NCBI RefSeq assembly: GCF_002300555.2
Contig: NZ_NTHN02000013.1
Coordinates: 1 to 64,000 of the forward strand
Reading direction: 5' to 3'
Origin: Alloyangia mangrovi
GTDB lineage: Bacteria > Pseudomonadota > Alphaproteobacteria > Rhodobacterales > Rhodobacteraceae
DNA length: 64,000 bases
Positions 1 through 64,000 of the stretch are shown in pieces (position 1 is the stretch's first letter; every line of letters starts with the position of its first letter). Under the pieces are notes generated by a model. The model ran no database searches. It was not told where the DNA came from and saw only the letters and a program-made list of their open reading frames with translations. A program made the position numbers and the translations under genes.

Positions 1-702
1 CTGGGGGCGGTGCTGGCGATCCAGACCGGGCTGTCGGCGGCCTTTGCCCTGGCGCTGCCGCTGAGCGCGCTGGCCGGGGCGGTGGTGGCGGTGGTGATCC
101 TCGTCGTGCTCGCCGGGCCGCGCGCCGAGACGCTGACGCTGATCCTTGCCGGGGTCGCACTCTCAGCCGTCGCGGGTGCGCTGACGCAGCTGGTGCTGAA
201 CCTTTCGCCCAACCCCTTTGCCGCCAGCGAGATCGTCTTCTGGATGATGGGCTCGCTCGCCGACCGCTCGATGCTGCACGTCTGGCTGGCCCTGCCCTTC
301 ATGGCTCTTGGCGTTCTGCTGCTGGCAGGCGTCGGGCGCGGGCTCGACGCGCTGACGTTGGGCGAGGACGCGGCCTCGTCTATGGGGATCGACCTCGGAC
401 GGCTGCGGCTGCGGGTGGTGCTGGGCACCGCCTGCGTCGTCGGCGCGGGCACGGCGGTCGCCGGGGCGATCGGCTTCGTCGGGCTGGTCGTGCCGCACCT
501 GCTGCGCGGCTCCGTGGGCGGCCGCCCCGGGCCGCTGCTTTGGGTCTCGGCGGCGGGCGGGGCCGCGATGCTGTTGGCGGCGGATATCGCCGTACGGGTG
601 GTCGCCCCGGACCGCGACCTGAAGCTCGGGGTGCTGACCGCACTGGTCGGCGCGCCCTTTTTCCTGCACCTCGTCTGGCGCAGCCGGGGGGAGCGGGCAT
701 GA
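1..702 (+). CDS. FecCD-family metal-chelate ABC transporter permease (5' end outside window)
   Basis: Inner-membrane permease of a siderophore, heme or cobalamin type importer. The frame is open from base 1, so the gene starts before the window; about 233 C-terminal residues are visible, against roughly 330 in a complete FecCD protein. The visible part is a chain of hydrophobic helices with the family signature GAGTAVAGAIGFVGLVVPHL near the middle, which forms the coupling region facing the ATPase. The stop codon overlaps the ATG of the next gene (ATGA), the usual permease-ATPase operon junction. The substrate cannot be read from this part; the binding protein must lie upstream. Confidence 0.9.
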   Translation: MGAVLAIQTGLSAAFALALPLSALAGAVVAVVILVVLAGPRAETLTLILAGVALSAVAGALTQLVLNLSPNPFAASEIVFWMMGSLADRSMLHVWLALPFMALGVLLLAGVGRGLDALTLGEDAASSMGIDLGRLRLRVVLGTACVVGAGTAVAGAIGFVGLVVPHLLRGSVGGRPGPLLWVSAAGGAAMLLAADIAVRVVAPDRDLKLGVLTALVGAPFFLHLVWRSRGERA

Positions 703-1436
703 CCCTTCTGGCACTTGAAGACCTTTCCGTAACCCTGCGCGGACGACAGGTCTTTTTCGGCATTTCTCTGGAAATCGGTCCGCACGAGGTGGTCGGCCTC
801 ATCGGCCCCAACGGCGCCGGCAAGACCAGCCTGATGCGCGCCGCGCTGGGGTTGATCCCTTCGGCCGGGCACAGTTCTCTGGCGGTTCTGACCCCGCAGC
901 AACGGGCGAAGGCGGTCGCCTGGATGCCCCAGGCACGCGAGATCGCCTGGCCGGTAAAGGTCGAGGACCTCGTCGCGCTTGGACGCCTGCCGCATGGCGA
1001 TCATGCGCGCGGCCCGGTCGAGGCGGCGATCGCCAAGATGGGGCTGGAGGAGCTGCGCAAGCGGCGCTCCACCAACCTCTCGGGCGGCGAGCAGGCGCGC
1101 GCGCTTCTGGCCCGTGCGCTGGCGCAGGAGACGCCGCTCTTGATGGCTGACGAGCCCACGGCGGGGCTCGACCCGGCGCATCAGATCGCCACCATGGAGG
1201 TGTTCGGCGCCCTTGCTGCCGAGGGTCACGGCGTGCTGCTCTCGCTGCACGATATCGGGCTGGCGGCGCGGCATTGCACCCGGCTGGTGATGCTGGCCGA
1301 GGGGCGGCTGCTGGCGGATGGCCCCCCTGAGGAGGTGCTGACCGACGAGTTGCTGGCGCAGGGCTTCGGCATCACCGCCTACCACGCGCAGACGCCAGAC
1401 GGCCCAGTGTTCCAGCCGATGCACCGGGCGCGCTGA
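699..1436 (+). CDS. FecE-like ABC transporter ATP-binding protein
   Basis: ATPase partner of the preceding permease in a metal-chelate importer. The 245-residue product has Walker A GPNGAGKTS near residue 37, the ABC signature LSGGEQARA, Walker B LLMADEPT and the switch His in LSLHDIG. The length is normal for FecE/BtuD/HmuV proteins. I chose the ATG at 699 because it overlaps the permease stop codon by 4 bp and the homologous region begins there; the frame is open further upstream, but that part has no family similarity. HmuV (heme) or FecE/FhuC (ferric siderophore) are equally possible. Confidence 0.9.
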   Translation: MTLLALEDLSVTLRGRQVFFGISLEIGPHEVVGLIGPNGAGKTSLMRAALGLIPSAGHSSLAVLTPQQRAKAVAWMPQAREIAWPVKVEDLVALGRLPHGDHARGPVEAAIAKMGLEELRKRRSTNLSGGEQARALLARALAQETPLLMADEPTAGLDPAHQIATMEVFGALAAEGHGVLLSLHDIGLAARHCTRLVMLAEGRLLADGPPEEVLTDELLAQGFGITAYHAQTPDGPVFQPMHRAR

Positions 1437-1504
1437 GCGCAGGTCTTGCCGGGCGCGCCTTGGGCGATACCTTCCGTGCAAGGCCTGACCGGAGGAGAGG
1501 CACA

Positions 1505-1897
1505 ATGGACACCTACGAAGGCGGATGCCTCTGCGGCGCGGTCCGCATCAAGGCCGAGGGACAACCATATCGCACCGGCCTTTGCCATTGCCTCGACTGC
1601 CGCAAGCACCACGGCGCGCTGTTCTACGCTGCCGCGATGTTCCCGGAGGCGGCGGTCACCGTGACCGGCGAGACCCGCAGCTATAGGGGGCGGCATTTCT
1701 GCCCGCTCTGCGGCTCATCGGTCTTTGCAATCGACGGAGACGAGGTGGAACTGCATCTCGGCGCGCTGGATGCACCGGGGCAGCTGCTTCCGAGTTACGA
1801 GAACTGGACGGTCAGGCGCGAGCCCTGGCTGCCGGACTTCCCGCTGGCCCACCATTACGCGGGCAATCGCGAAGGTACCGGGCGCGGCGAGGACTAG
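1505..1897 (+). CDS. GFA-family (glutathione-dependent formaldehyde-activating-like) protein
   Basis: Small zinc-binding protein of 130 residues in the GFA/CENP-V fold. The cysteine motifs are visible in order: GGCLCGAVR at the N-terminus, CHCLDCRKHHG around residue 30 and HFCPLCGS around residue 65. The start at 1505 follows a strong GGAGGAGAGG ribosome-binding site. Most members have no proven activity, and the link to formaldehyde or S-hydroxymethylglutathione is family-level only. It is a single gene, separated from the convergent trpB by a hairpin. Confidence 0.85.
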   Translation: MDTYEGGCLCGAVRIKAEGQPYRTGLCHCLDCRKHHGALFYAAAMFPEAAVTVTGETRSYRGRHFCPLCGSSVFAIDGDEVELHLGALDAPGQLLPSYENWTVRREPWLPDFPLAHHYAGNREGTGRGED

Positions 1898-1902
1898 AAG
1901 AC

Positions 1903-1922
1903 CCGGGCGACGCATCGCCCGG
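1903..1922. terminator. Bidirectional terminator-like hairpin between GFA gene and trpB
   Basis: An 8-bp perfect stem, CCGGGCGA pairing with TCGCCCGG around the loop CGCA, sits in the 47-bp gap between two convergent genes. There is no U-run on either side, so termination is inferred from position and stem strength. Confidence 0.55.
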
Positions 1923-1944
1923 ATCCTTCAATGGCTTGCAGCCC

Positions 1945-3165
1945 TCAGCTGATATCGACGCCGAGGTGCTTGGCGACGGCGAAGATGTCCTTGTCGCCGC
2001 GGCCGCACATGTTCATGACAATGATGTGGTCCTTGGGCAGATCGGGCGCGATCTTCATCACGTGGGCCAGCGCGTGCGACGGCTCGAGCGCCGGGATGAT
2101 GCCCTCGGTCGAGCACGACAGCTGGAACGCCTCGAGCGCCTCCTTGTCGGTGATCGCCACGTACTCGGCGCGGCCGGTGTCATGCAGCCAGGCGTGTTCC
2201 GGCCCGATGCCCGGGTAGTCGAGACCCGCCGAGATCGAGAAGCCTTCGAGGATCTGCCCGTCGTCGTCCTGCAGCAGGTAGGTTCGGTTGCCGTGCAGCA
2301 CGCCGGGGCGTCCGCCGGTGAGCGAGGCGCAATGCTCCATCTTCTCGTTGACGCCCTTGCCGCCGGCCTCGACGCCGATGATCTTGACGTCCTTGTCGTC
2401 GAGGAACGGGTAGAACAGGCCCATGGCGTTCGAGCCCCCGCCGATGGCGGCGATGATCGTGTCGGGCAGACGGCCTTCCTGCTCGAGGATCTGCTCCTTG
2501 GTCTCCTTGCCGATGATCGATTGGAAATCGCGGACCATCGCCGGGTAGGGGTGCGGACCGGCGACTGTGCCGATGCAGTAGAAGGTATCGCGCACGTTGG
2601 TCACCCAGTCCCGCAGCGCGTCGTTCATCGCGTCTTTCAGCGTGCCGCGACCGGAGGTCACGGGGATCACCTCGGCGCCCAGCAGGCGCATCCGGAAGAC
2701 GTTGGGCTGCTGGCGCTCGACGTCATGCGCGCCCATGTAGACGACGCACTTCAGGCCGAACTTTGCGCAGACCGTTGCCGTCGCCACGCCGTGCTGACCG
2801 GCACCGGTCTCGGCGATGATCCGGGTCTTGCCCATGCGGCGGGCAAGGATGATCTGGCCCAGCACGTTGTTGATCTTGTGGGCGCCGGTGTGGTTCAGCT
2901 CGTCGCGCTTGAAGTAGACCTTGGCGCCGCCGAGGTGCTCGGAGAGGCGCTCGGCGTAATAGAGCGGCGAGGGCCGGCCGACGTAGTGCTTCCACAGCCA
3001 GTCCATCTCGTCCCAGAAGCTCTGGTCGGTCTTGGCGCGCTCGTACTGCTCCTCGAGCTCGAGGATCAGCGGCATGAGCGTTTCGGAGACGAAACGCCCG
3101 CCGTAGATGCCGAAGCGGCCCTTTTCGTCGGGGCCTGTCATGAAGGAATTGACCAGATCGTCCAT
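1945..3165 (-). CDS. trpB: Tryptophan synthase beta chain
   Basis: Catalyses the last step of tryptophan synthesis, condensing indole with L-serine, as the beta subunit of the alpha2beta2 complex. The 406-residue length is typical of TrpB1. The PLP lysine is Lys97 in [10 protein letters not shown], the catalytic Glu lies in AETGAGQHG, and the glycine-rich phosphate loop is GGGSNAMG. The N-terminal stretch [17 protein letters not shown] is the family hallmark. trpA and trpF are not in the window next to it, so trpB is separated from at least part of the pathway here. Confidence 0.97.
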
Positions 3166-3527
3166 CGCGCCTCTCCCGCAGAATTTCCCCCCTCTCTAAA
3201 GCAAGCGCGCGGCCAATGACCAGAGGTCACGCGCCCGGCACGCCGAATTGTCCCCCGGGGCGCCCGTCACCGCGCCGTCCCGGAGCGTCGCGGCCGGCGC
3301 CCCCCCCGGTTGGTTGTGAGGGTCGCGCATTCAACTGGCAGACCCCGGCCTATGCTGCGCTGCGCCCCCTCGGACTCCCAAGTCCCCCTTGCAAAATCAC
3401 ACCCGCCTTCCTAACCTCCTATGAGCGCCGCGCTTTTTTTTGCCGACCCAGCGCTCAAGAGATTTTTTTGCGAAGTCATTCCCACGCGCCCCCGGTTGAC
3501 GCCGCGATTACGATTGGACCCATTTCA
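3166..3527. other. Intergenic region between divergent trpB and glycosyltransferase gene
   Basis: A 362-bp gap that should hold promoters for both divergent genes. I see a T8 tract at 3434-3441 and a shorter T-run near 3463, but no convincing promoter hexamers, operator palindrome or RNA gene. The glycosyltransferase frame stays open through this stretch, but that translation is Pro/Arg-rich and unlike protein. Confidence 0.5.
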
Positions 3528-4616
3528 ATGCGCTTGAAGATTTACACCGACACGGCGTTCGCTTCGCCTGCAAACCCCATGCAATGCGCAATGCTGCTGC
3601 CCTTCTTCGGGCAGGAGGAGCGCGCATTCTGGTCCGCCGACACCAATGCCTTCGACAAGTACAAGCACAGCGGACCGGGCTATTTCGAGCTGGCCGAGTC
3701 AATGGATGATGCCGACGTCGCGGTGCTGCCCGGCACATGGCACCGCTACCTTCAGGACGGCACGACCAAGGTCGCGCTGCGCTTCGCGCAAAAGGCGGCG
3801 GAGGCGGGCAAGCGGATCGTCGTCTTCCACGAGCGCGATTATGACTTCAAGTTCCCCGCCCCCAACGCGCTGCTGTTCACGCCGACCATCGAGAAGGACC
3901 GCCAGCCGAACGAATTCGGCCTGCCCGCCTGGATTCCCGATCACACCAACGGCCCCGCGCCGCTGCGCCAGAAACATGAGCGCCCCTCGATCGGCTTCTG
4001 CGGGCAGGTGAAGAGACCCACCGCCAAGACCCGCCTCGTGCAGTTCGCCCGCACCTCGCTGCCCCATTTCTCCGAGCTGCGCATGGCAGGCTATTCCGCC
4101 TCACTGAAGGAGAACTTCCAATACAAGTTCCTGCGCGGCCGGGCGATCCAGACCCTGCTCGATCACCCCGGCGTGGACACCAACTTCGTGCTGCACGGGG
4201 ACTTCTTCGCCGGGGCCGACCAGAAGTCCACCGACGGCGAGAAGAACGTCGCGCGCCAGAGCGCGCTCGAGACCTTTCTGTCCAATCTCGCCGGCAGCGA
4301 CTACAGCCTCTGCGTGCGCGGCATCGGGAACTATTCGCTGCGCTTTTACGAGATCATGGCCGCGGGCCGCCCGCCGCTGTTTCTCGACACGAACTGCATC
4401 CTGCCCTACGACTTCCTTCTCGACTGGCAGAAGGAGCTGGTCTGGGTTCCGCTGTCCGAGCACCACCGCGCGGGGCAGATCCTTGCCGATCACCACGCTG
4501 GGCTCAGCGCCGAGCAGTTCGTCGACCAGCAGCGCAGAGCACGGGAAATCTGGGAGGACTGGCTCTCGCCCGATGGCTACTTCCGCAACTTCTACCGTCA
4601 CTTCCGCCCGCAGTGA
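3528..4616 (+). CDS. Exostosin-like (GT47-type) glycosyltransferase
   Basis: Predicted glycosyltransferase of 362 residues, probably acting on a surface polysaccharide or glycan. The C-terminal half carries the exostosin-family hallmark, here CVRGIGNYSLRFYEIMAAG followed by RPPLFLDTNCILPYD, which forms the nucleotide-sugar site in GT47 enzymes. There is no signal peptide or membrane segment, so it is probably cytoplasmic. The start at 3528 (MRLKIYTDTAF) is the first Met of the conserved part; the ribosome-binding site is weak. No other polysaccharide genes are adjacent, so the acceptor is unknown. The family call rests on motif recognition. Confidence 0.7.
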   Translation: MRLKIYTDTAFASPANPMQCAMLLPFFGQEERAFWSADTNAFDKYKHSGPGYFELAESMDDADVAVLPGTWHRYLQDGTTKVALRFAQKAAEAGKRIVVFHERDYDFKFPAPNALLFTPTIEKDRQPNEFGLPAWIPDHTNGPAPLRQKHERPSIGFCGQVKRPTAKTRLVQFARTSLPHFSELRMAGYSASLKENFQYKFLRGRAIQTLLDHPGVDTNFVLHGDFFAGADQKSTDGEKNVARQSALETFLSNLAGSDYSLCVRGIGNYSLRFYEIMAAGRPPLFLDTNCILPYDFLLDWQKELVWVPLSEHHRAGQILADHHAGLSAEQFVDQQRRAREIWEDWLSPDGYFRNFYRHFRPQ

Positions 4617-4637
4617 GCAGGCGGCTTCGCTACCTGA

Positions 4638-4946
4638 TCAAAGATAGACCAGCTCGTAGACGTAGGACTTCGGCCCCTTGCGGCTGACCCAGATGCCTTC
4701 GGGGGGCACCTCCCCGGACTGGACCGCCAGCAGATCCCATGGCCGACCGAAGACCTCGTCGCTCCCCCAATCCCCCGCAATCCAGCCAAGCAGCTCGTGC
4801 CGGATGATCCAGTGGTCGCCGTCCGTCCGCTTGAAACCGGCGTGGCCCGACGGCCCCGTGCATCGCTCGAAGCGATAGACGAGATCGTCGCTCTGCCTGC
4901 GGAGTTCGAAGGCCCTGGGGGCGGGTCGGAGATTCGTGTCCATCAT
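4638..4946 (-). CDS. Small conserved-type hypothetical protein
   Basis: Unrecognised 102-residue soluble protein, rich in Trp and Gly (HWIIRHELLGWIAGDWGSDE in its middle), with no signal peptide or membrane segment. Two consecutive ATG codons start it, so 4946 or 4943 is possible. It ends 21 bp from the convergent glycosyltransferase stop and lies downstream of the Mrr-like gene on the same strand with an 89-bp gap. Codon use looks like that of neighbouring genes, which supports it as real. No function is proposed. Confidence 0.6.
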   Translation of the reverse strand: MMDTNLRPAPRAFELRRQSDDLVYRFERCTGPSGHAGFKRTDGDHWIIRHELLGWIAGDWGSDEVFGRPWDLLAVQSGEVPPEGIWVSRKGPKSYVYELVYL

Positions 4947-5035
4947 CGTGCCACCACCCTGTCGGCGCCCACCCACCTTGGCCAGCGCGAACCCCGCGCG
5001 GCCCGCCAGTTTCGGCGCAGGCCGCGCGATCGCGG

Positions 5036-5848
5036 TCACATGGCCCAGGCTTCGGTGAAGCTCTCGACCCCGAATTCGCGATCGAGGCTCGGCAGGTCGT
5101 GCGGGCTCAGCAGCAGCACACCGGTGGTCGCGGCGAGCCGCTGCGCGCTCGAGGTGAAGCCGGCGGTGGCCAGCACCCCGGCCCCGGCCAGCCCGTAGTA
5201 GTTCTTGCCGGTAAAGGCCTCCTGGATGGCCTTGTTGCCGACCGGCGAGTTGTAGCGCTTCACCTGCAGGCCGATCACGAGAGCGCCCTTGCGCGCGACG
5301 ATGTCGATGCCCTGGTCGTAGCCGCGCTTGGTGACATCCGCGTCCCAGCCGAAATGGCGCAGCTGCGCGGCGCACCAGTGCTCGAACTCGGTGGGATCGC
5401 TCGGATAGTCCTCGGCGTCGAATCCGCCCTCGCGCGCCTCGCTCTCGATCCGGTCAATTTCGTCGATGATGTAATCAACCACCGCTGGCTCGATACGGTG
5501 ATAGTCGAAGGACAGCTCGATGCTGTCGAGGAACTCGAGCACGATGTCGTGCCGTTCGTCGGCGATCACCCGGTTGTAATCGTTCTTCTTCACTGCCAGC
5601 CGCAGGTTACGCGAGAGCGCCGGCGCATGGGCCTGCACGTGCCGGGAGAGCTCCTGCCGCCGGGAGCGGGTCAGCGACAGCCCCAACCCCTTGAAGACCA
5701 GCACCAGCACCGCGACGTAGCCCGCCAGGATCACCGGCAGTGCCCGCGTGGTGGCCGCCGACACACCCAGCGCGAAATAGGCATAGCCCAAGCAGAGCAG
5801 CGCCAAGAAGGTCACCGCGCCAAGGATGGTTTCGTACTCTTTTTTCAT
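5036..5848 (-). CDS. Membrane-anchored Mrr-like restriction endonuclease domain protein
   Basis: 270-residue protein with two N-terminal membrane segments (about residues 8-28 and 37-55), a charged middle region, and a C-terminal PD-(D/E)xK nuclease fold of the Mrr type. The active-site pattern is visible: GYDQGIDI supplies Asp182 and LQVKRY supplies Gln195 and Lys197, preceded by the helix FEHWCAAQLRHFGWDADVT. Mrr-family domains cut DNA, often methylated DNA. The membrane anchor resembles that of small single-gene Mrr_cat proteins found in many genomes. No methyltransferase is adjacent, so a classical restriction-modification pair is not supported. Confidence 0.8.
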   Translation of the reverse strand: MKKEYETILGAVTFLALLCLGYAYFALGVSAATTRALPVILAGYVAVLVLVFKGLGLSLTRSRRQELSRHVQAHAPALSRNLRLAVKKNDYNRVIADERHDIVLEFLDSIELSFDYHRIEPAVVDYIIDEIDRIESEAREGGFDAEDYPSDPTEFEHWCAAQLRHFGWDADVTKRGYDQGIDIVARKGALVIGLQVKRYNSPVGNKAIQEAFTGKNYYGLAGAGVLATAGFTSSAQRLAATTGVLLLSPHDLPSLDREFGVESFTEAWAM

Positions 5849-5997
5849 TTGCTGCCGCCTTGGTACGTTGTTTTCCGGCCTCCTACCGCGCGCGGAACAT
5901 TACGGCAACATGTGACGTGAGAGTCGGCGCCTAAGCGCTTATCACTAAGGGGTGAATCCAGCTGGACTGCGCCGGGCCCCTGATCGCAACGGGCGAA

Positions 5998-6019
5998 GAC
6001 CCGGCGCTGCCGCCGGGTC
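5998..6019 (-). terminator. Hairpin after the acetolactate-synthase-like gene
   Basis: A perfect 9-bp stem, GACCCGGCG and CGCCGGGTC around loop CTGC, begins 9 bp past the stop codon of the minus-strand ThDP enzyme gene. No U-run follows. It is likely a transcription end or 3' stabiliser. Confidence 0.5.
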
Positions 6020-6027
6020 CGCCGATC

Positions 6028-7692
6028 TCAGGACTTGGCCGCAAGCCCGCCCGCGCGGATCTCCGACAGCGTGCGGTAGGGCGTCAGCGCCTCGGCGGCG
6101 ATGTCGAGCTCGAGCACCGCGCCATGCGGCGCCGCCAGCGCCCGCTCGAAGGCGGCAGCGAACTCCTCGGTGTGGGTGACATGCTCGCCGTGCATCCCGT
6201 AGGCCCGCCCCAGCGCCGCGAAGTCGGGGTTGACGATCGAGGTGCCGCTGACCCGCGCGGGGAACTCGCGCTCCTGGTGGGCGCGGATGGTGCCATAGGT
6301 GCCGTTGTTGAGCACCAGGACGATCACCGCCGCCCCGGCCTGCCGCGCCGAGGAGAGCTCCTGACCGTTCATCTGGAAATCTCCGTCCCCGGCAAAGCAG
6401 ATCACCGTCGACCCGGGGCGCGCCAGCTTGGCGGCAATGGCGGCAGGCACGCCGTAGCCCATGGCGCCGGACTGCGGCGCCAGAAGCCGCATGCCCGGGC
6501 GGAAGCGGAAGAAGCGGGTGGGCCAGACGGTGAAGTTGCCGGCGCCGTTGGTCAGCACCACGTCGCTGCCCAGCACAGCGCGCATGTGCTTGCAGACCGC
6601 CACCATGTCGACCGGCCCGGGCTGCGCCGGGGCCTTGTCGATGAAGCCCAGATAAGCCGCCCGCGCCTCGGAACGCCAGGCCTTCCAATGACCGGTCACC
6701 TTGGCCGGCAGCGCCTGCACGAAGCGTCCCGGGTCCGCATGCACGCCGAGGGTGGGCCGGTAGACCTTGCCGATCTCGCGGTCCGAGGCGTGAACGTGGA
6801 TGATCTTCTGCTTGGGCTGCGGCACCTCAAGCAATGTGTAGCCGTCGGTCATGTTCTCGCCGAAGCGGGTCCCCAGCGCCAGTACCACGTCGGCGTCCTT
6901 CAGCAGGGCCTTCACCCCTGCCGTCATGCCCACGCCCGCGTCGCCGCAGAAGCAGGCGCAGGCGCTGTCGACCTGGTCCTGGTAGCGGAAGGAGGTGATG
7001 ATCGGGATGTCCGAGGCCTCGGCAAAGCTCTGCAGCGCGGCGCGCGCGGGGCCGGTCCACTCGGCCCCGCCGATCACGATCAGCGGCCGCTCGGCGTGCT
7101 GCAGCAAGGCGACCGCCTCGACCACGGCGTCGGCGGCGGGCTCGGCGGCGTAGACCTTCACCGGACCGGTCAGCGGCGGCACCGCGGTCTGCGCCATGAG
7201 CACGTCCTCGGGCAGCGCCACGACCACCGGGCCGGGACGGCCGGTGGTGGCGGTGATCCAGGCCCGCGAGAGGATCTCGGGGATGCGCTCGACGTGTTCG
7301 ATCTCGGTCGCCCATTTCGCCATGGTGCCGAAGACCGCGCGGTAATCGACCTCCTGGAAAGCCTCGCGCTCCTTCATGTCGGTGGCCACCTGCCCGACAA
7401 GAAGGATCATCGGCACGCTGTCCTGCATCGCGGTGTGCACGCCGATCGCGGCATTGGTCGCGCCCGGCCCGCGGGTCACCATGCAGATCCCCGGGCTGCC
7501 GGTCAGCTTGCCATGCGCCGCCGCCATGAAGGCCGCGCCGCCCTCCTGCCGGCAGAGCACAAAATCCAGCTTGCCCGCCGTGTCGTGCAGAGCGTCGAGC
7601 ACCGCAAGGTAGCTCTCTCCCGGAACGCCGAAGGCCCGCGTGGCCCCCAGCGCGATCAGGCTTTCGACCACCAATTGACCACCGTTGCGCAT
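6028..7692 (-). CDS. Thiamine diphosphate-dependent enzyme, acetolactate synthase large subunit-like
   Basis: 554-residue ThDP enzyme of the AHAS/oxalyl-CoA decarboxylase/glyoxylate carboligase superfamily, with N-terminal PYR, central transhydrogenase-like and C-terminal PP domains. The catalytic Glu is in CRQEGGAAFMAA, RGPGATNAAIG follows, and the ThDP/Mg site is GDGDFQMNGQEL...LNNGTYG. Start 7692 has an upstream GGGAGCAGGACAAG. No small regulatory subunit (ilvH) is adjacent, so it is probably not the biosynthetic acetolactate synthase; a decarboxylase or carboligase in catabolism is more likely. The exact substrate is not determinable. Confidence 0.85.
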   Translation of the reverse strand: MRNGGQLVVESLIALGATRAFGVPGESYLAVLDALHDTAGKLDFVLCRQEGGAAFMAAAHGKLTGSPGICMVTRGPGATNAAIGVHTAMQDSVPMILLVGQVATDMKEREAFQEVDYRAVFGTMAKWATEIEHVERIPEILSRAWITATTGRPGPVVVALPEDVLMAQTAVPPLTGPVKVYAAEPAADAVVEAVALLQHAERPLIVIGGAEWTGPARAALQSFAEASDIPIITSFRYQDQVDSACACFCGDAGVGMTAGVKALLKDADVVLALGTRFGENMTDGYTLLEVPQPKQKIIHVHASDREIGKVYRPTLGVHADPGRFVQALPAKVTGHWKAWRSEARAAYLGFIDKAPAQPGPVDMVAVCKHMRAVLGSDVVLTNGAGNFTVWPTRFFRFRPGMRLLAPQSGAMGYGVPAAIAAKLARPGSTVICFAGDGDFQMNGQELSSARQAGAAVIVLVLNNGTYGTIRAHQEREFPARVSGTSIVNPDFAALGRAYGMHGEHVTHTEEFAAAFERALAAPHGAVLELDIAAEALTPYRTLSEIRAGGLAAKS

Positions 7693-8022
7693 CTTGTCCT
7701 GCTCCCTGCCAGATCGCTTTTGCGAATTTGTGCGCGCTGTGCAGAGGGGATGCAAGCGCTGCCCGGGGGTTCTTCACTGAATGCATGACGCAGCACAAAA
7801 AGGCCGGGAGCCAGAACGCTTTGTTAAGACCCCGACTGTAGTTCTCGAAGCCGTCCCGGGGGCGACCTGCGAGTCTGAGGTTCGGTCCGGATCTGACCCG
7901 CGCGTGACCTGTCATGCGCCCTCCGCCGGCCTCGGGACGAAGGCTCGACACTCCCACGGGGACCGGCAGCTCGCTGGCCGCGGGTTGCCCCCGCTCTCCT
8001 CTGGCAAAGGACAGATTTCGCG
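7693..8022. other. Divergent intergenic region upstream of the chemotaxis operon
   Basis: A 330-bp gap that must contain the promoter of the che operon and that of the ThDP enzyme gene. I searched for a flagellar sigma-28 pattern (TAAA, 15 bp, GCCGATAA) and saw none. The only clear element is the AAAGGA ribosome-binding site before 8023. Confidence 0.45.
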
Positions 8023-8346
8023 ATGACAGAGCTTCACAGCCATGTGCTCGACCCGGGGCGCAACCGCAATGGCGAAGACCCTCTCGTGCCCTTCCTGCTC
8101 GGGGCGCGGCACATGCCCGTTTCGATCTCCATGCGGGACGTTCTGCGGCTCGATGCCCACCGGCTGCAGATCCTGCTCGTGGCGCAGAAGCAATGGCAGG
8201 AGGAGGGGCTCACTTTCAGCCTGACCGAAATCAACGAGACCTTCCGCGGCGGGCTCGACCGGCTTGGCCTGCGGCCCACCCATTTCGACGCCGCCGGCAC
8301 GGATGCCGGATCCGATCTCGCGGATGGCAAGGAGGCACTGCAATGA
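8023..8346 (+). CDS. STAS-domain-like protein, first gene of chemotaxis operon
   Basis: Small 107-residue protein resembling STAS (anti-anti-sigma-like) proteins: SMRDVLRLDAHRLQILLVAQ followed by a helix with WQEEGLTFSLTEINE fits the alternating beta-alpha pattern, with the predicted switch position around SLTEINETF. It opens the che operon and overlaps cheY by ATGA, so it is co-translated with it. Its place suggests a regulatory partner of the CheY/CheA branch, but no role has been shown. The STAS call is moderately secure. Confidence 0.65.
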   Translation: MTELHSHVLDPGRNRNGEDPLVPFLLGARHMPVSISMRDVLRLDAHRLQILLVAQKQWQEEGLTFSLTEINETFRGGLDRLGLRPTHFDAAGTDAGSDLADGKEALQ

Positions 8347-8717
8347 CGACGAAAGTCCTCGCGATCGACGATTCCCGGACGATCCGCAACCTCCTGCGCA
8401 TTTCGCTCGAAGGGGCCGGCTTCGAATTTCACTCCGCCTGCGACGGGGTCGAGGGGGTCGAGCAATTCTCCGAGGTCGAGCCGGATGTGGTGATCACCGA
8501 TATCAACATGCCCAACATGGACGGTTTCGGCGTGATCGAGACGCTGCGCAGCGGCCCAAACCGCACGACGGTGCCGATCATCGTGCTGACCACCGAAAGT
8601 GGCGCCGATCTCAAGGCCCGCGCCCGTGCCGCCGGGGCCACCGGCTGGATCGTCAAACCATTCGACGACGCATCGCTTGTTTCGGTGCTGCGCCGGCTCA
8701 CAGGACACATGGTGTAG
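8343..8717 (+). CDS. cheY: Chemotaxis response regulator CheY (first copy)
   Basis: Single-domain receiver of 124 residues that takes phosphate from CheA. The acidic pair is in VLAIDDSRT, the phosphoacceptor Asp is in ITDINMPNMDG, the switch Thr is in LTTES and the conserved Lys is in VKPFD, so all key residues are present. There is no output domain. It sits between the STAS gene (4-bp overlap) and cheA (2-bp gap). One of two cheY genes in the operon; one may bind the motor and the other act as phosphate sink, but which is which cannot be read here. Confidence 0.93.
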   Translation: MTTKVLAIDDSRTIRNLLRISLEGAGFEFHSACDGVEGVEQFSEVEPDVVITDINMPNMDGFGVIETLRSGPNRTTVPIIVLTTESGADLKARARAAGATGWIVKPFDDASLVSVLRRLTGHMV

Positions 8718-8719
8718 AG

Positions 8720-11305
8720 ATGTCGGGAAATTCGATCCGCGATACGTTTTTCGAAGAATGCGAAGAGCTGCTCGAGGCCCTGGTCGAGGGGCTCTCCTCG
8801 ATGGAGCAGGACCCCGAGGACATGGACGTGGTCAACGCCGTGTTCCGCGCCGTGCATTCGATCAAGGGCGGCGCCGGAGCCTTCGCCCTCGACCGGCTGG
8901 TGAGCTTTGCCCACACCTTCGAGACGGTGATGGACAAGGTGCGCAGCCAGGAGCTGAAGGTCAACGCCGAGTTGATGCACCTCTTCCACCGCTCCGGCGA
9001 CCAGCTTGCCGACCTCGTGGAAGCGGCGCGCGACGAGCGCGAGCCGAACGCCGAATCCGAGGCCGCCATCCTCAAGGAACTCGACGGCTATCTCGGCGAG
9101 GCGGACAAGGACGACAGCTTCAGCTTCGACGCCCTCACGCTGGACTTTGATGCGGCCCCGGCGGACCTCGGCGGCGCGGGCGATGACGGCGACGAGGAAG
9201 GCTCCCTGCGCCGCTTCCACATCCGCTTCAAGCCCAGCCCCGCGCTCTATGCCAACGGGCACGAGCCGCTCCTGCTTTTCGACGCACTCGCCGAACTTGG
9301 CGAACTGCGGGTGTTGGCGGACCTCTCGGCGCTCCCCGAGTTCGACGCCTTCGACCCCAATGACGCGGTCTTGTCCTGGACGCTCCAACTCGAGACCCCG
9401 GAACCCGAGACCGTGCTGCACGAGATCTTCGAATTCGTCGAGTCGCTCTGCGAGCTCGACATCCGCGAGGACGACGGCGCGGCGGAGCCCGCGCTCACCG
9501 ACCCGGACCCCGATCTTCCCGGCCTCGCGCCCCCGCCCCCGCCGCTCGGCCTCGACAGCCCGAGCTCTGCCCTGGAGCCCGCCGACGCCCGCGGCGATCC
9601 CCAGCGCGGCGAGGCGCGCGGCCCGCGGCCCACCCTGCGCGTCGATCTCGAACGGGTCGACCGGCTGATCAACACGGTGGGCGAGTTGATCATCAACCAG
9701 GCGATGATCTCGCAGCGGATCGAGGAACTGGAACTGCCCGCGGTCGCCCATCTCACCAATGAACTCGAGGCCTACAAGCTGCTTGCCCGCGACATTCAGG
9801 AGGGCGTCATGGCGATCCGCGCCCAGCCGGTCAAGCCGCTCTTCCAGCGCATGTCTCGCATCGTCCGCGAGGCCGCGGAAGCCACCGGAAAGAAGGCGCG
9901 GCTGGTCACCATCGGCGACTCGACCGAAGTCGACAAGACGGTGATCGAACGCCTGGCCGATCCGCTCACCCACATGGTGCGCAACGCGGTCGATCACGGA
10001 CTGGAAAAATCCGATATCCGCGCCACTGCCGGCAAGGAGGCGATCGGCACCATCCGCCTGTCTGCGTCGCACCGCTCCGGCAGCGTCTTCATCGAGATCG
10101 GCGACGACGGCGCCGGGCTGAACAGGGCGCGTATCCTCGAAAAGGCGATCGAGAAAGGACTGGTCCTTCCCGAAGCCGAACTGTCGGAATCCGAGATCGA
10201 CAACCTGCTGTTCCTGCCTGGGTTCTCCACGGCGAGCGAGGTGTCCAATCTATCGGGCCGCGGGGTCGGCATGGATGTGGTCAAGAACGCGGTTTCCGCC
10301 CTCGGCGGGCGGGTTTCCATCGCCTCCACCCCCGGCGCCGGCACCACCTTCACCATCGTGCTGCCTCTGACGCTTGCGGTGATGGACGGCTTCGTCATCT
10401 CGGTCGCGGATCAGACCATGGTGATTCCCATCGCGTCGATCATCGAAACGATCCGTCCCAGCCAGCGCGACCTGCACGCGGTCGGCACCAAGGGCGTGGT
10501 GATCCTCGTGCGCGGCGCCTACGTCCCGGTCGTCGATGTCGCCTTCAACCTCGGCCTCTCCCCCGCGCGAAAGGAGGCGGGAGACGGCGTTCTGTTGTTG
10601 GTGAGCACGGAAAGCCAGGGGCTCACGGCATTGCGGGTCGAGGCGATCCACGACCAGCGACAGGTGGTGATCAAGAGTCTCGAGAGCAACTACGCCGCCA
10701 TTCCCGGCGTATCCGCGGCAACGATCCTCGGCGACGGCAAGATCGCCCTGATCCTCGACCCCGAGGAGGTGGTGAAACTGCAGCCCGCCGCCCCTTATTT
10801 CCCTGCCGTAACCCCCCCCCGAAACTGGAGCTTCGCCATGCTTGACGCCGACGAGGGACAGACCGAAACGCAGTTCGAATTCATCACCTTCTCGGCGGGG
10901 AACCAGAGTTTCTGCCTCGAGATCATGCAAATCCGCGAGATCCGCCGCTGGACGCCGGTGACCAAGCTGCCGCATACGCCCGACGATGTGCTGGGGGTGA
11001 TGAACCTGCGCGGCGCGGTGATCCCGATCTTCGACCTCTCCGCGCGCTTCGGCCTCGGCGAGACGGCGGATAACGAGCGCAACGTGGTGATCGTCGCGGC
11101 CGCCGGCGGCACCACCATCGGACTCCTGGTGGAATCCGTTTCCGAGATCCTCTCGGTCGCGAAATCCTCGATCCAGGAAACTCCCGACATGAAATCCGAC
11201 GCCGCGCGCCAAGCCATCCTCGGGGTGATCTCGGTCGGCGAATCCATGGTGCGCGTGGTCAATCTCGACGCGGTGCCCGACCAGGAAGGCGGAGCGGCCG
11301 CATGA
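8720..11305 (+). CDS. cheA: Chemotaxis histidine kinase CheA, reading in frame into CheW
   Basis: Autophosphorylating kinase of the chemoreceptor array. In order: Hpt domain with phosphoacceptor His46 in RAVHSIKGG; an acidic P2-like region (about 130-250); a Pro-rich linker; P3 dimerisation helices from about residue 305; HATPase with MVRNAVDHGLEKS, IGDDGAGLN and GRGVGMDVVKN; then a CheW-like regulatory domain to about residue 700. A normal CheA would stop here. Instead a run of nine C (10812-10820) keeps the frame open into a complete CheW (from residue 707), giving 861 residues. With ten C the frame would stop at the TGA at 10843-10845, which overlaps the cheW ATG. Confidence 0.9.
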   Translation: MSGNSIRDTFFEECEELLEALVEGLSSMEQDPEDMDVVNAVFRAVHSIKGGAGAFALDRLVSFAHTFETVMDKVRSQELKVNAELMHLFHRSGDQLADLVEAARDEREPNAESEAAILKELDGYLGEADKDDSFSFDALTLDFDAAPADLGGAGDDGDEEGSLRRFHIRFKPSPALYANGHEPLLLFDALAELGELRVLADLSALPEFDAFDPNDAVLSWTLQLETPEPETVLHEIFEFVESLCELDIREDDGAAEPALTDPDPDLPGLAPPPPPLGLDSPSSALEPADARGDPQRGEARGPRPTLRVDLERVDRLINTVGELIINQAMISQRIEELELPAVAHLTNELEAYKLLARDIQEGVMAIRAQPVKPLFQRMSRIVREAAEATGKKARLVTIGDSTEVDKTVIERLADPLTHMVRNAVDHGLEKSDIRATAGKEAIGTIRLSASHRSGSVFIEIGDDGAGLNRARILEKAIEKGLVLPEAELSESEIDNLLFLPGFSTASEVSNLSGRGVGMDVVKNAVSALGGRVSIASTPGAGTTFTIVLPLTLAVMDGFVISVADQTMVIPIASIIETIRPSQRDLHAVGTKGVVILVRGAYVPVVDVAFNLGLSPARKEAGDGVLLLVSTESQGLTALRVEAIHDQRQVVIKSLESNYAAIPGVSAATILGDGKIALILDPEEVVKLQPAAPYFPAVTPPRNWSFAMLDADEGQTETQFEFITFSAGNQSFCLEIMQIREIRRWTPVTKLPHTPDDVLGVMNLRGAVIPIFDLSARFGLGETADNERNVVIVAAAGGTTIGLLVESVSEILSVAKSSIQETPDMKSDAARQAILGVISVGESMVRVVNLDAVPDQEGGAAA
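10838..11305 (+). CDS. cheW: Chemotaxis coupling protein CheW (in frame with upstream cheA)
   Basis: Adaptor linking chemoreceptors to CheA. The 155-residue length from ATG 10838 is that of a free-standing CheW, and the domain is complete: FCLEIMQIREIRRWTPVTKL, GVMNLRGAVIPIFDL and GLLVESVSEIL are family hallmarks. A GGAG at 10827-10830 lies 7 nt before the ATG, a normal ribosome-binding site, so a separate CheW could be made even if the fused frame is real. The next gene, cheR, overlaps the stop by ATGA. Confidence 0.8.
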   Translation: MLDADEGQTETQFEFITFSAGNQSFCLEIMQIREIRRWTPVTKLPHTPDDVLGVMNLRGAVIPIFDLSARFGLGETADNERNVVIVAAAGGTTIGLLVESVSEILSVAKSSIQETPDMKSDAARQAILGVISVGESMVRVVNLDAVPDQEGGAAA

Positions 11306-12168
11306 GTCTGGCCAGCGCCGACGCTCTGCCGGGGGAGTTCACCTTCACCGACGCGGATTTCGAGGCACTCGCCCGTCTTGCGCGGAGTGAGTTCGGCCTC
11401 AGCCTTGCGTCAAGCAAGAAGCCCCTAGTCTATTCGCGGCTTGCGCGGCGTTTGCGCGCCCGCGGACTTGCCACATTTCACGACTATATGGCGCTTCTCG
11501 ACCGCGCGGAGGAGGCCGCAGAGCGCCTCGAACTGGTCTCTGCCCTCACCACCAATGTCACGAGTTTCTTCCGCGAGAAGCATCACTTCGAAACCCTGCG
11601 CACTGCGCTGATTCCGGAGCTTGCGGCGCAGAAACGCATTCGCATCTGGTCGGCCGGGTGCTCCTCGGGCCAGGAACCCTTCTCGATTGCCATGACACTG
11701 CTTCACGCCCTGCCTCCCGGGGCGCGCGACATGCGCATTCTGGCGACGGACATCGATCCGGCGATCCTGCGCAAGGCGCGCGCCGGGCGCTACCCGGCGG
11801 AGGAGTGCGAAACCGTGCCCGCCGAGTTTCGCAGCCGATGGCTGCGGCCGACACCGTGCGAGCCGGAGCTGGTCGAAATGGGACCCGAGCTCAAGGCCCT
11901 GATCAGCTTCGCCGAACTCAACCTGATCTGCGACTGGCCCTTCGCCGGCCCTTTCGACGCGATCTTCTGCCGCAACGTCGCGATCTATTTCGACCAGGAG
12001 ACCCAGCAACGGCTCTGGTCACGGTTCGCCGAAAAACTGCGCGCCGGCGGTTTCCTGTTTATCGGCCATTCCGAACGCCTCGCTGGCCCCGCCCTGCCGG
12101 GGTTCGGCACCGCCGGCGTGACCACCTACCGCAAGCGCGCCATCCCCGGCCCCGCCCAGCCGACCTAG
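11302..12168 (+). CDS. cheR: Chemoreceptor protein-glutamate methyltransferase CheR
   Basis: Methylates glutamates of chemoreceptors with S-adenosylmethionine for adaptation. The 288-residue protein has the N-terminal helical CheR domain (Arg-rich YSRLARRLRARGL), then the SAM-binding core with IWSAGCSSGQEPFSIAM and FDAIFCRNVAIYFD, both typical. The start overlaps the cheW stop (ATGA). Opposed by CheB and CheD further down the operon. Confidence 0.95.
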   Translation: MSLASADALPGEFTFTDADFEALARLARSEFGLSLASSKKPLVYSRLARRLRARGLATFHDYMALLDRAEEAAERLELVSALTTNVTSFFREKHHFETLRTALIPELAAQKRIRIWSAGCSSGQEPFSIAMTLLHALPPGARDMRILATDIDPAILRKARAGRYPAEECETVPAEFRSRWLRPTPCEPELVEMGPELKALISFAELNLICDWPFAGPFDAIFCRNVAIYFDQETQQRLWSRFAEKLRAGGFLFIGHSERLAGPALPGFGTAGVTTYRKRAIPGPAQPT

Positions 12169-12177
12169 GAGAATGAA

Positions 12178-12564
12178 ATGAGTTTGAAGGATTCGCTGCG
12201 CATCATGGTCGTCGACGACATGGCCACGAGCCGCGGGCTGATCACCCAGGCACTCGACGAGATCGGCATCAAGAACTACCTGACGGAGAACGACGGCAGC
12301 AAGGCGCTGGCAAGGATGGCCGGAAGCCCGGTGCACCTGGTGCTCTCGGATTTCAACATGCCGAACATGGACGGGCTGGCGCTGCTGAAGGCGGTGCGAC
12401 AGAACCGCGCGACCCAGAAGATCGGCTTCATCCTGGTCACCGGCAAGCCCACCCCCGACATGGTGGCGCAAGCGAAACAGCTGGGCCTCAACAACATGAT
12501 CAAGAAGCCCTTCACCTCGCTCGCGATGAAACAATGCATCGAGAGTGTTGTGGGAAAGCTCTGA
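12178..12564 (+). CDS. cheY: Chemotaxis response regulator CheY (second copy)
   Basis: Receiver-only protein of 128 residues. It has the acidic pair in MVVDDMATS, the phosphoacceptor Asp in LSDFNMPNMDG, Thr in LVTGKPT and Lys in IKKPF. It begins MSLKDSLRIMVVDD, like the alphaproteobacterial CheY type that interacts with the flagellar switch. A TAGGAG ribosome-binding site overlaps the cheR stop codon. It differs clearly in sequence from the first CheY, so it is not a recent duplicate. Confidence 0.93.
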   Translation: MSLKDSLRIMVVDDMATSRGLITQALDEIGIKNYLTENDGSKALARMAGSPVHLVLSDFNMPNMDGLALLKAVRQNRATQKIGFILVTGKPTPDMVAQAKQLGLNNMIKKPFTSLAMKQCIESVVGKL

Positions 12565-12568
12565 GGCC

Positions 12569-12931
12569 ATGTCCACGTCAAACGCCGCTTCGATCACCGC
12601 CAATGAGGCGACATGGCTGCTCTCGCGAGAAATCAGGCACCTGCAGCAGCGGCTGGAACGGCTCGAGCATGGCATGGAGCATATCTATTCAGGCAACGCG
12701 GATTCCCGCCTCGGATCGGTGGCGATCACCGCCTTCCAGGAGCTCGACATGCTGGCGCAATCCACCGACGCGCTTGCCGGCTACGTCGAGCGACTCGCCC
12801 GGCTGCTGGACACGGAGGCGGCGCTGGACCTGCGCGAGGCGCTGAACGTGATCCCGCTGCGCGATCTTCGCCAGAGGCTCGGCGGCGCGCAGGGGGATGG
12901 CCTCGAGCCGAATGCGCCCGAGCTGTTTTGA
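12569..12931 (+). CDS. Uncharacterised coiled-coil protein of the chemotaxis operon
   Basis: 120-residue protein with a predicted coiled coil around residues 15-40 (SREIRHLQQRLERLEHGMEH) and a second helical stretch rich in Leu and Arg. No domain recognised, no signal peptide. It begins 4 bp after the second cheY stop (TGAGG is its ribosome-binding site) and precedes cheB by 106 bp, so it is almost certainly part of the operon. CheZ was considered because of the helical character, but I see no CheZ signature. Confidence 0.7.
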   Translation: MSTSNAASITANEATWLLSREIRHLQQRLERLEHGMEHIYSGNADSRLGSVAITAFQELDMLAQSTDALAGYVERLARLLDTEAALDLREALNVIPLRDLRQRLGGAQGDGLEPNAPELF

Positions 12932-13037
12932 CCGCCAGCCGCCCTCGACGGGGCAGAAGACAGCATCTGGGCAGCCCTCAGGTGCACCGACCAAGCGCCA
13001 CGGACCCCGGCGCCACAGGCCATGAAGGACAAGACAG

Positions 13038-14093
13038 ATGTCGAAGATATCCCTGATCCTGGCCCACCCGGACCTCGGCCTGCGGCGACGGCTCGCCGCC
13101 GAGCTCCGCACATCCGCCTTCATCATGCTGGTGTCGGAAACCCATGACCTGATGACCACCTACACCGAGGTCGAGGAGCAGGAGCCGATGGCGGTGCTGA
13201 TCAGCGAGCGGCTCGCCATGCTGCCGGAATTCGAAGTGATGCGTGCGCTTTTCGCCACGCTCGACGTGCGCTGGCTGGTGATCAAGTCGCGCGCGGCCTC
13301 TGCGCCGGGGTATCCGGCAAGCCCCTGGGACAAGCGCTCGGATCTCTTCGCCGTCGATGCGGATGTGCCGGCCGACGAGTTGATCGGCACGCTGCGCTCG
13401 CTTACCCGCACCACCCGGCGGCGCGGGCCGCAGCCCCCGGTCCCGGCCCCTCCGACGCAGGCTCCCGCGGGCGGCCTGCGCAGCAACCGCTTCATCCTGC
13501 TCGGCGCCTCCACCGGCGGTGTCGATGCACTGCTGAGCGTGCTGTCGAGCTTTCCCGCCGACTGTCCGCCGACTTTCATCGTCCAGCACACCGGCGGCGG
13601 CTTCGGCGAAAGCCTGACCCGGCTCCTCGACCGGCAATGCGCGGCGCAGGTTCGACCGGCGCAGGACGGGGTGCGGGTCGATCACGGTCAGGTGGTCATC
13701 GCCGCGGGCAACCGGGCGCATCTTCACCTCGCGGGAGGTAATCCGATGAAAATCGCCCTGCGCGCGGGCGAGCCGATCGCGGGCCACATGCCTTCGGTCG
13801 ATGCGCTTTTCACCTCAGCGCTGCCCGGGGCGCCGCGCGCGGTCGCAGCGCTGCTCACCGGCATGGGGCGGGACGGCGCACAGGGGCTCAAGGCGCTGCG
13901 CGACGCCGGTGCCACCACATTCGCCCAGGACGAGGCGACCTGCATCGTCTACGGCATGCCCCGCGCGGCGCGCGACCTCGGCGCGGTGGAGACCAGCCTG
14001 CCCCTGCCGCAGATCGGCCCCGCCCTGCTGAGGGCCTGCGCCGCGCCTACCTCCGCCCCGGCCGGACTGAATGGAAGGATCCCCGCGAGATGA
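13038..14093 (+). CDS. cheB: Chemotaxis methylesterase CheB with degenerate receiver domain
   Basis: Removes methyl groups from, and deamidates, chemoreceptors. The C-terminal esterase is intact: Ser158 in LGASTGGVDAL, His184 in VQHTGG and Asp279 in GMGRDG form the catalytic triad. The N-terminal 125 residues have the length of a receiver domain but lack its active site: the acidic pair is replaced by ILAHPD, and the region expected to hold the phosphoacceptor Asp reads AVLISERLAM. Phosphorylation control by CheA is therefore unlikely. A Pro-rich linker (about 131-146) joins the domains. 351 residues; it overlaps cheD by ATGA. Confidence 0.92.
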   Translation: MSKISLILAHPDLGLRRRLAAELRTSAFIMLVSETHDLMTTYTEVEEQEPMAVLISERLAMLPEFEVMRALFATLDVRWLVIKSRAASAPGYPASPWDKRSDLFAVDADVPADELIGTLRSLTRTTRRRGPQPPVPAPPTQAPAGGLRSNRFILLGASTGGVDALLSVLSSFPADCPPTFIVQHTGGGFGESLTRLLDRQCAAQVRPAQDGVRVDHGQVVIAAGNRAHLHLAGGNPMKIALRAGEPIAGHMPSVDALFTSALPGAPRAVAALLTGMGRDGAQGLKALRDAGATTFAQDEATCIVYGMPRAARDLGAVETSLPLPQIGPALLRACAAPTSAPAGLNGRIPAR

Positions 14094-14614
14094 CCGATGC
14101 CGCAGAGAAGCTGGTGAACGTGATCCAGGGCGAATACCGGATCTCCTCTTCCCCCTCCGAGGTGCTGTCGACCGTGCTCGGCTCCTGCGTCGCCGTCTGC
14201 CTCACCGACGTCGAAGCCGGCGTCGGCGGGATGAACCATTTCCTGCTTCCGCAGCGCGCCGGAAAGGAGGGCGAGAACGTGCGCTACGGCGCCTATTCGA
14301 TGGAACTTCTGATCAACGGCCTGCTGAAATCCGGCGCGCGCAAGAACCGTCTGGTCGCCAAGCTCTTCGGCGGGGCGAACATGCTCAGCCAATTGCGCGA
14401 CATCGGCGGCTCGAACGTCACCTTCGCCAAGGAGTTCCTGCAGAACGAGGCGATCCCGCTGGCTTCGGAAAGCACCGGCGGCACCTCGGCGCGGCGGATC
14501 CGCTTCTGGCCCGCCGACGGGCGGGTGCGGCAGTTCATCGTGCCCGGCGAAATCGAATCCGTGGCGCCGGTCCAGCCGCCCAAACCGCCGCAGTCCGAGA
14601 TCACCCTGTTCTGA
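14090..14614 (+). CDS. cheD: Chemoreceptor glutamine deamidase CheD
   Basis: Deamidates specific receptor glutamines and closes the adaptation set. The 174-residue protein has the catalytic Cys33 in VLGSCVAVCL and His50 in GGMNHFLLP, with the conserved KLFGGANM and RIRFWPADGRV segments. Translationally coupled to cheB through a 4-bp overlap. Last gene of the che operon; the next gene is convergent, 25 bp away. Confidence 0.95.
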   Translation: MTDAAEKLVNVIQGEYRISSSPSEVLSTVLGSCVAVCLTDVEAGVGGMNHFLLPQRAGKEGENVRYGAYSMELLINGLLKSGARKNRLVAKLFGGANMLSQLRDIGGSNVTFAKEFLQNEAIPLASESTGGTSARRIRFWPADGRVRQFIVPGEIESVAPVQPPKPPQSEITLF

Positions 14615-14639
14615 CAGAGGACGGCGGCGTGACGCCTGA

Positions 14640-15362
14640 TCAGATCGGGTCGATCTCGACGAAGGCGTTGCGCAAGGCTTCGGACCAGTCGTGGCTCATT
14701 TTCTGGAAGGCCTCGTCGGTCGGCTCGATCCGTCGCCGGCGTGTCACCGCCAGCGCATCGCGCTCGATCACTGCGAAATCGAGCGGCATGCCGACGCTGA
14801 GATTCGAACGCAGAGTGGAATCCATCGACAGCAGCACCGCCTTCTCGGCGTCCGCCAGCGTGGTCGCAGAGGAAATCACCCGGTCGAGGATCGGCTTGCC
14901 ATATTTGTGCTCGCCGATCTGCAGGAAGGGGGTGTCGGGTGTCGCCTCGATGAAATTGCCCTCAGGGTAGACGAGGAACATGCGCATCGGCCCGCCCTTG
15001 CGCTGGCCCGCGACGATCATCGAGGCGGTGGCGCTCTGGTTCATCCGCTCCATCTTCGACGACACCTCGGAGGTCACGTCCGAAAGCGTGGCGCCGACGA
15101 TCTCGGCAACCTGCAGCATGCCGGGCGCGCGCAGGATCGAACGGGGCGAGTCGGGGTCCTCGTTGGCCTCGGTCAGCCGCGCGATCACAGTCTGGGTGAT
15201 CGACAGGGACCCCGCGGTCATGATGCCGATGGCGCGGTCGCCTTCCTTCTCGAAGAGGAACATCTTGCGATAGGTCGCGATATTGTCGAGCCCGGCATTG
15301 GTGCGCGTGTCGGACAGCAGAACCACGCCCGCATCCAGCAGCAATCCCACGCAATAGGTCAT
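14640..15362 (-). CDS. Proteasome-type peptidase, Anbu family
   Basis: 240-residue Ntn-hydrolase related to the proteasome beta subunit and HslV. After removal of Met the protein begins TYCVGLLLD, placing Thr1, Asp17 (in SDTRTNAG) and Lys32 (in TYRKMFLF) at the expected catalytic positions. Anbu peptidases form ring or helical assemblies and are encoded, as here, beside a transglutaminase-like protein, an alpha-E protein and a circularly permuted ATP-grasp enzyme. The start at 15362 is the Met immediately before the Thr nucleophile; an upstream in-frame Met would bury it. The 145-bp gap to the transglutaminase gene could hold its own promoter. Confidence 0.9.
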   Translation of the reverse strand: MTYCVGLLLDAGVVLLSDTRTNAGLDNIATYRKMFLFEKEGDRAIGIMTAGSLSITQTVIARLTEANEDPDSPRSILRAPGMLQVAEIVGATLSDVTSEVSSKMERMNQSATASMIVAGQRKGGPMRMFLVYPEGNFIEATPDTPFLQIGEHKYGKPILDRVISSATTLADAEKAVLLSMDSTLRSNLSVGMPLDFAVIERDALAVTRRRRIEPTDEAFQKMSHDWSEALRNAFVEIDPI

Positions 15363-15507
15363 CTGTCCCCTGGTCCTTCCGAATGGCAACGCACCGATAT
15401 ACCGCCGCGCCCCTGCCCCCGCAATCCTGCTCGAAGGGATAGGGTTACGGTATCATGAGCCGCTGCCCAAATTTCGGGCGCAGCATCCGGGGCGCTCCCC
15501 CGCCGCG

Positions 15508-16347
15508 TCACTGCTGCTGTTGCTGACCCGACTGGACCGCATTGACCATCACCTCGACCTCGAGATGCTCTTCGGGCGCCGCGCCCTGCACCAGCCCACG
15601 GATCGGCGCCGCGTCGAGCGCGTCATAGCCCGAGCCGAGCCGCACGTAGCGCTCGTCGGGGCAGCATTCGTTCGCCGCGTCGAAGCCGACCCAGCCGAGC
15701 TCGGGCACCCAGATCTCGGCCCAGGCGTGGCTGGCCTCATGCGGAAAGCCGTCCTCGCTTGCCTGAAGGTAGCCGGTGACGTAGCGCGCCGGCATCTCGG
15801 CCACATGGGCAATGGAGATCAGCGCGTGGGCATGGTCCTGGCAGACCCCGACGCCGCCCGAGAGCGCTTCGGAGGCGGTGGTGTGCGGCTTGGTCTCGCC
15901 GGGTTTGTAGGCAATGGCGCCCGATACGGCGCGGCTGAGCGCATGGGCACGGTCGAGCGCGCTTGCGCCCTCCATGCCCTTGAGCGCTACAGCGGACAGC
16001 GCCTTCAGCGCGGCATCCGCCTCGACCTGCCGGGTGTCGCGCAGGTAGGCCGAGGGCGGCACGCGCTCGCGGTGGCCGCGCAGCACGCCGAAAAGATCGG
16101 TGGTCTCGACCTCGCCCGTCACCTCGACGGTCAGCTCGGTGAGCGGCCCGCGCCAGGTGGCGAGGCGGATCACGTCGCCGGCGCCGTCGGTGAACTCGGC
16201 CCCGGTCTGGCCACCGTGCGAGGTGACCTCCCATGACAGGATGCGCTGGTTGTCGCAGCTCGCAGGCCAAAGCTTCTGCGACTGGACGATGCCGCGCACC
16301 GGCTCGTCGAACCGGTAGCGGGTGATATGACGGATCGAAAGTCTCAT
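15508..16347 (-). CDS. Transglutaminase-like cysteine peptidase of Anbu cluster
   Basis: 279-residue protein with an N-terminal beta-rich domain (MRLSIRHITRYRFDEPV) and a papain-like transglutaminase core. The triad is visible: Cys in GGVGVCQDHAHALI, His in ASHAWAEIWVPELGW and Asp in VGFDAAN. Proteins of this class in Anbu clusters are predicted to cleave or transfer peptides made by the associated ATP-grasp enzyme. The C-terminus ends in a poly-Gln tail (QSGQQQQQ). The start overlaps the stop of the alpha-E gene by ATGA, so the two are translationally coupled. Confidence 0.9.
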   Translation of the reverse strand: MRLSIRHITRYRFDEPVRGIVQSQKLWPASCDNQRILSWEVTSHGGQTGAEFTDGAGDVIRLATWRGPLTELTVEVTGEVETTDLFGVLRGHRERVPPSAYLRDTRQVEADAALKALSAVALKGMEGASALDRAHALSRAVSGAIAYKPGETKPHTTASEALSGGVGVCQDHAHALISIAHVAEMPARYVTGYLQASEDGFPHEASHAWAEIWVPELGWVGFDAANECCPDERYVRLGSGYDALDAAPIRGLVQGAAPEEHLEVEVMVNAVQSGQQQQQ

Positions 16348-17297
16348 GCCGGCATTCCGCTCAAGTAGACCTCTTGCACCGTGGTCGCGACCTCGGCGTT
16401 GCGCGACATGAAGCGCGCGAGGAATTCGTGCAGCCCCTCCTCGAAAATCTCCTCGACGGTCGCTGCACGCAGATCGTCGAGCAACTTGTGCGCCACCTCC
16501 TGCGCCGCCGTGGCAGTCTGGTAGCTCTCGGCGAGATTGTCGAGATGCTCGCAATACCATTGCACGCAGGCCCGCAGCGAGCGCGGGAAGCGGTGGTTGA
16601 GGATCAGCAGGTGGGCGATCTTGGCGGCGGTGACCTCGCCCTGGTAGCTCCAGTTGAAGGCCCGTTGCGCGGTCATCGACTGCAACAGCAGCGCCCATTG
16701 GCTCTGGTCGAGTCCGGAGCCGACGTAGTTCACCGAGGGCAGCAGCACGTAGTATTTCACGTCGATCAGCCGGGCGGTGTTGTCGGCACGCTCGATGGTC
16801 GTGCCGATGCCCGAGAAATCATAACCGTCATTGCGCAGCTGGGTCGAGGTAAAGGCACCGCGGATCAACTGGCAGGCGCGCAGGGTCCATTCGCAAAGGT
16901 CGGTGACCATCAGCTTGCTGCGCTCGGTGCGGTGCAGCTGCTGCAGTTCCTGGAAGGCGCCGTTGATCGCGTCCCAGACCGGGGCAGTCAGCGCGGTGCG
17001 CACCACCCGGGCGTTCTCGCGTGCCGCCGAGAGGCACGAGTAGACCGACGAGGGGTTGTCGGAATCGAAGAACAGCCAGGTCTCGATATTGCGCTGGTTG
17101 ATATCGGTGTATTTCTCGACGAAGGGCTCGAGCGTGCCCTTGGCGAGCAGCACGGCCTCCCAGTCGTTGCGATAGCCGCCGGTGGCATTGGGCAAGAGCG
17201 CGTTGCGCGCCCCGACCTCGAGCAGGCGGGCGGTGGTTTCGGCGCGCTCGATGTAGCGGGCCATCCAGTAGAGATGTTCTGCAGTCCGGCTCAGCAT
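16344..17297 (-). CDS. Alpha-E domain protein
   Basis: 317-residue, almost entirely helical protein of the alpha-E family. It begins LSRTAEHLYWMARYIERAET, the family signature at the N-terminus, and carries DVKYYVLLPS and LNHRFPRSLRACV further on. Its biochemical role is unknown; it always accompanies a circularly permuted ATP-grasp enzyme and is thought to be its partner or scaffold. The ATG lies 4 bp after the ATP-grasp stop codon, so the three genes form one operon transcribed away from the urt genes. Confidence 0.9.
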   Translation of the reverse strand: MLSRTAEHLYWMARYIERAETTARLLEVGARNALLPNATGGYRNDWEAVLLAKGTLEPFVEKYTDINQRNIETWLFFDSDNPSSVYSCLSAARENARVVRTALTAPVWDAINGAFQELQQLHRTERSKLMVTDLCEWTLRACQLIRGAFTSTQLRNDGYDFSGIGTTIERADNTARLIDVKYYVLLPSVNYVGSGLDQSQWALLLQSMTAQRAFNWSYQGEVTAAKIAHLLILNHRFPRSLRACVQWYCEHLDNLAESYQTATAAQEVAHKLLDDLRAATVEEIFEEGLHEFLARFMSRNAEVATTVQEVYLSGMPA

Positions 17298-17301
17298 GTG
17301 A

Positions 17302-18726
17302 TCACTCCGCCAATACCCAGGTGTCCTTGACCCCGCCGCCCTGCGACGAGTTCACCACGAGCGAGCCCTCGGTCAGCGCCACGCGGGTCAGCCCACCCGG
17401 CACCAGTTCGATGGTTTCTCCGACGAGGCAGTAGGGGCGCAGATCGACGTGGCGCGGCGCGATCCCCTCCTCGACGAAGGTCGGACAGGCCGAGAGCGCC
17501 AGCGTTGGCTGGGCGATGTAATTGTCGGGGTTCTTGCGGATCTTCGCGGCAAAGGACTCGATGGTCGACTTGTCGGATTTCGGCCCCACGAGCATGCCGT
17601 AGCCGCCCGAGCCGTGCACCTCCTTGACCACAAGCTCCGAGAGGTTCTCGAGCACGTACTTGCAGTCGTCAGGCTTGGCGCATTGCCAGGTCGGCACATT
17701 TTCGAGGATCGGCTCCTCGCCGAGGTAGAAGCGGATCATCTCGGGAACGAAGGTGTAGATCGCCTTGTCATCGGCGACGCCCGCGCCGGGGGCCGAGCAG
17801 ATGGTCACCCCGCCCGAGCGGTAAACGCTCATCAGCCCCGGCACACCCAGCATCGAGTCGGGCCGGAAGCAAAGCGGATCGATGAAGGCATCGTCGATCC
17901 GGCGATAGATGACGTCGACCTTCTTGGGCCCCTCGGTGGTCTTCATCCAGACGAAGTCACCCTCGACGAAAAGGTCCTGCCCCTCGACCAGTTCGACGCC
18001 CATGAGGTCGGCAAGGAAGCTGTGCTCGTAATAGGCCGAATTGAAATGGCCCGGCGTGAGGATGACGATATTCGGCTCGCCCTGGCATTTCTGCGGCGCG
18101 ACCGAGGCGAGGGTCTTCTTCAGCAGTCCGGCGTAGCCATCGACCGGGCGGATGCGGCTTTCCATGAAGAGCTGCGGGAACATGCGCATCATGATCTCGC
18201 GGTTCTGCAGCATGTAGCTGACACCCGACGGGGTGCGGCAATTGTCTTCCAGCACGTAGAACTGGTCGGGCCCGGTGCGCACCAGATCGACGCCGACGAT
18301 GTGGCTGAACACGCCGCGCGGCGGGCGGAAGCCGATGGCGGCCTTCTCGAAGGCCTCGTTGTTGGTCACCAGGTGCTCGGGGATCTTGCCCGCGCGGATG
18401 ATCTCGCGGCGGTCGTAGACGTCGGCGAGGAAAGCGTTCAGCGCCGCCGCCCGCTGGCGCACCCCGCGGTCGAGCTTGCGCCACTCCTCGGCAGTCATCA
18501 CGCGGGGGAACATGTCGAAGGGAATGAGCCGCTCCGGGTCGCCGCCCTCGCCGTAAACCGCGAAGGTGATCCCGACCCGCCGGAACAGCGCCTCGGCCTC
18601 GGACTGTTTCAGGCTTCGCAATTCGGCCGGCATCGACCGATACCATTTCTCCAGGTTCTGATAGGCCGAGCGAACCTGCTCGCCGTTCAACATCTCATTG
18701 AAAATCGCTGGCTTCGTGGCGCTCAT
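17302..18726 (-). CDS. Circularly permuted ATP-grasp protein (DUF404/DUF407 type)
   Basis: 474-residue predicted ATP-dependent ligase. The permuted ATP-grasp core is recognisable from FYVLEDNCRTPSGVSYMLQN near the middle, VIYRRIDDAFIDPLCF and the later KEVHGSGGYGMLVGP loop that would contact ATP. Family members are predicted to join amino acids or peptides. First gene of the operon ATP-grasp, alpha-E, transglutaminase (and probably Anbu). Start 18726 follows AAAGGGATTGTC; the open frame upstream has no similarity. The substrate is unknown. Confidence 0.9.
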   Translation of the reverse strand: MSATKPAIFNEMLNGEQVRSAYQNLEKWYRSMPAELRSLKQSEAEALFRRVGITFAVYGEGGDPERLIPFDMFPRVMTAEEWRKLDRGVRQRAAALNAFLADVYDRREIIRAGKIPEHLVTNNEAFEKAAIGFRPPRGVFSHIVGVDLVRTGPDQFYVLEDNCRTPSGVSYMLQNREIMMRMFPQLFMESRIRPVDGYAGLLKKTLASVAPQKCQGEPNIVILTPGHFNSAYYEHSFLADLMGVELVEGQDLFVEGDFVWMKTTEGPKKVDVIYRRIDDAFIDPLCFRPDSMLGVPGLMSVYRSGGVTICSAPGAGVADDKAIYTFVPEMIRFYLGEEPILENVPTWQCAKPDDCKYVLENLSELVVKEVHGSGGYGMLVGPKSDKSTIESFAAKIRKNPDNYIAQPTLALSACPTFVEEGIAPRHVDLRPYCLVGETIELVPGGLTRVALTEGSLVVNSSQGGGVKDTWVLAE

Positions 18727-19196
18727 GACAATCCCTTTGCTCTGAGGCCCACGTTCTCCGTTTCGCAAGCGGAGGAAAAGCCCCCCGCGCAGAAAAACGA
18801 TCCCGGCCCCAAATTGACTGCCCAAAAATTCGGCAAATGCGCCCTCACGAATCTGATCTCTTGAGCATTCGCCTTAGTTTAGCCGGATATGCCCCGTGTT
18901 TCCGATATATTTTGCTCGCATATTGGGCAATTCGCGCGACGGACGCCCACCAAATCATCACGCCACTCCGCAACCGGTATCCGCCGTTGAAACCACGTGG
19001 CGGCGCCTCACGGCTCCGTTATCCGAAGGGAGCGCCGGTTGTCGGCGCGTCAACGGGGAGCCGTGGCGGCCCAAGCCCGACAGGGCAGCCGCCTGAGGCG
19101 CAACGATAATCGAAGCGGAGGAGGACCCGCCCGGATAACCGGCCATCAGAGCCGTTCTGCGCGGAACCGAGACCCCGCTCTATAGGGATGTTGAAC
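18727..19196. other. Divergent intergenic region between ATP-grasp operon and urtA
   Basis: About 470 bp without a convincing gene. The part nearest the ATP-grasp gene (18800-18960) is relatively AT-rich and is the likeliest place for both promoters. The urtA-proximal part contains a structured element annotated separately (19009-19065) and GC-rich sequence with no open frame I trust. Confidence 0.5.
19009..19065 (+). promoter_or_regulatory. Structured leader element upstream of urtA
   Basis: An outer stem CACGGCTCC (19009-19017) pairs with GGAGCCGTG (19057-19065), extended by GTT/AAC across a two-base bulge. Inside is a second perfect hairpin, GCGCCG-GTTGT-CGGCGC (19032-19048). It lies about 130 nt before urtA in the sense orientation. 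It does not match the ykkC/guanidine-I motifs that I can recall. Could be an attenuator or RNA regulator; function is unproven. Confidence 0.4.
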
Positions 19197-20480
19197 ATGA
19201 TCACAGCAATGAAATTTTCCACCGTGGCCGCGCTCGCGCTCGTTGCAGCCGGCGCCGCGCAGGCCGCAGACTGCCCGATCAAGGTGGGCGTGCTGCACTC
19301 GCTCTCCGGCACCATGGCGATTTCCGAGACCACTCTGAAAGACACCATGCTGATGCTGATCGACAAGCAGAACAAGGCCGGCGGCCTGCTGGGATGCCAG
19401 CTCGAAGCCGTGGTGAAGGACCCGGCCTCCGACTGGCCGCTCTTCGCTGAAAAGGCCCGCGAGCTGATCTCCAACGACAAGGTCGACGTGATCTTCGGCT
19501 CCTGGACCTCGGCCTCGCGCAAGGCCGTGCTGCCGGTGATCGAAGAGCTGAACGCGCTCTACTTCTACCCGGTGCAATACGAGGGTGAGGAAAGCTCGAA
19601 GAACGTCTTCTACACCGGCGCCGCCCCGAACCAGCAGGCGATCCCGGCCACCGACTACTTCCTCGACGAGCTTGGCGTCGAGAAATTCGCCCTGCTCGGC
19701 ACAGACTACGTCTACCCGCGCACCACGAACCGCATCCTCGAGGCCTACCTGAAGTCGAAGGGCATCGCCGAAGAGGACATCTTCGTCAACTACACCCCCT
19801 TCGGCCACTCCGACTGGTCGACCATCGTGTCCGACGTGAAAGCGCTCGGCGCCGACGGCAAGCAGGTCGGCGTGATCTCGACGATCAACGGCGATGCCAA
19901 CATCGGCTTCTACAAGGAACTCGCGGCGCAGGGCGTCTCGGCCGATGACATCCCCGTGGTCGCCTTCTCGGTGGGCGAAGAGGAACTCTCGGGCCTCGAC
20001 ACCTCCAACCTCGTCGGCCACCTCGCCGCCTGGAACTACTTCATGTCCGCCGAGGGCGAGGCCAATGCCGAGTTCATCAAGGAATGGCATGCCTTCATCG
20101 GCGACGAGAAGCGCGTGACCAACGACCCGATGGAGGCGCATTACATCGGCTTCAACATGTGGGTGAACGCGGTCACCGCCGCCGAGACCACCGATGTCGA
20201 CGCCGTGCGCGGGCACATGTGGGGCCAGGAGTTCCCGAACCTGACCGGCGGCACCGCGGTGATGGGCGTGAACCACCACCTCTCGAAGCCGGTGCTGATC
20301 GGCGAGATCCGCGCCGATGGCCAGTTCGACATCATCTCCTCGACCGAGCCGGTGCCGGGCGATGCCTGGACCGACTACCTCCCCGAGTCCGCGGTGCTGG
20401 AGTCGGATTGGAAGGACCTCGAGTGCGGCATGTACAACACCGAGACCAAGACCTGCGTGCAGCTTCAGTCCAACTACTGA
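19197..20480 (+). CDS. urtA: Urea ABC transporter substrate-binding protein
   Basis: Periplasmic urea or short-amide receptor of the UrtABCDE importer, 427 residues. A signal peptide (MKFSTVAALALVAAGAAQA) is followed by CPIKVGVLHSLSGTMAISET, the UrtA N-terminal hallmark; VIFGSWTSASRKAVLPV and YPVQYEGEESSKNVFYTGA are also typical. ATG 19197 has an AGGGA site 8 nt upstream; the in-frame ATG at 19188 is possible but has no spaced site. First gene of urtABCDE, usually controlled by nitrogen status (NtrC) in relatives. Confidence 0.93.
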   Translation: MITAMKFSTVAALALVAAGAAQAADCPIKVGVLHSLSGTMAISETTLKDTMLMLIDKQNKAGGLLGCQLEAVVKDPASDWPLFAEKARELISNDKVDVIFGSWTSASRKAVLPVIEELNALYFYPVQYEGEESSKNVFYTGAAPNQQAIPATDYFLDELGVEKFALLGTDYVYPRTTNRILEAYLKSKGIAEEDIFVNYTPFGHSDWSTIVSDVKALGADGKQVGVISTINGDANIGFYKELAAQGVSADDIPVVAFSVGEEELSGLDTSNLVGHLAAWNYFMSAEGEANAEFIKEWHAFIGDEKRVTNDPMEAHYIGFNMWVNAVTAAETTDVDAVRGHMWGQEFPNLTGGTAVMGVNHHLSKPVLIGEIRADGQFDIISSTEPVPGDAWTDYLPESAVLESDWKDLECGMYNTETKTCVQLQSNY

Positions 20481-20568
20481 CCTGAGCTGACCGGCGGCGG
20501 GCGCGGGGATCCCTCGCGCCCGCCCAGCCTGTTTACCGAATTCCGCACTCTGTTCCCGGGGGCCGTCC

Positions 20569-22528
20569 ATGCCGCGCGCGCTTCTTTCGTCTCTTGCGCT
20601 CCTGCTCTGTCTGATCCTCGCGCCGCTCACCGCCGCCGCGCAGGAGACGGGACTCAAGGCGATCCTCCAGCAATACCAGGCCGAAGTCGCCAAGCCCGGT
20701 CGACAGACCGTCGACGCGCTGATCGAGGCGCTGGTCTCCTCCGGCGATCCCGCGGTGCCTGCCTTCCTGCAGAACTGGGGCGACCGCGAGGTCTACCAGC
20801 GCAAGACCGACGGGCAGTTCTTCTTCGCCAGCAAGAACGGCGGAGACTACGCGCTGAGCGACATCGTCACCGGCCAGCTCGCCGGCACCGCCCCCAGCGC
20901 CGAGATCGAGCAAATCCGCCCCAACGGCGGCGTGCGCCGGGTGATCAGCACCGCGCTGGTGCAGTTCCAGCTCTCCGACCCCAACATCGCCAATCGCATC
21001 GCCGCGCTCGACGCCATCGCCCGCAGCCCCTCCGCCGACCAGATCGAGCCGCTGCGCGCCTCCATCGAGACCGAGGAAGACCCCGGCGTTCTGGCCCGCA
21101 AGAAGCGCCTCGACGGCATGCTCACCGCCAGTTTCGGCGCCACCCCCGAGACCCGCATTGCCGCCATCGGGGCGCTGTCCTCCGAGCTCAGCGTCGACGT
21201 GCGCGCGGTGCTCAACCAGATCCTCACCACCCGCGCCGGCGTCGCCGAGAGCCTGCCCGAGGGTGCCAATATCGCCCGCGTTCTGAAACCCGGCAAGGAG
21301 CTGACCGAGGCCGAGGCCTACGCCCGGCTGGTCAGCGCCGATCTCGCCCAGCCGGTGCAGAGCCGCGAGCAGATCAAGGCCGCGCTCACCGCCAACCTCG
21401 AGGGCGGTGCCGTCGGCGGCGTGCCGCTCGGCCAACTCGTGTCGGAAGCCGGCCGCGCCCGCGCCTATGCCGCCCTCGCCGCCGAGGGTCTCGTGCCCGC
21501 CCGCGTCACCGAAGAGGACCGCAAGGCCGCCCTCTCCTCCCACGTCTTCTACGAGGAATACCTCGAGCCCGACGCCGCCATCACCGATGCGGCGAAGGCG
21601 GCGCTCGGCTCGGTGCGCACCCGCGTCGGCCTGTGGCAGGCGGTGGATTTCGGCCTCGACTCCCTGTCGCTGGCCTCGATCTACTTCCTTGCCGCCATCG
21701 GCCTTGCCATCACCTTCGGCGTCATGGGCGTCATCAACATGGCGCATGGCGAATTCATCATGATGGGCGCCTATACCGGCTACGTGGTGCAGCAGATCAT
21801 CCCCGACTACACGCTGTCGCTGATCGTCGCCCTGCCGCTGGCCTTCGCCATCACCTTCGCCGCCGGCGTGGCGATGGAGCGGCTGGTGATCCGCTGGCTC
21901 TACCACCGCCCGCTCGAGACCCTGCTCGCCACCTTCGGCATCTCGATCGCACTGCAGCAGCTGGCGAAAAAACGTCTTCGGCACCCAGGCCCGCCCGCTG
22001 ACCTCGCCGCATTGGCTCGACGGGGCATGGATCATCAACGACGTCGCCGGCATCGCCAACATCCGCATCGGGATCTTCGTGCTGGCGCTGGTCTTCCTGT
22101 GCTTGATCCTCTTCATCCTCAACAAGACCCGCATCGGCCTCGAGGTCCGTGCGGTCACCCAGAACCCCGGCATGGCCGCCTCGATGGGCATCAACCCCGA
22201 CAAGATCAACATGCTGACCTTCGGCCTCGGATCCGGCATCGCCGGGATCGCCGGCATCGCCATCGGTCTCTACGCGCAGGTCACCTCCGAGATGGGCGGC
22301 AACTACATCGTGCAGAGCTTCATGACCGTGGTCGTCGGCGGTGTCGGCAACGTCTGGGGCACCCTCGCCGGGGCCGCGCTGATCGGCATCCTGCAAAAGG
22401 GCATCGAGTGGATGAACCCCAGCAATACGCTGGCAGCGCAAACCTACATGATCCTCTTCATCATCCTGTTCATCCAGTTCCGCCCCAAGGGCATCGTCGC
22501 CCTCAAGGGCCGCGCTGCGGGAGACTGA
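20569..22528 (+). pseudogene. urtB: Urea ABC transporter permease UrtB, apparent 1-base frameshift
   Basis: LivH-type permease with the long N-terminal periplasmic extension typical of UrtB (signal peptide, then about 320 residues), followed by membrane segments from about residue 360. The frame is correct to IALQQLAK, then a run of six A (21967-21972) shifts it. With five A the reading would continue NVFGTQARPLTSPHW and on through GLEVRAVTQNPGMAASMGI to the TGA at 22528, a normal 652-residue UrtB. As given, the frame runs on into nonsense until 22647. Neighbouring urt genes are intact, so a sequence error is likelier than a real pseudogene. Confidence 0.85.
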
Positions 22529-22554
22529 CCATGCCCCGCACCCAACACCCGCCC

Positions 22555-22630
22555 GTTCTTCTAGGCAGAAATATCCCGGGGGAGAGCCGCGCAGCGGCTC
22601 GGGGCAGAGCCCCCGCGGCCCCCCAGCCCC
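22555..22630 (+). repeat. Intergenic repeat, copy A (urtB-urtC)
   Basis: GC-rich element starting TTCTTCTAGGC, then AAATATCCCGGGGGAG, followed by inverted repeats (GAGCCGC/GCGGCTC and GGGGC/GCCCC). The same core recurs at 28358-28412 (inverted) and 30708-30780. Such elements are common between genes in Rhodobacterales genomes and probably fold in the transcript. Confidence 0.75.
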
Positions 22631-22643
22631 AGGGAGCCAGCGC

Positions 22644-23875
22644 ATGACCAGCTTCTTCGCCCGCAACAAGTCCGCCGCCTGGTTCCTGCTGGCTCTCGCC
22701 CTCTTCGTGCTGCTGGTCACCGTGCTGGCGCCGGCGACGGGCACCGGGTTCCTGTCGACCTCCTTCGTCAAGACGCTGGGCAAGACGCTCTGCCTGATGC
22801 TGGTCGCGGTAGCGATGGACGTGGTCTGGGGCTACACCGGCATCCTGAGCCTCGGCCACATGGCCTTCTTCGGCCTCGGCGGCTACATGATCGGCATGTG
22901 GCTGATGTATGCCCGCACCGAGCTCATCATCGCCGAGAGCCTGCGCGCCGCGCCGATCCCGCCCACCCCCGAGGAGATCCATGACGCCATCGGCCAGCAG
23001 ATCTTCGGCGTGGTCGGCAGCGCCGACTTCCCCTGGCTCTGGGGCTTCGCGCACAGCTTCCCGCTGCAGCTCGCGATGGTGGTGCTGGTGCCCGGCATCC
23101 TCGCGCTGGTTTTCGGCTGGCTCGCCTTCCGCAGCCGGGTCACCGGGGTGTACCTTTCGATCCTGACGCAGGCGATGACCCTGGCGCTGTCGCTCTACCT
23201 CTTCCAGAACGAGGCAGGCCTGCGCGGCAACAACGGGCTTTCCGGTCTGCAGAACCTGCCGGGGCTCGACGCGGTGCCGCAATCCACCATCTCGATCTGG
23301 TTCTTCTGGGGCTCGGCGCTGGCGCTCGGCCTCGGCTACCTGCTCTTTGCCTGGGTGGTCTCGGGCAAGATGGGCTCGGTGATCCGCGGCATCCGCGACA
23401 ACGAGAACCGGGTGCGCTTCCTCGGCTACCACGTGGAGAGCTACAAGCTCTTCATCTTCACGCTCACCGGCATCATCTCGGGCCTCGCGGGCGCGCTGTA
23501 TTATCCGCAGGCAGGCATCATCAACCCGGCCGAGATCGCCCCCATCGCCTCGATCTACCTCGCGGTGTGGGTCGCCATCGGCGGTCGCGGGCGGCTCTAT
23601 GGCGCGGCGCTCGGCGCTGCGGTGGTCTCGCTGCTGTCGAGCTGGTTCACCGGCGGCGGCGCGCCCAACATCAACCTCGGTTTCTACACGATCAACTGGA
23701 CCGACTGGTGGTTGGTGCTGCTGGGGCTCAGCTTCGTGGCGGTGACGCTGCTGGCGCCCAAGGGCATCGGCGGGATCTTCGATCTCTTCAGCCGCCGCCA
23801 CGCAGTGCCCGAGCGGGTCGGCGATTTCGGCCCCGATCAGGGCGCGCGGCGCACCGTCGAAGGGGAGGAAGAGAA

Positions 23876-23879
<4 letters not shown>
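22644..23879 (+). CDS. urtC: Urea ABC transporter permease UrtC
   Basis: LivM-type second permease of the urea importer, 411 residues, about ten membrane segments. Family markers include DVVWGYTGILSLGHMAFFGL near the N-terminus, VSGKMGSVIRGIRDNENRVR (the cytoplasmic coupling loop) and the C-terminal LLAPKGIGGIFDL. The stop codon overlaps urtD by ATGA. The 115-bp gap from urtB is filled by a repeat element, so the operon continues through it. Confidence 0.93.
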
Positions 23880-24616
<737 letters not shown>

Positions 24617-24631
24617 AGACACACGCTGACC

Positions 24632-24678
24632 TGCAACGTCCCTTGAAGGACGTTGCAAATCTCTTCGAAGAGATTTGC
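24632..24678 (+). promoter_or_regulatory. Two overlapping perfect inverted repeats between urtD and urtE
   Basis: First hairpin: TGCAACGTCC (24632-24641), six-base loop, GGACGTTGCA (24648-24657). Second: a perfect 24-bp palindrome of half-site GCAAATCTCTTC at 24655-24678. The two share GCA (24655-24657), so in RNA they could be alternatives or stack. They fill most of the 79-bp urtD-urtE gap and end 17 nt before the urtE start. May tune urtE expression, stabilise upstream mRNA or act as a DNA operator. Confidence 0.55.
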
Positions 24679-24695
24679 GAATGGAGCGAGATGCC

Positions 24696-25391
24696 ATGCT
24701 GAAAGTCGACACCCTCACCCTGCACTACGGGCAGAGCCAGATCCTGCACGGGATCAGCCTCGCTGCGGAGCCCGGCAAGGTCACCGCAGTTATGGGCACC
24801 AATGGCGTGGGCAAAACCTCGCTGCTCAAGGCCATCGCCGGGCGGCACCCCTACTCCAGCGGAACGATCAGCCTCGACGGAAAGCCGCTGGAGCACCTCA
24901 ACGCCTATCAGGCGGCCCGCGCCGGCATCGCCTACGTGCCGCAGGGGCGCGAGATCTTCCCGCTGATGACCGTGCAGGAGAACCTCGAGTCCGGATTTGC
25001 CTGCCTCGACCGTTCCGAGCGCGGCGTGCCGGCGCATATCTTCGAGCTCTTCCCGATCCTCAAGGACTTCCTGCAGCGCCGCGGCGGCGATCTCTCGGGC
25101 GGGCAGCAGCAGCAGCTCGCCATCGCCCGCGCGCTGATCACCCGGCCGCGCGTGCTGCTCCTCGACGAGCCGACCGAGGGCATCCAGCCCAACATCATCC
25201 AGCAGATCGGCCGGGTCATCGCGCAGCTGCGGGATCAGGGCGACATGGCGGTGGTGCTGGTCGAGCAATATTTCGATTTCACCTGGGGGCTGGCCGACAG
25301 CTTCTACGCGGTCACCCGGGGCGCTGTGTCGCTTTCCGGACAGGCCGGGGAGATCGATCGCGAGGCACTGCTCGAAAAAGTCTCAATCTGA
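24696..25391 (+). CDS. urtE: Urea ABC transporter ATP-binding protein UrtE
   Basis: LivF-type ATPase, 231 residues. Walker A GTNGVGKTS, signature LSGGQQQQLAIA and Walker B VLLLDEPTEGIQPNIIQQIG are distinctly UrtE. The start at 24696 follows GGAG at 24683-24686; an in-frame ATG at 24681 lies inside the palindrome tail and is less likely. Last gene of the operon. No urease (ureDABCEFG) genes follow, unlike in many relatives. Confidence 0.92.
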   Translation: MLKVDTLTLHYGQSQILHGISLAAEPGKVTAVMGTNGVGKTSLLKAIAGRHPYSSGTISLDGKPLEHLNAYQAARAGIAYVPQGREIFPLMTVQENLESGFACLDRSERGVPAHIFELFPILKDFLQRRGGDLSGGQQQQLAIARALITRPRVLLLDEPTEGIQPNIIQQIGRVIAQLRDQGDMAVVLVEQYFDFTWGLADSFYAVTRGAVSLSGQAGEIDREALLEKVSI

Positions 25392-25410
25392 CCCGGAAAC
25401 CCGGTAAGTT

Positions 25411-25433
25411 GCTGCGTTGCGGCGTCTTTTTTT
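25411..25433 (+). terminator. Probable rho-independent terminator after urtE
   Basis: Short stem GCTGC/GCGGC (with one G-U pair) around GTT, followed after two bases by seven T. It starts 20 bp past the urtE stop. The stem is weak but the U-run is clear. Confidence 0.5.
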
Positions 25434-25524
25434 CCTTGCTTAAAGCGGTTTGAGCCCCAAGTCTCCTGCTAGGAGATTGTTCAATTGTTTATGGTTGTGA
25501 AGGGGTTTTCCAGGGAGGAGGTCT

Positions 25525-25590
25525 TGCCGCATTGCGGCATCCGCGCGCATCTGCGCGCCCGTCCTTTTTCATGCTTTGCGCATCTTGCGC
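25525..25590 (+). promoter_or_regulatory. Series of short hairpins in leader of sugar ABC operon
   Basis: Three consecutive small inverted repeats precede the binding-protein gene: TGCCGC-ATT-GCGGCA (25525-25539), GCGCGC-ATCT-GCGCGC (25543-25558) and GCGCA-TCT-TGCGC (about 25578-25590). All contain GCAT or GCGCAT near the loop. They lie in the 248-bp gap after urtE. An additional hairpin TCTCCT-GCT-AGGAGA is at 25462-25476. No promoter hexamers are certain. Confidence 0.35.
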
Positions 25591-25639
25591 CCATCCCCTT
25601 CCGCCCGCTGGTTTGACGACCAACAACAGGAGGAAGACG

Positions 25640-26989
25640 ATGACACCCATCAAACGCCGAGGTCTCGGCGGCACCGCCATGGCATTGGCGCTGACCGCCG
25701 GGATGGCCCACGCCGATACGATCCGGTTCTGGACCATCGAGGAGCAGCCCGAGCGGCTCGCCAAGCAGGAGGCCATGGCCGCCGCCTTCACCGAGGCCAC
25801 CGGCCATGAGGTCGAGGTGATCCCGGTCACCGAGAGCGAGATGGGCACCCGTGCCACCGCCGCCTTCGCCGCCGGCGACATGCCCGATGTCATATACCAC
25901 CCGCTGTCCTACGCCCTGCCCTGGGCCGAGGCCGGCATCCTCGACCCCGATGCCGCCACCGACGTGATCGAGGAGCTGGGCGGCGCCACCTTCGCCCCCG
26001 GTGCGCTGAAGATGGCCGAGTTCGACGACGGCTTCGCCTCGGTGCCCGCCGATGGCTGGACGCAGATGATCATCTACCGCAAGGACCTCTTCGAGGAGGC
26101 CGGGCTCGAGCCGCCCACCAGCTACGCCAACGTGGAAGCCGCGCTCGAGAAGCTGCACAACCCGCCCGAGATGTACGGTTTCGTCGCCGCCACCAAGGTC
26201 GACGAGGCCTTCATGAGCCAGGTGCTCGAGCATGTCTTCCTTGCCAATGGTGTCTCGCCGGTCGGCGCCGACGGCTTTGCCGAGCTCGACGAGGCCAAGA
26301 CCACCGAGGTGCTGGAGTTCTACAAGGCCATCGCCAAGGCCTCGCCGCCGGGCGATCTCTACTGGGACCAGGCCCGGACGATCTACTTCTCGGGCAACAC
26401 CGCGATGACCATCTGGTCGCCCTTCATCCTCGACGAGCTGGCCGGCCTCCGCGACAGCGCGCCGCCCACCATCAACGATGATCCGACCTCGGCCGAGCTG
26501 GCCGGGAAGACCGGCATCGTCACCAACTTCTCCGGACCGTCCAATCCCGATGGCGCCGCCTTTGCCGAGCTGAACTTCCTCGGCATCACCGGCGATGCCA
26601 ACACCGATGTCGCCGAGGCCTTCGTGAAATACTCGATGGACGAGGGCTATCTCGACACGCTGGCCATCGCACCCGAGGGCAAGTTTCCCGTCCGCCGCGG
26701 CACCGACGAGGATCCCGAGATCTTCGTCAAGGAATGGTCGAAGCTGCCGGTCGGCGTCGACCGCCAGGCGTCTCTCGTCGATCTCTATGGCGAGGACACC
26801 GTCGACGAGCTGGTCGCTGGCCTCGATGTGGCACAGCGATGGGGCGCCGACGTCGGCCAGATGGCGCTGGCTTCGAAGATGGTCAACAGCCAGGTCGTGA
26901 ACCGCGTGGTCCGCGCCTTCATCGACGACGAGATCGATGCCGCAGCAGCCGTCACGCAGCTCAACGACGAGCTGGGCGCGATCCAGTAA
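25640..26989 (+). CDS. Sugar-type ABC transporter substrate-binding protein
   Basis: Extracellular solute-binding protein family 1, 449 residues. A signal peptide with a twin-Arg-like start (TPIKRRGLGGTAMALALTAG) ends near AHA, followed by DTIRFWTIEEQPERLAKQEA. AGDMPDVIYH and TAMTIWSPFILDEL fit family 1 proteins for oligosaccharides or polyols. The start at 25640 has AGGAGGA upstream. It heads an operon with two permeases and a MalK-like ATPase. The substrate is unknown. Confidence 0.88.
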   Translation: MTPIKRRGLGGTAMALALTAGMAHADTIRFWTIEEQPERLAKQEAMAAAFTEATGHEVEVIPVTESEMGTRATAAFAAGDMPDVIYHPLSYALPWAEAGILDPDAATDVIEELGGATFAPGALKMAEFDDGFASVPADGWTQMIIYRKDLFEEAGLEPPTSYANVEAALEKLHNPPEMYGFVAATKVDEAFMSQVLEHVFLANGVSPVGADGFAELDEAKTTEVLEFYKAIAKASPPGDLYWDQARTIYFSGNTAMTIWSPFILDELAGLRDSAPPTINDDPTSAELAGKTGIVTNFSGPSNPDGAAFAELNFLGITGDANTDVAEAFVKYSMDEGYLDTLAIAPEGKFPVRRGTDEDPEIFVKEWSKLPVGVDRQASLVDLYGEDTVDELVAGLDVAQRWGADVGQMALASKMVNSQVVNRVVRAFIDDEIDAAAAVTQLNDELGAIQ

Positions 26990-27058
26990 CCCCCGACATG
27001 GCGGGGCGCTCACGCGGCGCCCCGTTTCCTTTCCGACGTGCAAGACCGGAGGGTGTCC

Positions 27059-28321
27059 ATGACGGAACCCGTTCCACCTGACATGGCCCGCCCGCCCAGG
27101 GGCATGGGCCCGCTCGCCCGCCGCGAGGCGCGGCTCGCCTGGGGCCTGCTGATGCCGACGCTGATCGCCGTGGCACTGGTGGTGATCCTGCCGCTGCTGG
27201 CGGTCTTCTGGATCGCCTTCAAGCCGATCGGCCTTGCCGAGTTGCGCCCGCCCGCGCCGGTGGTGCGCGAGGACATCCGCGGCGATCTCGAGGCGGGCGA
27301 TCCCGACGCCTACCTGCGCTACCGCCTGCGCAATTCCTCGCAGGACCAGGCGATCACCGGTGTCACCCTGACCGACAGCTGGCCCGAGGGGCTGACCGCT
27401 TCCGAGATGGACCCGCGCTGTACGCTCGAAGGGTCCACGTTACGCTGCGATCTCGGCGACTGGGAGGGCGGCTTCCGCGACCAGATCCGCATCCCCGTCG
27501 CGGCCGACCCAAGCTATTTCGAAGGGCCGGACGTCGAAGAGACCGAGCCGGTGATCACCGGCAAGGCCAACAACGTGCTCACCTCCTTCTCGAGCTTCAC
27601 GCTGGAGAACTTCGCCCGCATCTTCGACGGCTCGGAATTCTGGTCGGTGCTCGGCGTCACGCTCTTCTACACGGTCTTTGGCACCGCCGGCGCGCTGATC
27701 CTCGGGCTCTTCGCCGCCATGCTGCTCGACAAGAGCTTCACCGGCCAGGGCCTCCTGCGCGGGCTCTACCTCTTTCCCTATGTCGCCCCGGTGATCGCTG
27801 TCGCCTTCGCCTGGATCCTGCTGTTCGACCCCTACTCCGGCTCGGCGAACGCGCTGCTGATGCAGATGGGCGTGACCTCGCAGGCAATCAACTTCTTCGG
27901 CGAGCGGCCGCTGGCGCTGATCATGGTGACACTCTTCGAGATCTGGCGCTATTTCCCGCTGTCGTTCCTGTTCATCCTCGCGCGGATGCAGTCGATCGAC
28001 ACCGACATGTACGAGGCCGCCGACATGGACGGCGCCTCGCCGTTCCAGAAATTCCGCTACCTGTCGCTGCCGCAGCTGCTGGGGATCCTCTCGGTGCTCT
28101 TCCTGCTGCGCTTCATCTGGACCTTCAACAAGTTCGACGACATCTTCCTGCTCACCGGCGGCAATGCCGGCACCCGCGTGCTGACGGTGAATGTCTACGA
28201 GCAGGCCTTTGCCCTGTCGAACATCGGCGCGGGCGCGGCGGTGGCGGTGGTGATCTTCCTGTCGCTGATCCTCTTCTCGCTGGTCTTCTTCCGCGTGATG
28301 AGCCGGGAGGAGGGGCTGTGA
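27059..28321 (+). CDS. Sugar ABC transporter permease (MalF-like) with DUF11-like periplasmic insert
   Basis: First membrane subunit of the importer, 420 residues against about 300 for a usual permease. After transmembrane helix 1 (about residues 27-50) there is an insert of roughly 120 residues before helix 2 (about 190). It contains VTLTDSWPEGLTASEMDPRC followed by STLRCDLGDWEGG, which resembles the DUF11 beta-sandwich found in surface proteins. The rest is standard: YLFPYVAPVIAVAFAWILLF and EAADMDGASPFQKFRYLSLP, the ATPase-coupling EAA loop. GGAGGG precedes the ATG at 27059. MalF of enteric bacteria also has a periplasmic insert, but of a different fold. Confidence 0.88.
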   Translation: MTEPVPPDMARPPRGMGPLARREARLAWGLLMPTLIAVALVVILPLLAVFWIAFKPIGLAELRPPAPVVREDIRGDLEAGDPDAYLRYRLRNSSQDQAITGVTLTDSWPEGLTASEMDPRCTLEGSTLRCDLGDWEGGFRDQIRIPVAADPSYFEGPDVEETEPVITGKANNVLTSFSSFTLENFARIFDGSEFWSVLGVTLFYTVFGTAGALILGLFAAMLLDKSFTGQGLLRGLYLFPYVAPVIAVAFAWILLFDPYSGSANALLMQMGVTSQAINFFGERPLALIMVTLFEIWRYFPLSFLFILARMQSIDTDMYEAADMDGASPFQKFRYLSLPQLLGILSVLFLLRFIWTFNKFDDIFLLTGGNAGTRVLTVNVYEQAFALSNIGAGAAVAVVIFLSLILFSLVFFRVMSREEGL

Positions 28322-28357
28322 GGCGCGTCTGCGCGATGCTGCGGCCCGCCACCGGCG

Positions 28358-28412
28358 CCGGACCGGGGGCCAGCCCCCGGACCCCCGGGATATTTCCGCC
28401 TAGAAGAAAGAG
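28358..28412 (-). repeat. Intergenic repeat, copy B (inverted, between the two permease genes)
   Basis: Read on the minus strand: TTTCTTCTAGGC, then GGAAATATCCCGGGGG, then inverted repeats CCGGGGGC/GCCCCCGG. Same core as copies at 22555 and 30708, in opposite orientation. It ends just before the AGGGGG ribosome-binding site of the next gene. Confidence 0.75.
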
Positions 28413-28421
28413 GGGGCTTTC

Positions 28422-29637
28422 ATGAGAGCGCTGCGTTTCGGATATGTCACCGCGCCGCTTCTGGGCGGCCTCTGGGGCTTCGTCATCGCCACCACCGTGG
28501 CGGTCGCCATGAGCTTTGCCACCGGCGCCGGCTTCCGGCCTTCATGGCTGTCGCTGCCCTGGGGGGGCGCTGATGGGGCTGGCCTGCCTGCGCGGCGGCA
28601 GCGGGCCCGCGCTGCCACTCGGCCTCGGCCTGGCCGCGCTGCTCGCCTCCGGCCTGGCGGGTCTTTCGCCCATCGCCATCGCCCCGGAGGCGGCCCCATT
28701 GGCACGCTGGATCGGACACCTCGCGACCGTGCTTTTCACCGGACTGGGCCTTTGGAAGATCCTCGACAAGGTGGTGCCCGGCGCGCTCACCCGCCACGTC
28801 TTCGAGGCGGCGGTGATCCGGTTCCTGACCGGCTTCGGCTACATCTTCTTCACCGCCATCGTGGTCATCCCCTTCTACGTGATGGTGATGACATCGCTGA
28901 AGAACCAGGCGGCGCTGGTGCAGAACCCGCTGGATTTCTCGCTCGACCTGGGCCAGGGACTCGGCCTTTTCCGGTCCTACGTCGAGCTGATGCGGGATTA
29001 CAATTTCGGCAGCTATCTGTGGACGTCCTTCTACGTCTCGGTGCTGACCGTGCTGATCACCCTGGCCTTCGCCATCCCGGGCGCCTACGCCGTGGCGCGG
29101 CTGCGGTTCCGTGGGCAAAAGGTCTTCTCGCGCTCGATCCTGCTGATCTACATGGTGCCGATGATCGTGCTCGCGCTGCCGATCTACATCGCCTTCTCGA
29201 TGACCGGGCTGCGCAACACGATCTTCGGCATCGTGCTGATCTACCCGGTCACCACCATTCCCGTGGCGCTCTACATGCTGCAGGGCTACTTCCGAGGACT
29301 GCCGTCCGAGGTCGAGGAGGCGGGGCTGATGGACGGGCTGTCGCGGCTCAGGGTGATCTGGAGCATCACCCTGCCGCTGTCGTTGCCGGCGCTGGCCTCG
29401 GTCTCGCTCTACGTCTTCATGATCGCCTGGAACGAGTTCCTGCTGGCCTTCATGCTGCTCGACGATCCGGGAAAGTTCACCCTGACCCGCGGCATCGCCT
29501 CGCTGAACTCCTCGGAGGTGCCGCGCCAGCACCTTATGGCGGGCGCGGTGATCGCCACGCTGCCGATCATGGTCCTCTTCCTGGGGCTCGAGCGCTTCAT
29601 GACCAAGGGGCTGACCGCCGGATCGGTTAAAGGATGA
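28422..29637 (+). pseudogene. Sugar ABC transporter permease (MalG-like), apparent 1-base frameshift
   Basis: Second membrane subunit. The frame from ATG 28422 (MRALRFGYVTAPLLGG) is shifted by a run of seven G at 28561-28567. With six G it reads WGALMGLACLRGG and continues through TVLFTGLGLWKIL, FFTAIVVIPFYVMVMTSLKN and the coupling loop EEAGLMDGLSRLRVIWSITL to 29637, about 404 residues. The part after the shift could also start at ATG 28573, giving about 354 residues with all core helices, so activity may survive even if the shift is real. A consensus-sequence error is the simplest explanation. Confidence 0.82.
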
Positions 29638-29679
29638 GACGGGCCGCGCCCCTCTCCAGACCAACAAGGAATGACTGAC

Positions 29680-30705
<1,026 letters not shown>

Positions 30706-30707
30706 GC

Positions 30708-30780
30708 CTTTCTTCTAGGCCCAAGTATCCCGGGGGAGTCCGCGCCAGCGGACGGGGGCAGCGCCCCCAAACCCGCCGCT
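30708..30780 (+). repeat. Intergenic repeat, copy C (downstream of sugar ABC operon)
   Basis: TTTCTTCTAGGC, then AAGTATCCCGGGGGAG, then two strong hairpins, GTCCGC-GCCA-GCGGAC and GGGGGC-AGC-GCCCCC. Same family as copies A and B. Its place after the last gene of an operon fits a terminator or 3' stabilising role. Confidence 0.75.
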
Positions 30781-30836
30781 TGCCGCATGCACCGCCCGCG
30801 TGTCATCAATATCCCACCGAGGGGGAGGAGAAGACG

Positions 30837-32162
30837 ATGCGCAGGATGGGCATGGCCCTGGCGGGGCTGACCGTGCTGGCGGGCGCCGCCACGGCGGAGA
30901 CGCGCCTGCCGCGCGCCGTGGGCGATGCGGATTTCGTGGAGACCGGCGCCGAAGAAGTCGCGCTGGGGCGGTTGCTCTTCTACGACCGCCTTCTCTCTGG
31001 CAACCGCAACATTGCCTGCGCCACCTGTCACCACCCGCGGTTTGCCACTTCGGACGGGCTGAGCCTCGGGCTCGGCGAGGGCGCCGTCGGCCTCGGGCCC
31101 GACCGCCACGTCACCACCGAAGACACCCCCGAGCAGCGCATCCCGCGCAACGCCACGGCGCTTTTCAACCTTGGGGCACATGAATTCACCACGCTCTTCC
31201 ACGATGGCCGGATCGAGGCCGACCCGTCCCGTCCCGCCGGCATCCGCACGCCGATGGCCGAGGACATGGAGCAAGGCTTCTCGGGGGTGCTCTCGGCCCA
31301 GACCATGTTTCCGGTGCTCTCGCCCGACGAGATGGCCGGGCACTATTCCGAGAGCGACGTCTCCAAGGCGGTGCGCTCAGGGCGGATCACCGGCGACGGC
31401 GGCGCCTGGGACATCATCTCGCGGCGGGTTGCGGCGATCCCCGGCTATGCCGCGCGCTTCGAGGCGGTCTATCCGCATGTGACGCAGGGCGCGCCGATCC
31501 ATTTCACCGACATCTCCAATGCCATCGCCGCCTTTGTCGCCTTTGAGTGGCGCTCCGACGACAGTCCCTTCGACGCGGCGCTTCGTGGCGAGATGCCGCT
31601 GAACGGCGCGGCGGCCGAGGGTGCCGCGCTCTTCTTCGGCGAGGCGGGCTGCGCAGCGTGTCACTCCGGCCCCTTCCTCACCGACCACGATTTCCACGCC
31701 ATGGGCGCGCCGCAGCTCGGGCCGGGCAAGGCCGAGCGCTTCGAGCATCACGCGCGCGACGACGGGCGGATGCGGGTGACCGGCCGCGAGGAGGACCGTT
31801 TCGCCTTCCGCACGCCCTCGTTGCGCAATGTGGCGAAGACCGGGCCATGGGGCCACGCTGGCGGACATGACGACCTGGCGACTTTCGTCGCCGACCATTC
31901 GGCGCGCGCCGAGGGGCTGGGGCACTACGCACGGCATGTCGTCCTCCCAGAGCTGCCGGAGACGAAGCCCGACTGGGCGGTGCTGGACGACCCTCTCGAG
32001 GTTCAGGCACTGGTCGCCGCCGCCGGGCCGGGCACGGTGCTGACCGAAGACGAGATCGCGGCGCTCATGGCCTTTCTCGAGACATTGACCGATCCGGTTG
32101 CGCTCTCGGGACGCCTCGGCGTGCCGGAGACAGTCCCCTCGGGCCTGCCAGTGGACCGTTGA
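30837..32162 (+). CDS. Di-heme cytochrome c peroxidase-like protein (MauG/CcpA type)
   Basis: Periplasmic 441-residue protein with a signal peptide (MRRMGMALAGLTVLAGAATA) and two heme c motifs, CATCH near residue 62 and CAACH near residue 272. Around the first, GRLLFYDRLLSGN is typical of bacterial di-heme peroxidases; FRTPSLRNVAKTGPWGHAG precedes the distal ligand region of the second. Such proteins reduce H2O2 or, as MauG, oxidise protein residues. A GGGGGAGGAG ribosome-binding site supports the start. The convergent neighbour is an FG-GAP/UnbV protein. Confidence 0.88.
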   Translation: MRRMGMALAGLTVLAGAATAETRLPRAVGDADFVETGAEEVALGRLLFYDRLLSGNRNIACATCHHPRFATSDGLSLGLGEGAVGLGPDRHVTTEDTPEQRIPRNATALFNLGAHEFTTLFHDGRIEADPSRPAGIRTPMAEDMEQGFSGVLSAQTMFPVLSPDEMAGHYSESDVSKAVRSGRITGDGGAWDIISRRVAAIPGYAARFEAVYPHVTQGAPIHFTDISNAIAAFVAFEWRSDDSPFDAALRGEMPLNGAAAEGAALFFGEAGCAACHSGPFLTDHDFHAMGAPQLGPGKAERFEHHARDDGRMRVTGREEDRFAFRTPSLRNVAKTGPWGHAGGHDDLATFVADHSARAEGLGHYARHVVLPELPETKPDWAVLDDPLEVQALVAAAGPGTVLTEDEIAALMAFLETLTDPVALSGRLGVPETVPSGLPVDR

Positions 32163-32166
32163 GCCC

Positions 32167-33664
32167 CTAGGGCCGCTCGACCCGCATCACCTCGCCGGGG
32201 CGCGCGGCCTGCCAGTCGCCCGCCACGCCATCCGGCCAGATCACTCGCAGTTCGGCCTCCGTCTCCGCGCCGAGACCGAAGTGCAGCGGCAGGGCGCTGC
32301 CCCCTGCGTGGCCGCCGCCGATCGTGACTTCCTGCGCCTGGACGCCGGAGGCAGAGCGCAGTTCGACCCAGGCGCCAACCGCATGGCGGTTCACCCCCGA
32401 CTGTGCCGGACCAACCCCGACCCAGCCCCCCGCCGCTTCGGTCACGTTGCGCCAGAGCTCCATCGGGGCGCGGCGGTTCACCACCACCAGATCGAGCAGC
32501 CCGTCGCTGTTCAGATCGGCCAGCGCCGCGCCGCGGGCGCGGTGCATGGTGGCGATGCCTGCCTCGAGCCCGGCCTCGGCGAAATGCCCGTCCGCCCCCT
32601 GCATGAGCAGCGAATTGGGATCGGCCATTGCCATGCCGGGCATCTGGTCGACGTTGCCCTTGGAGATGAAGAGATCGGCCCGTCCGTCGTTGTCGACGTC
32701 GCCGAATTCCGCGTGCCAGCCGGTCGAGGGCCTCCCGTCGCCCCCCCGTATAGGGCCGGTGCGCGGTCGTGCCCTGCGCGTAGGGCGCATCCTCGAACCC
32801 CTGCCCGCGGTTGAACTGCAGGAGTTGGTCGCCCATCGAGGTCATCATCACCTCGGGCAGCCCGTCACCGGTGAGATCGCGCGAGGCGATCCCCATGCCC
32901 CAGAGCGAGACCTTGGCCCAATCGGTGCGCTCCTCCAGCGGAGAGAGGCGGAACATCTGCTCGTAGCCGCCCTTCACGTAGTAGTGCCGGTCGTTCGACA
33001 GGCGCAGCTCGGGCGTGCCGCTGCGCCGCCAGTCCGAGATCAGCGCCGAGAGGGTGCACCAGCCGGGTTCGATGGTCTCAACCGCGCCGAAGCCGGTGTC
33101 GCCGGGGCGGATCAGCTCGCTGCTGTCGCAGGCCTCGAAGGGGCCATCGGGGTCGAAACGGTCGACGTAATTTCCGACAAAGACCGTGGGCCAATCCTGC
33201 CCGGCCTCCCAGGTGGCGGCGAAAGCGGTGGACCAGGCGTCGCGCTGCGGAAGCTGCCACGCCTCGGAGGCATCCTCGAAGCGGCACTCGCCGAGCCCGC
33301 GCAGCACGACATTCGGTCCGACCCGCAGCACGAAGAGATCGAGCTGCCCGTCGCTGTCGACGTCCAGAGGGTAGGCGCCGGTGACGCCGGTCAGCTCTGG
33401 CAGTTCGCCGGGCTCGAAGCGTAGCTCCCCGCCAGTCTCGGATCTGTTGACGAAAAGCGCCGCGGGCGCGGTGCCCCCGGCGGCAAAAAGCTCTGGCAGG
33501 TCGTCGCCGTTGCAGTCGAAGGCGGCCAGCCCGCCGCCGACAAAATGCTCCCAGCCGCCGGAATAGAGGTGCGCGACCGGCAGGCCCGCGCTGTCGTCGA
33601 AAAAGACCGGCCCCGCCGTGCCCACCGACGGCACCAGCGCCAGAAGAGCTGCCGCCCGCCTCAT
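32167..33664 (-). pseudogene. Secreted FG-GAP repeat protein with ASPIC/UnbV domain (CRTAC1-like), apparent frameshift
   Basis: Signal peptide (RRAAALLALVPSVGTAG), several FG-GAP/VCBS repeats with Ca-binding loops such as AFDCNGDDLPELFAAGG, DVDSDGQLDLF and DLTGDGLPEVMM, then a C-terminal ASPIC/UnbV domain. A run of seven C on the plus strand (32741-32747) breaks the frame after HRPYTGG. With six, it reads DGRPSTGWHAEFGDVDNDG and continues through DLNSDGLLDLVVV to 32167, 498 residues in all. Both halves are well conserved, so an indel in the sequence is likelier than decay. The start overlaps the ROK regulator stop (ATGA). Confidence 0.82.
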
Positions 33665-34941
33665 TGCGCTGCCATCTCGCGGCCCGCGCCGAGCATCTGC
33701 TCGGTCAGCGTCTCAAGTGCCAGCGCCGCCGCGCCGCGTGCCCAGACCATGTCGCCCCAGGCGTGGATCTCGACCTTCGGCGCCCCGCGGCCGGTTTCGA
33801 TCATCATCGTCTTCATCTCGGTCAGCGTGCCCTCGGCATAGAGGTAATCGTAGCGCATCCGTTCGCCCGACAGGATAATGAGCTGCGGATCAAAGAGGTT
33901 GGTGACATTGGCCAGCGCCAACGACAGGTAGCGCCCGGCGCGGCGGAAGATCGAATGCGCCGCCGGGTTGCCGGCCTTGGCCTGGCTGAAGAGGCTTTCC
34001 AGAAGCGCCCGCACCGAGCGGGTTTCAAGGTCCGGCAGGTTCAGCGCCGTGCGCGCCTCGCGGACCAGCGCGTAGTCGGCGACATAGGCCTCGAGACAGC
34101 CGCGCTGTCCGCAGCGGCAGAGCGCCCCGTCGAGATGCACCTTCATGTGGCCCAGTTCCATCCCCATGCCATGGGCGCCGCGATAGAGCCGGTGGTTCAT
34201 GACGAACCCCATGCCGACGCCATGCTCGATGGTGACCACGGCAAAGTTCGACATGGTCCGCCCCGCCCCGAACCAGAGTTCGGCGAGGGTCACGAGGTTG
34301 GCGTCATTGTCGATATGCACCGGCAGGCCAAGCCGCTGCGAGAGCGCCGGGCTGAGGTCGGTATCGCGCAGATCGAGGATCGGCGACCAGCGCACCAGCC
34401 CGGTCTCGGCATCGACGAAGCCCGGCACCCCGAGCCCGAGCCCGCGCAGCGACCCCGCCTCGACCCCGGCCGCACCGCAGACCTCGCGCATGAGCGCCTC
34501 GGTCACCTCGCCGACCGCCTGCACCGACAGCTGCCCCGGGGTGCGCGGCATGGAGGCGGTGGCGATCACCCGGCCCGAGAGGTCGGCAAGAACCGCGGTA
34601 TGATGGATGTCCGAGAGTTTCATCCCCATGACGTGATGCACGCCGGGCCGGACCTGCAGCGCCACTGCGGGGCGCCCGCGCCCGCTGTCCCCGACCCGCG
34701 CCGCCTGTACTTCCTCGAGGAAGCCGGTCTCGATCAACTCGGAGGTGATCGTGGTGACCGAGGCGGGGCTGACCCGAAGGTCCTTGGCCACCTGCACCCG
34801 CGGCACCCGCCCGAGCGCGCGCACATGCTCGAAAACCTGCTGGCGCAGCGGGCGCAGCGCCGAGTCCGGGGACTGGAGGAGGGGGCCGCAGCCGATGATT
34901 TCCGCCTCGTCGTTCATGTCGCTGGGACGCCCCGAATTCAT
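33661..34941 (-). CDS. ROK-family transcriptional regulator, probable xylose repressor
   Basis: DNA-binding sugar sensor, 426 residues. An N-terminal winged HTH (about residues 30-80, PRVQVAKDLRVSPASVTTIT) is followed by a ROK sugar-kinase-like domain with the zinc motif CRCGQRGCLEAY and the ligand segment HGVGMGFVMNHRLYRGAHG. Divergent from xylF across 202 bp, which suggests XylR-type control of the xyl genes. Start 34941 has TTGGA upstream; an internal Met at 34917 is possible. It also overlaps the downstream FG-GAP gene, an odd operon partner. Confidence 0.85.
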   Translation of the reverse strand: MNSGRPSDMNDEAEIIGCGPLLQSPDSALRPLRQQVFEHVRALGRVPRVQVAKDLRVSPASVTTITSELIETGFLEEVQAARVGDSGRGRPAVALQVRPGVHHVMGMKLSDIHHTAVLADLSGRVIATASMPRTPGQLSVQAVGEVTEALMREVCGAAGVEAGSLRGLGLGVPGFVDAETGLVRWSPILDLRDTDLSPALSQRLGLPVHIDNDANLVTLAELWFGAGRTMSNFAVVTIEHGVGMGFVMNHRLYRGAHGMGMELGHMKVHLDGALCRCGQRGCLEAYVADYALVREARTALNLPDLETRSVRALLESLFSQAKAGNPAAHSIFRRAGRYLSLALANVTNLFDPQLIILSGERMRYDYLYAEGTLTEMKTMMIETGRGAPKVEIHAWGDMVWARGAAALALETLTEQMLGAGREMAAQ

Positions 34942-34956
34942 TTATTCCAAAAACAA

Positions 34957-34971
34957 ATTTCAGCCTGAAAT
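34957..34971. promoter_or_regulatory. Candidate ROK operator in the xyl divergent region
   Basis: Perfect 15-bp palindrome ATTTCAG-C-CTGAAAT, 16 bp upstream of the ROK start. The surrounding AT-rich region also holds a consensus TTGACA at 35058-35063, a likely -35 element for xylF although no clear -10 is seen. Operator role is inferred from position and symmetry. Confidence 0.45.
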
Positions 34972-35143
34972 CCACACCCAGGCCACATGAAGGGCACAAG
35001 GTCAGGAGTTATGGCCGAAATTTGCCCTATCCAGCAATATGCGCGGCCAAATTTAATTTGACAACTGAATTTAAGAGGCTCAGGCTGACCTAGCGTCGAG
35101 GGAGAACGACGCACGCCCCACCGGGGCACCTAGGGAGGAAAAC

Positions 35144-36163
35144 ATGTATAAGACCTTGCTGGCCTCTGCGGCCATCACACTCGGGCTTGCCGTAACGGCA
35201 TCCGCCCAGACCGTTGGCGTGTCCTGGTCAAACTTCCAGGAGGAGCGCTGGAAGACCGACGAGGCCGCGATCAAGTCGGCTCTGGAAGCCGCGGGCGCGA
35301 GCTATGTCTCGGCCGACGCGCAATCCTCGTCCTCGAAGCAGCTGTCGGACGTCGAGTCGCTGATGGCGCAGGGGGTGGACGCGCTGATCATCCTCGCGCA
35401 GGACACCCAGGCCATCATCCCCGCGGTCGAGGCCGCCGCCAACGAGGGCGTGCCGGTGATCGCCTATGACCGCCTGATCGAGGACAGCCGCGCCTTCTAC
35501 CTGACCTTCGACAACGTCGAGGTCGGCCGGATGCAGGCCCGCGCGGTGCTCGATGCGGCGCCCGAGGGCAACTACGTGATGATCAAGGGCTCGCCCACCG
35601 ATCCCAACGCCGATTTCCTGCGCGGCGGCCAGCAAGAGGTGCTGCAGGAGGCCATCGACAGCGGCAAGATCACCATCGTCGGCGAGGCCTATACAGACGG
35701 CTGGCTGCCCGCCAACGCGCAGCGCAACATGGAACAGATCCTGACCGCCAACGACAACAAGGTCGACGCGGTGGTCGCCTCGAACGATGGCACCGCCGGC
35801 GGCGCCGTGGCGGCGCTGACCGCGCAGGGGCTCGACGGCATCCCGGTCTCAGGCCAGGACGGCGACCACGCCGCGCTGAACCGCGTGGCCCGCGGCACCC
35901 AGACCGTCTCGGTGTGGAAGGACGCGCGCGAGCTGGGCAAGGCGGCGGGCGAGATCGCCGTGCAGCTGGCCGGCGACACCATGGCCAGCGACATCGAGGG
36001 CGCGGCGGAATGGACCTCCCCGGCAGGCACCACGCTCTGGGCCAAGTTCCTCGAGCCGGTGCCGATCACCAAGGACAACCTCGAGACCGTGGTCGACGCG
36101 GGCTGGATCAGCAAGGACGCGCTGTGCCAGGGCGTCTCGGGCGGCCCCGCCCCCTGCAACTGA
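35144..36163 (+). CDS. xylF: D-xylose ABC transporter substrate-binding protein
   Basis: Periplasmic xylose receptor, 339 residues. A signal peptide ([21 protein letters not shown]) is followed by [19 protein letters not shown], the XylF signature. [17 protein letters not shown] and [16 protein letters not shown] match XylF rather than RbsB. AGGGAGGAAAAC precedes the ATG. First gene of xylFHGA, divergent from the ROK regulator, so it is expected to be induced by xylose. Confidence 0.93.
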
Positions 36164-36260
36164 TCGCGGCGCACGGCCGAAAGACACGCTCCCCGCCGCC
36201 TGATCACAGGTGCGGCGGGGCGCTCCACGCAACGCATCTCTTCAATCCCCCGAGGTCACC

Positions 36261-37553
36261 ATGGCAGAGGCGAACGCCTCCGGCGCAGGGGCCGGCCGCA
36301 GGAACATCTTCAAGACCCTGGAATTCGACACCCGCCTGCTTGGCATGGTCGGCGCGTTCATCCTGGTCTGCATCGTGTTCAACGTCCTAACGGACGGCCG
36401 CTTCCTCACCCCGCGCAATATCTTCAACTTGACGATCCAGACGGTCAGCGTGGCGATCATGGCCACGGGCATGGTCTTCGTCATCGTCACCCGCAACATT
36501 GACCTCAGCGTCGGCGCGCTGCTCGCCACCTGCTCGGCGATGATGGCGATCACCCAGACAAAGCTGCTGCCCGGCCTCGGGCTGGACTACGGCAACCCGG
36601 TGATCGCGCCGCTGGCGATCATTGTCGGGCTGCTCACCGGAGGGATCATCGGCGCTTTCCAGGGCTGGATCGTCGGCTATCTGACCGTGCCCGCCTTCAT
36701 CGTCACGCTCGGCGGGCTGCTGGTCTGGCGCAACGTCGCCTGGTACCTCACCAGCGGACAGACCATCGGCCCACTCGACGACACCTTCCAGACCCTCGGC
36801 GGCATCGGCGGCACGCTCGGCGTCACCGGCAGCTGGATCTTCGGCGTGCTTGCCACGCTGGTCGCCTGGGCCGCCATCGCGCAGGCCCGCAAGGCGCGGA
36901 TCAACCACGAGTTCCCGGTCAAGCCGGTCTGGGCCGAAGGCGTGCTCATGGCGCTCTCGGCGGCGGCGATCCTCGGCTTCGTGGCCATCCTCAATGCCTA
37001 TGAGGTGCCGACCCGGGTGCTGCGGCGCTCCTTCGAGGCGCGCGGCGAGACCATGCCCGAAGGGTTCAGCGCGGGCTACGGCATCCCCTACTCGGTGCTG
37101 CTGCTGATCGCCGTGGCGGTGGTGATGACCATGGTCGCCCGCCGCACGCGGCTCGGCCGCTACATCTTCGCCACCGGCGGCAACCCCGAGGCGGCGGAGC
37201 TTTCCGGCATCAACACCCGCCTGCTGACGGTCAAGGTCTTCGCGGTGATGGGCGTGCTCTGCGCGCTCGCCGGCATGGTCGCCTCGGCCCGCCTGTCGTT
37301 CCACTCCAACGACATCGGCACGCTCGACGAGCTGCGCGTTATCGCCGCGGCGGTGATCGGCGGCACCGCGCTGGCGGGCGGCATCGGCACGATCTATGGC
37401 GCCATCCTCGGCGCGCTGATCATGCAGTCGCTGCAATCGGGCATGGCAATGGTCGGCGTTGATGCGCCGTTCCAGAACATCGTCGTCGGCATCGTGCTGG
37501 TGTTCGCCGTGCTGATCGACATCCTCTACCGCAAGCGCACGGGAGACGCGTGA
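36261..37553 (+). CDS. xylH: Xylose ABC transporter permease
   Basis: Inner-membrane permease of the RbsC/XylH family, 430 residues with about ten helices. [36 protein letters not shown] and [17 protein letters not shown] are family motifs; the extra cytoplasmic segment around residues 190-260 ([15 protein letters not shown]) is normal for XylH compared with shorter RbsC. A GAGGT ribosome-binding site precedes ATG 36261. The stop overlaps the xylG start (TGATG). Confidence 0.92.
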
Positions 37554-38308
37554 TGGCTGACAGAACCGGACCTCCGCTGGTCGAGATGCGCGACGTCTCG
37601 GTCTCTTTCGGCGGCATCAAGGCGGTCGATCACGTCACCGTCGATCTCTACCCCGGCGAGGTGGTCGGCCTGCTCGGCCACAACGGCGCGGGCAAGTCGA
37701 CGCTGATCAAGTGCCTGTCGGGCGCTTACCGGATGGACAGCGGCGAGATCCTGATCGACGGGCAAAAGGCCGAGATCCACAACCCGCGCGACGCCCGCCG
37801 CTACAACATCGAGACGATCTACCAGACGCTGGCGCTGGCGGACAATCTTGACGCCGCCTCGAACCTCTTCCTCGGGCGCGAGCTGGTGACCCCCACTGGA
37901 CTGGTGGACGACGCGCAGATGGAGGCCGAGACGCGCAAGATCATGGCCCGGCTCAACCCCAACTTCCGCAAGTTCCAGGACCCGGTGAAGGCGCTTTCGG
38001 GCGGGCAGCGGCAATCGGTGGCCATCGCCCGCGCGGTCTATTTCAACGCCCGCATCCTGATCATGGACGAGCCCACCGCCGCGCTCGGCCCGCAGGAGAC
38101 GCAGATGGTCGCCGAGTTGATCGAGCAACTCAAGGCGCAGGGCCTCGGCATCTTCCTTATCGAGCACGACATCCACAATGTGATGAAGCTCTGCGACCGC
38201 GCCTCGGTGATGAAGAACGGCCAACTCGTCGGCACGGTCAACGTCGACGAGGTCACCGACGAGGACATCCTCGGGATGATCATCCTCGGAAAGCATCCGC
38301 ACCGCTGA
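37553..38308 (+). CDS. xylG: Xylose ABC transporter ATP-binding protein (single ABC domain)
   Basis: ATPase of the xylose importer, 251 residues. Walker [10 protein letters not shown], signature [12 protein letters not shown], Walker [13 protein letters not shown] and switch His in [10 protein letters not shown]. Enteric XylG and RbsA have two fused ABC domains (about 510 residues); this one has a single domain and presumably dimerises, as in FrcA-type systems of other alphaproteobacteria. Coupled to xylH by a 1-bp overlap. Confidence 0.9.
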
Positions 38309-38349
38309 ACCGCATTTCCAAGGGCACCCCTTCTCACTGCGAGGCACTC

Positions 38350-39648
38350 ATGACGAGCTTCTTCGGAGACATCCCGAAACTCACCTACCAGCCGGAAGGG
38401 GGCAGCGAGTTTGCCTTCCGCCACTACAACCCCGACGAGATCGTTATGGGCAAGAGGCTGGAGGATCATCTGCGGTTTGCCATCGCCTATTGGCACAGCT
38501 TTGCCTGGGAGGGCGGCGATCCTTTCGGCGGGCGCACCTTCGACCGGCCGTGGTTCGGCTCTGAGATGGAGAGGGCCAAGATGAAGGCCGACGTGGCCTT
38601 CGAGATGTTCGACCTGCTGGACGTGCCCTTCTTCTGCTTCCACGACGCCGACGTGCGCCCCGAGGGCGCGGATTTCGCCGAGACCACGCGCAACCTCGAG
38701 GAAATCACCGACTACTTCACCCAGAAGATGGAGGGCTCGAAGACCCGCCTGCTCTGGGGCACGGCGAACCTCTTCACCCACCGCCGCTTCATGGCCGGTG
38801 CGGCCACGAACCCCGACCCCGAGGTCTTTGCCTGGTCCGCCGCGACGGTGAAGACCTGCATGGACGCCACCCACAAGCTCGGCGGCGAGAACTACGTGCT
38901 CTGGGGCGGACGCGAGGGCTACGAGACGCTGCTCAACACCGACCTCAAGCGCGAGGCCGAGCAGGCCGGGGCCTTCCTGTCGATGGTCGTCGACTACAAG
39001 CACAAGATCGGCTTCGAGGGCACGATCCTCATAGAGCCGAAGCCGCAGGAGCCCTCGAAGCACCAGTACGACTTCGACGTCGCCACGGTCTACGGCTTCC
39101 TCAAGCGCTTCGGGCTCGAGAACGAGGTGAAGCTGAACATAGAGCAGGGCCATGCGATCCTTGCCGGGCACAGCTTCGAGCACGAGCTGGCGCTGGCGGC
39201 CTCGCTGGGCCTCTTGGGCTCGATCGACATGAACCGCAACGACTATCAGTCGGGCTGGGACACCGACCAGTTCCCCGACAGCGTGCCCGAGGTGGCGCGG
39301 GCCTATTACGAGGTGCTCAAGGCGGGCGGTTTCACCACAGGCGGCACCAATTTCGATGCCAAGCTGCGGCGGCAATCGCTCGATCCGGAGGACCTGATCC
39401 TCGGCCACGCAGGGGCGATGGACGTTTGCGCGCGTGGGCTGAAGGCAGCGGCGGCGCTGCTCGAGGACGGCACTCTCGAGGCGCTGCGTACCGAGCGCTA
39501 CGCCGATTGGGAGACCCCCGAGAACAAGGCCCTGCTGACCTCGGACCTCGCCAGCATCGAGGCGCGGGTGCGGGATCGGGCGATCAACCCCGAGCCGCGC
39601 TCGGGGCGGCAGGAGCGGCTCGAGAACCTCTGGAACCGCTACGTGTGA
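38350..39648 (+). CDS. xylA: Xylose isomerase
   Basis: Interconverts D-xylose and D-xylulose. 432 residues, the length of class II enzymes. The active-site regions are intact: [13 protein letters not shown] with the catalytic His, [30 protein letters not shown] and [20 protein letters not shown] with the metal ligands. It follows xylG by 41 bp. A xylulokinase (xylB) gene is not next to it, so the kinase must be encoded elsewhere. Confidence 0.96.
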
Positions 39649-39674
39649 GCTTTCGGGCCGGTGCTCCTGCGTGC

Positions 39675-39692
39675 CAGGCGCTTCGGCGCCTG
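39675..39692 (+). terminator. Terminator-like hairpin after xylA
   Basis: Perfect stem CAGGCGC/GCGCCTG around the stable TTCG loop, 27 bp past the xylA stop. No U-run follows; termination or mRNA protection is likely. Confidence 0.5.
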
Positions 39693-39801
39693 ACGGCGCC
39701 ATACTTCCGCCGAACTGCCCTGCGAACTTCCGACTTGCGTTCGGCCTCGGGTTGCATGCCACTCTGAGGACGACACTTTTTCGCTTTCGGAGGTCACCCC
39801 G

Positions 39802-40538
39802 ATGTTCAGGTTCCCCCGCCTCGCCCCGCTGCTGATCGCCCTCGCCGCGCCACTTTCGGCGCAGGTTCCGGCGGTCGATCTCGACGCCGCCGCGCGCAGC
39901 CCCGCCTTCCGCTGGCCGGTGCGTCCGGGCTGGCCCAGCCGTCCGGATCTTCCGAACCGTCCCGGCTGGCCCGGTGGTCCCGGCTGGGGAGGTGACTGGG
40001 CGCCGGGCTGGGGCGGCTACGGCGGGCTGGGCGTCTCCATCGACCTCGGCACCCGCGTGCCCGGCGCCGACGGCTCGGTGCGCGAGCCGGTGATGACCCT
40101 CGAGCGCGACAGCCCCGCCCGCACCAAGCGGATCCGCAATTCGCCCGCGCCCCGGCGGGCAGCGCGCCGCAAAGCGCCTCTCCCCGCCTCAGCCAGCCAC
40201 CCATCGTCGAGCGCGCCCCCGCCACCGCGGCCCCCGCCCTGCCCGGGCAGGCGCAGCAGGGTATCGGCGAGCTCAACGGCGGCGGCACGGCGCTGGGACA
40301 GGTGCTCAGCTCGGACGGCGAGAATTACGTGCTGCTGCTCACCCTGCCCGAGAGCCGCATCACCTGCCTCGGCCAGCTCGACGGGCCACCCGCGCTCTTC
40401 CCGAGCATGGGTTCGGCGCTGGCCTGCACCGACGGCGCTCAGGGCAACGCGCTCTTTGCCACTCCCGAGGAGGGCAGCGGCAGCAGCGCCAGCTTCACCC
40501 TCGACGGCGGGCGCGGCGGCTACCTGGTCTTTCCCTGA
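39802..40538 (+). pseudogene. Secreted Pro/Trp/Gly-rich protein, apparent 1-base frameshift
   Basis: Begins with a clear signal peptide ([20 protein letters not shown]), then a low-complexity region of repeated RPGWP-like units ([19 protein letters not shown]) and GW motifs. Near residue 116 a base seems to be missing in the C-run at 40150-40153: the other frame carries on without a stop as [19 protein letters not shown], then GIGELNGGGTALGQ and DGENYVLLLTLPESRITCLG, to a stop at 40538. Restoring one C gives 245 residues. The C-terminal part looks like a compact secreted domain. No family recognised. Confidence 0.6.
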
Positions 40539-40703
40539 CCCGCGCTCCCCACGCCCAAGCCAGCCCCGACGCGGCGGTCATTCCTTGGGCACTTGCCGCT
40601 TTGGTCCGCGGATTTCCGGGGATTTCCGTGGCCGCATCGCCCACCTCCGTTGCAAGCCCTCGGCCCGGCGCAGAGTGAGGGCACAGCAGCAGCCAGAGCC
40701 GTC

Positions 40704-42173
40704 ATGTCCCGCCAGAAATTCGACCTCCTCTCCTTCACCGGCAAGATGCGCATCCTCCACCTGACGTGGATCGCCTTCTTCCTGACCTTCGTCGTCTGGT
40801 TCAACCTCGCGCCGATGCTGCAGGCACTCCGCAACAGCCTCGGGCTCGACCAGGCTCAGGTGACGACACTCCTCGTGCTCAATGTCGCGCTGACCATTCC
40901 CGCGCGGATCGTGATCGGCGCGCTGACCGACCTCTGGGGGCCGCGGCGGGTCTACTCGGGGCTGCTCATCGTCTCAGCGCTCCCCTGCTTCGCCTTTGCC
41001 ATGGCCGACAGCTTTACCCAGCTCGCGCTGGCGCGCTTGGCCATCGGCTTCATCGGCGCGGGCTTCGTCATCGGCATTCGCATGATCTCGGAGTGGTTCC
41101 CCACAGAAGAGCTGGGCACGGCCCAGGGCATCTACGGCGGCTGGGGCAACTTCGGCTCGGCGGCGGCGGCCTTCACCCTGCCCGGCGTCGCGCTCTGGAT
41201 CGGCGGCGAGGACAGCTGGCGATGGGCGATCGGGCTGACCGGCGCGCTGGCCCTGATCTACGGGGTCGTCTACCGCGCTGCGGTGCGCGACGTGCCAGAG
41301 GGCAGAACCTACTTCCGGCCAAGGACTGCCACCGCGATGCAGGTCACCTCGAAGACGGACCTGCTCCTCCTGCTGGCGATGAAGCTGCCGCTCTGCATCG
41401 CGCTCGGCGCCCTGGCCTGGCGGCTGCGCGAGGTGGAACTCCTTTCGAGCGCGGTGCTGCAGGCGGTCTGCTCCGGCCTGCTGCTGCTCTTTCTGTGCGA
41501 CACGATGCTGACCCTGCGCGCCAACCGCCTGGTCCTGACCGGCGAGGTCCCCGCCCTCGAGCGCTACAGCTTCCGACAGGTGGCGATCCTAAGTACCCTC
41601 TACTTCGCCACCTTCGGCTCGGAGCTGGCGGTGGTCTCCATGCTGCCCCTGTTCTTTGCCGAGACCTTCGGCCTCTCGCCGGTGTCGGCGGGCGTGCTGG
41701 CCTCGGCCTATGCGGTCATGAACCTCATGTCGCGGCCCGGCGGCGGCTGGCTCTCGGACCGCTTCGGCCGCCGCCCGACACTGCTGATCCTCACCGCCGG
41801 GCTGGCGGCGGGCTATGCCGCCATGGGCCTCATCGGGGCCGACTGGCCGATCTGGGGGGCGGTGGCGGTCGCCATGGCCTGCTCGGTCTTCGTACAGGCG
41901 GGCGAAGGCGCGGTCTTTGCCGTGGTGCCACTGATCAGGCGCTCGCTCACCGGGCAGATCGCCGGGATGGCCGGGGCCTACGGCAATGTCGGCGCGGTGG
42001 TCTACCTTCTCGTCTACACACTGGTCGACACCGCGACCTTCTTCTTCGTCATCGCGAGCACCGCGGTGCTTGGCTTTGTCGCGCTGCTTTTCCTCGAGGA
42101 GCCCAGCGGCGAGATTTCCGAGGTGGCCGCGGACGGCACGGTCACCCGGATCCGAGTGGGGCTCCGGGCCTGA
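40704..42173 (+). CDS. Major facilitator transporter, nitrate/nitrite (NarK/NNP-like)
   Basis: 489-residue, 12-helix MFS protein. The two NNP signature glycine motifs are present, GWGNFGSAAAAF in helix 5 and GAYGNVGAVVYLLV in helix 11, with the MFS loop DLWGPRRVYSG. These point to nitrate or nitrite transport. No nitrate reductase genes are adjacent, so the assignment rests on motifs. A weak ribosome-binding site precedes ATG 40704. An unusually long central loop separates the two halves (about residues 190-290). Confidence 0.8.
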   Translation: MSRQKFDLLSFTGKMRILHLTWIAFFLTFVVWFNLAPMLQALRNSLGLDQAQVTTLLVLNVALTIPARIVIGALTDLWGPRRVYSGLLIVSALPCFAFAMADSFTQLALARLAIGFIGAGFVIGIRMISEWFPTEELGTAQGIYGGWGNFGSAAAAFTLPGVALWIGGEDSWRWAIGLTGALALIYGVVYRAAVRDVPEGRTYFRPRTATAMQVTSKTDLLLLLAMKLPLCIALGALAWRLREVELLSSAVLQAVCSGLLLLFLCDTMLTLRANRLVLTGEVPALERYSFRQVAILSTLYFATFGSELAVVSMLPLFFAETFGLSPVSAGVLASAYAVMNLMSRPGGGWLSDRFGRRPTLLILTAGLAAGYAAMGLIGADWPIWGAVAVAMACSVFVQAGEGAVFAVVPLIRRSLTGQIAGMAGAYGNVGAVVYLLVYTLVDTATFFFVIASTAVLGFVALLFLEEPSGEISEVAADGTVTRIRVGLRA

Positions 42174-42201
42174 GCCTGCGACTGGCCTTCGGGCAGCAGA
42201 A

Positions 42202-43095
42202 TCAGAGCGACGAGAGCCTTTCACGGATCGACTGCACGACGAAGCGCGGCTCGGGGATCGAGGCGACATGCGGGGTGATCAGCACCCTCGGATGCGTCCA
42301 GAGCGGGTGCTCGCGCGGCAGGGGCTCGGTCTCGAAGACATCCATCGAGGCGCCCGAGAGATGCCCCGCATCGAGCAGCGCCAGAAGATCCTCCTCGACC
42401 ACCTGCCCGCCACGCCCGATCTGCACCAGCGCCGCGCCCTGCGGCAGTTTCGACAGGAGAGCCGCGTCGATCATCCCTTGCGTCGCACCGGTCAGCGGCA
42501 GCACGTTGACCAGGATGTCGGTGCGGGCGAGGAAGGCCTCCAGCCCGTCTCCATGGAAATGCTCCACCCCCGGCTCCGCCGGCTCGGGCGCCCGGCGCGC
42601 GTAGCCTGCGACCGGATAGCCCAGTCCCACCAGCGCCTTGGCGATGGCCCGCCCCATGTGACCAAAGCCCAGCACGCCGACCCGGCGATGCTCCGCAGAG
42701 AAGCCGGACGCGGCGCGCGACCATTCCGCGTGCGCCTGCTGCGCAACGTAGCGTCCGATGTCGCGGTGATGCCAGACCACGTGGAACGTGGCGAAGGCCG
42801 CCATCTGCAGCGCCTGGTCCGCATCCTCGACCCGGAAGACCGGCACATGCGCCGGGCGCGACGGGCAGGCCATGATCGCGTCGGTCCCGGCCCCGGCGGA
42901 GAAGATCGCCTTCAGGTTGCTCATCCCCTCGAAGAGATCGTCGGGCGGCCGGAAGGTGAAGGCGAAGGTCACCTCGGATTTGTCGGCCACATCCTCGGGG
43001 CGCAGGACGGTGAGCTCCGGGGCGTGTTCGCCGAACACCGGGGGATAGAGCCGCCAGAGATCGACGCCGCTCGTCGTCGCGATGACGCCCTTCAT
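42202..43095 (-). CDS. D-2-hydroxyacid dehydrogenase, GhrA-like (glyoxylate/hydroxypyruvate reductase)
   Basis: NAD(P)H-dependent reductase of 2-oxoacids, 297 residues. The nucleotide fold carries GVLGFGHMGRAIAKAL; catalytic Arg is in IGRGGQVVEEDLL, Glu in DVFETEPLPREHPLW and His in ITPHVAS. The length and the FSAGAGTDAIM substrate segment match GhrA. Convergent with the NarK-like gene. No other glyoxylate genes are nearby. Confidence 0.88.
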   Translation of the reverse strand: MKGVIATTSGVDLWRLYPPVFGEHAPELTVLRPEDVADKSEVTFAFTFRPPDDLFEGMSNLKAIFSAGAGTDAIMACPSRPAHVPVFRVEDADQALQMAAFATFHVVWHHRDIGRYVAQQAHAEWSRAASGFSAEHRRVGVLGFGHMGRAIAKALVGLGYPVAGYARRAPEPAEPGVEHFHGDGLEAFLARTDILVNVLPLTGATQGMIDAALLSKLPQGAALVQIGRGGQVVEEDLLALLDAGHLSGASMDVFETEPLPREHPLWTHPRVLITPHVASIPEPRFVVQSIRERLSSL

Positions 43096-43386
43096 GCCAC
43101 GCCTGCCTTTGCCCCGCGGGTGCCCGGCCCTGCCTGCAGCTGCCGCTTGCGGTCCCCTCGGGACCTTGGGAAGATGTCGTGCATGGCTCGGGTCTCCATC
43201 AGCTTGCCTGCCCTCGGCGCGCCGATCGGGTCTTGGGACTGCGACGCCCCGCGGGCGACGGGGATCGGCGGCCCGGAACGCTTGCGCAGATCGGGAAAAA
43301 GGTCCAGCGCCCGGCTACTGATCGGCATGATCGGCTCATGACGCGGCGCTTCGGCAACGGTTGACCTGGCGGCACGGACCGGAGGC

Positions 43387-44343
43387 TCAGCTCAGAGGGT
43401 GGAAGCAGGCGACCTGCGTCGCCCCGCCCGTCGCCGAGAGCCGCGGCACCTCGGCCCGGCAGCGGTCCGTCGCCCGCGGGCAGCGCGCGGCAAAGGCGCA
43501 GCCGGGTGGCGGATTCAGCGGATCGGGCAGCTCTGTCCCCTCCTGCTCGGGCGCCCGCAGCGGGCGCCCCACCACCGGCGCGCTGTCGGCGAGCAGCTTG
43601 GTGTAGGGGTGGCGCGGCGCGCGGAACACCTCCACGGCCGGGCCGAGTTCGACCACCGAGCCGAAATAGAGCACCGCGATCCGGTCGCTCACCGCCTCGA
43701 CCACCGCCAGATCGTGCGAGATGAACAGATAGGTCAGCCCGAACTCGGCCTTGAGGTCCGCGAGCAGGTTCAGCACCTGCGCCTGCACAGAGACATCCAG
43801 CGCCGAGACCGGCTCGTCGAGAATGAGGGTGCTCGCCTGCGCCGCCAGCGCACGCGCGATGCCGATGCGCTGCGCCTGCCCGCCCGAGAACTCGTGCGGG
43901 TAGCGCTCGAGGAATTCCTCGCGCAGGTTCACGCTGGCGAAAATCTCGGAAATGCGCCGGTTGCGGTCGGCCCGGCCCATGCCGTGCAGGCGCTTCAGCG
44001 GCGCCTCCATGATCTGCCGAATGGTCTTGCGCGGGTTGAGCGAGGAGATCGGATCCTGAAAGACGTACTGGATGCGCTTGCCGAAGAGGGCCGGGTTGGC
44101 GTTGTCGAGCGCCGCGCCGTCGATCTCGATGCTCCCCGTCGTGGGCGCAATCAGGCCCACCAGAAGGCGTGCCAGCGTGGACTTGCCGCAGCCGCTCTCA
44201 CCGACGATGCCCAGCGTCTCGCCCCGCGGTACCTCGAGCGTGATCGGATGCACCGCATGGACATGTCCCACCGGTCCGCCGAAGAGCCGCCGCCCCACGG
44301 CGAAGGATTTCGACAAGTCGGTCAGCTTCAACGCGACGCTCAT
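43387..44343 (-). CDS. Peptide ABC transporter ATP-binding protein (DppF/OppF-like)
   Basis: ATPase of an oligopeptide, dipeptide or nickel importer, 318 residues. Walker A GESGCGKST, FQDPISSLNPR, signature FSGGQAQRIGIARAL, Walker B LILDEPVSALD and the C-terminal Cys-rich oligo-HPY region GCAFAARCPRATDRC. Start 44343 ([14 protein letters not shown]) overlaps the stop of the upstream permease-ATPase gene (ATGA). Last gene of the five-function operon. Confidence 0.92.
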   Translation of the reverse strand: MSVALKLTDLSKSFAVGRRLFGGPVGHVHAVHPITLEVPRGETLGIVGESGCGKSTLARLLVGLIAPTTGSIEIDGAALDNANPALFGKRIQYVFQDPISSLNPRKTIRQIMEAPLKRLHGMGRADRNRRISEIFASVNLREEFLERYPHEFSGGQAQRIGIARALAAQASTLILDEPVSALDVSVQAQVLNLLADLKAEFGLTYLFISHDLAVVEAVSDRIAVLYFGSVVELGPAVEVFRAPRHPYTKLLADSAPVVGRPLRAPEQEGTELPDPLNPPPGCAFAARCPRATDRCRAEVPRLSATGGATQVACFHPLS

Positions 44344-46223
44344 TCTGCGGCCTCCTGCAGCGGCGCTTCGGGATGGATACACCGCACCGCGCGCATCCCG
44401 GCGCGGTGCAGGTCGATCTCGGTGGCCCGGCAGTCGGGCCGCGCCCGGGTGCACCGCTCGGCAAAGGCGCAGCCCTGCGGCAGGCGGTCCACCACTGGCG
44501 GCAGCCCGGGGATCGCTTCGAGCCGCCTTTTCCCCGTGCCGAGCTCTGGCACGCAGGCCATGAGCCGCGCCGTATAGGGATGCAGCGGCGTGTCGAGGAT
44601 CGCCTTGGTCGGCCCCTCTTCGACGATGCGCCCGGCATACATCACAGCCACCCGATCGCAGAGCTGCGCCACCACGCCGAAGTCATGGGTGATGAAGACG
44701 ATAGCCAGCCCGCGTTCGCGCCGCAGGTCGTCGAGCAGCGCGAGGATCTGCGCCTGCACCGTGACGTCGAGCGCGGTGGTCGGCTCGTCGGCAATGATCA
44801 CGTCGGGCTCGTTGGCAAGCGCAATGGCGATGCCGATGCGCTGGCGCATGCCGCCCGAGAGCTCGTGCGGGTAGTCGCTCAGGCGCTTTTCGGGGTTCGG
44901 GATACGCACCGACTTCAGCAGCTCCAGCGCCCGGGCCCGGCCGTCCTTCTGCCCGATGGGCCGGTGGGCGCGGATCGCCTCGATGAGCTGGTCGCCGACG
45001 CGGTAGAGCGGGTGCAGCGTCGCCAGCGGGTCCTGGAAGATATAGGCCACGTTGCGCCCGCGCATGTCGCGCAGACGGCCGTAGGACGCGCCGATCAGGT
45101 CCTCGCCCTCGTAGCGCACCGCGCCGCCGGCGATCACCCCGGGCGGCGAGGCCACCAGCCCCATGACGCTGAGTGCGGTGACCGACTTGCCCGAGCCGCT
45201 CTCGCCGATGAGGCCAAGGCATTCACCGGGCTTCACATGCAGCGACACGCCGCCCACCGCGCGGTAAACCCGGTCCTTGACGTGGAACTGGGTCTGCAGC
45301 TCCTGCACCTCGAGCAGCCCCTGCCCCGCGCTTTCCGGCACCGGGCCTTTGCGGTCCACCCGGGTCGCCGCCATTGGCCGCGACAGCGCGCCGGACTTCA
45401 GCCGCGGGTCGAGGGCGTCGCGCACCCCGTCGCCGAGCAGGTTGATCGACATGACGATGATCAGGATAATCAGCCCCGGCACCACCGAGGTGTGCGGGTT
45501 GGTGATCAGCGCCGAGCGCGCCTCGCCCAGCATCGAGCCCAGATCCGCCTGCGGCGGCTGCGAGCCGAGGCCTAGGAAGCTGAGCCCCGCCGTCTCGAGG
45601 ATCATCCAGCCGATGGTCGTGGACATGGCGATGACGATCACCGGGATCACGTTGGGCAGGATCTCCGACAGGATGATGCGGGTGTTTGACAGGCCCGAAA
45701 GCCGCGCGGCATCGATAAACTCGCGATGCGCGAGGCCGACCGTGATGCCGCGGATATTGCGCGCGAAGAAGGGCATGTTGACCGCCGCCACGGCGATCAG
45801 CGCATTGAGCAGCCCCGGCCCCAGCGCCGCGACGATGGCCAGCGCCAGCAGGATGTAGGGAAAGGCCATGAGCATATCGACGCCGCGCATGATCAGGTTG
45901 TCGGTGCGCCCGCCGTAGAACCCCGAGATGATGCCCACCGCCGCGCCGATGCTGGCCGCCGCGATGGCCGCGGCGAAGCCCACCGCCAGCGACAGCCGCG
46001 TGCCCCAGAGCAGCCGCGACAGCAGGTCCCGGCCAAGATGATCGGTGCCCAGCAGCGCGCCCTCGGAAAACGGCCGTTGGAAGCGCGCGCCGGTGTTGGT
46101 GACGTCGGGATCGGCCAGCGGCAGAAGCGGGGTGACCAGCGCAAGCAGCACCACCAGCGCCATCACGACGCCCCCGGCCAGTGCCAGCCGGTTGCGGGCG
46201 AGGAGTTTGAGAAAGCCGCTCAT
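44340..46223 (-). CDS. Fused peptide ABC transporter permease (DppC) and ATP-binding protein (DppD)
   Basis: 627-residue fusion. Residues 1-280 are a DppC-type permease with about six helices ([60 protein letters not shown]). After a 20-residue linker, residues 305-627 are a DppD-type ATPase ([43 protein letters not shown], and the C-terminal [15 protein letters not shown]). Permease/ATPase fusions of this kind occur in several alphaproteobacterial peptide importers. Coupled by ATGA overlaps on both sides. Confidence 0.92.
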
Positions 46224-47167
46224 GTCTTGATCCTCGGGTCGAGCAGGCTCTGCGCCACGTCCACCGCGATGTTGAAGAGCACGTAGCATGCGGCGACCAG
46301 CACCACTCCGCCCTGCACCAGCAGGATGTCGCGCTTGAGGATCGCATCGACCAGCATCCGCCCCACCCCGGGCCACTGGAAGACGATCTCGATATAGACC
46401 GCGCCCGACAGCACGAAGCCCGCTTGGATGCCCAGCACGGGGATGATGGAGACCATGGCCGCCTTCAGCGCGTGGCGCCAGATCACCCCGCGCTCGTGCA
46501 CCCCCTTGGCCCGCGCGGTGCGGATGAAATCCTGCCGCAGCACCTCGAGCATGGCCGAGCGCGACAGCCGCGCGATGACCCCGGTTGCCACCACGGCGAG
46601 AGCAATGGCGGGCAGAGTCAGGTGCTGGATCAGCGCACAGAGGTCGCGGTCACCATAGATCGGCCACATGCCCGAGACTGGGAACCACCTCAGCTTCACC
46701 GCGAAGATCAGGATCATCATCATGCCGAGGAAGAACGACGGGATGGAGATCCCCAGCAGCACCGCGAAGGTGATGCTCTTGTCGGCCCAGCCGTACTGGT
46801 TCGCCGCCGAGATCACCCCCGCCACGATGCCGAAGATGGAACAGAGAACAAAGGCCGTGCCCGCCAGAACCAGCGTCGCCCCGAAGCGCTCCACCACCTC
46901 GTCGAGCACCGGCCGGTTGAGCGAGAAGGAGGTACCGAAATCCCCGCCCAGCATATTGCCGAGCCAGATGAAATACTGCTGCACCAGCGGCTTGTCGAGC
47001 CCGAGGTCGCGGTTAAGCTTCTCGACGTTTTCCGGCGTCGCATAGGATCCGAGGATCGCAGTCGCCGGATCGCCGGGGATCAGCGCCATGATCGCGAAGA
47101 CGATCACGGTGATCCCCAGCAGCACCGGGATGGCCGAGAGCAGTCGCTTGAGGATGTACCCCGTCAT
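46220..47167 (-). CDS. Peptide ABC transporter permease (DppB-like)
   Basis: First membrane subunit, 315 residues, six helices. Begins MTGYILKRLLSAIPVLLGIT, the DppB/OppB N-terminal signature; LARLSRSAMLEVLRQDFIRT is the coupling loop, and EIVFQWPGVGRMLVDAILKR is conserved near the end. The stop overlaps the fused permease-ATPase start. It follows the binding-protein gene by 101 bp. Confidence 0.92.
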   Translation of the reverse strand: MTGYILKRLLSAIPVLLGITVIVFAIMALIPGDPATAILGSYATPENVEKLNRDLGLDKPLVQQYFIWLGNMLGGDFGTSFSLNRPVLDEVVERFGATLVLAGTAFVLCSIFGIVAGVISAANQYGWADKSITFAVLLGISIPSFFLGMMMILIFAVKLRWFPVSGMWPIYGDRDLCALIQHLTLPAIALAVVATGVIARLSRSAMLEVLRQDFIRTARAKGVHERGVIWRHALKAAMVSIIPVLGIQAGFVLSGAVYIEIVFQWPGVGRMLVDAILKRDILLVQGGVVLVAACYVLFNIAVDVAQSLLDPRIKT

Positions 47168-47268
47168 GGCAGCTCCATGGGTTCGGACCGGGGCACCCGG
47201 CCCCGTTCATCTGGCACAGTGTGCAGCGGAGGCGCCCGGCGGCCGGGGCGCCCCCGACCGCCAGTGGA

Positions 47269-48846
47269 TCAGTTCTTCACCACCTCGTCGAGGAGCAGGA
47301 AGAACGACGGCTGCAGCGAGAAGTTCTCGACCCGCTCCGAGGTCGCCGCGTTCTGCTTCCAGTTCGCCACGAAGACCCAGGGCGCATCCTCCTGCACGAT
47401 GGTCTGCATCTGCTTGTAGAGCTCGGCGCGCTCGTCCTGATTAGTGGCGACGCGCGCGGCTTCCAGCAGCTCATCGACCTCGGCGTTGGAATAATAGCCC
47501 GAGTTGAAGCCGCCCTTGTCGGGCCAGGCATCGCTGCGCAGCGCAAGGAAGGGCAGCGTGTCGGGATCGTTGGTCATCCACGCCATCTCGGCCATGTCCG
47601 CCTTGCCCTCGAGCCCCGGGTTCACCTCGCCGAGGAAGGTGTTCCACTCGTAGGTTTCGATCTTGGTGTCGAAGCCCACGGCATTGAGGTCGGCCTGGAT
47701 GGCGGTGCCCATGGCGATAGGATCGAGCATCCCCGAGCCGCCCTCGGTGACGTAGAAGGTCAGCTCCGCCCCCTCGGCCCCGGCCTCGGCGAGCAGTTCC
47801 TTGGCCTTCTCGGGGTCATAGGGATAGGGCTCGAGGTCGTCGTTATAGGCCCAGGCAAAGGCGGGCGGCGTCGGCCCGGCGGCGACCTCGGCGGTGCCCT
47901 CGAGCACGTCGTTCACCAGCGCCTCCTTGTTGACCGCGTAGTTCGCGGCCTGCCGCACGCGCTTGTCGGAGAACGGCCCTTCCTTGGCGTTGAGGATCAG
48001 GAACCAGACGTGCGGGCCGGCCTGCTCGTGAACGGTATAGGTCTCGCCCTGGAACTCGCTCAGCGCCACGGGCGGCACCTCGACCATCAGGTCGATCCCG
48101 CCCGCCAGCATCTCGGCTGTGCGGGTGTTGGCGTCGGTGATGGGGCGGAAGACCACCGCCTGCAGCTCCGGCGCGCCGTCCCAGTAGTCGGGGTTGGCCT
48201 CTATCACCACCGCCTCGTTGGCGCGCCATTCGGCGAACTTGAACGGCCCGGTGCCTGCGGGATTGCGTCCGTAGTCCGCGCCGTATTGCTCGACCGCGGC
48301 GGGCGAGACCAGCAGGCCGGTCGGATAGGCGAGGTTCGACAGGAAGGGCGCGTAGGGTTCCGAGAGGGTAAACTTGACGGTCAGAGCATCAACGGCCTCG
48401 ACGCTCTCCACCGAGGAGAAGAAGAAGGCCAGCGGGAAGGGACCGGTGTCGTGGAACGGATGGCCCTCATCGAGCATCCGGTCGAAGTTGAACTTCACCG
48501 CCTCGGCGTTGAACGGCGCACCGTCGTGGAATGAGACGCCTTCGCGCAGGGTGAAGGTATACTCGGTACCATCCTCGGAAATCGTCCAGTCCGTTGCCAG
48601 CGCCGGCTCGACCTCCAGCGTGCCATCCTTGTAGCGCACGAGACCGTCGTAGACGTTCATCAGGATGCGGAAATCGTTCACCGCGGTCACCGCGGCGGGG
48701 TCGAGCGATTTCGGCTCGGCGATCTGCCCGACGATGAGAACCCCCGGCGGGGTCTGCGCCTGCGCGGCCGTCAGCGTGCCGAACGTCAATGTGAGCGCGG
48801 TGCCCGCGGCCAGCAGGCCCCGGCGGGTGAAGGACGTTATGGACAT
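47269..48846 (-). CDS. Peptide ABC transporter substrate-binding protein (family 5, DppA-like)
   Basis: Periplasmic receptor of 525 residues. An N-terminal signal (SITSFTRRGLLAAGTALTLT) carries a TRRG twin-arginine-like motif. The conserved signature VEPALATDWTISEDGTEYTF is at about residues 80-100, followed by LREGVSFHDGAPFNAEAVKF. Family 5 proteins bind di- or oligopeptides, nickel, heme or glutathione; the substrate is not evident. First gene of the operon, divergent from a DUF1028 gene and downstream of two palindromic candidate operators. Confidence 0.9.
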   Translation of the reverse strand: MSITSFTRRGLLAAGTALTLTFGTLTAAQAQTPPGVLIVGQIAEPKSLDPAAVTAVNDFRILMNVYDGLVRYKDGTLEVEPALATDWTISEDGTEYTFTLREGVSFHDGAPFNAEAVKFNFDRMLDEGHPFHDTGPFPLAFFFSSVESVEAVDALTVKFTLSEPYAPFLSNLAYPTGLLVSPAAVEQYGADYGRNPAGTGPFKFAEWRANEAVVIEANPDYWDGAPELQAVVFRPITDANTRTAEMLAGGIDLMVEVPPVALSEFQGETYTVHEQAGPHVWFLILNAKEGPFSDKRVRQAANYAVNKEALVNDVLEGTAEVAAGPTPPAFAWAYNDDLEPYPYDPEKAKELLAEAGAEGAELTFYVTEGGSGMLDPIAMGTAIQADLNAVGFDTKIETYEWNTFLGEVNPGLEGKADMAEMAWMTNDPDTLPFLALRSDAWPDKGGFNSGYYSNAEVDELLEAARVATNQDERAELYKQMQTIVQEDAPWVFVANWKQNAATSERVENFSLQPSFFLLLDEVVKN

Positions 48847-48878
48847 TTCGTGACCTCCCAGCTGGTCAGGATGAATTA

Positions 48879-48920
48879 TTTATCATGATAAATTGCATCA
48901 GGCCAAATTTTCATGATAAA
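48879..48920. promoter_or_regulatory. Paired palindromic operators between dppA-like gene and DUF1028 gene
   Basis: Site 1, TTTATCATGATAAA at 48879-48892, is a perfect 14-bp palindrome. Site 2, TTTTCATGATAAA at 48908-48920, shares the TCATGATAAA core. The centres are 28 bp apart. They lie in the 103-bp gap of divergent genes, close to where both promoters must be. The likely binder is the GntR/FCD regulator at 49636-50394. This link is inferred, not shown. Confidence 0.6.
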
Positions 48921-48949
48921 TTCAAGCCTGCAGCAGACAGGTTCGGTGA

Positions 48950-49633
48950 ATGACGATTTCCATCCTCGCCTACGACGAAAAATCGGGCAGCTACGGCGGT
49001 GCGGCCACGACCGGCAGCCTCTGCGTCGGCGGCTGGGTGCTGCGGGGCGATGCCGAGGCGGGGCTGAGCGCGTCGCAGGGCTCACTGCCCTCGACAATGT
49101 GGGGCACAGCGGTGCTCGATCTGATGCGGCAGGGCGTGGCGGCGGAGGAGGCGGTGGCGCAGATCACGGCGCCTGACACCGGCAAGGCACAGCGGCAGCT
49201 TTCGGCGCTCGACCTGCAGGGGCGCACGGCGAACCATACCGGGGTCGAGAGTATCCCCGCCGCCGGTTTCAGGCAGGCGAAGCACGTGATCGTCTCGGGC
49301 AACCTGCTGTCGTCGGAGGCGGTGCTCGATGCCTGCCTCGAGGGTTTCCTCGCCTCCGGGGCGCCTCTCGAGGAGCGGCTGTTGGAGAGCCTCGACCGCG
49401 CCGCGGCGACGGGCGGCGACAGCCGGGGCCTGCTCTCCGCCGCGCTCTTGGTGGTGAGCCGCCACGCCGCGCCGCTGACCCTGCGCATCGACCATTCGGA
49501 AACGCCACTGCAGGACCTGCGCGCGCTCCATGGCCATGCCACCGGCGGCGCCTATGCGGACTGGGCCGCGACGGTTCCGACGCTGGACGCACCCTTCCTT
49601 GGCGCGCCCTTCCCCAAGATCGTCAGCCGGTAG
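48950..49633 (+). CDS. DUF1028 family (Ntn-hydrolase-like) protein
   Basis: 227-residue protein. It begins MTISILAYDEKSGSYGGAAT and contains LSASQGSLPSTMWGTAVLDL, both typical of DUF1028 proteins related to Ntn hydrolases. Some relatives are predicted peptidases or amidases; no activity is proven. Its divergent pairing with a peptide importer and convergent pairing with a GntR regulator suggests it processes the imported compound in the cytoplasm. No signal peptide. Confidence 0.85.
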   Translation: MTISILAYDEKSGSYGGAATTGSLCVGGWVLRGDAEAGLSASQGSLPSTMWGTAVLDLMRQGVAAEEAVAQITAPDTGKAQRQLSALDLQGRTANHTGVESIPAAGFRQAKHVIVSGNLLSSEAVLDACLEGFLASGAPLEERLLESLDRAAATGGDSRGLLSAALLVVSRHAAPLTLRIDHSETPLQDLRALHGHATGGAYADWAATVPTLDAPFLGAPFPKIVSR

Positions 49634-49635
49634 CC

Positions 49636-50394
49636 CTATTCGGCGATGAAGCGTTTCATCACGACCGCTTCCTGGTCCTCCATCATCCGCCGCGCCATCA
49701 GCATGTGATCGCGCATGATCCCGCGTGCCGCCTCGGCATCGCCTGCGCGCAAGGCTGCGATGAGCTTCAACTGATACGCGCGCCCACGTTTCCAGAGTTC
49801 CTCGTTGGGTTGGGAGTAGAGCTTCTTGTAGACGGTCAGGTCGGTGAGGATCCGCGCCATGAAACCGATGAAGAAGCTCAGCAGCGCGTTGTCGGAGAAT
49901 TCCGCAAGACAGGCGTGGAAGCGCAGCGAGGCGATATGCTGTGCGCGCTCCTCCTCGGCATCGGCGGCGGGATGGGCATAGTCCGCCATGATCGCCTCGA
50001 GCCGCGCCAGTTGCTCGGCGTCCAGCTTGCCCGCGAGCGCGGCGGCGACCTCGGGTTCGAGCGCCACGCGCAGCTGGTAGATGTCGTCGATCGAGACATT
50101 GCGGAAGTAGAAGTAATTGGCCAGCAGCGCGCGTGCCCGGTCAGTGCTGACCTCGCCGACGAAACTGCCGCCGCCGGGGCCGGTCTTGGTGACCACCAAC
50201 CCCTGTGCCTGCAGCAGCCGCATGGCCTCGCGGATGGTGCCCTTGGACATGCCGAAATGCGCGATCATCTCGGCTTCGCCGGGGAGCCGGTCGCCGGGCA
50301 TCAGACCCTTTTCGACCACCCAGTCCTTGATCGCTTCGGCCACCCGCACCGGGCGGGAGCGGCGGGTGGTCCTGCCTCTTTCTACGTCGCTCAT
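49636..50394 (-). CDS. GntR/FCD-family transcriptional regulator
   Basis: 252-residue regulator: N-terminal winged HTH (about residues 15-75, MIAHFGMSKGTIREAMRLLQ) and C-terminal all-helical FCD ligand domain, FadR subfamily. It ends 2 bp from the convergent DUF1028 gene. It probably controls the DUF1028 gene and the peptide importer through the two TCATGATAAA sites 0.7 kb away. Ligand unknown. Confidence 0.9.
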   Translation of the reverse strand: MSDVERGRTTRRSRPVRVAEAIKDWVVEKGLMPGDRLPGEAEMIAHFGMSKGTIREAMRLLQAQGLVVTKTGPGGGSFVGEVSTDRARALLANYFYFRNVSIDDIYQLRVALEPEVAAALAGKLDAEQLARLEAIMADYAHPAADAEEERAQHIASLRFHACLAEFSDNALLSFFIGFMARILTDLTVYKKLYSQPNEELWKRGRAYQLKLIAALRAGDAEAARGIMRDHMLMARRMMEDQEAVVMKRFIAE

Positions 50395-50547
50395 GGCCCC
50401 GTCTTTCGCGAAAGGCGCCCTTAGAAAGCCTCTGAAATAAGGCAGGGCGCGGCGTTTTCGCGGTCTATCACGAGACGTCCCGGTGCGACAACCAGCGGGC
50501 GGTGGACTCTGGCGGACCCGTTGCCGGGCCCGCCCTTGCCTCAGCGC

Positions 50548-52032
50548 TCAGGAGGCCCGCAGCCGATAGCGCCGCAGCGCCGGCTTGAGGTAGGGCCAGA
50601 CGATGCTCAGCACTGCCGCGGCCAGCAGCGCCGCCGAGATCGGCCGGGTGAAGAAGGCCCATGCCCCGTCCGCCGAGTAGGTGAAGCCCTTGCGCAGGTT
50701 CGACTCGAGCATCGGCCCGAGGATGAACGACAGCAGGAACGGGCTCACCGGCAGCCGCACCATGTCCATCACGATCCCCAGCGCCGCGAAACCAAGCAGG
50801 AAGAGGAAGATGTAGCTGCCGCCCACGTTGACGAAGACGCCAACGAAGCTCAGCACCACGATCGGCGGATAGAGGTAGTGGTAGGGCACCTTGAGGATCG
50901 CCGGGAAGAGCCGCATGCCGAAGAACTGCATCAACAGCACCAGCACCGCCGAGAGCAGCGCCGTTCCGAAGACCGCGTAGACGATCTCGGGGTTGTTGGT
51001 GAAAAGCAGCGGACCGGGCTGCACGCCGTGAATCATCAGCCCGCCGAGCAGGATCGCCGTGGTGCCGTCACCGGGAATCCCCAGCGCGATCATCGGGATC
51101 AGCGAGCCGCCGACGCTGGCGTTGTTGGAGGTCTCGGAGGCGAATACCCCGTCGATGCAACCCTTGCCGAATTTCTCGGGATGCTTCGAGGCGCTCTTGG
51201 CCTGCGCGTAGGCGACCATGTTCGACAGCGCTGCGCCCATGCCCGGCAGGAAGCCGATCCAGATGCCGATGCCGAAGGAGCGGATGATGTTCCACAGGTT
51301 GTCGCGGTACTCGCGCAGGCTCACGCCGAAGCCCGAGATGCGCCCCGCGTCGACCGTCGGCAAGTCCTGCGTGCCTTTGGCGAAATCCATGACGATCTGC
51401 TTGAGCGCGAAGAGCCCCAGCATCATGGCGATGAGATCGAAGCCGCTTGAGAGGTACATGTTGCCGAAGGCAAAGCGCGCGGTGCCGTCGATCGGCGCGA
51501 AGCCGACGCAGGCGAAGAGCAACCCGAGCGCGGCCGAGGCCATGCCCTTGCCGACGTTCTCGCGCGAGAGCGAGGCGACAAGCGCGATGGCGCAGAAACC
51601 GAGCGAGAAATATTCCCATGGCCCCAGTTTCAGCGCCAGATCGGCGAGGACGGGGCTCGCCACGGCGGCGATCAGGATCGAGAAGAAGGTGCCGATGAAG
51701 CTCGCGGTGATCGCCGCGCCGAGCGCCTTCACCGCCTCGCCGTTGCGGGTCATCGGATAGCCGTCGAAACAGGTGGCTATGGCCGAGGGCGAGCCGGGGA
51801 TTCCCAGCAGGATCGATCCGATCATCGCGCCGGAGACGCCGCCGATCCAGATCGACACCAGCATGGCAAGCCCGGTGCCGGGGTCCATGCCGAAGGTGAC
51901 AGGCAGCAGCAGCGCCACGCCAAGGCCCCCGGAGAGACCCGGGATCGCGCCGAGGATGACACCGAGGATCGCGGCGCCGAGGATGATCAGGAAGGTGAGC
52001 GGTTCGAAGAGGTGCAGGAATGAGTCGATCAT
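50548..52032 (-). CDS. Tripartite tricarboxylate transporter large permease TctA
   Basis: Large membrane subunit of a TTT-family secondary importer, 494 residues, about 11-12 helices. The hallmark glycine-rich motifs GAIPGLSGGLGVALLLP (near the N-terminus), LLGIPGSPSAIATCFDGYPM and LGIPGDGTTAILLGGLMIHG are intact. Start 52032 (MIDSFLHLFEPLTF) is where TctA proteins begin. Seven bp downstream of tctB. Confidence 0.93.
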   Translation of the reverse strand: MIDSFLHLFEPLTFLIILGAAILGVILGAIPGLSGGLGVALLLPVTFGMDPGTGLAMLVSIWIGGVSGAMIGSILLGIPGSPSAIATCFDGYPMTRNGEAVKALGAAITASFIGTFFSILIAAVASPVLADLALKLGPWEYFSLGFCAIALVASLSRENVGKGMASAALGLLFACVGFAPIDGTARFAFGNMYLSSGFDLIAMMLGLFALKQIVMDFAKGTQDLPTVDAGRISGFGVSLREYRDNLWNIIRSFGIGIWIGFLPGMGAALSNMVAYAQAKSASKHPEKFGKGCIDGVFASETSNNASVGGSLIPMIALGIPGDGTTAILLGGLMIHGVQPGPLLFTNNPEIVYAVFGTALLSAVLVLLMQFFGMRLFPAILKVPYHYLYPPIVVLSFVGVFVNVGGSYIFLFLLGFAALGIVMDMVRLPVSPFLLSFILGPMLESNLRKGFTYSADGAWAFFTRPISAALLAAAVLSIVWPYLKPALRRYRLRAS

Positions 52033-52039
52033 GGCGGCC

Positions 52040-52501
52040 TCAGAAGATCGAGGCTTCGGGCAGGTAAGAGCCGAGCCCAAGCGTGAAGAGAAGGTAGACG
52101 GCACCGGTGGCGGCAAGGCTCAGCACGACCCCGCGCCAGAGCACCCGCCGTTTCGGTCCGGCGATCAGCCAGTAGAAAGCGAAGAGGAGCAGCGGCGTTA
52201 CCGCGTAGAAGCCGAAAAGCTTCATCGCCAACGCGTAGAGCGCCAGCAGCGCGAAGAAGAGGCCGCCCCGAAGAAGTTGCGGTCGGTCGACGGGGATGGT
52301 CTCCTCGGCGATCTCGCTGCGCCCGGCGCGCAGGAAGATGGCGATGCCCGACAGGATCAGCACCGCCGCGCCGAAATAGGGAAAGAGCCGCGGCCCCGGG
52401 TCATCGGTAAAGGACGTGTAGGTGATCTGGCTGGTCATCCCGGCCACGATCAGGCCAAGCCCGATCAGCACGAGGCTGGTGATGCGATCCGTGCGTTGCA
52501 T
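52040..52501 (-). CDS. Tripartite tricarboxylate transporter small membrane protein TctB
   Basis: Small four-helix membrane subunit of 153 residues, poorly conserved in sequence as usual for TctB. It starts MQRTDRITSLVLIGLGLIVA and has DPGPRLFPYFGAAVLILSGI, a recurrent TctB segment. Lies between the tctC and tctA genes, in the standard CBA order. Works with TctA in the inner membrane. Confidence 0.88.
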   Translation of the reverse strand: MQRTDRITSLVLIGLGLIVAGMTSQITYTSFTDDPGPRLFPYFGAAVLILSGIAIFLRAGRSEIAEETIPVDRPQLLRGGLFFALLALYALAMKLFGFYAVTPLLLFAFYWLIAGPKRRVLWRGVVLSLAATGAVYLLFTLGLGSYLPEASIF

Positions 52502-52559
52502 CTGGGTTCTCTCTCCTCCCTTATGGTGGCCGGCCCCGGGCCGGGGCCGGCCTGCCGGG

Positions 52560-53516
52560 TCACTTGCGGCCGAGGCCGAGTTCCTGCGCCAGCGTGCCGA
52601 TCTTCTCGTCTTCGGCGGCGATCAGCGCCTGCGCTTCGTCGACGTCATAGTAGCGCACCTTGCTCGACATCTTGTCGAGCTGCTCGCGCACCGCGTCATC
52701 TTCGGACATGCCCTTCACCGCCGCGTTGATCTCGGCGACCAGTGCCGGGTCCATGCCTGCGGGCCCCCAGAGCACCAGCGGCGCGACCCAGGTGGCGTTA
52801 ACCCCCTGCTCGAGGGCCGGCACGAAGTCGGGATACTTGGGATCGGCCTCGGCGTCGATCATCGCCAGCACCTTGAGCTTGCCGGCCTCGACGTATTGCG
52901 CCGCGGCGCCCGCGCCCATGTTGCCGATGTCGATATGCCCGCCCTGCAGCGCAGCGACCTTGTCGACCTCGGACGACGCCTCGACCAGTTTGAACTCCAC
53001 ATCCTCGGCGTTCATGATCTGGCCCGCGATGAAATGCGAGGTGCCGCCGAGCGCAACGCCGAAGGTGTACTCCCCGGGATGCGCGCGAGCGTCCTCGACG
53101 AAGGCCTTCATGTCGGACCAGGGCGCGTCGGGCGCCACCGCGTAGACCTGCGGCGGGTAGGTCTGGCCGATGGCGATGGTGGTGAACTCCGAAAGCGGAT
53201 GGTCGTAGCGCCCGGTGTGGTAGTTCACCAAGAGCCCGGTATGGGTGAAAATCAGCGTCTGCCCGTCGGGCTTGGCATTGCGCACGGTCTCGAAGGCGAC
53301 GGTGCCTCCGCCGGCGGGCTGGTTCACCACCACCACCGGCTTGCCGATCTGCGCTTGCAGGTAGTCGGCAAAGACTCGGCCCATGACGTCCGAGCCGCCA
53401 CCGGCCTTGGCCGGAATCAGCAGTTGCACCGGCCCTTTCGGCCAGTCGCCGGCAAGCGCGGCGGTGCCGATGGCAAGCCCGAGGGTCGCGGCGGCAAGTG
53501 TCTTCAGTATGTTCAT
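52560..53516 (-). CDS. Tripartite tricarboxylate transporter substrate-binding protein TctC (first)
   Basis: Periplasmic receptor of 318 residues with a signal peptide (MNILKTLAAATLGLAIGTAALA). GPVQLLIPAKAGGGSDVMGR and VVVVNQPAGGGTVAFETVRN are TctC/Bug hallmarks. The start at 53516 follows GGGAGGAGAAAA. Belongs to the tctCBA operon. The ligand is probably a carboxylate, but Bug proteins vary widely. Confidence 0.9.
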   Translation of the reverse strand: MNILKTLAAATLGLAIGTAALAGDWPKGPVQLLIPAKAGGGSDVMGRVFADYLQAQIGKPVVVVNQPAGGGTVAFETVRNAKPDGQTLIFTHTGLLVNYHTGRYDHPLSEFTTIAIGQTYPPQVYAVAPDAPWSDMKAFVEDARAHPGEYTFGVALGGTSHFIAGQIMNAEDVEFKLVEASSEVDKVAALQGGHIDIGNMGAGAAAQYVEAGKLKVLAMIDAEADPKYPDFVPALEQGVNATWVAPLVLWGPAGMDPALVAEINAAVKGMSEDDAVREQLDKMSSKVRYYDVDEAQALIAAEDEKIGTLAQELGLGRK

Positions 53517-53547
53517 TTTTCTCCTCCCTTTGAAAACGGTCACGATC

Positions 53548-54462
53548 TCAGCCCGCCGGCCTGAACGCCCCGGTCAGGGCGGCGACGATGAGGCTGCGGG
53601 CGTCTGCCGCCTCTTCGAGCCCATTGGTCACGAAGCCATGGCGGCTGTTCAGGAACTTGCGCAGCCGCACGTCCACACCGGCTTCGACCAGCATCTGCGC
53701 GTAGCGCAACGCCTCGCCCGCAAGCGGGTCCTTGGCGGCGACAAGCACTACGGCGGGTGGCATCCCCGGCAAATCGGCGGGATCGGCGCGCACCACCGAA
53801 AGGTAGGGGTTCAGCGCATCCTCGGGGCTGCGCAGGATCAGCTTGTTGAAGGCGCGCATCCGCTCGTAGGGCAGCACCTCATCCTCGAGCCCCGGCGTCT
53901 TATCGGCGGGGTCCGTGGCGGCGTCGAGGAACGGGTAGTCGAGCACCTGCAGCACCGGAACGAAATCGCCGGTCTGGTTGGCGCGCAGGGTGATCGCCGC
54001 GGTCAGGTTGCCCCCCGCGCTGTGCCCGCCGATGGCGATGCGGCCAGCGTCGATCCCGAGGATGGCGCCATTGGCGAAAGCCCAGGCGCAGAGGTCGTAG
54101 CATTCCTCGAAGGCGACGGGGAAGCGGTGCTCGGGGGCAAGGCGGTAGTCTACGTCGAGCACCTTGGCGCCGGTGCGCAGGGCGATGTCGGCGCAGAAGA
54201 TGGTGTCGCGCACCTCGTAGCCGCGCACGAAGCCGCCGCCGTGGAAGTTGATGAAGAGCGGCGCATTCTCATCCGCTCCCGGCGGCACCACCAGCATCGC
54301 GCGGCAGTCACCGTGGCGGGTCGGGATCGCCAGCTCGGAGACCGTGACACGGTCCAGAAGCGCCTGCTTCTCCGGCGTATTCTCGAAGACCAGCGTCGGG
54401 TTCCTGCGCAGGCTCTCGGCCAGCGCGCCGCGGTCTCCTTCGGTCATCTCGCTCGTACTCAC
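53548..54462 (-). CDS. Alpha/beta hydrolase, HSL-type esterase
   Basis: 304-residue carboxylesterase. Oxyanion motif FHGGGFVRG, nucleophile Ser in GGHSAGGNL, acid in AKDPLAGEA and His in SRHGFV make the complete HSL-family triad. No signal peptide, so cytoplasmic. It lies between two tctC genes in the same direction, 31 bp upstream of the first, and may cleave an ester taken up by the transporter. The true substrate is unknown. Confidence 0.88.
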   Translation of the reverse strand: MSTSEMTEGDRGALAESLRRNPTLVFENTPEKQALLDRVTVSELAIPTRHGDCRAMLVVPPGADENAPLFINFHGGGFVRGYEVRDTIFCADIALRTGAKVLDVDYRLAPEHRFPVAFEECYDLCAWAFANGAILGIDAGRIAIGGHSAGGNLTAAITLRANQTGDFVPVLQVLDYPFLDAATDPADKTPGLEDEVLPYERMRAFNKLILRSPEDALNPYLSVVRADPADLPGMPPAVVLVAAKDPLAGEALRYAQMLVEAGVDVRLRKFLNSRHGFVTNGLEEAADARSLIVAALTGAFRPAG

Positions 54463-54540
54463 ATTGCTCTCCTCTTTGCCATCGGCATAGGGTGTCCGGC
54501 CGGGCGCGACGGCTTGGCCGGACAGGTCAGTTGCAGGGGG

Positions 54541-55527
54541 TTACTTGAAGCCCAGGAGCGCCGCGGTCTCGGCCATGCCGGCATCGGCCTCGGCAAGGCG
54601 TGCCTCGCCCTCGGCGCGTCCGTAGATCCCGAGCGGCATCTTCATCTTGGCGTATTGCTCCACAATCTCCGGGTCGGTCAGAGCCTCGGTGAAAGCGGCA
54701 TTGATGGCGTCGGCGGTCTCCTCCGGCAGGCCCTTCGGCGCAAGGGCGAAGAAGGTGAAACCGAAGACCACGCTGGGGTAGCCCTGCTCGTCGAGCGAGG
54801 GCAGCTCGGGTGTCAGCGGATCCCGTCCGGGCTCCGCCGAGAGCGTGCCGAGGATGCGGACCTTGCCCGCCTCGGCATATTGCAGCGCGCTTGGCGTGTT
54901 GACGAAGGCCGCATCGACCTGCCCGCCCTGCACCGCGATCAGCTTGTCGCTGTCCGAGCCCGCGTCGACCACCCGGAACTGCGCGCCGCTGTCCTTCTGC
55001 AGCAAGCCCGCCATGAAATGCGATGCGCCGCGGATCTGTACCGCCAGCGTCACCTCGTCCGGGTGCGCCTTGGCCCGTGCCACGAGATCCGCCACATCGT
55101 CGCTCTCGCCGTCCGGCCCGCTCACCAGCGCGTAGCTGCCGGCAATCGGCATCACCGCCGGGGCGCTGAACTCGCCGACCGGCGAATGGGCGTAGCCGCC
55201 GGTGTGATAGGCGGACAGAAGCCCCGAGTGGTAGAACAGCAGGGTCGAGCCGTCGGGCTTGGCGTTGCGCACCGTCTCGGCCGCCACGGCGCCGCCGCCG
55301 CCGGGCTGGTTCACCACGATCACCGGACGGCCAATGACCGCCTTCAGCTTTGCTGCCAGCACACGCACCGCCGAATCCGTGCCGCCCCCGGGTTTCGCCG
55401 GCACCACGAGCTGCACAGCGCCCTTCGGCCAGTCGGCCGCGGCCGCCGGGGTCAGCGATGCACAAAGGGCCAGGCCCGACAGGATCAGCGTCCGACGAGT
55501 CAGCCGCACCACGAAATCAAGAGACAT
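54541..55527 (-). CDS. Tripartite tricarboxylate transporter substrate-binding protein TctC (second)
   Basis: Second Bug/TctC receptor, 328 residues, clearly related to the first (KGAVQLVVPAKPGGGTDSAV; VIVVNQPGGGGAVAAETVRN; SGLLSAYHTGGY). The two are paralogues that share a single TctAB in the window, so they may present different ligands to the same pump. Start 55527 is the first Met of a signal peptide (MSLDFVVRLTRRTLILSGLA). Divergent from a LysR regulator. Confidence 0.9.
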   Translation of the reverse strand: MSLDFVVRLTRRTLILSGLALCASLTPAAAADWPKGAVQLVVPAKPGGGTDSAVRVLAAKLKAVIGRPVIVVNQPGGGGAVAAETVRNAKPDGSTLLFYHSGLLSAYHTGGYAHSPVGEFSAPAVMPIAGSYALVSGPDGESDDVADLVARAKAHPDEVTLAVQIRGASHFMAGLLQKDSGAQFRVVDAGSDSDKLIAVQGGQVDAAFVNTPSALQYAEAGKVRILGTLSAEPGRDPLTPELPSLDEQGYPSVVFGFTFFALAPKGLPEETADAINAAFTEALTDPEIVEQYAKMKMPLGIYGRAEGEARLAEADAGMAETAALLGFK

Positions 55528-55600
55528 TGTCTCCTCCTCCTTTTCTCCTCCGGTCCGAAGCTGTAAGGACAAAAGGCATAAATGAATAATAAAGAATGAG

Positions 55601-55613
55601 CTTAATGCATAAG
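55601..55613 (+). promoter_or_regulatory. Possible LysR box upstream of LysR gene
   Basis: Imperfect palindrome CTTAATGCATAAG in the 94-bp AT-rich gap between lysR and tctC, with a second GCATAA about 30 bp upstream. It overlaps the region of the lysR ribosome-binding site (AAGGG at 55611). Weak evidence; position is the main support. Confidence 0.3.
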
Positions 55614-55621
55614 GGATTCTG

Positions 55622-56602
55622 ATGCCTGGAGAGATCGATACCCACGCGCTGGTGCAGCGGCTGATGGCCCGCGGCAAGTTTCGCCACATGCAGGCGCTGA
55701 TCAGGCTGTGCGACCTGCGCAGCATGGGCCGCGCCGCCGAGGCGATGGGGATCACCCAGCCGGGCATGTCGCAACTGGTGTCGGAGCTCGAGAAGCTTGT
55801 CGGCCTGCCGCTCTTCCTGCGCCATTCGCGCGGCGTCGACGCGACCGAGCTGGCCCGCGATCTGGAACTGGTGGCGCGGCGCATCGTCACCGCGGTCGAG
55901 GAAAGCGCCGAGACCATCGTGCTGCGCCGCGACTACGATGCGACCCTCGTGCGGGTGGCCACCACCGTCGCCGCCGCCGGGGGGCTGCTGCATGATCTCC
56001 TGCCCGAGTTCGTGCACCGGCACCGCAACGTGCAGGTGCAGCTCAGCGAGGTCATGGGCATGGGCCAGGAAGCGGCGCTGGCCAGCGGCGAGATCGACCT
56101 GCTGTGCTGCCGCGCCCCCGAGGTGTTGCCCGACGGATGGTCCTTCGTGCCCTGCCGGGGCGACGCCATGGTGGTGATCGCCGCCACCACCCACCCGCTC
56201 GCGCACAAGGCGCAGGTCACCAGCGAGGAGCTCGCGCAGGCGCTCTGGCTGCCCAACCACATCTCGACGGTGGCGCGGCACGAGTTCGAGCGGCTGGCCC
56301 GCGAGCACGGCTTCGAGAACGCACCGCAGGCGCGCGTGGTGTCGCGCCAGATGGCCCTCTCGTGGATGATGCTGCGCGAGGGCACGATGGTCACCATGAT
56401 GCCGCGCAGCGTCGCGCTGCCCTGGATCGTCACCGGCCAGATCGCCGTGCTGCGGACAGCTATCGACGCGCCGCTGCCGCCGCTGGGTCTCGTCTGGGAT
56501 CCGGCGCGGGCGCAGCGCGCCACCCGCCTCTTCGTCGATTTCATCACCACTCAGAGCCCGTTGCAGACGCCCGGGCAGGACACGGACAGGACAACCAAAT
56601 GA
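55622..56602 (+). CDS. LysR-family transcriptional regulator
   Basis: 326-residue regulator. HTH around residues 20-80 (CDLRSMGRAAEAMGITQPGM then SQLVSELEKLVGLPLFLRHS) and a C-terminal co-inducer domain. Divergent from the tct/esterase operon and likely its activator. The stop overlaps the DUF3237 start by ATGA, so regulator and that gene are co-translated. Confidence 0.92.
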   Translation: MPGEIDTHALVQRLMARGKFRHMQALIRLCDLRSMGRAAEAMGITQPGMSQLVSELEKLVGLPLFLRHSRGVDATELARDLELVARRIVTAVEESAETIVLRRDYDATLVRVATTVAAAGGLLHDLLPEFVHRHRNVQVQLSEVMGMGQEAALASGEIDLLCCRAPEVLPDGWSFVPCRGDAMVVIAATTHPLAHKAQVTSEELAQALWLPNHISTVARHEFERLAREHGFENAPQARVVSRQMALSWMMLREGTMVTMMPRSVALPWIVTGQIAVLRTAIDAPLPPLGLVWDPARAQRATRLFVDFITTQSPLQTPGQDTDRTTK

Positions 56603-57087
56603 CCGACAGTGACGCGCATTTCGACCGGGTGCCCCCCGCGGTGCCCGCAGCCCATCTTGTCTGGGAAGCGCTGGTCGATGTCGCCCCGCGCGAGGACCTC
56701 GGGGCCGGACCGGCCGGCCACCGCTTCATCGTGCCGATCACCGGCGGCAGCTTCCGCGGCGTGGCGGGCTACGAGGGATTCCGCGGCACGGTGCTGCCCG
56801 GCGGTGCAGACCGCCAGCTGGTCCGGCCCGACGGCTGCAAGGAACTCGACGCGCTCTACGAGATGAAGCTGGAGGACGGCGGCATCATCACCGTGCGCAA
56901 CTCCGTGGTGATCGACGAGACCCGAGAGGGCCCGCGCTATGCCATGTCGCGCATCACCCTGACAGTGCCGCAGGGACCCTGGCAGGGGCTGAACAAACGT
57001 CTGTTCATCGGCACGCTGCAGAGCGCCCGGCCCGAGCGCGAGGCGGTGATCATCCGCGGCTGGTGCGTGGACAGCGCCCCGGCCTGA
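56599..57087 (+). CDS. DUF3237 family protein
   Basis: 162-residue soluble protein of the DUF3237 beta-barrel family: RFIVPITGGSFRGVAGYEGF then GTVLPGGADRQLVRPDG, and the later NSVVIDETREGPRYAM. Function unproven; members occur beside catabolic genes for aromatic or alicyclic acids. Coupled to LysR, so probably part of the same catabolic module as the esterase and TctC proteins. Confidence 0.8.
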   Translation: MTDSDAHFDRVPPAVPAAHLVWEALVDVAPREDLGAGPAGHRFIVPITGGSFRGVAGYEGFRGTVLPGGADRQLVRPDGCKELDALYEMKLEDGGIITVRNSVVIDETREGPRYAMSRITLTVPQGPWQGLNKRLFIGTLQSARPEREAVIIRGWCVDSAPA

Positions 57088-57112
57088 GCCGGCTGGCCCC
57101 GCAGGGGCGCAG

Positions 57113-57150
57113 GCGGTCGCCCTCGGTCCAGAGGTCCGAGGGCCGACCGC
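57113..57150. terminator. Bidirectional terminator hairpin between DUF3237 gene and ebo cluster
   Basis: Long imperfect inverted repeat with one bulged base: GCGGTCGCCCTCGG pairs with CCGAGGGCCGACCGC around a nine-base loop. It lies in the 69-bp gap between convergent genes. No U-run. Confidence 0.6.
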
Positions 57151-57156
57151 GCAGGC

Positions 57157-58080
57157 TCACTCGATGGTCAGCCCCTTGCGGCGCTGGGTCCCAGGCTCCT
57201 CGATGACCGGCTCGCGGCCGCCGCGGAGGATCGAGTTGCCCTCGTAGAGCGTGCGCTGGTCGATGGCGGGCGGCGACAGCCAATCGCTCTCCTTCATCTG
57301 CCCGCTCTGGCCATAGGCGGCGAGCGCGTTGCCGTAGCAGACCGCGCTCACCACCGCTTCGGAGACGCCGCTCTGCAGCGCCAGCTGCGCGGTCTTGGCC
57401 ACCCCGAGGCAATCCGAGATGCCCCAGTCGCAAGCGCTGTCGACGATGATCCGCTCGGATCCGTACTGCTTGAGCAGCTCGACCATCCGCGCGTTGCCCA
57501 TCTTGGTCGAGGGGTAGATCGAGAAACCCGCCCAATAGCCGCGGTCGAGCACCTCGCCGACGGTCTCCTCGTTGTTGTGGTCGATCACCACCATCGAGGG
57601 ATCGAGCCCCATCTCCTCGCAGACATCCATCGACAGGCTGGTGCCCTGCTTCTTGTCGCGGTGCGGCGTGTGGACCATGACCGGCAGGCCGAGCTCCTTG
57701 GCCAGCGTCAGCTGCAGGCGGAAATACTTGTCCTCGAGCGCGGTCTGCTCGTCGTAGCCGATCTCGCCGATGGCGACGACGCCCTCCTTGAGGGCGAAGC
57801 GCGGCAGCCATTCCATGACGCCCTCGGCCAGCTCCTCGTTGTTGGCCTCCTTCGAATTGAGCCCGATGGTGCAGTAGTGTCGGATGCCGAACTGCCCGGC
57901 GCGGAAGCGCTCCCAGCCGACGATGGTCGACAGGTAGTCGACGTAGGTGCCCACGAAGGTGCGCGGCTGGCCGAGCCAGAAGGCGGGCTCGATCAGCGCC
58001 ACCACGCCGGCGGCGGCCATGGCCTCGTAATCGTCGGTGGTGCGCGAGATCATATGCGCGTGGGGATCAATCAGCATCAT
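57157..58080 (-). CDS. TatD-related metal-dependent hydrolase, EboB-like
   Basis: 307-residue TIM-barrel hydrolase. The metal ligands are visible in order: DPHAHM, Glu in GEIGYDEQT, His in MVHTPHRD, His in VIDHNNEE and Asp in VDSACDWG. Family members act on DNA or small cyclic compounds; ebo-cluster members have no assigned reaction. Overlaps EboA by ATGA. The presence of EboA, EboC, EboD and EboE homologues next to it identifies it as EboB. Confidence 0.82.
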   Translation of the reverse strand: MMLIDPHAHMISRTTDDYEAMAAAGVVALIEPAFWLGQPRTFVGTYVDYLSTIVGWERFRAGQFGIRHYCTIGLNSKEANNEELAEGVMEWLPRFALKEGVVAIGEIGYDEQTALEDKYFRLQLTLAKELGLPVMVHTPHRDKKQGTSLSMDVCEEMGLDPSMVVIDHNNEETVGEVLDRGYWAGFSIYPSTKMGNARMVELLKQYGSERIIVDSACDWGISDCLGVAKTAQLALQSGVSEAVVSAVCYGNALAAYGQSGQMKESDWLSPPAIDQRTLYEGNSILRGGREPVIEEPGTQRRKGLTIE

Positions 58081-58820
58081 GACACAAACTCCTCGATAAC
58101 ACGTCCCTCGGCCCGCGCCCGATCAAGCTGGGCCTGGATTTCCGGGGTTTCCGCAAAGGGGCCGACCAGCGGCCAGAGCTCTTCCATCACCGGCCGCCCG
58201 GCGGCCCAGCGTTCGCGTGCGTATTGCACGAGGATGCGCGCCAGCTCGGGGTTGGCGCGGTCCTTGAGGCCGGAAATCGGCCCCAGCGCAGCGCCGATGA
58301 ACAGCGCCTTGAGGATCATGTGGTTCCAGCGGTGCTCGTCGAAATGGTCGCGCGGATAGGGGTTGTTGTGGGCGATGGCTTCGAACACCGGCTTGAGGTT
58401 CGAGCGCAGCCCCTCGCCCACCTCGAAGTGCAGCGTTTCGGGCTGCGGATAGAGCGGCAGACCGCGGTAGAGCGCGATCATTTCGGCGGCATCCGCGGTG
58501 CGGCGCAAGTCCTTGAAGGTCTCGGCAAAGGGGCGCTCACCGCTGTAGGTGAGCAGCCCCAGCACCCGCGCGGCGCCGTCGAGGCTCCAGTCGCCGGGCT
58601 GCCAGCCGGGGCGCGCGGCATCGGCCTTGGCCAGATCCTCTGGGCCGAGGTCAAGGTCGGCCTTGCCGAGCCGCCGCGGCGCGAAGCCGAGAAAGAGGTG
58701 CAGGTCGCGCTCCGTCGCCCCTGGGGCGGCGAGCGTTGCGAGCTGTTCCTCGAACCAGGGCCTTTCGGCCCCGGCGCGGTCCCCTATCCATTCCTGCAAA
58801 AGATCTTTTGGACTTGTCAT
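58077..58820 (-). CDS. EboA-domain protein
   Basis: 247-residue soluble protein of the EboA family, known only from ebo clusters. LTYSGERPFAETFKDLRRTA and NHMILKALFIGAALGPISGL are typical, with YPRDHFDEHRWNH in between. Biochemical role unknown. Start 58820 follows GGGAGAGAGTTTG; the in-frame Met at 58835 overlaps that site. First gene of its operon, divergent from the phosphatase-fold gene. Confidence 0.82.
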   Translation of the reverse strand: MTSPKDLLQEWIGDRAGAERPWFEEQLATLAAPGATERDLHLFLGFAPRRLGKADLDLGPEDLAKADAARPGWQPGDWSLDGAARVLGLLTYSGERPFAETFKDLRRTADAAEMIALYRGLPLYPQPETLHFEVGEGLRSNLKPVFEAIAHNNPYPRDHFDEHRWNHMILKALFIGAALGPISGLKDRANPELARILVQYARERWAAGRPVMEELWPLVGPFAETPEIQAQLDRARAEGRVIEEFVS

Positions 58821-58917
58821 CAAACTCTCTCCCAAATGGTCAATGAAACACTGGACGGGCGGAGGGGACGCGCGTCATAGTCGGCAAGTATTTTGTTGCT
58901 GGATATTTTTTGATCTC

Positions 58918-60303
58918 ATGACACCGACTCTCGTTATTCTTGTCGTCGGCCTGACACCGAAGCTTGTCGGCCAGTTCACTCCAAACATTGCCGCCCTTGC
59001 CGCCCGCGGCGCCCTGCGCCCGCTGGAGACGGTCACTCCGGCGGTCACCTGCACGGTGCAGGCCACTCTGGCGACCGGCCTGCCGCCCTCGGGGCATGGG
59101 GCCGTGGCCAATGGCTGGTACTTCCGCGATCTCAAGGAGGTGCTGCTCTGGCGGCAGCCCAACTCGCTTCTGGAGGGCGAGAAGATCTGGGATGCCGGCA
59201 AGGCGCGGGACGCGTCCTTCACCTGCGCCAAGATGTTCTGGTGGTACAACATGTACTCGACCGCCGACTACTCGGCGACGCCGCGGCCGATGTACCCGGC
59301 CGACGGGCGCAAGATCCCCGACCACTACGCGCATCCGCCCGAGCTGCACGACGAGCTCGACGCCAAGCTGGGGCGCTTTCCGCTCTTCACCTTCTGGGGG
59401 CCGACGGCGAGCATCAACTCCTCGGCGTGGATCACCGATGCGACGCTGCACGTGATGGAGACGCGGCAGCCGACGCTGACGCTGACCTACCTGCCGCATC
59501 TCGACTACGACCTGCAGAAGTTCGGCCCCGATCTGCAGCACCCCGAGGTGCAGCAGTCGCTGCGCGACATCGACGCGCTGGTCGGCAAGCTGGTTGCCGC
59601 CGCCGATGCCGAGGGGCGCCGGGTGCTGGTGGTCTCGGAATACGGCATCACCCCGGTCACCGACGCCATCCACATCAACCGCGCGCTGCGCGAGGCCGGG
59701 CTGATCGCGGTGCGCCCCGAGGAGCACGGGCGCGAGATCCTCGACGCCGGGGCGTCGGCGGCCTTTGCCATGTCCGACCACCAGCTCGCGCATGTCTACG
59801 TGAATGACCTCTCGCGGTTGTCCGAGGTGAAGGCGCTGGTCGAGGGGCTGGACGGCGTGGAAGCGGTCTGGGACGAGGAGGGCAAGCGCGCCAACGGCCT
59901 CGACCATCCCCGCTCGGGCGAGCTGGTGGCGATCAGCAAGCCCGACCGCTGGTTCAGCTACTATTACTGGCTCGACGAGGCCAAGGCGCCCGATTTCGCC
60001 CCCACCGTCGATATCCACCGCAAGCCCGGCTACGATCCCGTCGAGCTTTTCCTCGACCCGGACCTGCGCTCTCCCAAGCTGGCGGCGGGCTGGAAGCTGG
60101 CCAAGCGCAAGCTGGGCTTCCGGCAGATGCTCGACCTGATCTCGCCCTCGCGGACGGACCTCGTGAGGGGCAGCCACGGGCGGCTCACCGACGATCCCGG
60201 CGACGGGCCGCTGGTGATCTCCTCCGAGGCAGGATTGCTGCCAGAGGGGCCGGTGCGGGCGGTTGACTTCAAGGCGCTGACGCTGAGCCATGTCTTCGAC
60301 TAG
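58918..60303 (+). CDS. Alkaline-phosphatase-superfamily protein of ebo cluster with altered metal site
   Basis: 461-residue protein with the phosphodiesterase/ENPP fold: TPNIAALAARGALRPLETVT, the Thr nucleophile region TPAVTCTVQATLATGLPPSG, then GHGAVANGWYF. Canonical metal ligands are changed: the first Asp (usually in DGL) is Val in LVVGLTP, the usual SDHG is SEYG, and the D..GH motif is DYDLQKFG. It may bind rather than hydrolyse, or use a different metal site. The stop overlaps that of the convergent EboC gene by 4 bp. Ribosome-binding site weak. Confidence 0.78.
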   Translation: MTPTLVILVVGLTPKLVGQFTPNIAALAARGALRPLETVTPAVTCTVQATLATGLPPSGHGAVANGWYFRDLKEVLLWRQPNSLLEGEKIWDAGKARDASFTCAKMFWWYNMYSTADYSATPRPMYPADGRKIPDHYAHPPELHDELDAKLGRFPLFTFWGPTASINSSAWITDATLHVMETRQPTLTLTYLPHLDYDLQKFGPDLQHPEVQQSLRDIDALVGKLVAAADAEGRRVLVVSEYGITPVTDAIHINRALREAGLIAVRPEEHGREILDAGASAAFAMSDHQLAHVYVNDLSRLSEVKALVEGLDGVEAVWDEEGKRANGLDHPRSGELVAISKPDRWFSYYYWLDEAKAPDFAPTVDIHRKPGYDPVELFLDPDLRSPKLAAGWKLAKRKLGFRQMLDLISPSRTDLVRGSHGRLTDDPGDGPLVISSEAGLLPEGPVRAVDFKALTLSHVFD

Positions 60304-61157
60304 GTCCCCGCAATCCGGCGCTGCAGCACCCGCGTGAGGGCAAACCCGGCGACTGCCAGCAGCGCCGGGAGCCAGCCGCCATGCACCCCGGCGATCAGCG
60401 CGGCGTCATAGAGAGAGATCGCGGCGATCAGCAGGGTGACGGCCTTCGGCACGTCGCCCTTTGCCCGGCGGAAGAGGAAGCGCAGCGCAAACCCAGTGGC
60501 AACGAGGAACCCCAGCGCGATCAGCAGCGCCAGCGGCTTGCCCCAGCCCGTCACCAGCACCAGCACCGCGGGGAGGGCCAGCACCGCCAGCGGCCAGGCC
60601 CGGTCCAGCCGGTCATAGGCCTCCTGCTTGGCGGCATAAGTGAGGCCCACAACATAGGCCATGAGCCCAAGCGCGCCCCAGATCGCCACGCCCGGAAAGG
60701 CACCGGTGGCGGCGAAGGCGGCCATCGCATAGCAGAAGAACCGCGTCACGCCCATGATCACCGGCGCCAGCGCGGTGCGCTTGTGCAGCCAGTCATAGAG
60801 GAAGATGCTGAGGGTCAGCAGCAGCGCCGAGACCTGCGCCAGCCCGCCAAGCGGCAGGGTCAGCAAGAGGCCGACCCCGAGCATGACGAAGCCGCCGAGG
60901 AAGACCGCGCGCTGCGAGATCTCTCCTCTCGGGATCGGCCGGTCCGCCTTTTGCGCCCGGTCGATCTCGGCGTCGAAGGCGTCGTTGAGCCACATGCCGC
61001 CCACGTAGAAGAGCGTCAGCGCCAGCGCGCTCAGCAGGATGGGCACAAGCGCAGAGCCGGGGGCGGCGGAAAGCGCCAGCAGCGCCCCCGCCATGGCATT
61101 GGTCCAGACCGTCGGCAGGTTCGACACCCGCCCCAGCTTGAAGGCGGTGCCGATCAT
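60300..61157 (-). CDS. UbiA-like prenyltransferase, EboC
   Basis: 285-residue membrane prenyltransferase, about nine helices. Both Asp-rich motifs are present: NDAFDAEID (with KADRPIPRG after it) and YDRLD. UbiA enzymes transfer an isoprenyl or polyprenyl chain; in ebo clusters the acceptor is unknown. Start 61157 (MIGTAFKLGRVSNLPTVWTN) overlaps the EboE stop by ATGA. Confidence 0.85.
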   Translation of the reverse strand: MIGTAFKLGRVSNLPTVWTNAMAGALLALSAAPGSALVPILLSALALTLFYVGGMWLNDAFDAEIDRAQKADRPIPRGEISQRAVFLGGFVMLGVGLLLTLPLGGLAQVSALLLTLSIFLYDWLHKRTALAPVIMGVTRFFCYAMAAFAATGAFPGVAIWGALGLMAYVVGLTYAAKQEAYDRLDRAWPLAVLALPAVLVLVTGWGKPLALLIALGFLVATGFALRFLFRRAKGDVPKAVTLLIAAISLYDAALIAGVHGGWLPALLAVAGFALTRVLQRRIAGT

Positions 61158-62341
61158 TGCCCGAGGCGGTCGAGCACCCAGCCCAACTCGCGGCTGATCG
61201 CCGCGTCCACGCTCGAGGTCCGCAAGTCCGGGGGCAATACGTCCCATGTGTAGGTCTCCACTTCGAGATGCGGTGAGATCGGCTCGGCCCGGTGCAGGTC
61301 GAGGATGTCCTTGAGAAAGGCCTGGGTGCTGTCAAATAGCCCCAGCGAGCCGAGGAAGACCGGCACATGGAAATGCACCCGCCATTCCTCGCCATCCGCC
61401 TCGGCGCCGCGGGCCAGTGCCTCGGGCAGGTCGGAATAGGCGGTGATCGGCCCCTCTCCGCGACGGGCGAGCACCTGGTGCAGGTAGGTGGGCTCGGAAT
61501 AGGCGGCGAGCGCGGCGCGCACTTCGGGGCTCACCTGCGCGCGCAGGGCCGAGCTGAGCTGCAGCTTGTGGATCGGGATGCCCGCGCCCTGCAGCAGGGC
61601 GAGGCTCTGCGCCGGGTCCTCGTATTCCACCGCCGCGTGGCAGACGTCGTAGCATAGGCCGAGGTGCGCGCGCAGGGCCACTTCCGCCTCCGCGCCGTCC
61701 AGCCCGGTGAGCCCCGCGAAGCGGGCCACGGCGGAGGGGCTGTAGAGCCAGTCTTCGAAGAAGGCGACGCTGCCCGCGATGGTTTCGAGAAAGCAGAAGG
61801 GCTCGGGCTCGATCGCCAGCGCCACGGTGACGCCCGTGCGTGCCTTCACCGCCACGCAATGCGCCGCCGCCTGCAGGTAGAGCTCGGACATGGCGGGCTC
61901 GGCGCCCTCGGCGAGCGTGCGGAAGGTGCCCGGCACGGTACTGAGGCTGACCCAGTCGCCGGGCTCCGAGAGCTCTGCCATGAGGTCGGTGAGCCGGTTG
62001 GTGTAGCGCAGCCGCTCGGGGTCGCGCCAGTCGGGCTGGTAGACCTGCTCCTTGACCCGCACGCCATGGAACGGGCCGTAGGGAAAGCCGTTCATCGTCG
62101 CGGGCACGAGGTCGTTCTCGCGCAGGAAATCCTTCAGCCAGGTGCGGCGGTCCCCCTGGTCAAGCTCGTCGAGCGCGTTCGACGACAGCCGCAGTCCCAC
62201 CGCGAAGCGCTCGTCGGAGCAGAGCTGCGCCTTGACCGCCAGCAAGGGGCCGGTCAGAGCGGCGTGGCAATCTTCCCAGCTTTCGGTGGCATGGATATTG
62301 AGGCAGTAGGTCAGGGTGCCCAGCCCGTCGCCGAGCTTCAT
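61154..62341 (-). CDS. TIM-barrel sugar isomerase-like protein, EboE
   Basis: 395-residue protein of the xylose isomerase-like TIM-barrel superfamily. Begins MKLGDGLGTLTYCLNIHATE, the EboE signature; likely metal ligands lie in ALAIEPEPFCFLET, GLCYDVCHAAVEYED and HFHVPVFLG. Reaction unknown; described in other organisms only as part of the ebo set. The start overlaps the EboD stop by ATGA, so C, E and D form one operon. Confidence 0.85.
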   Translation of the reverse strand: MKLGDGLGTLTYCLNIHATESWEDCHAALTGPLLAVKAQLCSDERFAVGLRLSSNALDELDQGDRRTWLKDFLRENDLVPATMNGFPYGPFHGVRVKEQVYQPDWRDPERLRYTNRLTDLMAELSEPGDWVSLSTVPGTFRTLAEGAEPAMSELYLQAAAHCVAVKARTGVTVALAIEPEPFCFLETIAGSVAFFEDWLYSPSAVARFAGLTGLDGAEAEVALRAHLGLCYDVCHAAVEYEDPAQSLALLQGAGIPIHKLQLSSALRAQVSPEVRAALAAYSEPTYLHQVLARRGEGPITAYSDLPEALARGAEADGEEWRVHFHVPVFLGSLGLFDSTQAFLKDILDLHRAEPISPHLEVETYTWDVLPPDLRTSSVDAAISRELGWVLDRLGQ

Positions 62342-64000
62342 GCGTCCGTCTCCCGGTGGCTTGCCGCGCCGCGTGCTGCAAGCCAGACCAGCGCCTCGGC
62401 CACCAGCTCGGGCCGCATCTCGTGCACCTCGACCCCGACCCCGAGATCCGCCAACAGGGTGACGGTGAGCTCGCCGCCGAGGTGCTCGCGGAACTCCTCG
62501 AGCCCGACGAGGATCTCGAGCCGCCCGCCTTCGTCGCGCCGGCCGAGATCGTCGTGCCAGATCGGAAGGCCAAGTGCCTGCAGCAGCGCCAGGACGCGCT
62601 CTTCCATGCCCGGCGGCAGAAGCCCCGCCAGCACCGAGTAGCGCGCGTCCAGCGCAATCCCCATGGCGACCGCGTCGCCGTGGCTGACGGCATAATGGGT
62701 CAGCCCCTCGAGCTTGTGCGCCGACCAATGGCCGAAATCGAGCGGCCGGGCGGAGCCGCGCTCGAAGGGGTCGCCGCCAAGCGCAATCTGCCGCATGTGC
62801 AGCTCCGCCGAGCGGCGGATCATGTATTCCTCGGCCTCGGGCTCGAAATGCTTCAGTCGGCCCGCATTTGTCTCTAGCCAGAGGAAGAACGCCGGATCGC
62901 GGATCAACGAGACTTTCACCGCCTCGGAGAGGCCGGAACGGCGGGTCGCGGCGGGCAAGGTCTCGAGCAGGTCGAAATCGTTCAGCACCGCCCACGGCGG
63001 GGCGAAGGTGCCGGCGAAGTTCTTCGAACCCTCGAAGTTCACCGCGTTCTTCACCCCGACACCGCTGTCGTTCTGCGACAACACCGTCGTGGGCACGCGG
63101 ATGTGTCGGATCCCCCGGTGTGCCGTTGCCGTAGCCATTCCCACGGCGTCGAGCACCGCGCCGCCGCCGACAGCGAGGATATAGGAGTGCCGATCGATGC
63201 TGTGCTCGAGGATGATGCGGTAGATCTCGAAGACCGTCTCGAAGCCGGCCTTGATCCCCTCCCCTCCGGCGAGGGGGATCGGCGCGGCGACCAGATCGAC
63301 GCCCTCGACGGTGTCGCTGAAATAGGCAACGATCTCTGCGTCCAGCGTCGGGCGGTGGGCCAGCAGATCGCGGTCGACGAAGACCACGCAGCGCTGCCGG
63401 CGCGCCTCGGCCCCGGCGGCGAGCGCGTCTCGCAGTGCCGGGTTTTCCGGTGCAAAGAGACCGCGGGTGAAGGCCACGCGGTACTCGTAATTGACCGAGA
63501 AGGCCTGCGTGACGGTCAGGGAGGCGGGAGCTCCAGCCTGCTGGATCTCTTGCGGGGCGGTCTCGTCCCGGGCCGGGGTCGCCTCGACGCGCGCCTCTGT
63601 CCGGGGCAGCGCGTCCGGGGTGGCCATCGCCGTCGTCGGTGCCTTGATGCGGGCATAGAGGGACCGCCCCGCCATGCCCGCCACCGGCAACGCCAGCGCG
63701 GCGCAGAGCGCCAGAAGGAAGGAGTCGACCTCGAGCGCCAGCGCTCCCAACGAGGCATAGGCGGCGGCGATGCCGAGATTGGCCAGCGCCACAACGCCGA
63801 GGAACTTGCGCAGGGGCAGACCTGCCACTCCCGCCGCGATGGTCGAGGTCTCGGCCAGAACCGGCACCGCGCGCATCATCAGCACCGAGCCGAGCGCGAT
63901 GCGCTCGGACACCTCCGCCGACCGCGCGAGATAGTCCCTGCCGAGCAACCGGCCGAGCGCGCGGCTGCCGCCGGTCGCGCCGATCCAGTAGCCGAGAAGG
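62338..64000 (-). CDS. DedA/VTT membrane domain fused to 3-dehydroquinate synthase-like EboD (5' end outside window)
   Basis: The frame is open to base 64000, so the start lies beyond the window. The visible N-terminal part (LLGYWIGATGGSRALGRLLG, then RAVPVLAETSTIAAGVAGL and two helices) is the end of a DedA/VTT membrane domain. After a Pro/Ala/Thr-rich linker comes a complete dehydroquinate synthase fold: VGGGAVLDAVGMATATAHRG, PTTVLSQNDSGVGVKNAVNF, GLSEAVK, FGHWSAHKLE and SHGDAVAMG, the last three supplying the Zn ligands Glu, His and His. EboD members are related to sugar-phosphate cyclases rather than proven shikimate enzymes. Confidence 0.85.
   Translation of the reverse strand, partial: LLGYWIGATGGSRALGRLLGRDYLARSAEVSERIALGSVLMMRAVPVLAETSTIAAGVAGLPLRKFLGVVALANLGIAAAYASLGALALEVDSFLLALCAALALPVAGMAGRSLYARIKAPTTAMATPDALPRTEARVEATPARDETAPQEIQQAGAPASLTVTQAFSVNYEYRVAFTRGLFAPENPALRDALAAGAEARRQRCVVFVDRDLLAHRPTLDAEIVAYFSDTVEGVDLVAAPIPLAGGEGIKAGFETVFEIYRIILEHSIDRHSYILAVGGGAVLDAVGMATATAHRGIRHIRVPTTVLSQNDSGVGVKNAVNFEGSKNFAGTFAPPWAVLNDFDLLETLPAATRRSGLSEAVKVSLIRDPAFFLWLETNAGRLKHFEPEAEEYMIRRSAELHMRQIALGGDPFERGSARPLDFGHWSAHKLEGLTHYAVSHGDAVAMGIALDARYSVLAGLLPPGMEERVLALLQALGLPIWHDDLGRRDEGGRLEILVGLEEFREHLGGELTVTLLADLGVGVEVHEMRPELVAEALVWLAARGAASHRETDA

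Follow-up and report, generated by a model that had tools for sequence, protein, structure and literature searches.

The ebo operon (eboA-F) is known from cyanobacteria, Bacteroidota and eustigmatophyte plastids (PMC5133447, PMC6282210), and ebo clusters occur across many phyla as well as in algal plastids. When eboA, eboB, eboC, eboE or eboF (eboD was not among them) is deleted singly in Nostoc, the scytonemin monomer stays in the cytoplasm; one intermediate and one localisation defect are shared across the deletions, with no lipid-linked monomer (PMC6282210). Yurchenko et al. 2016 proposed a prenylated cyclitol as the ebo product (PMC5133447, section 3.7). EboC orthologues of Maribacter, Zobellia and Algoriphagus used 8-hydroxyquinoline-2-carboxylic acid as a farnesyl acceptor in vitro, and all 14 acceptors tested with EboC relatives in that work were aromatic (PMC9235831).

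A six-gene ebo cluster in a Salipiger-like genome

We analysed a stretch of 64,000 nucleotides (the window) from a marine bacterium whose genome proved to be Salipiger-like (Roseobacteraceae). The contig carries six ebo genes between positions 57157 and 64281, in the order D-E-C-(F reversed)-A-B (Table 1), with eboF on the strand opposite the other ebo genes, as in many relatives, and convergent with eboC. The sequence-only reading had seen here a rhodobacterial genome with the full ebo-type cluster. Profile scores for all six products, EboA to EboF, bear this out for the contig; within the window the cluster is incomplete, as the eboD ORF, when followed past 64000, runs on to its start at contig position 64281 and the last 281 bases fall beyond the window end. 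The complete set of six was found in 63 of 88 profiled ebo loci, and model scores together with this synteny rule out chance or mis-annotation. The 88-locus count excludes L009 and L010 as duplicates of L030 and L020, and keeps the near-identical L031 and L032. Coverage of cyanobacterial clusters consisted of one partial Gloeothece stretch.

Table 1. Features of the ebo cluster and its flanks
Feature	Position	Strand	Profile match or length
LysR-type regulator, outside cluster	55622..56602	+	PF03466/PF00126
DUF3237 gene, outside cluster	56527..57087	+	PF11578, 75.1 bits
eboB, TatD-like metallo-hydrolase, 307 aa	57157..58080	-	PF01026, 59.9 bits (cut-off 27)
eboA, 247 aa, ATG start	58077..58820	-	NF035938
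eboA-eboF divergent gap	58821..58917	.	97 bp
eboF, type I phosphodiesterase/NPP fold, 461 aa	58918..60303	+	PF01663, 212.8 bits (cut-off 23)
eboC, UbiA-family membrane prenyltransferase, 285 aa	60300..61157	-	PF01040, 70.3 bits (cut-off 34.2)
eboE, TIM-barrel protein, 395 aa	61154..62341	-	NF035939
EboD sugar-phosphate-cyclase part of fusion	62338..63543	-	PRK06203
Linker and VTT/DedA-type membrane domain, same ORF as EboD	63544..64000, on to 64281	-	PF09335

The genes are tightly packed: eboE overlaps both eboC and eboD by 4 bp, and eboA overlaps eboB by 4 bp. The divergent gap between eboA and eboF is a likely site of promoters; a promoter scan of this gap found no sigma-70 consensus match. 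The products encoded at 58077 and 61154 matched the profiles expected of EboA and EboE. EboA, whose fold is unknown, passed the EboA domain model at 155.4 bits (cut-off 50) and fell below the narrower family NF035937 (211.6, cut-off 320), while EboE passed its equivalog at 416.6 bits (cut-off 250). Residues E178, E180, D232, H235 and H288 of EboE were invariant in 105/105 rows. The earlier label "isomerase" for this protein holds at the level of the TIM-barrel fold, and as a function it is doubtful. The ligands of TatD-type metallo-hydrolases are HxH, Glu, His, His and Asp; EboB carries this set intact as H7, H9, E106, H137/H140, H168 and D218, which we take to be metal ligands, in 92/92 rows (the window protein counted twice). 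For EboC, the NCBIfam EboC model NF035940 was the best NCBIfam match, yet its score of 95.3 is below the cut-off of 250; a Streptomyces EboC, the sole other EboC scanned, reached 110.7. The NDxxDxxxD motif is intact, with N59, D60, D63 and D67 in 91/91 rows (numbers one above the 285-aa protein). We also noted weak matches of the ebo UbiA enzyme to archaeal geranylgeranylglycerol-phosphate prenyltransferases.

The phosphatase-fold protein that had been listed in addition to the cluster is present, and it is the standard sixth member, EboF. Canonical metal ligands of type I phosphodiesterases are Asp, Asp-His and His. When EboF was aligned to 2gsn, a type I phosphodiesterase/nucleotide pyrophosphatase, the PF01663 fold, the nucleophile Thr and one Asp were common to both, whereas the metal-ligand positions differed (V for D, Q for H, EY for DH) and the two-metal set was lacking. 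The substitutes V11, Q201, E242 and Y243 occur in 83, 85, 85 and 85 of 85 rows (numbers one above the 461-aa protein), at positions which we assume to be metal ligands in the superfamily. This suggests that EboF is probably no ordinary phosphodiesterase. The earlier term "hydrolase" is doubtful as a plain function since the aligned ligands are replaced, a warning that the database function (phosphodiesterase) may be wrong.

A VTT membrane domain on the EboD cyclase

The EboD ORF encodes a fusion protein of 647 aa that begins with a VTT/DedA domain. EboD had been read as DHQ synthase-like, which overlooked that the N-terminal third is a membrane domain. The cyclase part passed PRK06203 (540.6 bits, cut-off 333) and did not reach the aroB equivalog (199.8 against 305); H249 and D269 (numbering of the 401-aa stretch) replace the Lys and Asn of DHQ synthase in 100/100 rows. 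Score and residues together set EboD apart from true DHQ synthase and rule out that assignment. On the full ORF, VTT_dom scored 57.5 bits (cut-off 33.9), with the Pfam match at 63742-64092 and a linker of ~40 residues between VTT and cyclase. A PDB search with the VTT profile matched no solved structure by sequence.

Of the 88 loci, 6 (this locus and five others) encode the VTT-EboD fusion, and in 7 further loci of the 88 a VTT gene directly follows eboB at 62-70 bp. A fusion of the same kind in Salipiger sp. CCB-MM3 (L164) is a single annotated CDS (8100-10001, 633 aa) on a complete plasmid, which rules out an assembly error as the source; a second cluster in that strain (L163) shows neither a VTT nor any visible trace of one. 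In a tree of 35 VTTs, one side of a branch (support 86/78) comprised 16 VTTs from ebo loci and one from genome G008, and the fused-type VTTs grouped at 100/99. This tree left out the weak 46-bit match of L060, the fragment L113 and duplicates, and included one of two VTTs of L033. Based on this topology, ebo-linked VTTs appear, with moderate support, separate from the other VTTs sampled. In an EboD tree from which most of loci L043 to L094 were left out (18 kept by name), the L013 fusion was far from the Rhodobacteraceae fusions, which could reflect two fusions, an exchange of domains, or a single ancient fusion followed by many losses.

EboE was present in 4/198 family genomes, and the same 4, G008 among them, held VTT profile matches >240 bits (next best 87), high scores that are built in because VTT profile A3 includes rows of all four. 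The VTT of G008, unlinked to its ebo cluster, reached 195 bits against a profile from which G008 had been left out, while G406 had a 155-bit VTT and no EboE match among the matches listed. At 140 bits, ebo-type VTT was absent from 38/50 ebo-bearing genomes searched; these 50 were chosen from 80 with all strong-VTT loci included, so the true VTT share is lower. It was also absent from 15 Bacteroidota and 6 plasmid loci. VTT is therefore optional in ebo clusters, and we reject it as a universal part, most clusters examined being without it.

The nearest EboE found was that of Salipiger mangrovisoli (94% identical), and EboE was absent from the one same-genus genome among the 198. This patchiness (4/198) and the plasmid location in relatives support horizontal transfer of the cluster. 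There were 48 plasmid records with a match, some of which resemble giant or mislabelled replicons. A RepC replication gene was found on contigs 80, 81 and 113 and not on contig 44, so we can only infer a plasmid location for this ebo copy.

Putative product and route

In the clusters of actinomycetes and Gemmatirosa, EboD gives way to an enzyme of the inositol-3-phosphate synthase family. Of 31 plasmid records with such a relative (E <= 1e-40), 29 had EboE within ~6 kb, and EboD was absent from the 19-22 kb examined around 5 profiled loci of this type. The MIPS relative at L213 scored far under the mycothiol INO1 model (37.2 against 638). Because this enzyme takes the place of EboD, the replacement supports cyclitol formation as EboD's probable job and shifts the choice of head group towards a cyclitol. 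The prenylated cyclitol suggested by the sequence-only reading is thereby strengthened; it is reasonable and, given the 2016 proposal, not new. In 8/88 loci, a Nudix gene resembling isopentenyl-diphosphate isomerase is found no more than 500 bp from ebo genes; the one scanned falls under the IDI cut-offs (96.5 against 105.8, 103.7 against 127).

The VTT/DedA family includes TMEM41B and VMP1. Since EboD is joined to a domain of a family that contains lipid flippases, the fusion suggests a lipid product that is transferred to the outer face of the membrane. We tentatively propose that the cluster makes, at the inner membrane, a membrane-resident, cyclitol-headed prenyl lipid, with VTT tethered to the cyclase so as to couple synthesis and translocation. 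EboD would cyclise a sugar phosphate in the cytoplasm, with sedoheptulose 7-phosphate as the probable substrate and a cyclitol as the product, and EboB and EboE, as metal-site proteins, might tailor that cyclitol. The integral membrane prenyltransferase EboC would add an isoprenoid chain, with EboA as a possible helper or scaffold. EboF, its superfamily metal site rebuilt, may bind the product or act on it by some uncommon mode. Once complete, the lipid, by itself or together with cargo, would most likely be flipped or scrambled by the VTT domain into the periplasmic leaflet, and tethering in the Salipiger lineage would couple the two steps. A broader and more doubtful reading makes ebo a bacterial counterpart of an archaeal lipid pathway. 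A DHQ-synthase-fold enzyme or inositol-3-phosphate synthase relative would make the polyol head, the UbiA enzyme would add an isoprenoid cap, and a VTT flippase dedicated to this lipid would take it across the inner membrane, where it would act as a carrier for exporting other small molecules.

Genes within 2 kb of ebo genes include GSDH in 27/88 loci (presumably PQQ-type by family name) and cytochrome c in 20/88. The Salipiger plasmid cluster with the fusion has, two genes downstream of eboB, an annotated PQQ-dependent dehydrogenase (527.5 bits against TIGR03074, below its cut-off of 832.65), and a ScyD/ScyE-family protein and a multicopper oxidase lie near a Streptomyces cluster. Ferritin-like (PF12902-type) genes occur in 9/109 loci by our own profile, three of them Pfam-confirmed; PF12902 was not found in the host's own genome. 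The neighbours of ebo genes were not constant between loci.

Such neighbours would fit a prenylated redox cofactor or quinone-like lipid serving periplasmic oxidases and quinoproteins in place of a metabolite carrier, but we consider this unlikely: they vary between loci, the GSDH, cytochrome c, TMEM220 and ferritin-like profiles found no match in the window or 18 kb beyond, and a pure periplasmic redox role does not account for the failure of the Nostoc monomer itself to reach the periplasm. The product could instead be a secreted prenylated cyclitol secondary metabolite with VTT as its exporter or a mere membrane anchor, as some VTT proteins may work as ion-coupled transporters and the patchy distribution and plasmid location resemble a secondary-metabolite cluster. 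The enzyme set and the precedent of BE-40644, argued in PMC5133447, point the same way. This too seems improbable, because the Nostoc deletions gave a shared intermediate and localisation defect, not separate metabolites, and the recurrent pairing of ebo with one VTT subfamily fits a dedicated lipid step better than an anchor.

The in vitro farnesylation of a quinoline favours EboC acting on an aromatic (quinoline-type) acceptor, with EboD feeding an aromatic or related branch and a prenylated aromatic as product. However, those acceptors had been selected among aromatics, EboD lacks the DHQ synthase Lys and Asn, and the enzyme found in EboD's place fits a cyclitol, which leaves this route quite improbable. 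Still harder to credit is a VTT fusion that is a neutral tether without function in the ebo pathway, spread by mobile plasmid segments. The unfused, VTT-free sister cluster of Salipiger CCB-MM3 and the lack of VTT in most ebo clusters would agree with it, but fusions occur in two distant EboD lineages, and the fused domains, the separate gene after eboB and the unlinked G008 copy are all of one VTT subfamily. Under the lipid reading that we prefer, a cyclase fused to a flippase-family domain is a direct physical link of ebo synthesis to, plausibly, lipid translocation. Fusion and replacement together turn the vague annotation of "metabolite traffic" into questions that can be tested on a single protein and a single class of lipid.

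Comparison with known systems

The ebo VTT shares an above-cut-off VTT_dom match with VTT/DedA proteins such as UptA, PA4029, TMEM41B and VMP1, and differs in failing the NCBIfam UptA model (29.1 bits, cut-off 250), in forming its own subfamily and in being fused to a cyclase. Pseudomonas PA4029 is reported to be a C55-P flippase (PMC12893004). The actinomycete cluster with an SCO3242-type prenyltransferase likewise groups EboA, EboB, EboE, EboF and UbiA relatives; it differs in having the inositol-3-phosphate synthase relative for EboD and an extra xylose-isomerase-like TIM barrel. Rhodobacterial plasmid clusters (Salipiger sp. CCB-MM3, Roseivivax marinus and Ketogulonicigenium vulgare; four regions viewed) have the same order and reversed eboF, but only one of the four, on CCB-MM3 plasmid unnamed2, has the VTT fusion, EboD of the others being 390-442 aa. 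With the described ebo operon (PMC5133447, PMC6282210) our cluster shares all six homologues, an EboE that passes the equivalog and an EboD likewise without the DHQ synthase substrate residues; it differs in its gene order, its VTT-fused EboD and an EboC under the NCBIfam cut-off. The cluster as such is of a known kind.

Cluster layout and the VTT-EboD fusion

The sequence-only reading had claimed a complete ebo cluster, and family model scans bore this out: all six members were model-supported, with curated cut-offs passed by EboE, EboD (PRK06203) and the EboA domain. As that reading had suggested, we followed the contig (number 44 of 169, 97.5 kb) past position 64000 and found that eboD runs on beyond the window end. 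Four-base overlaps occur at eboD/eboE, eboE/eboC and eboA/eboB; eboC and eboF converge with their 3' ends meeting, and eboF and eboA diverge across a 97-bp gap. The closest outside EboE that we found is from Salipiger mangrovisoli (94%). The cluster is genuine and complete, ordinary in kind, with new testable variation.

Members of the ebo cluster, with the outcome of family model scans
Gene	Position	Strand	Model result or remark
eboD	62338 to contig 64281	-	cut by window end
eboE	61154-62341	-	passes curated cut-off
eboC	60300-61157	-	below EboC equivalog cut-off
eboF	58918-60303	+	family model match
eboA	58077-58820	-	EboA domain cut-off passed; below cut-off of narrower EboA family model
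eboB	57157-58080	-	family model match

By eye, we read a putative carbamate kinase past the window end and, not far from the cluster, a TctABC-like transporter set accompanied by a GntR regulator (window 50548-53543, with 49636-50394). TctABC and GntR annotations close to ebo recur in Roseivivax marinus (L165), where co-directional RND efflux adaptor and permease genes are annotated immediately upstream of eboD (3217-7551), and in Ketogulonicigenium vulgare (L166), whose full ebo cluster is on a plasmid typed conjugative.

The 5' portion of the eboD reading frame encodes a VTT/DedA-type domain (PF09335, 57.5 bits; cut-off 33.9), giving a fusion of 647 residues counted from the ATG at 64281. 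Its last membrane segment is followed by an Arg/Lys patch (RSLYARIK) and an Ala/Pro/Glu-rich linker of ∼40 residues. By the positive-inside rule, this patch weakly suggests that the cyclase part faces the cytoplasm.

Recurrence of the VTT domain and origin of the fusion

EboE matches were found in 4/198 family genomes and, with our own genome counted, in 3/398 phylum genomes. To these we added 80 loci from named genomes, the best of 571 confirmed. We profiled 88 ebo loci (the collected set minus duplicates L009 and L010, plus four annotated plasmid loci), 63 of which hold all six genes; some of the remainder are truncated at contig ends. Thirteen of the 88 have a VTT no more than 500 bp from an ebo gene: it is fused to EboD in six (our own, L015, L021, L024, L164 and the distant L013) and placed directly 3' of eboB in seven. 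Since six whole genomes (∼28.6 Mb) gave 24 VTT matches, one below cut-off, such a neighbor is expected by chance in <1% of loci. This figure conveys scale only; given the relatedness of the loci, we attach no probability to the adjacency.

Using a later VTT profile (A3) with up to 15 scored candidates per genome, we obtained >240 bits for each of the four EboE-bearing family genomes and 87 for the next genome. As A3 includes one row from each of those four, the result is informative only through the score gap and the lack of such VTTs in other genomes. For the phylum genomes, with up to seven candidates scored in each, VTTs >150 bits came from G000 and G325, both ebo-bearing, and from G406; a VTT of ebo-bearing G379 was not among the matches listed. 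G406 gave no EboE match in the phylum-set search, provided both genome draws were identical, and its ebo-type VTT (L134, 155 bits) stands without a listed EboE match. Among 50 named ebo-bearing genomes, 12 had a VTT >140 bits, all within 6 kb of ebo (next score 95), a share inflated because the 50 were chosen from 80 with every strong-VTT locus included. No VTT was found at 15 Bacteroidota and six further plasmid ebo loci. Judging from this distribution, the VTT is an optional yet dedicated ebo companion. At L026:3831-5549, 3.4 kb from eboD, a long open frame ends C-terminally in a VTT; its N-terminal part, without a Pfam match, may be non-coding.

In the VTT tree (35 rows), 16 ebo-locus VTTs and one from G008 separated from 18 other VTTs of six genomes (86/78), a deep split only moderately supported because of long branches and the midpoint root. 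Fused-type and standalone-type groups received 100/99 each. The ebo cluster of G008 has no VTT beside it; the VTT of this genome, on a different contig, scored 195 bits with a profile made without it. In the EboD tree (53 rows), the Rhodobacteraceae fusions formed one clade (90/92) that includes the unfused copy on plasmid unnamed1 of Salipiger sp. CCB-MM3, a strain with two ebo clusters on two plasmids, fused L164 versus unfused L163. The fused EboD of G325 (L013) grouped with distant lineages (fork 86/88, midpoint-root drawing), and its VTT nonetheless fell inside the fused-type clade. To account for this discordance, one must assume two fusions, an exchange of domains, or a single ancient fusion with many losses.

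Active sites, cyclase replacement and neighbor genes

Upon comparison with solved DHQ synthases, the substrate-site Lys and Asn were found as His249 and Asp269 in 100/100 EboD rows, presumably at the positions that correspond to those of cyclase fingerprints. The EEV synthase ValA (4p53) has the same Asp as Asp269. Sedoheptulose-phosphate cyclases are separable by such active-site fingerprints, according to PMC4426668.

In actinomycetes, an inositol-3-phosphate synthase family gene occupies the place of EboD (L207: PF01658 and PF07994). The relative at L213 scored 37.2, far below the mycothiol INO1 equivalog cut-off of 638. At E <= 1e-40, EboE lay within ∼6 kb in 29/31 plasmid records carrying such a relative, and the relative was present in 28/32 actinomycete EboE records; these counts include many near-identical strains and a chromosome-like 11.85-Mb Nonomuraea "plasmid", and among the four records lacking the relative, one has a partial match at a record edge. 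EboD was not found in the stretch examined at five loci of this type (four actinomycete, one Gemmatimonadota), and a sixth, from a Streptomyces without the relative, showed EboB, EboE and EboF only. Two unrelated cyclitol-forming families in one cluster slot favor a cyclitol head group and are the best evidence for it here. At L207, L209, L210, L211 and L213, the relative and an extra TIM-barrel protein replace EboD; at L213, a ScyD/ScyE-family protein precedes the relative.

EboF, aligned with 2gsn, keeps one Asp and the Thr nucleophile; Val replaces the Asp of the first motif, Gln the His of the second, and Glu-Tyr the Asp-His pair, all at positions that we take to be metal ligands. Over 85 rows (the window protein counted twice), among them Pseudomonadota, Bacteroidota, Actinomycetota and Deinococcota, V occurs in 83 and Q, E and Y in 85 each. 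This invariance argues for a probable altered function rather than decay.

Within 2 kb of ebo genes, GSDH occurs in 27/88 loci and cytochrome c in 20/88; within 500 bp, TMEM220 occurs in 21/88 (and 4/21 added loci) and an isopentenyl-diphosphate-isomerase-like Nudix gene in 8/88. The one Nudix representative scanned fell under both IDI cut-offs. Custom profiles found a ferritin-like gene in 9/109 loci (three Pfam-confirmed as PF12902) and a ∼600-aa partner of no assigned family in 10/109. Our own stretch has none of these neighbors. These genes point to putative isoprenoid supply and periplasmic oxidation around ebo. Wherever its profile matched, TMEM220 was no more than 500 bp away from an ebo gene (e.g. 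L018:8340-8747), and the Nudix gene lies ∼115 bp or less from ebo at L046, L047, L056, L060, L066, L071, L076 and L078. The ferritin-like gene and partner stand near ebo in several phyla (L206:3048-6066, L208:2040-5100, L203:10846-14127, L191, Chromobacterium L082/L084/L090 and L021). Patatin-like phospholipase genes lie within or beside clusters at L009:9967-11244 and L164:18399-19460.

The ebo product and known systems

We tentatively propose, at somewhat less than an even chance, that the ebo product is a prenylated cyclitol lipid, which would be synthesized at the inner membrane, with the VTT part moving it outward. Earlier work supplies the prenyl-cyclitol idea (PMC5133447) and the lipid-carrier idea (PMC6282210); the Nostoc deletions in the latter are the sole in vivo localization evidence found and do not include eboD. 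EboC relatives farnesylated quinolines in vitro (PMC9235831), which counts against a prenylated cyclitol lipid. The Pseudomonas EDB cluster yields indole products (Zhou 2022, as cited in PMC9655573) that fit an ebo role around aromatic metabolites, without deciding. "Inositol" and "DedA" are both absent from the text available for either main ebo paper. In the open-licence literature, we found no paper that connects DedA to both dehydroquinate synthase and UbiA prenyltransferase, or that covers four of the five topics DedA, ebo, prenyltransferase, flippase and scytonemin, and among the papers listed none links ebo to inositol, which leaves novelty unproven. Beyond that earlier work, we add the physical linkage of a cyclase to a flippase-family domain, the replacement of the cyclase by another enzyme family and the altered site of EboF.
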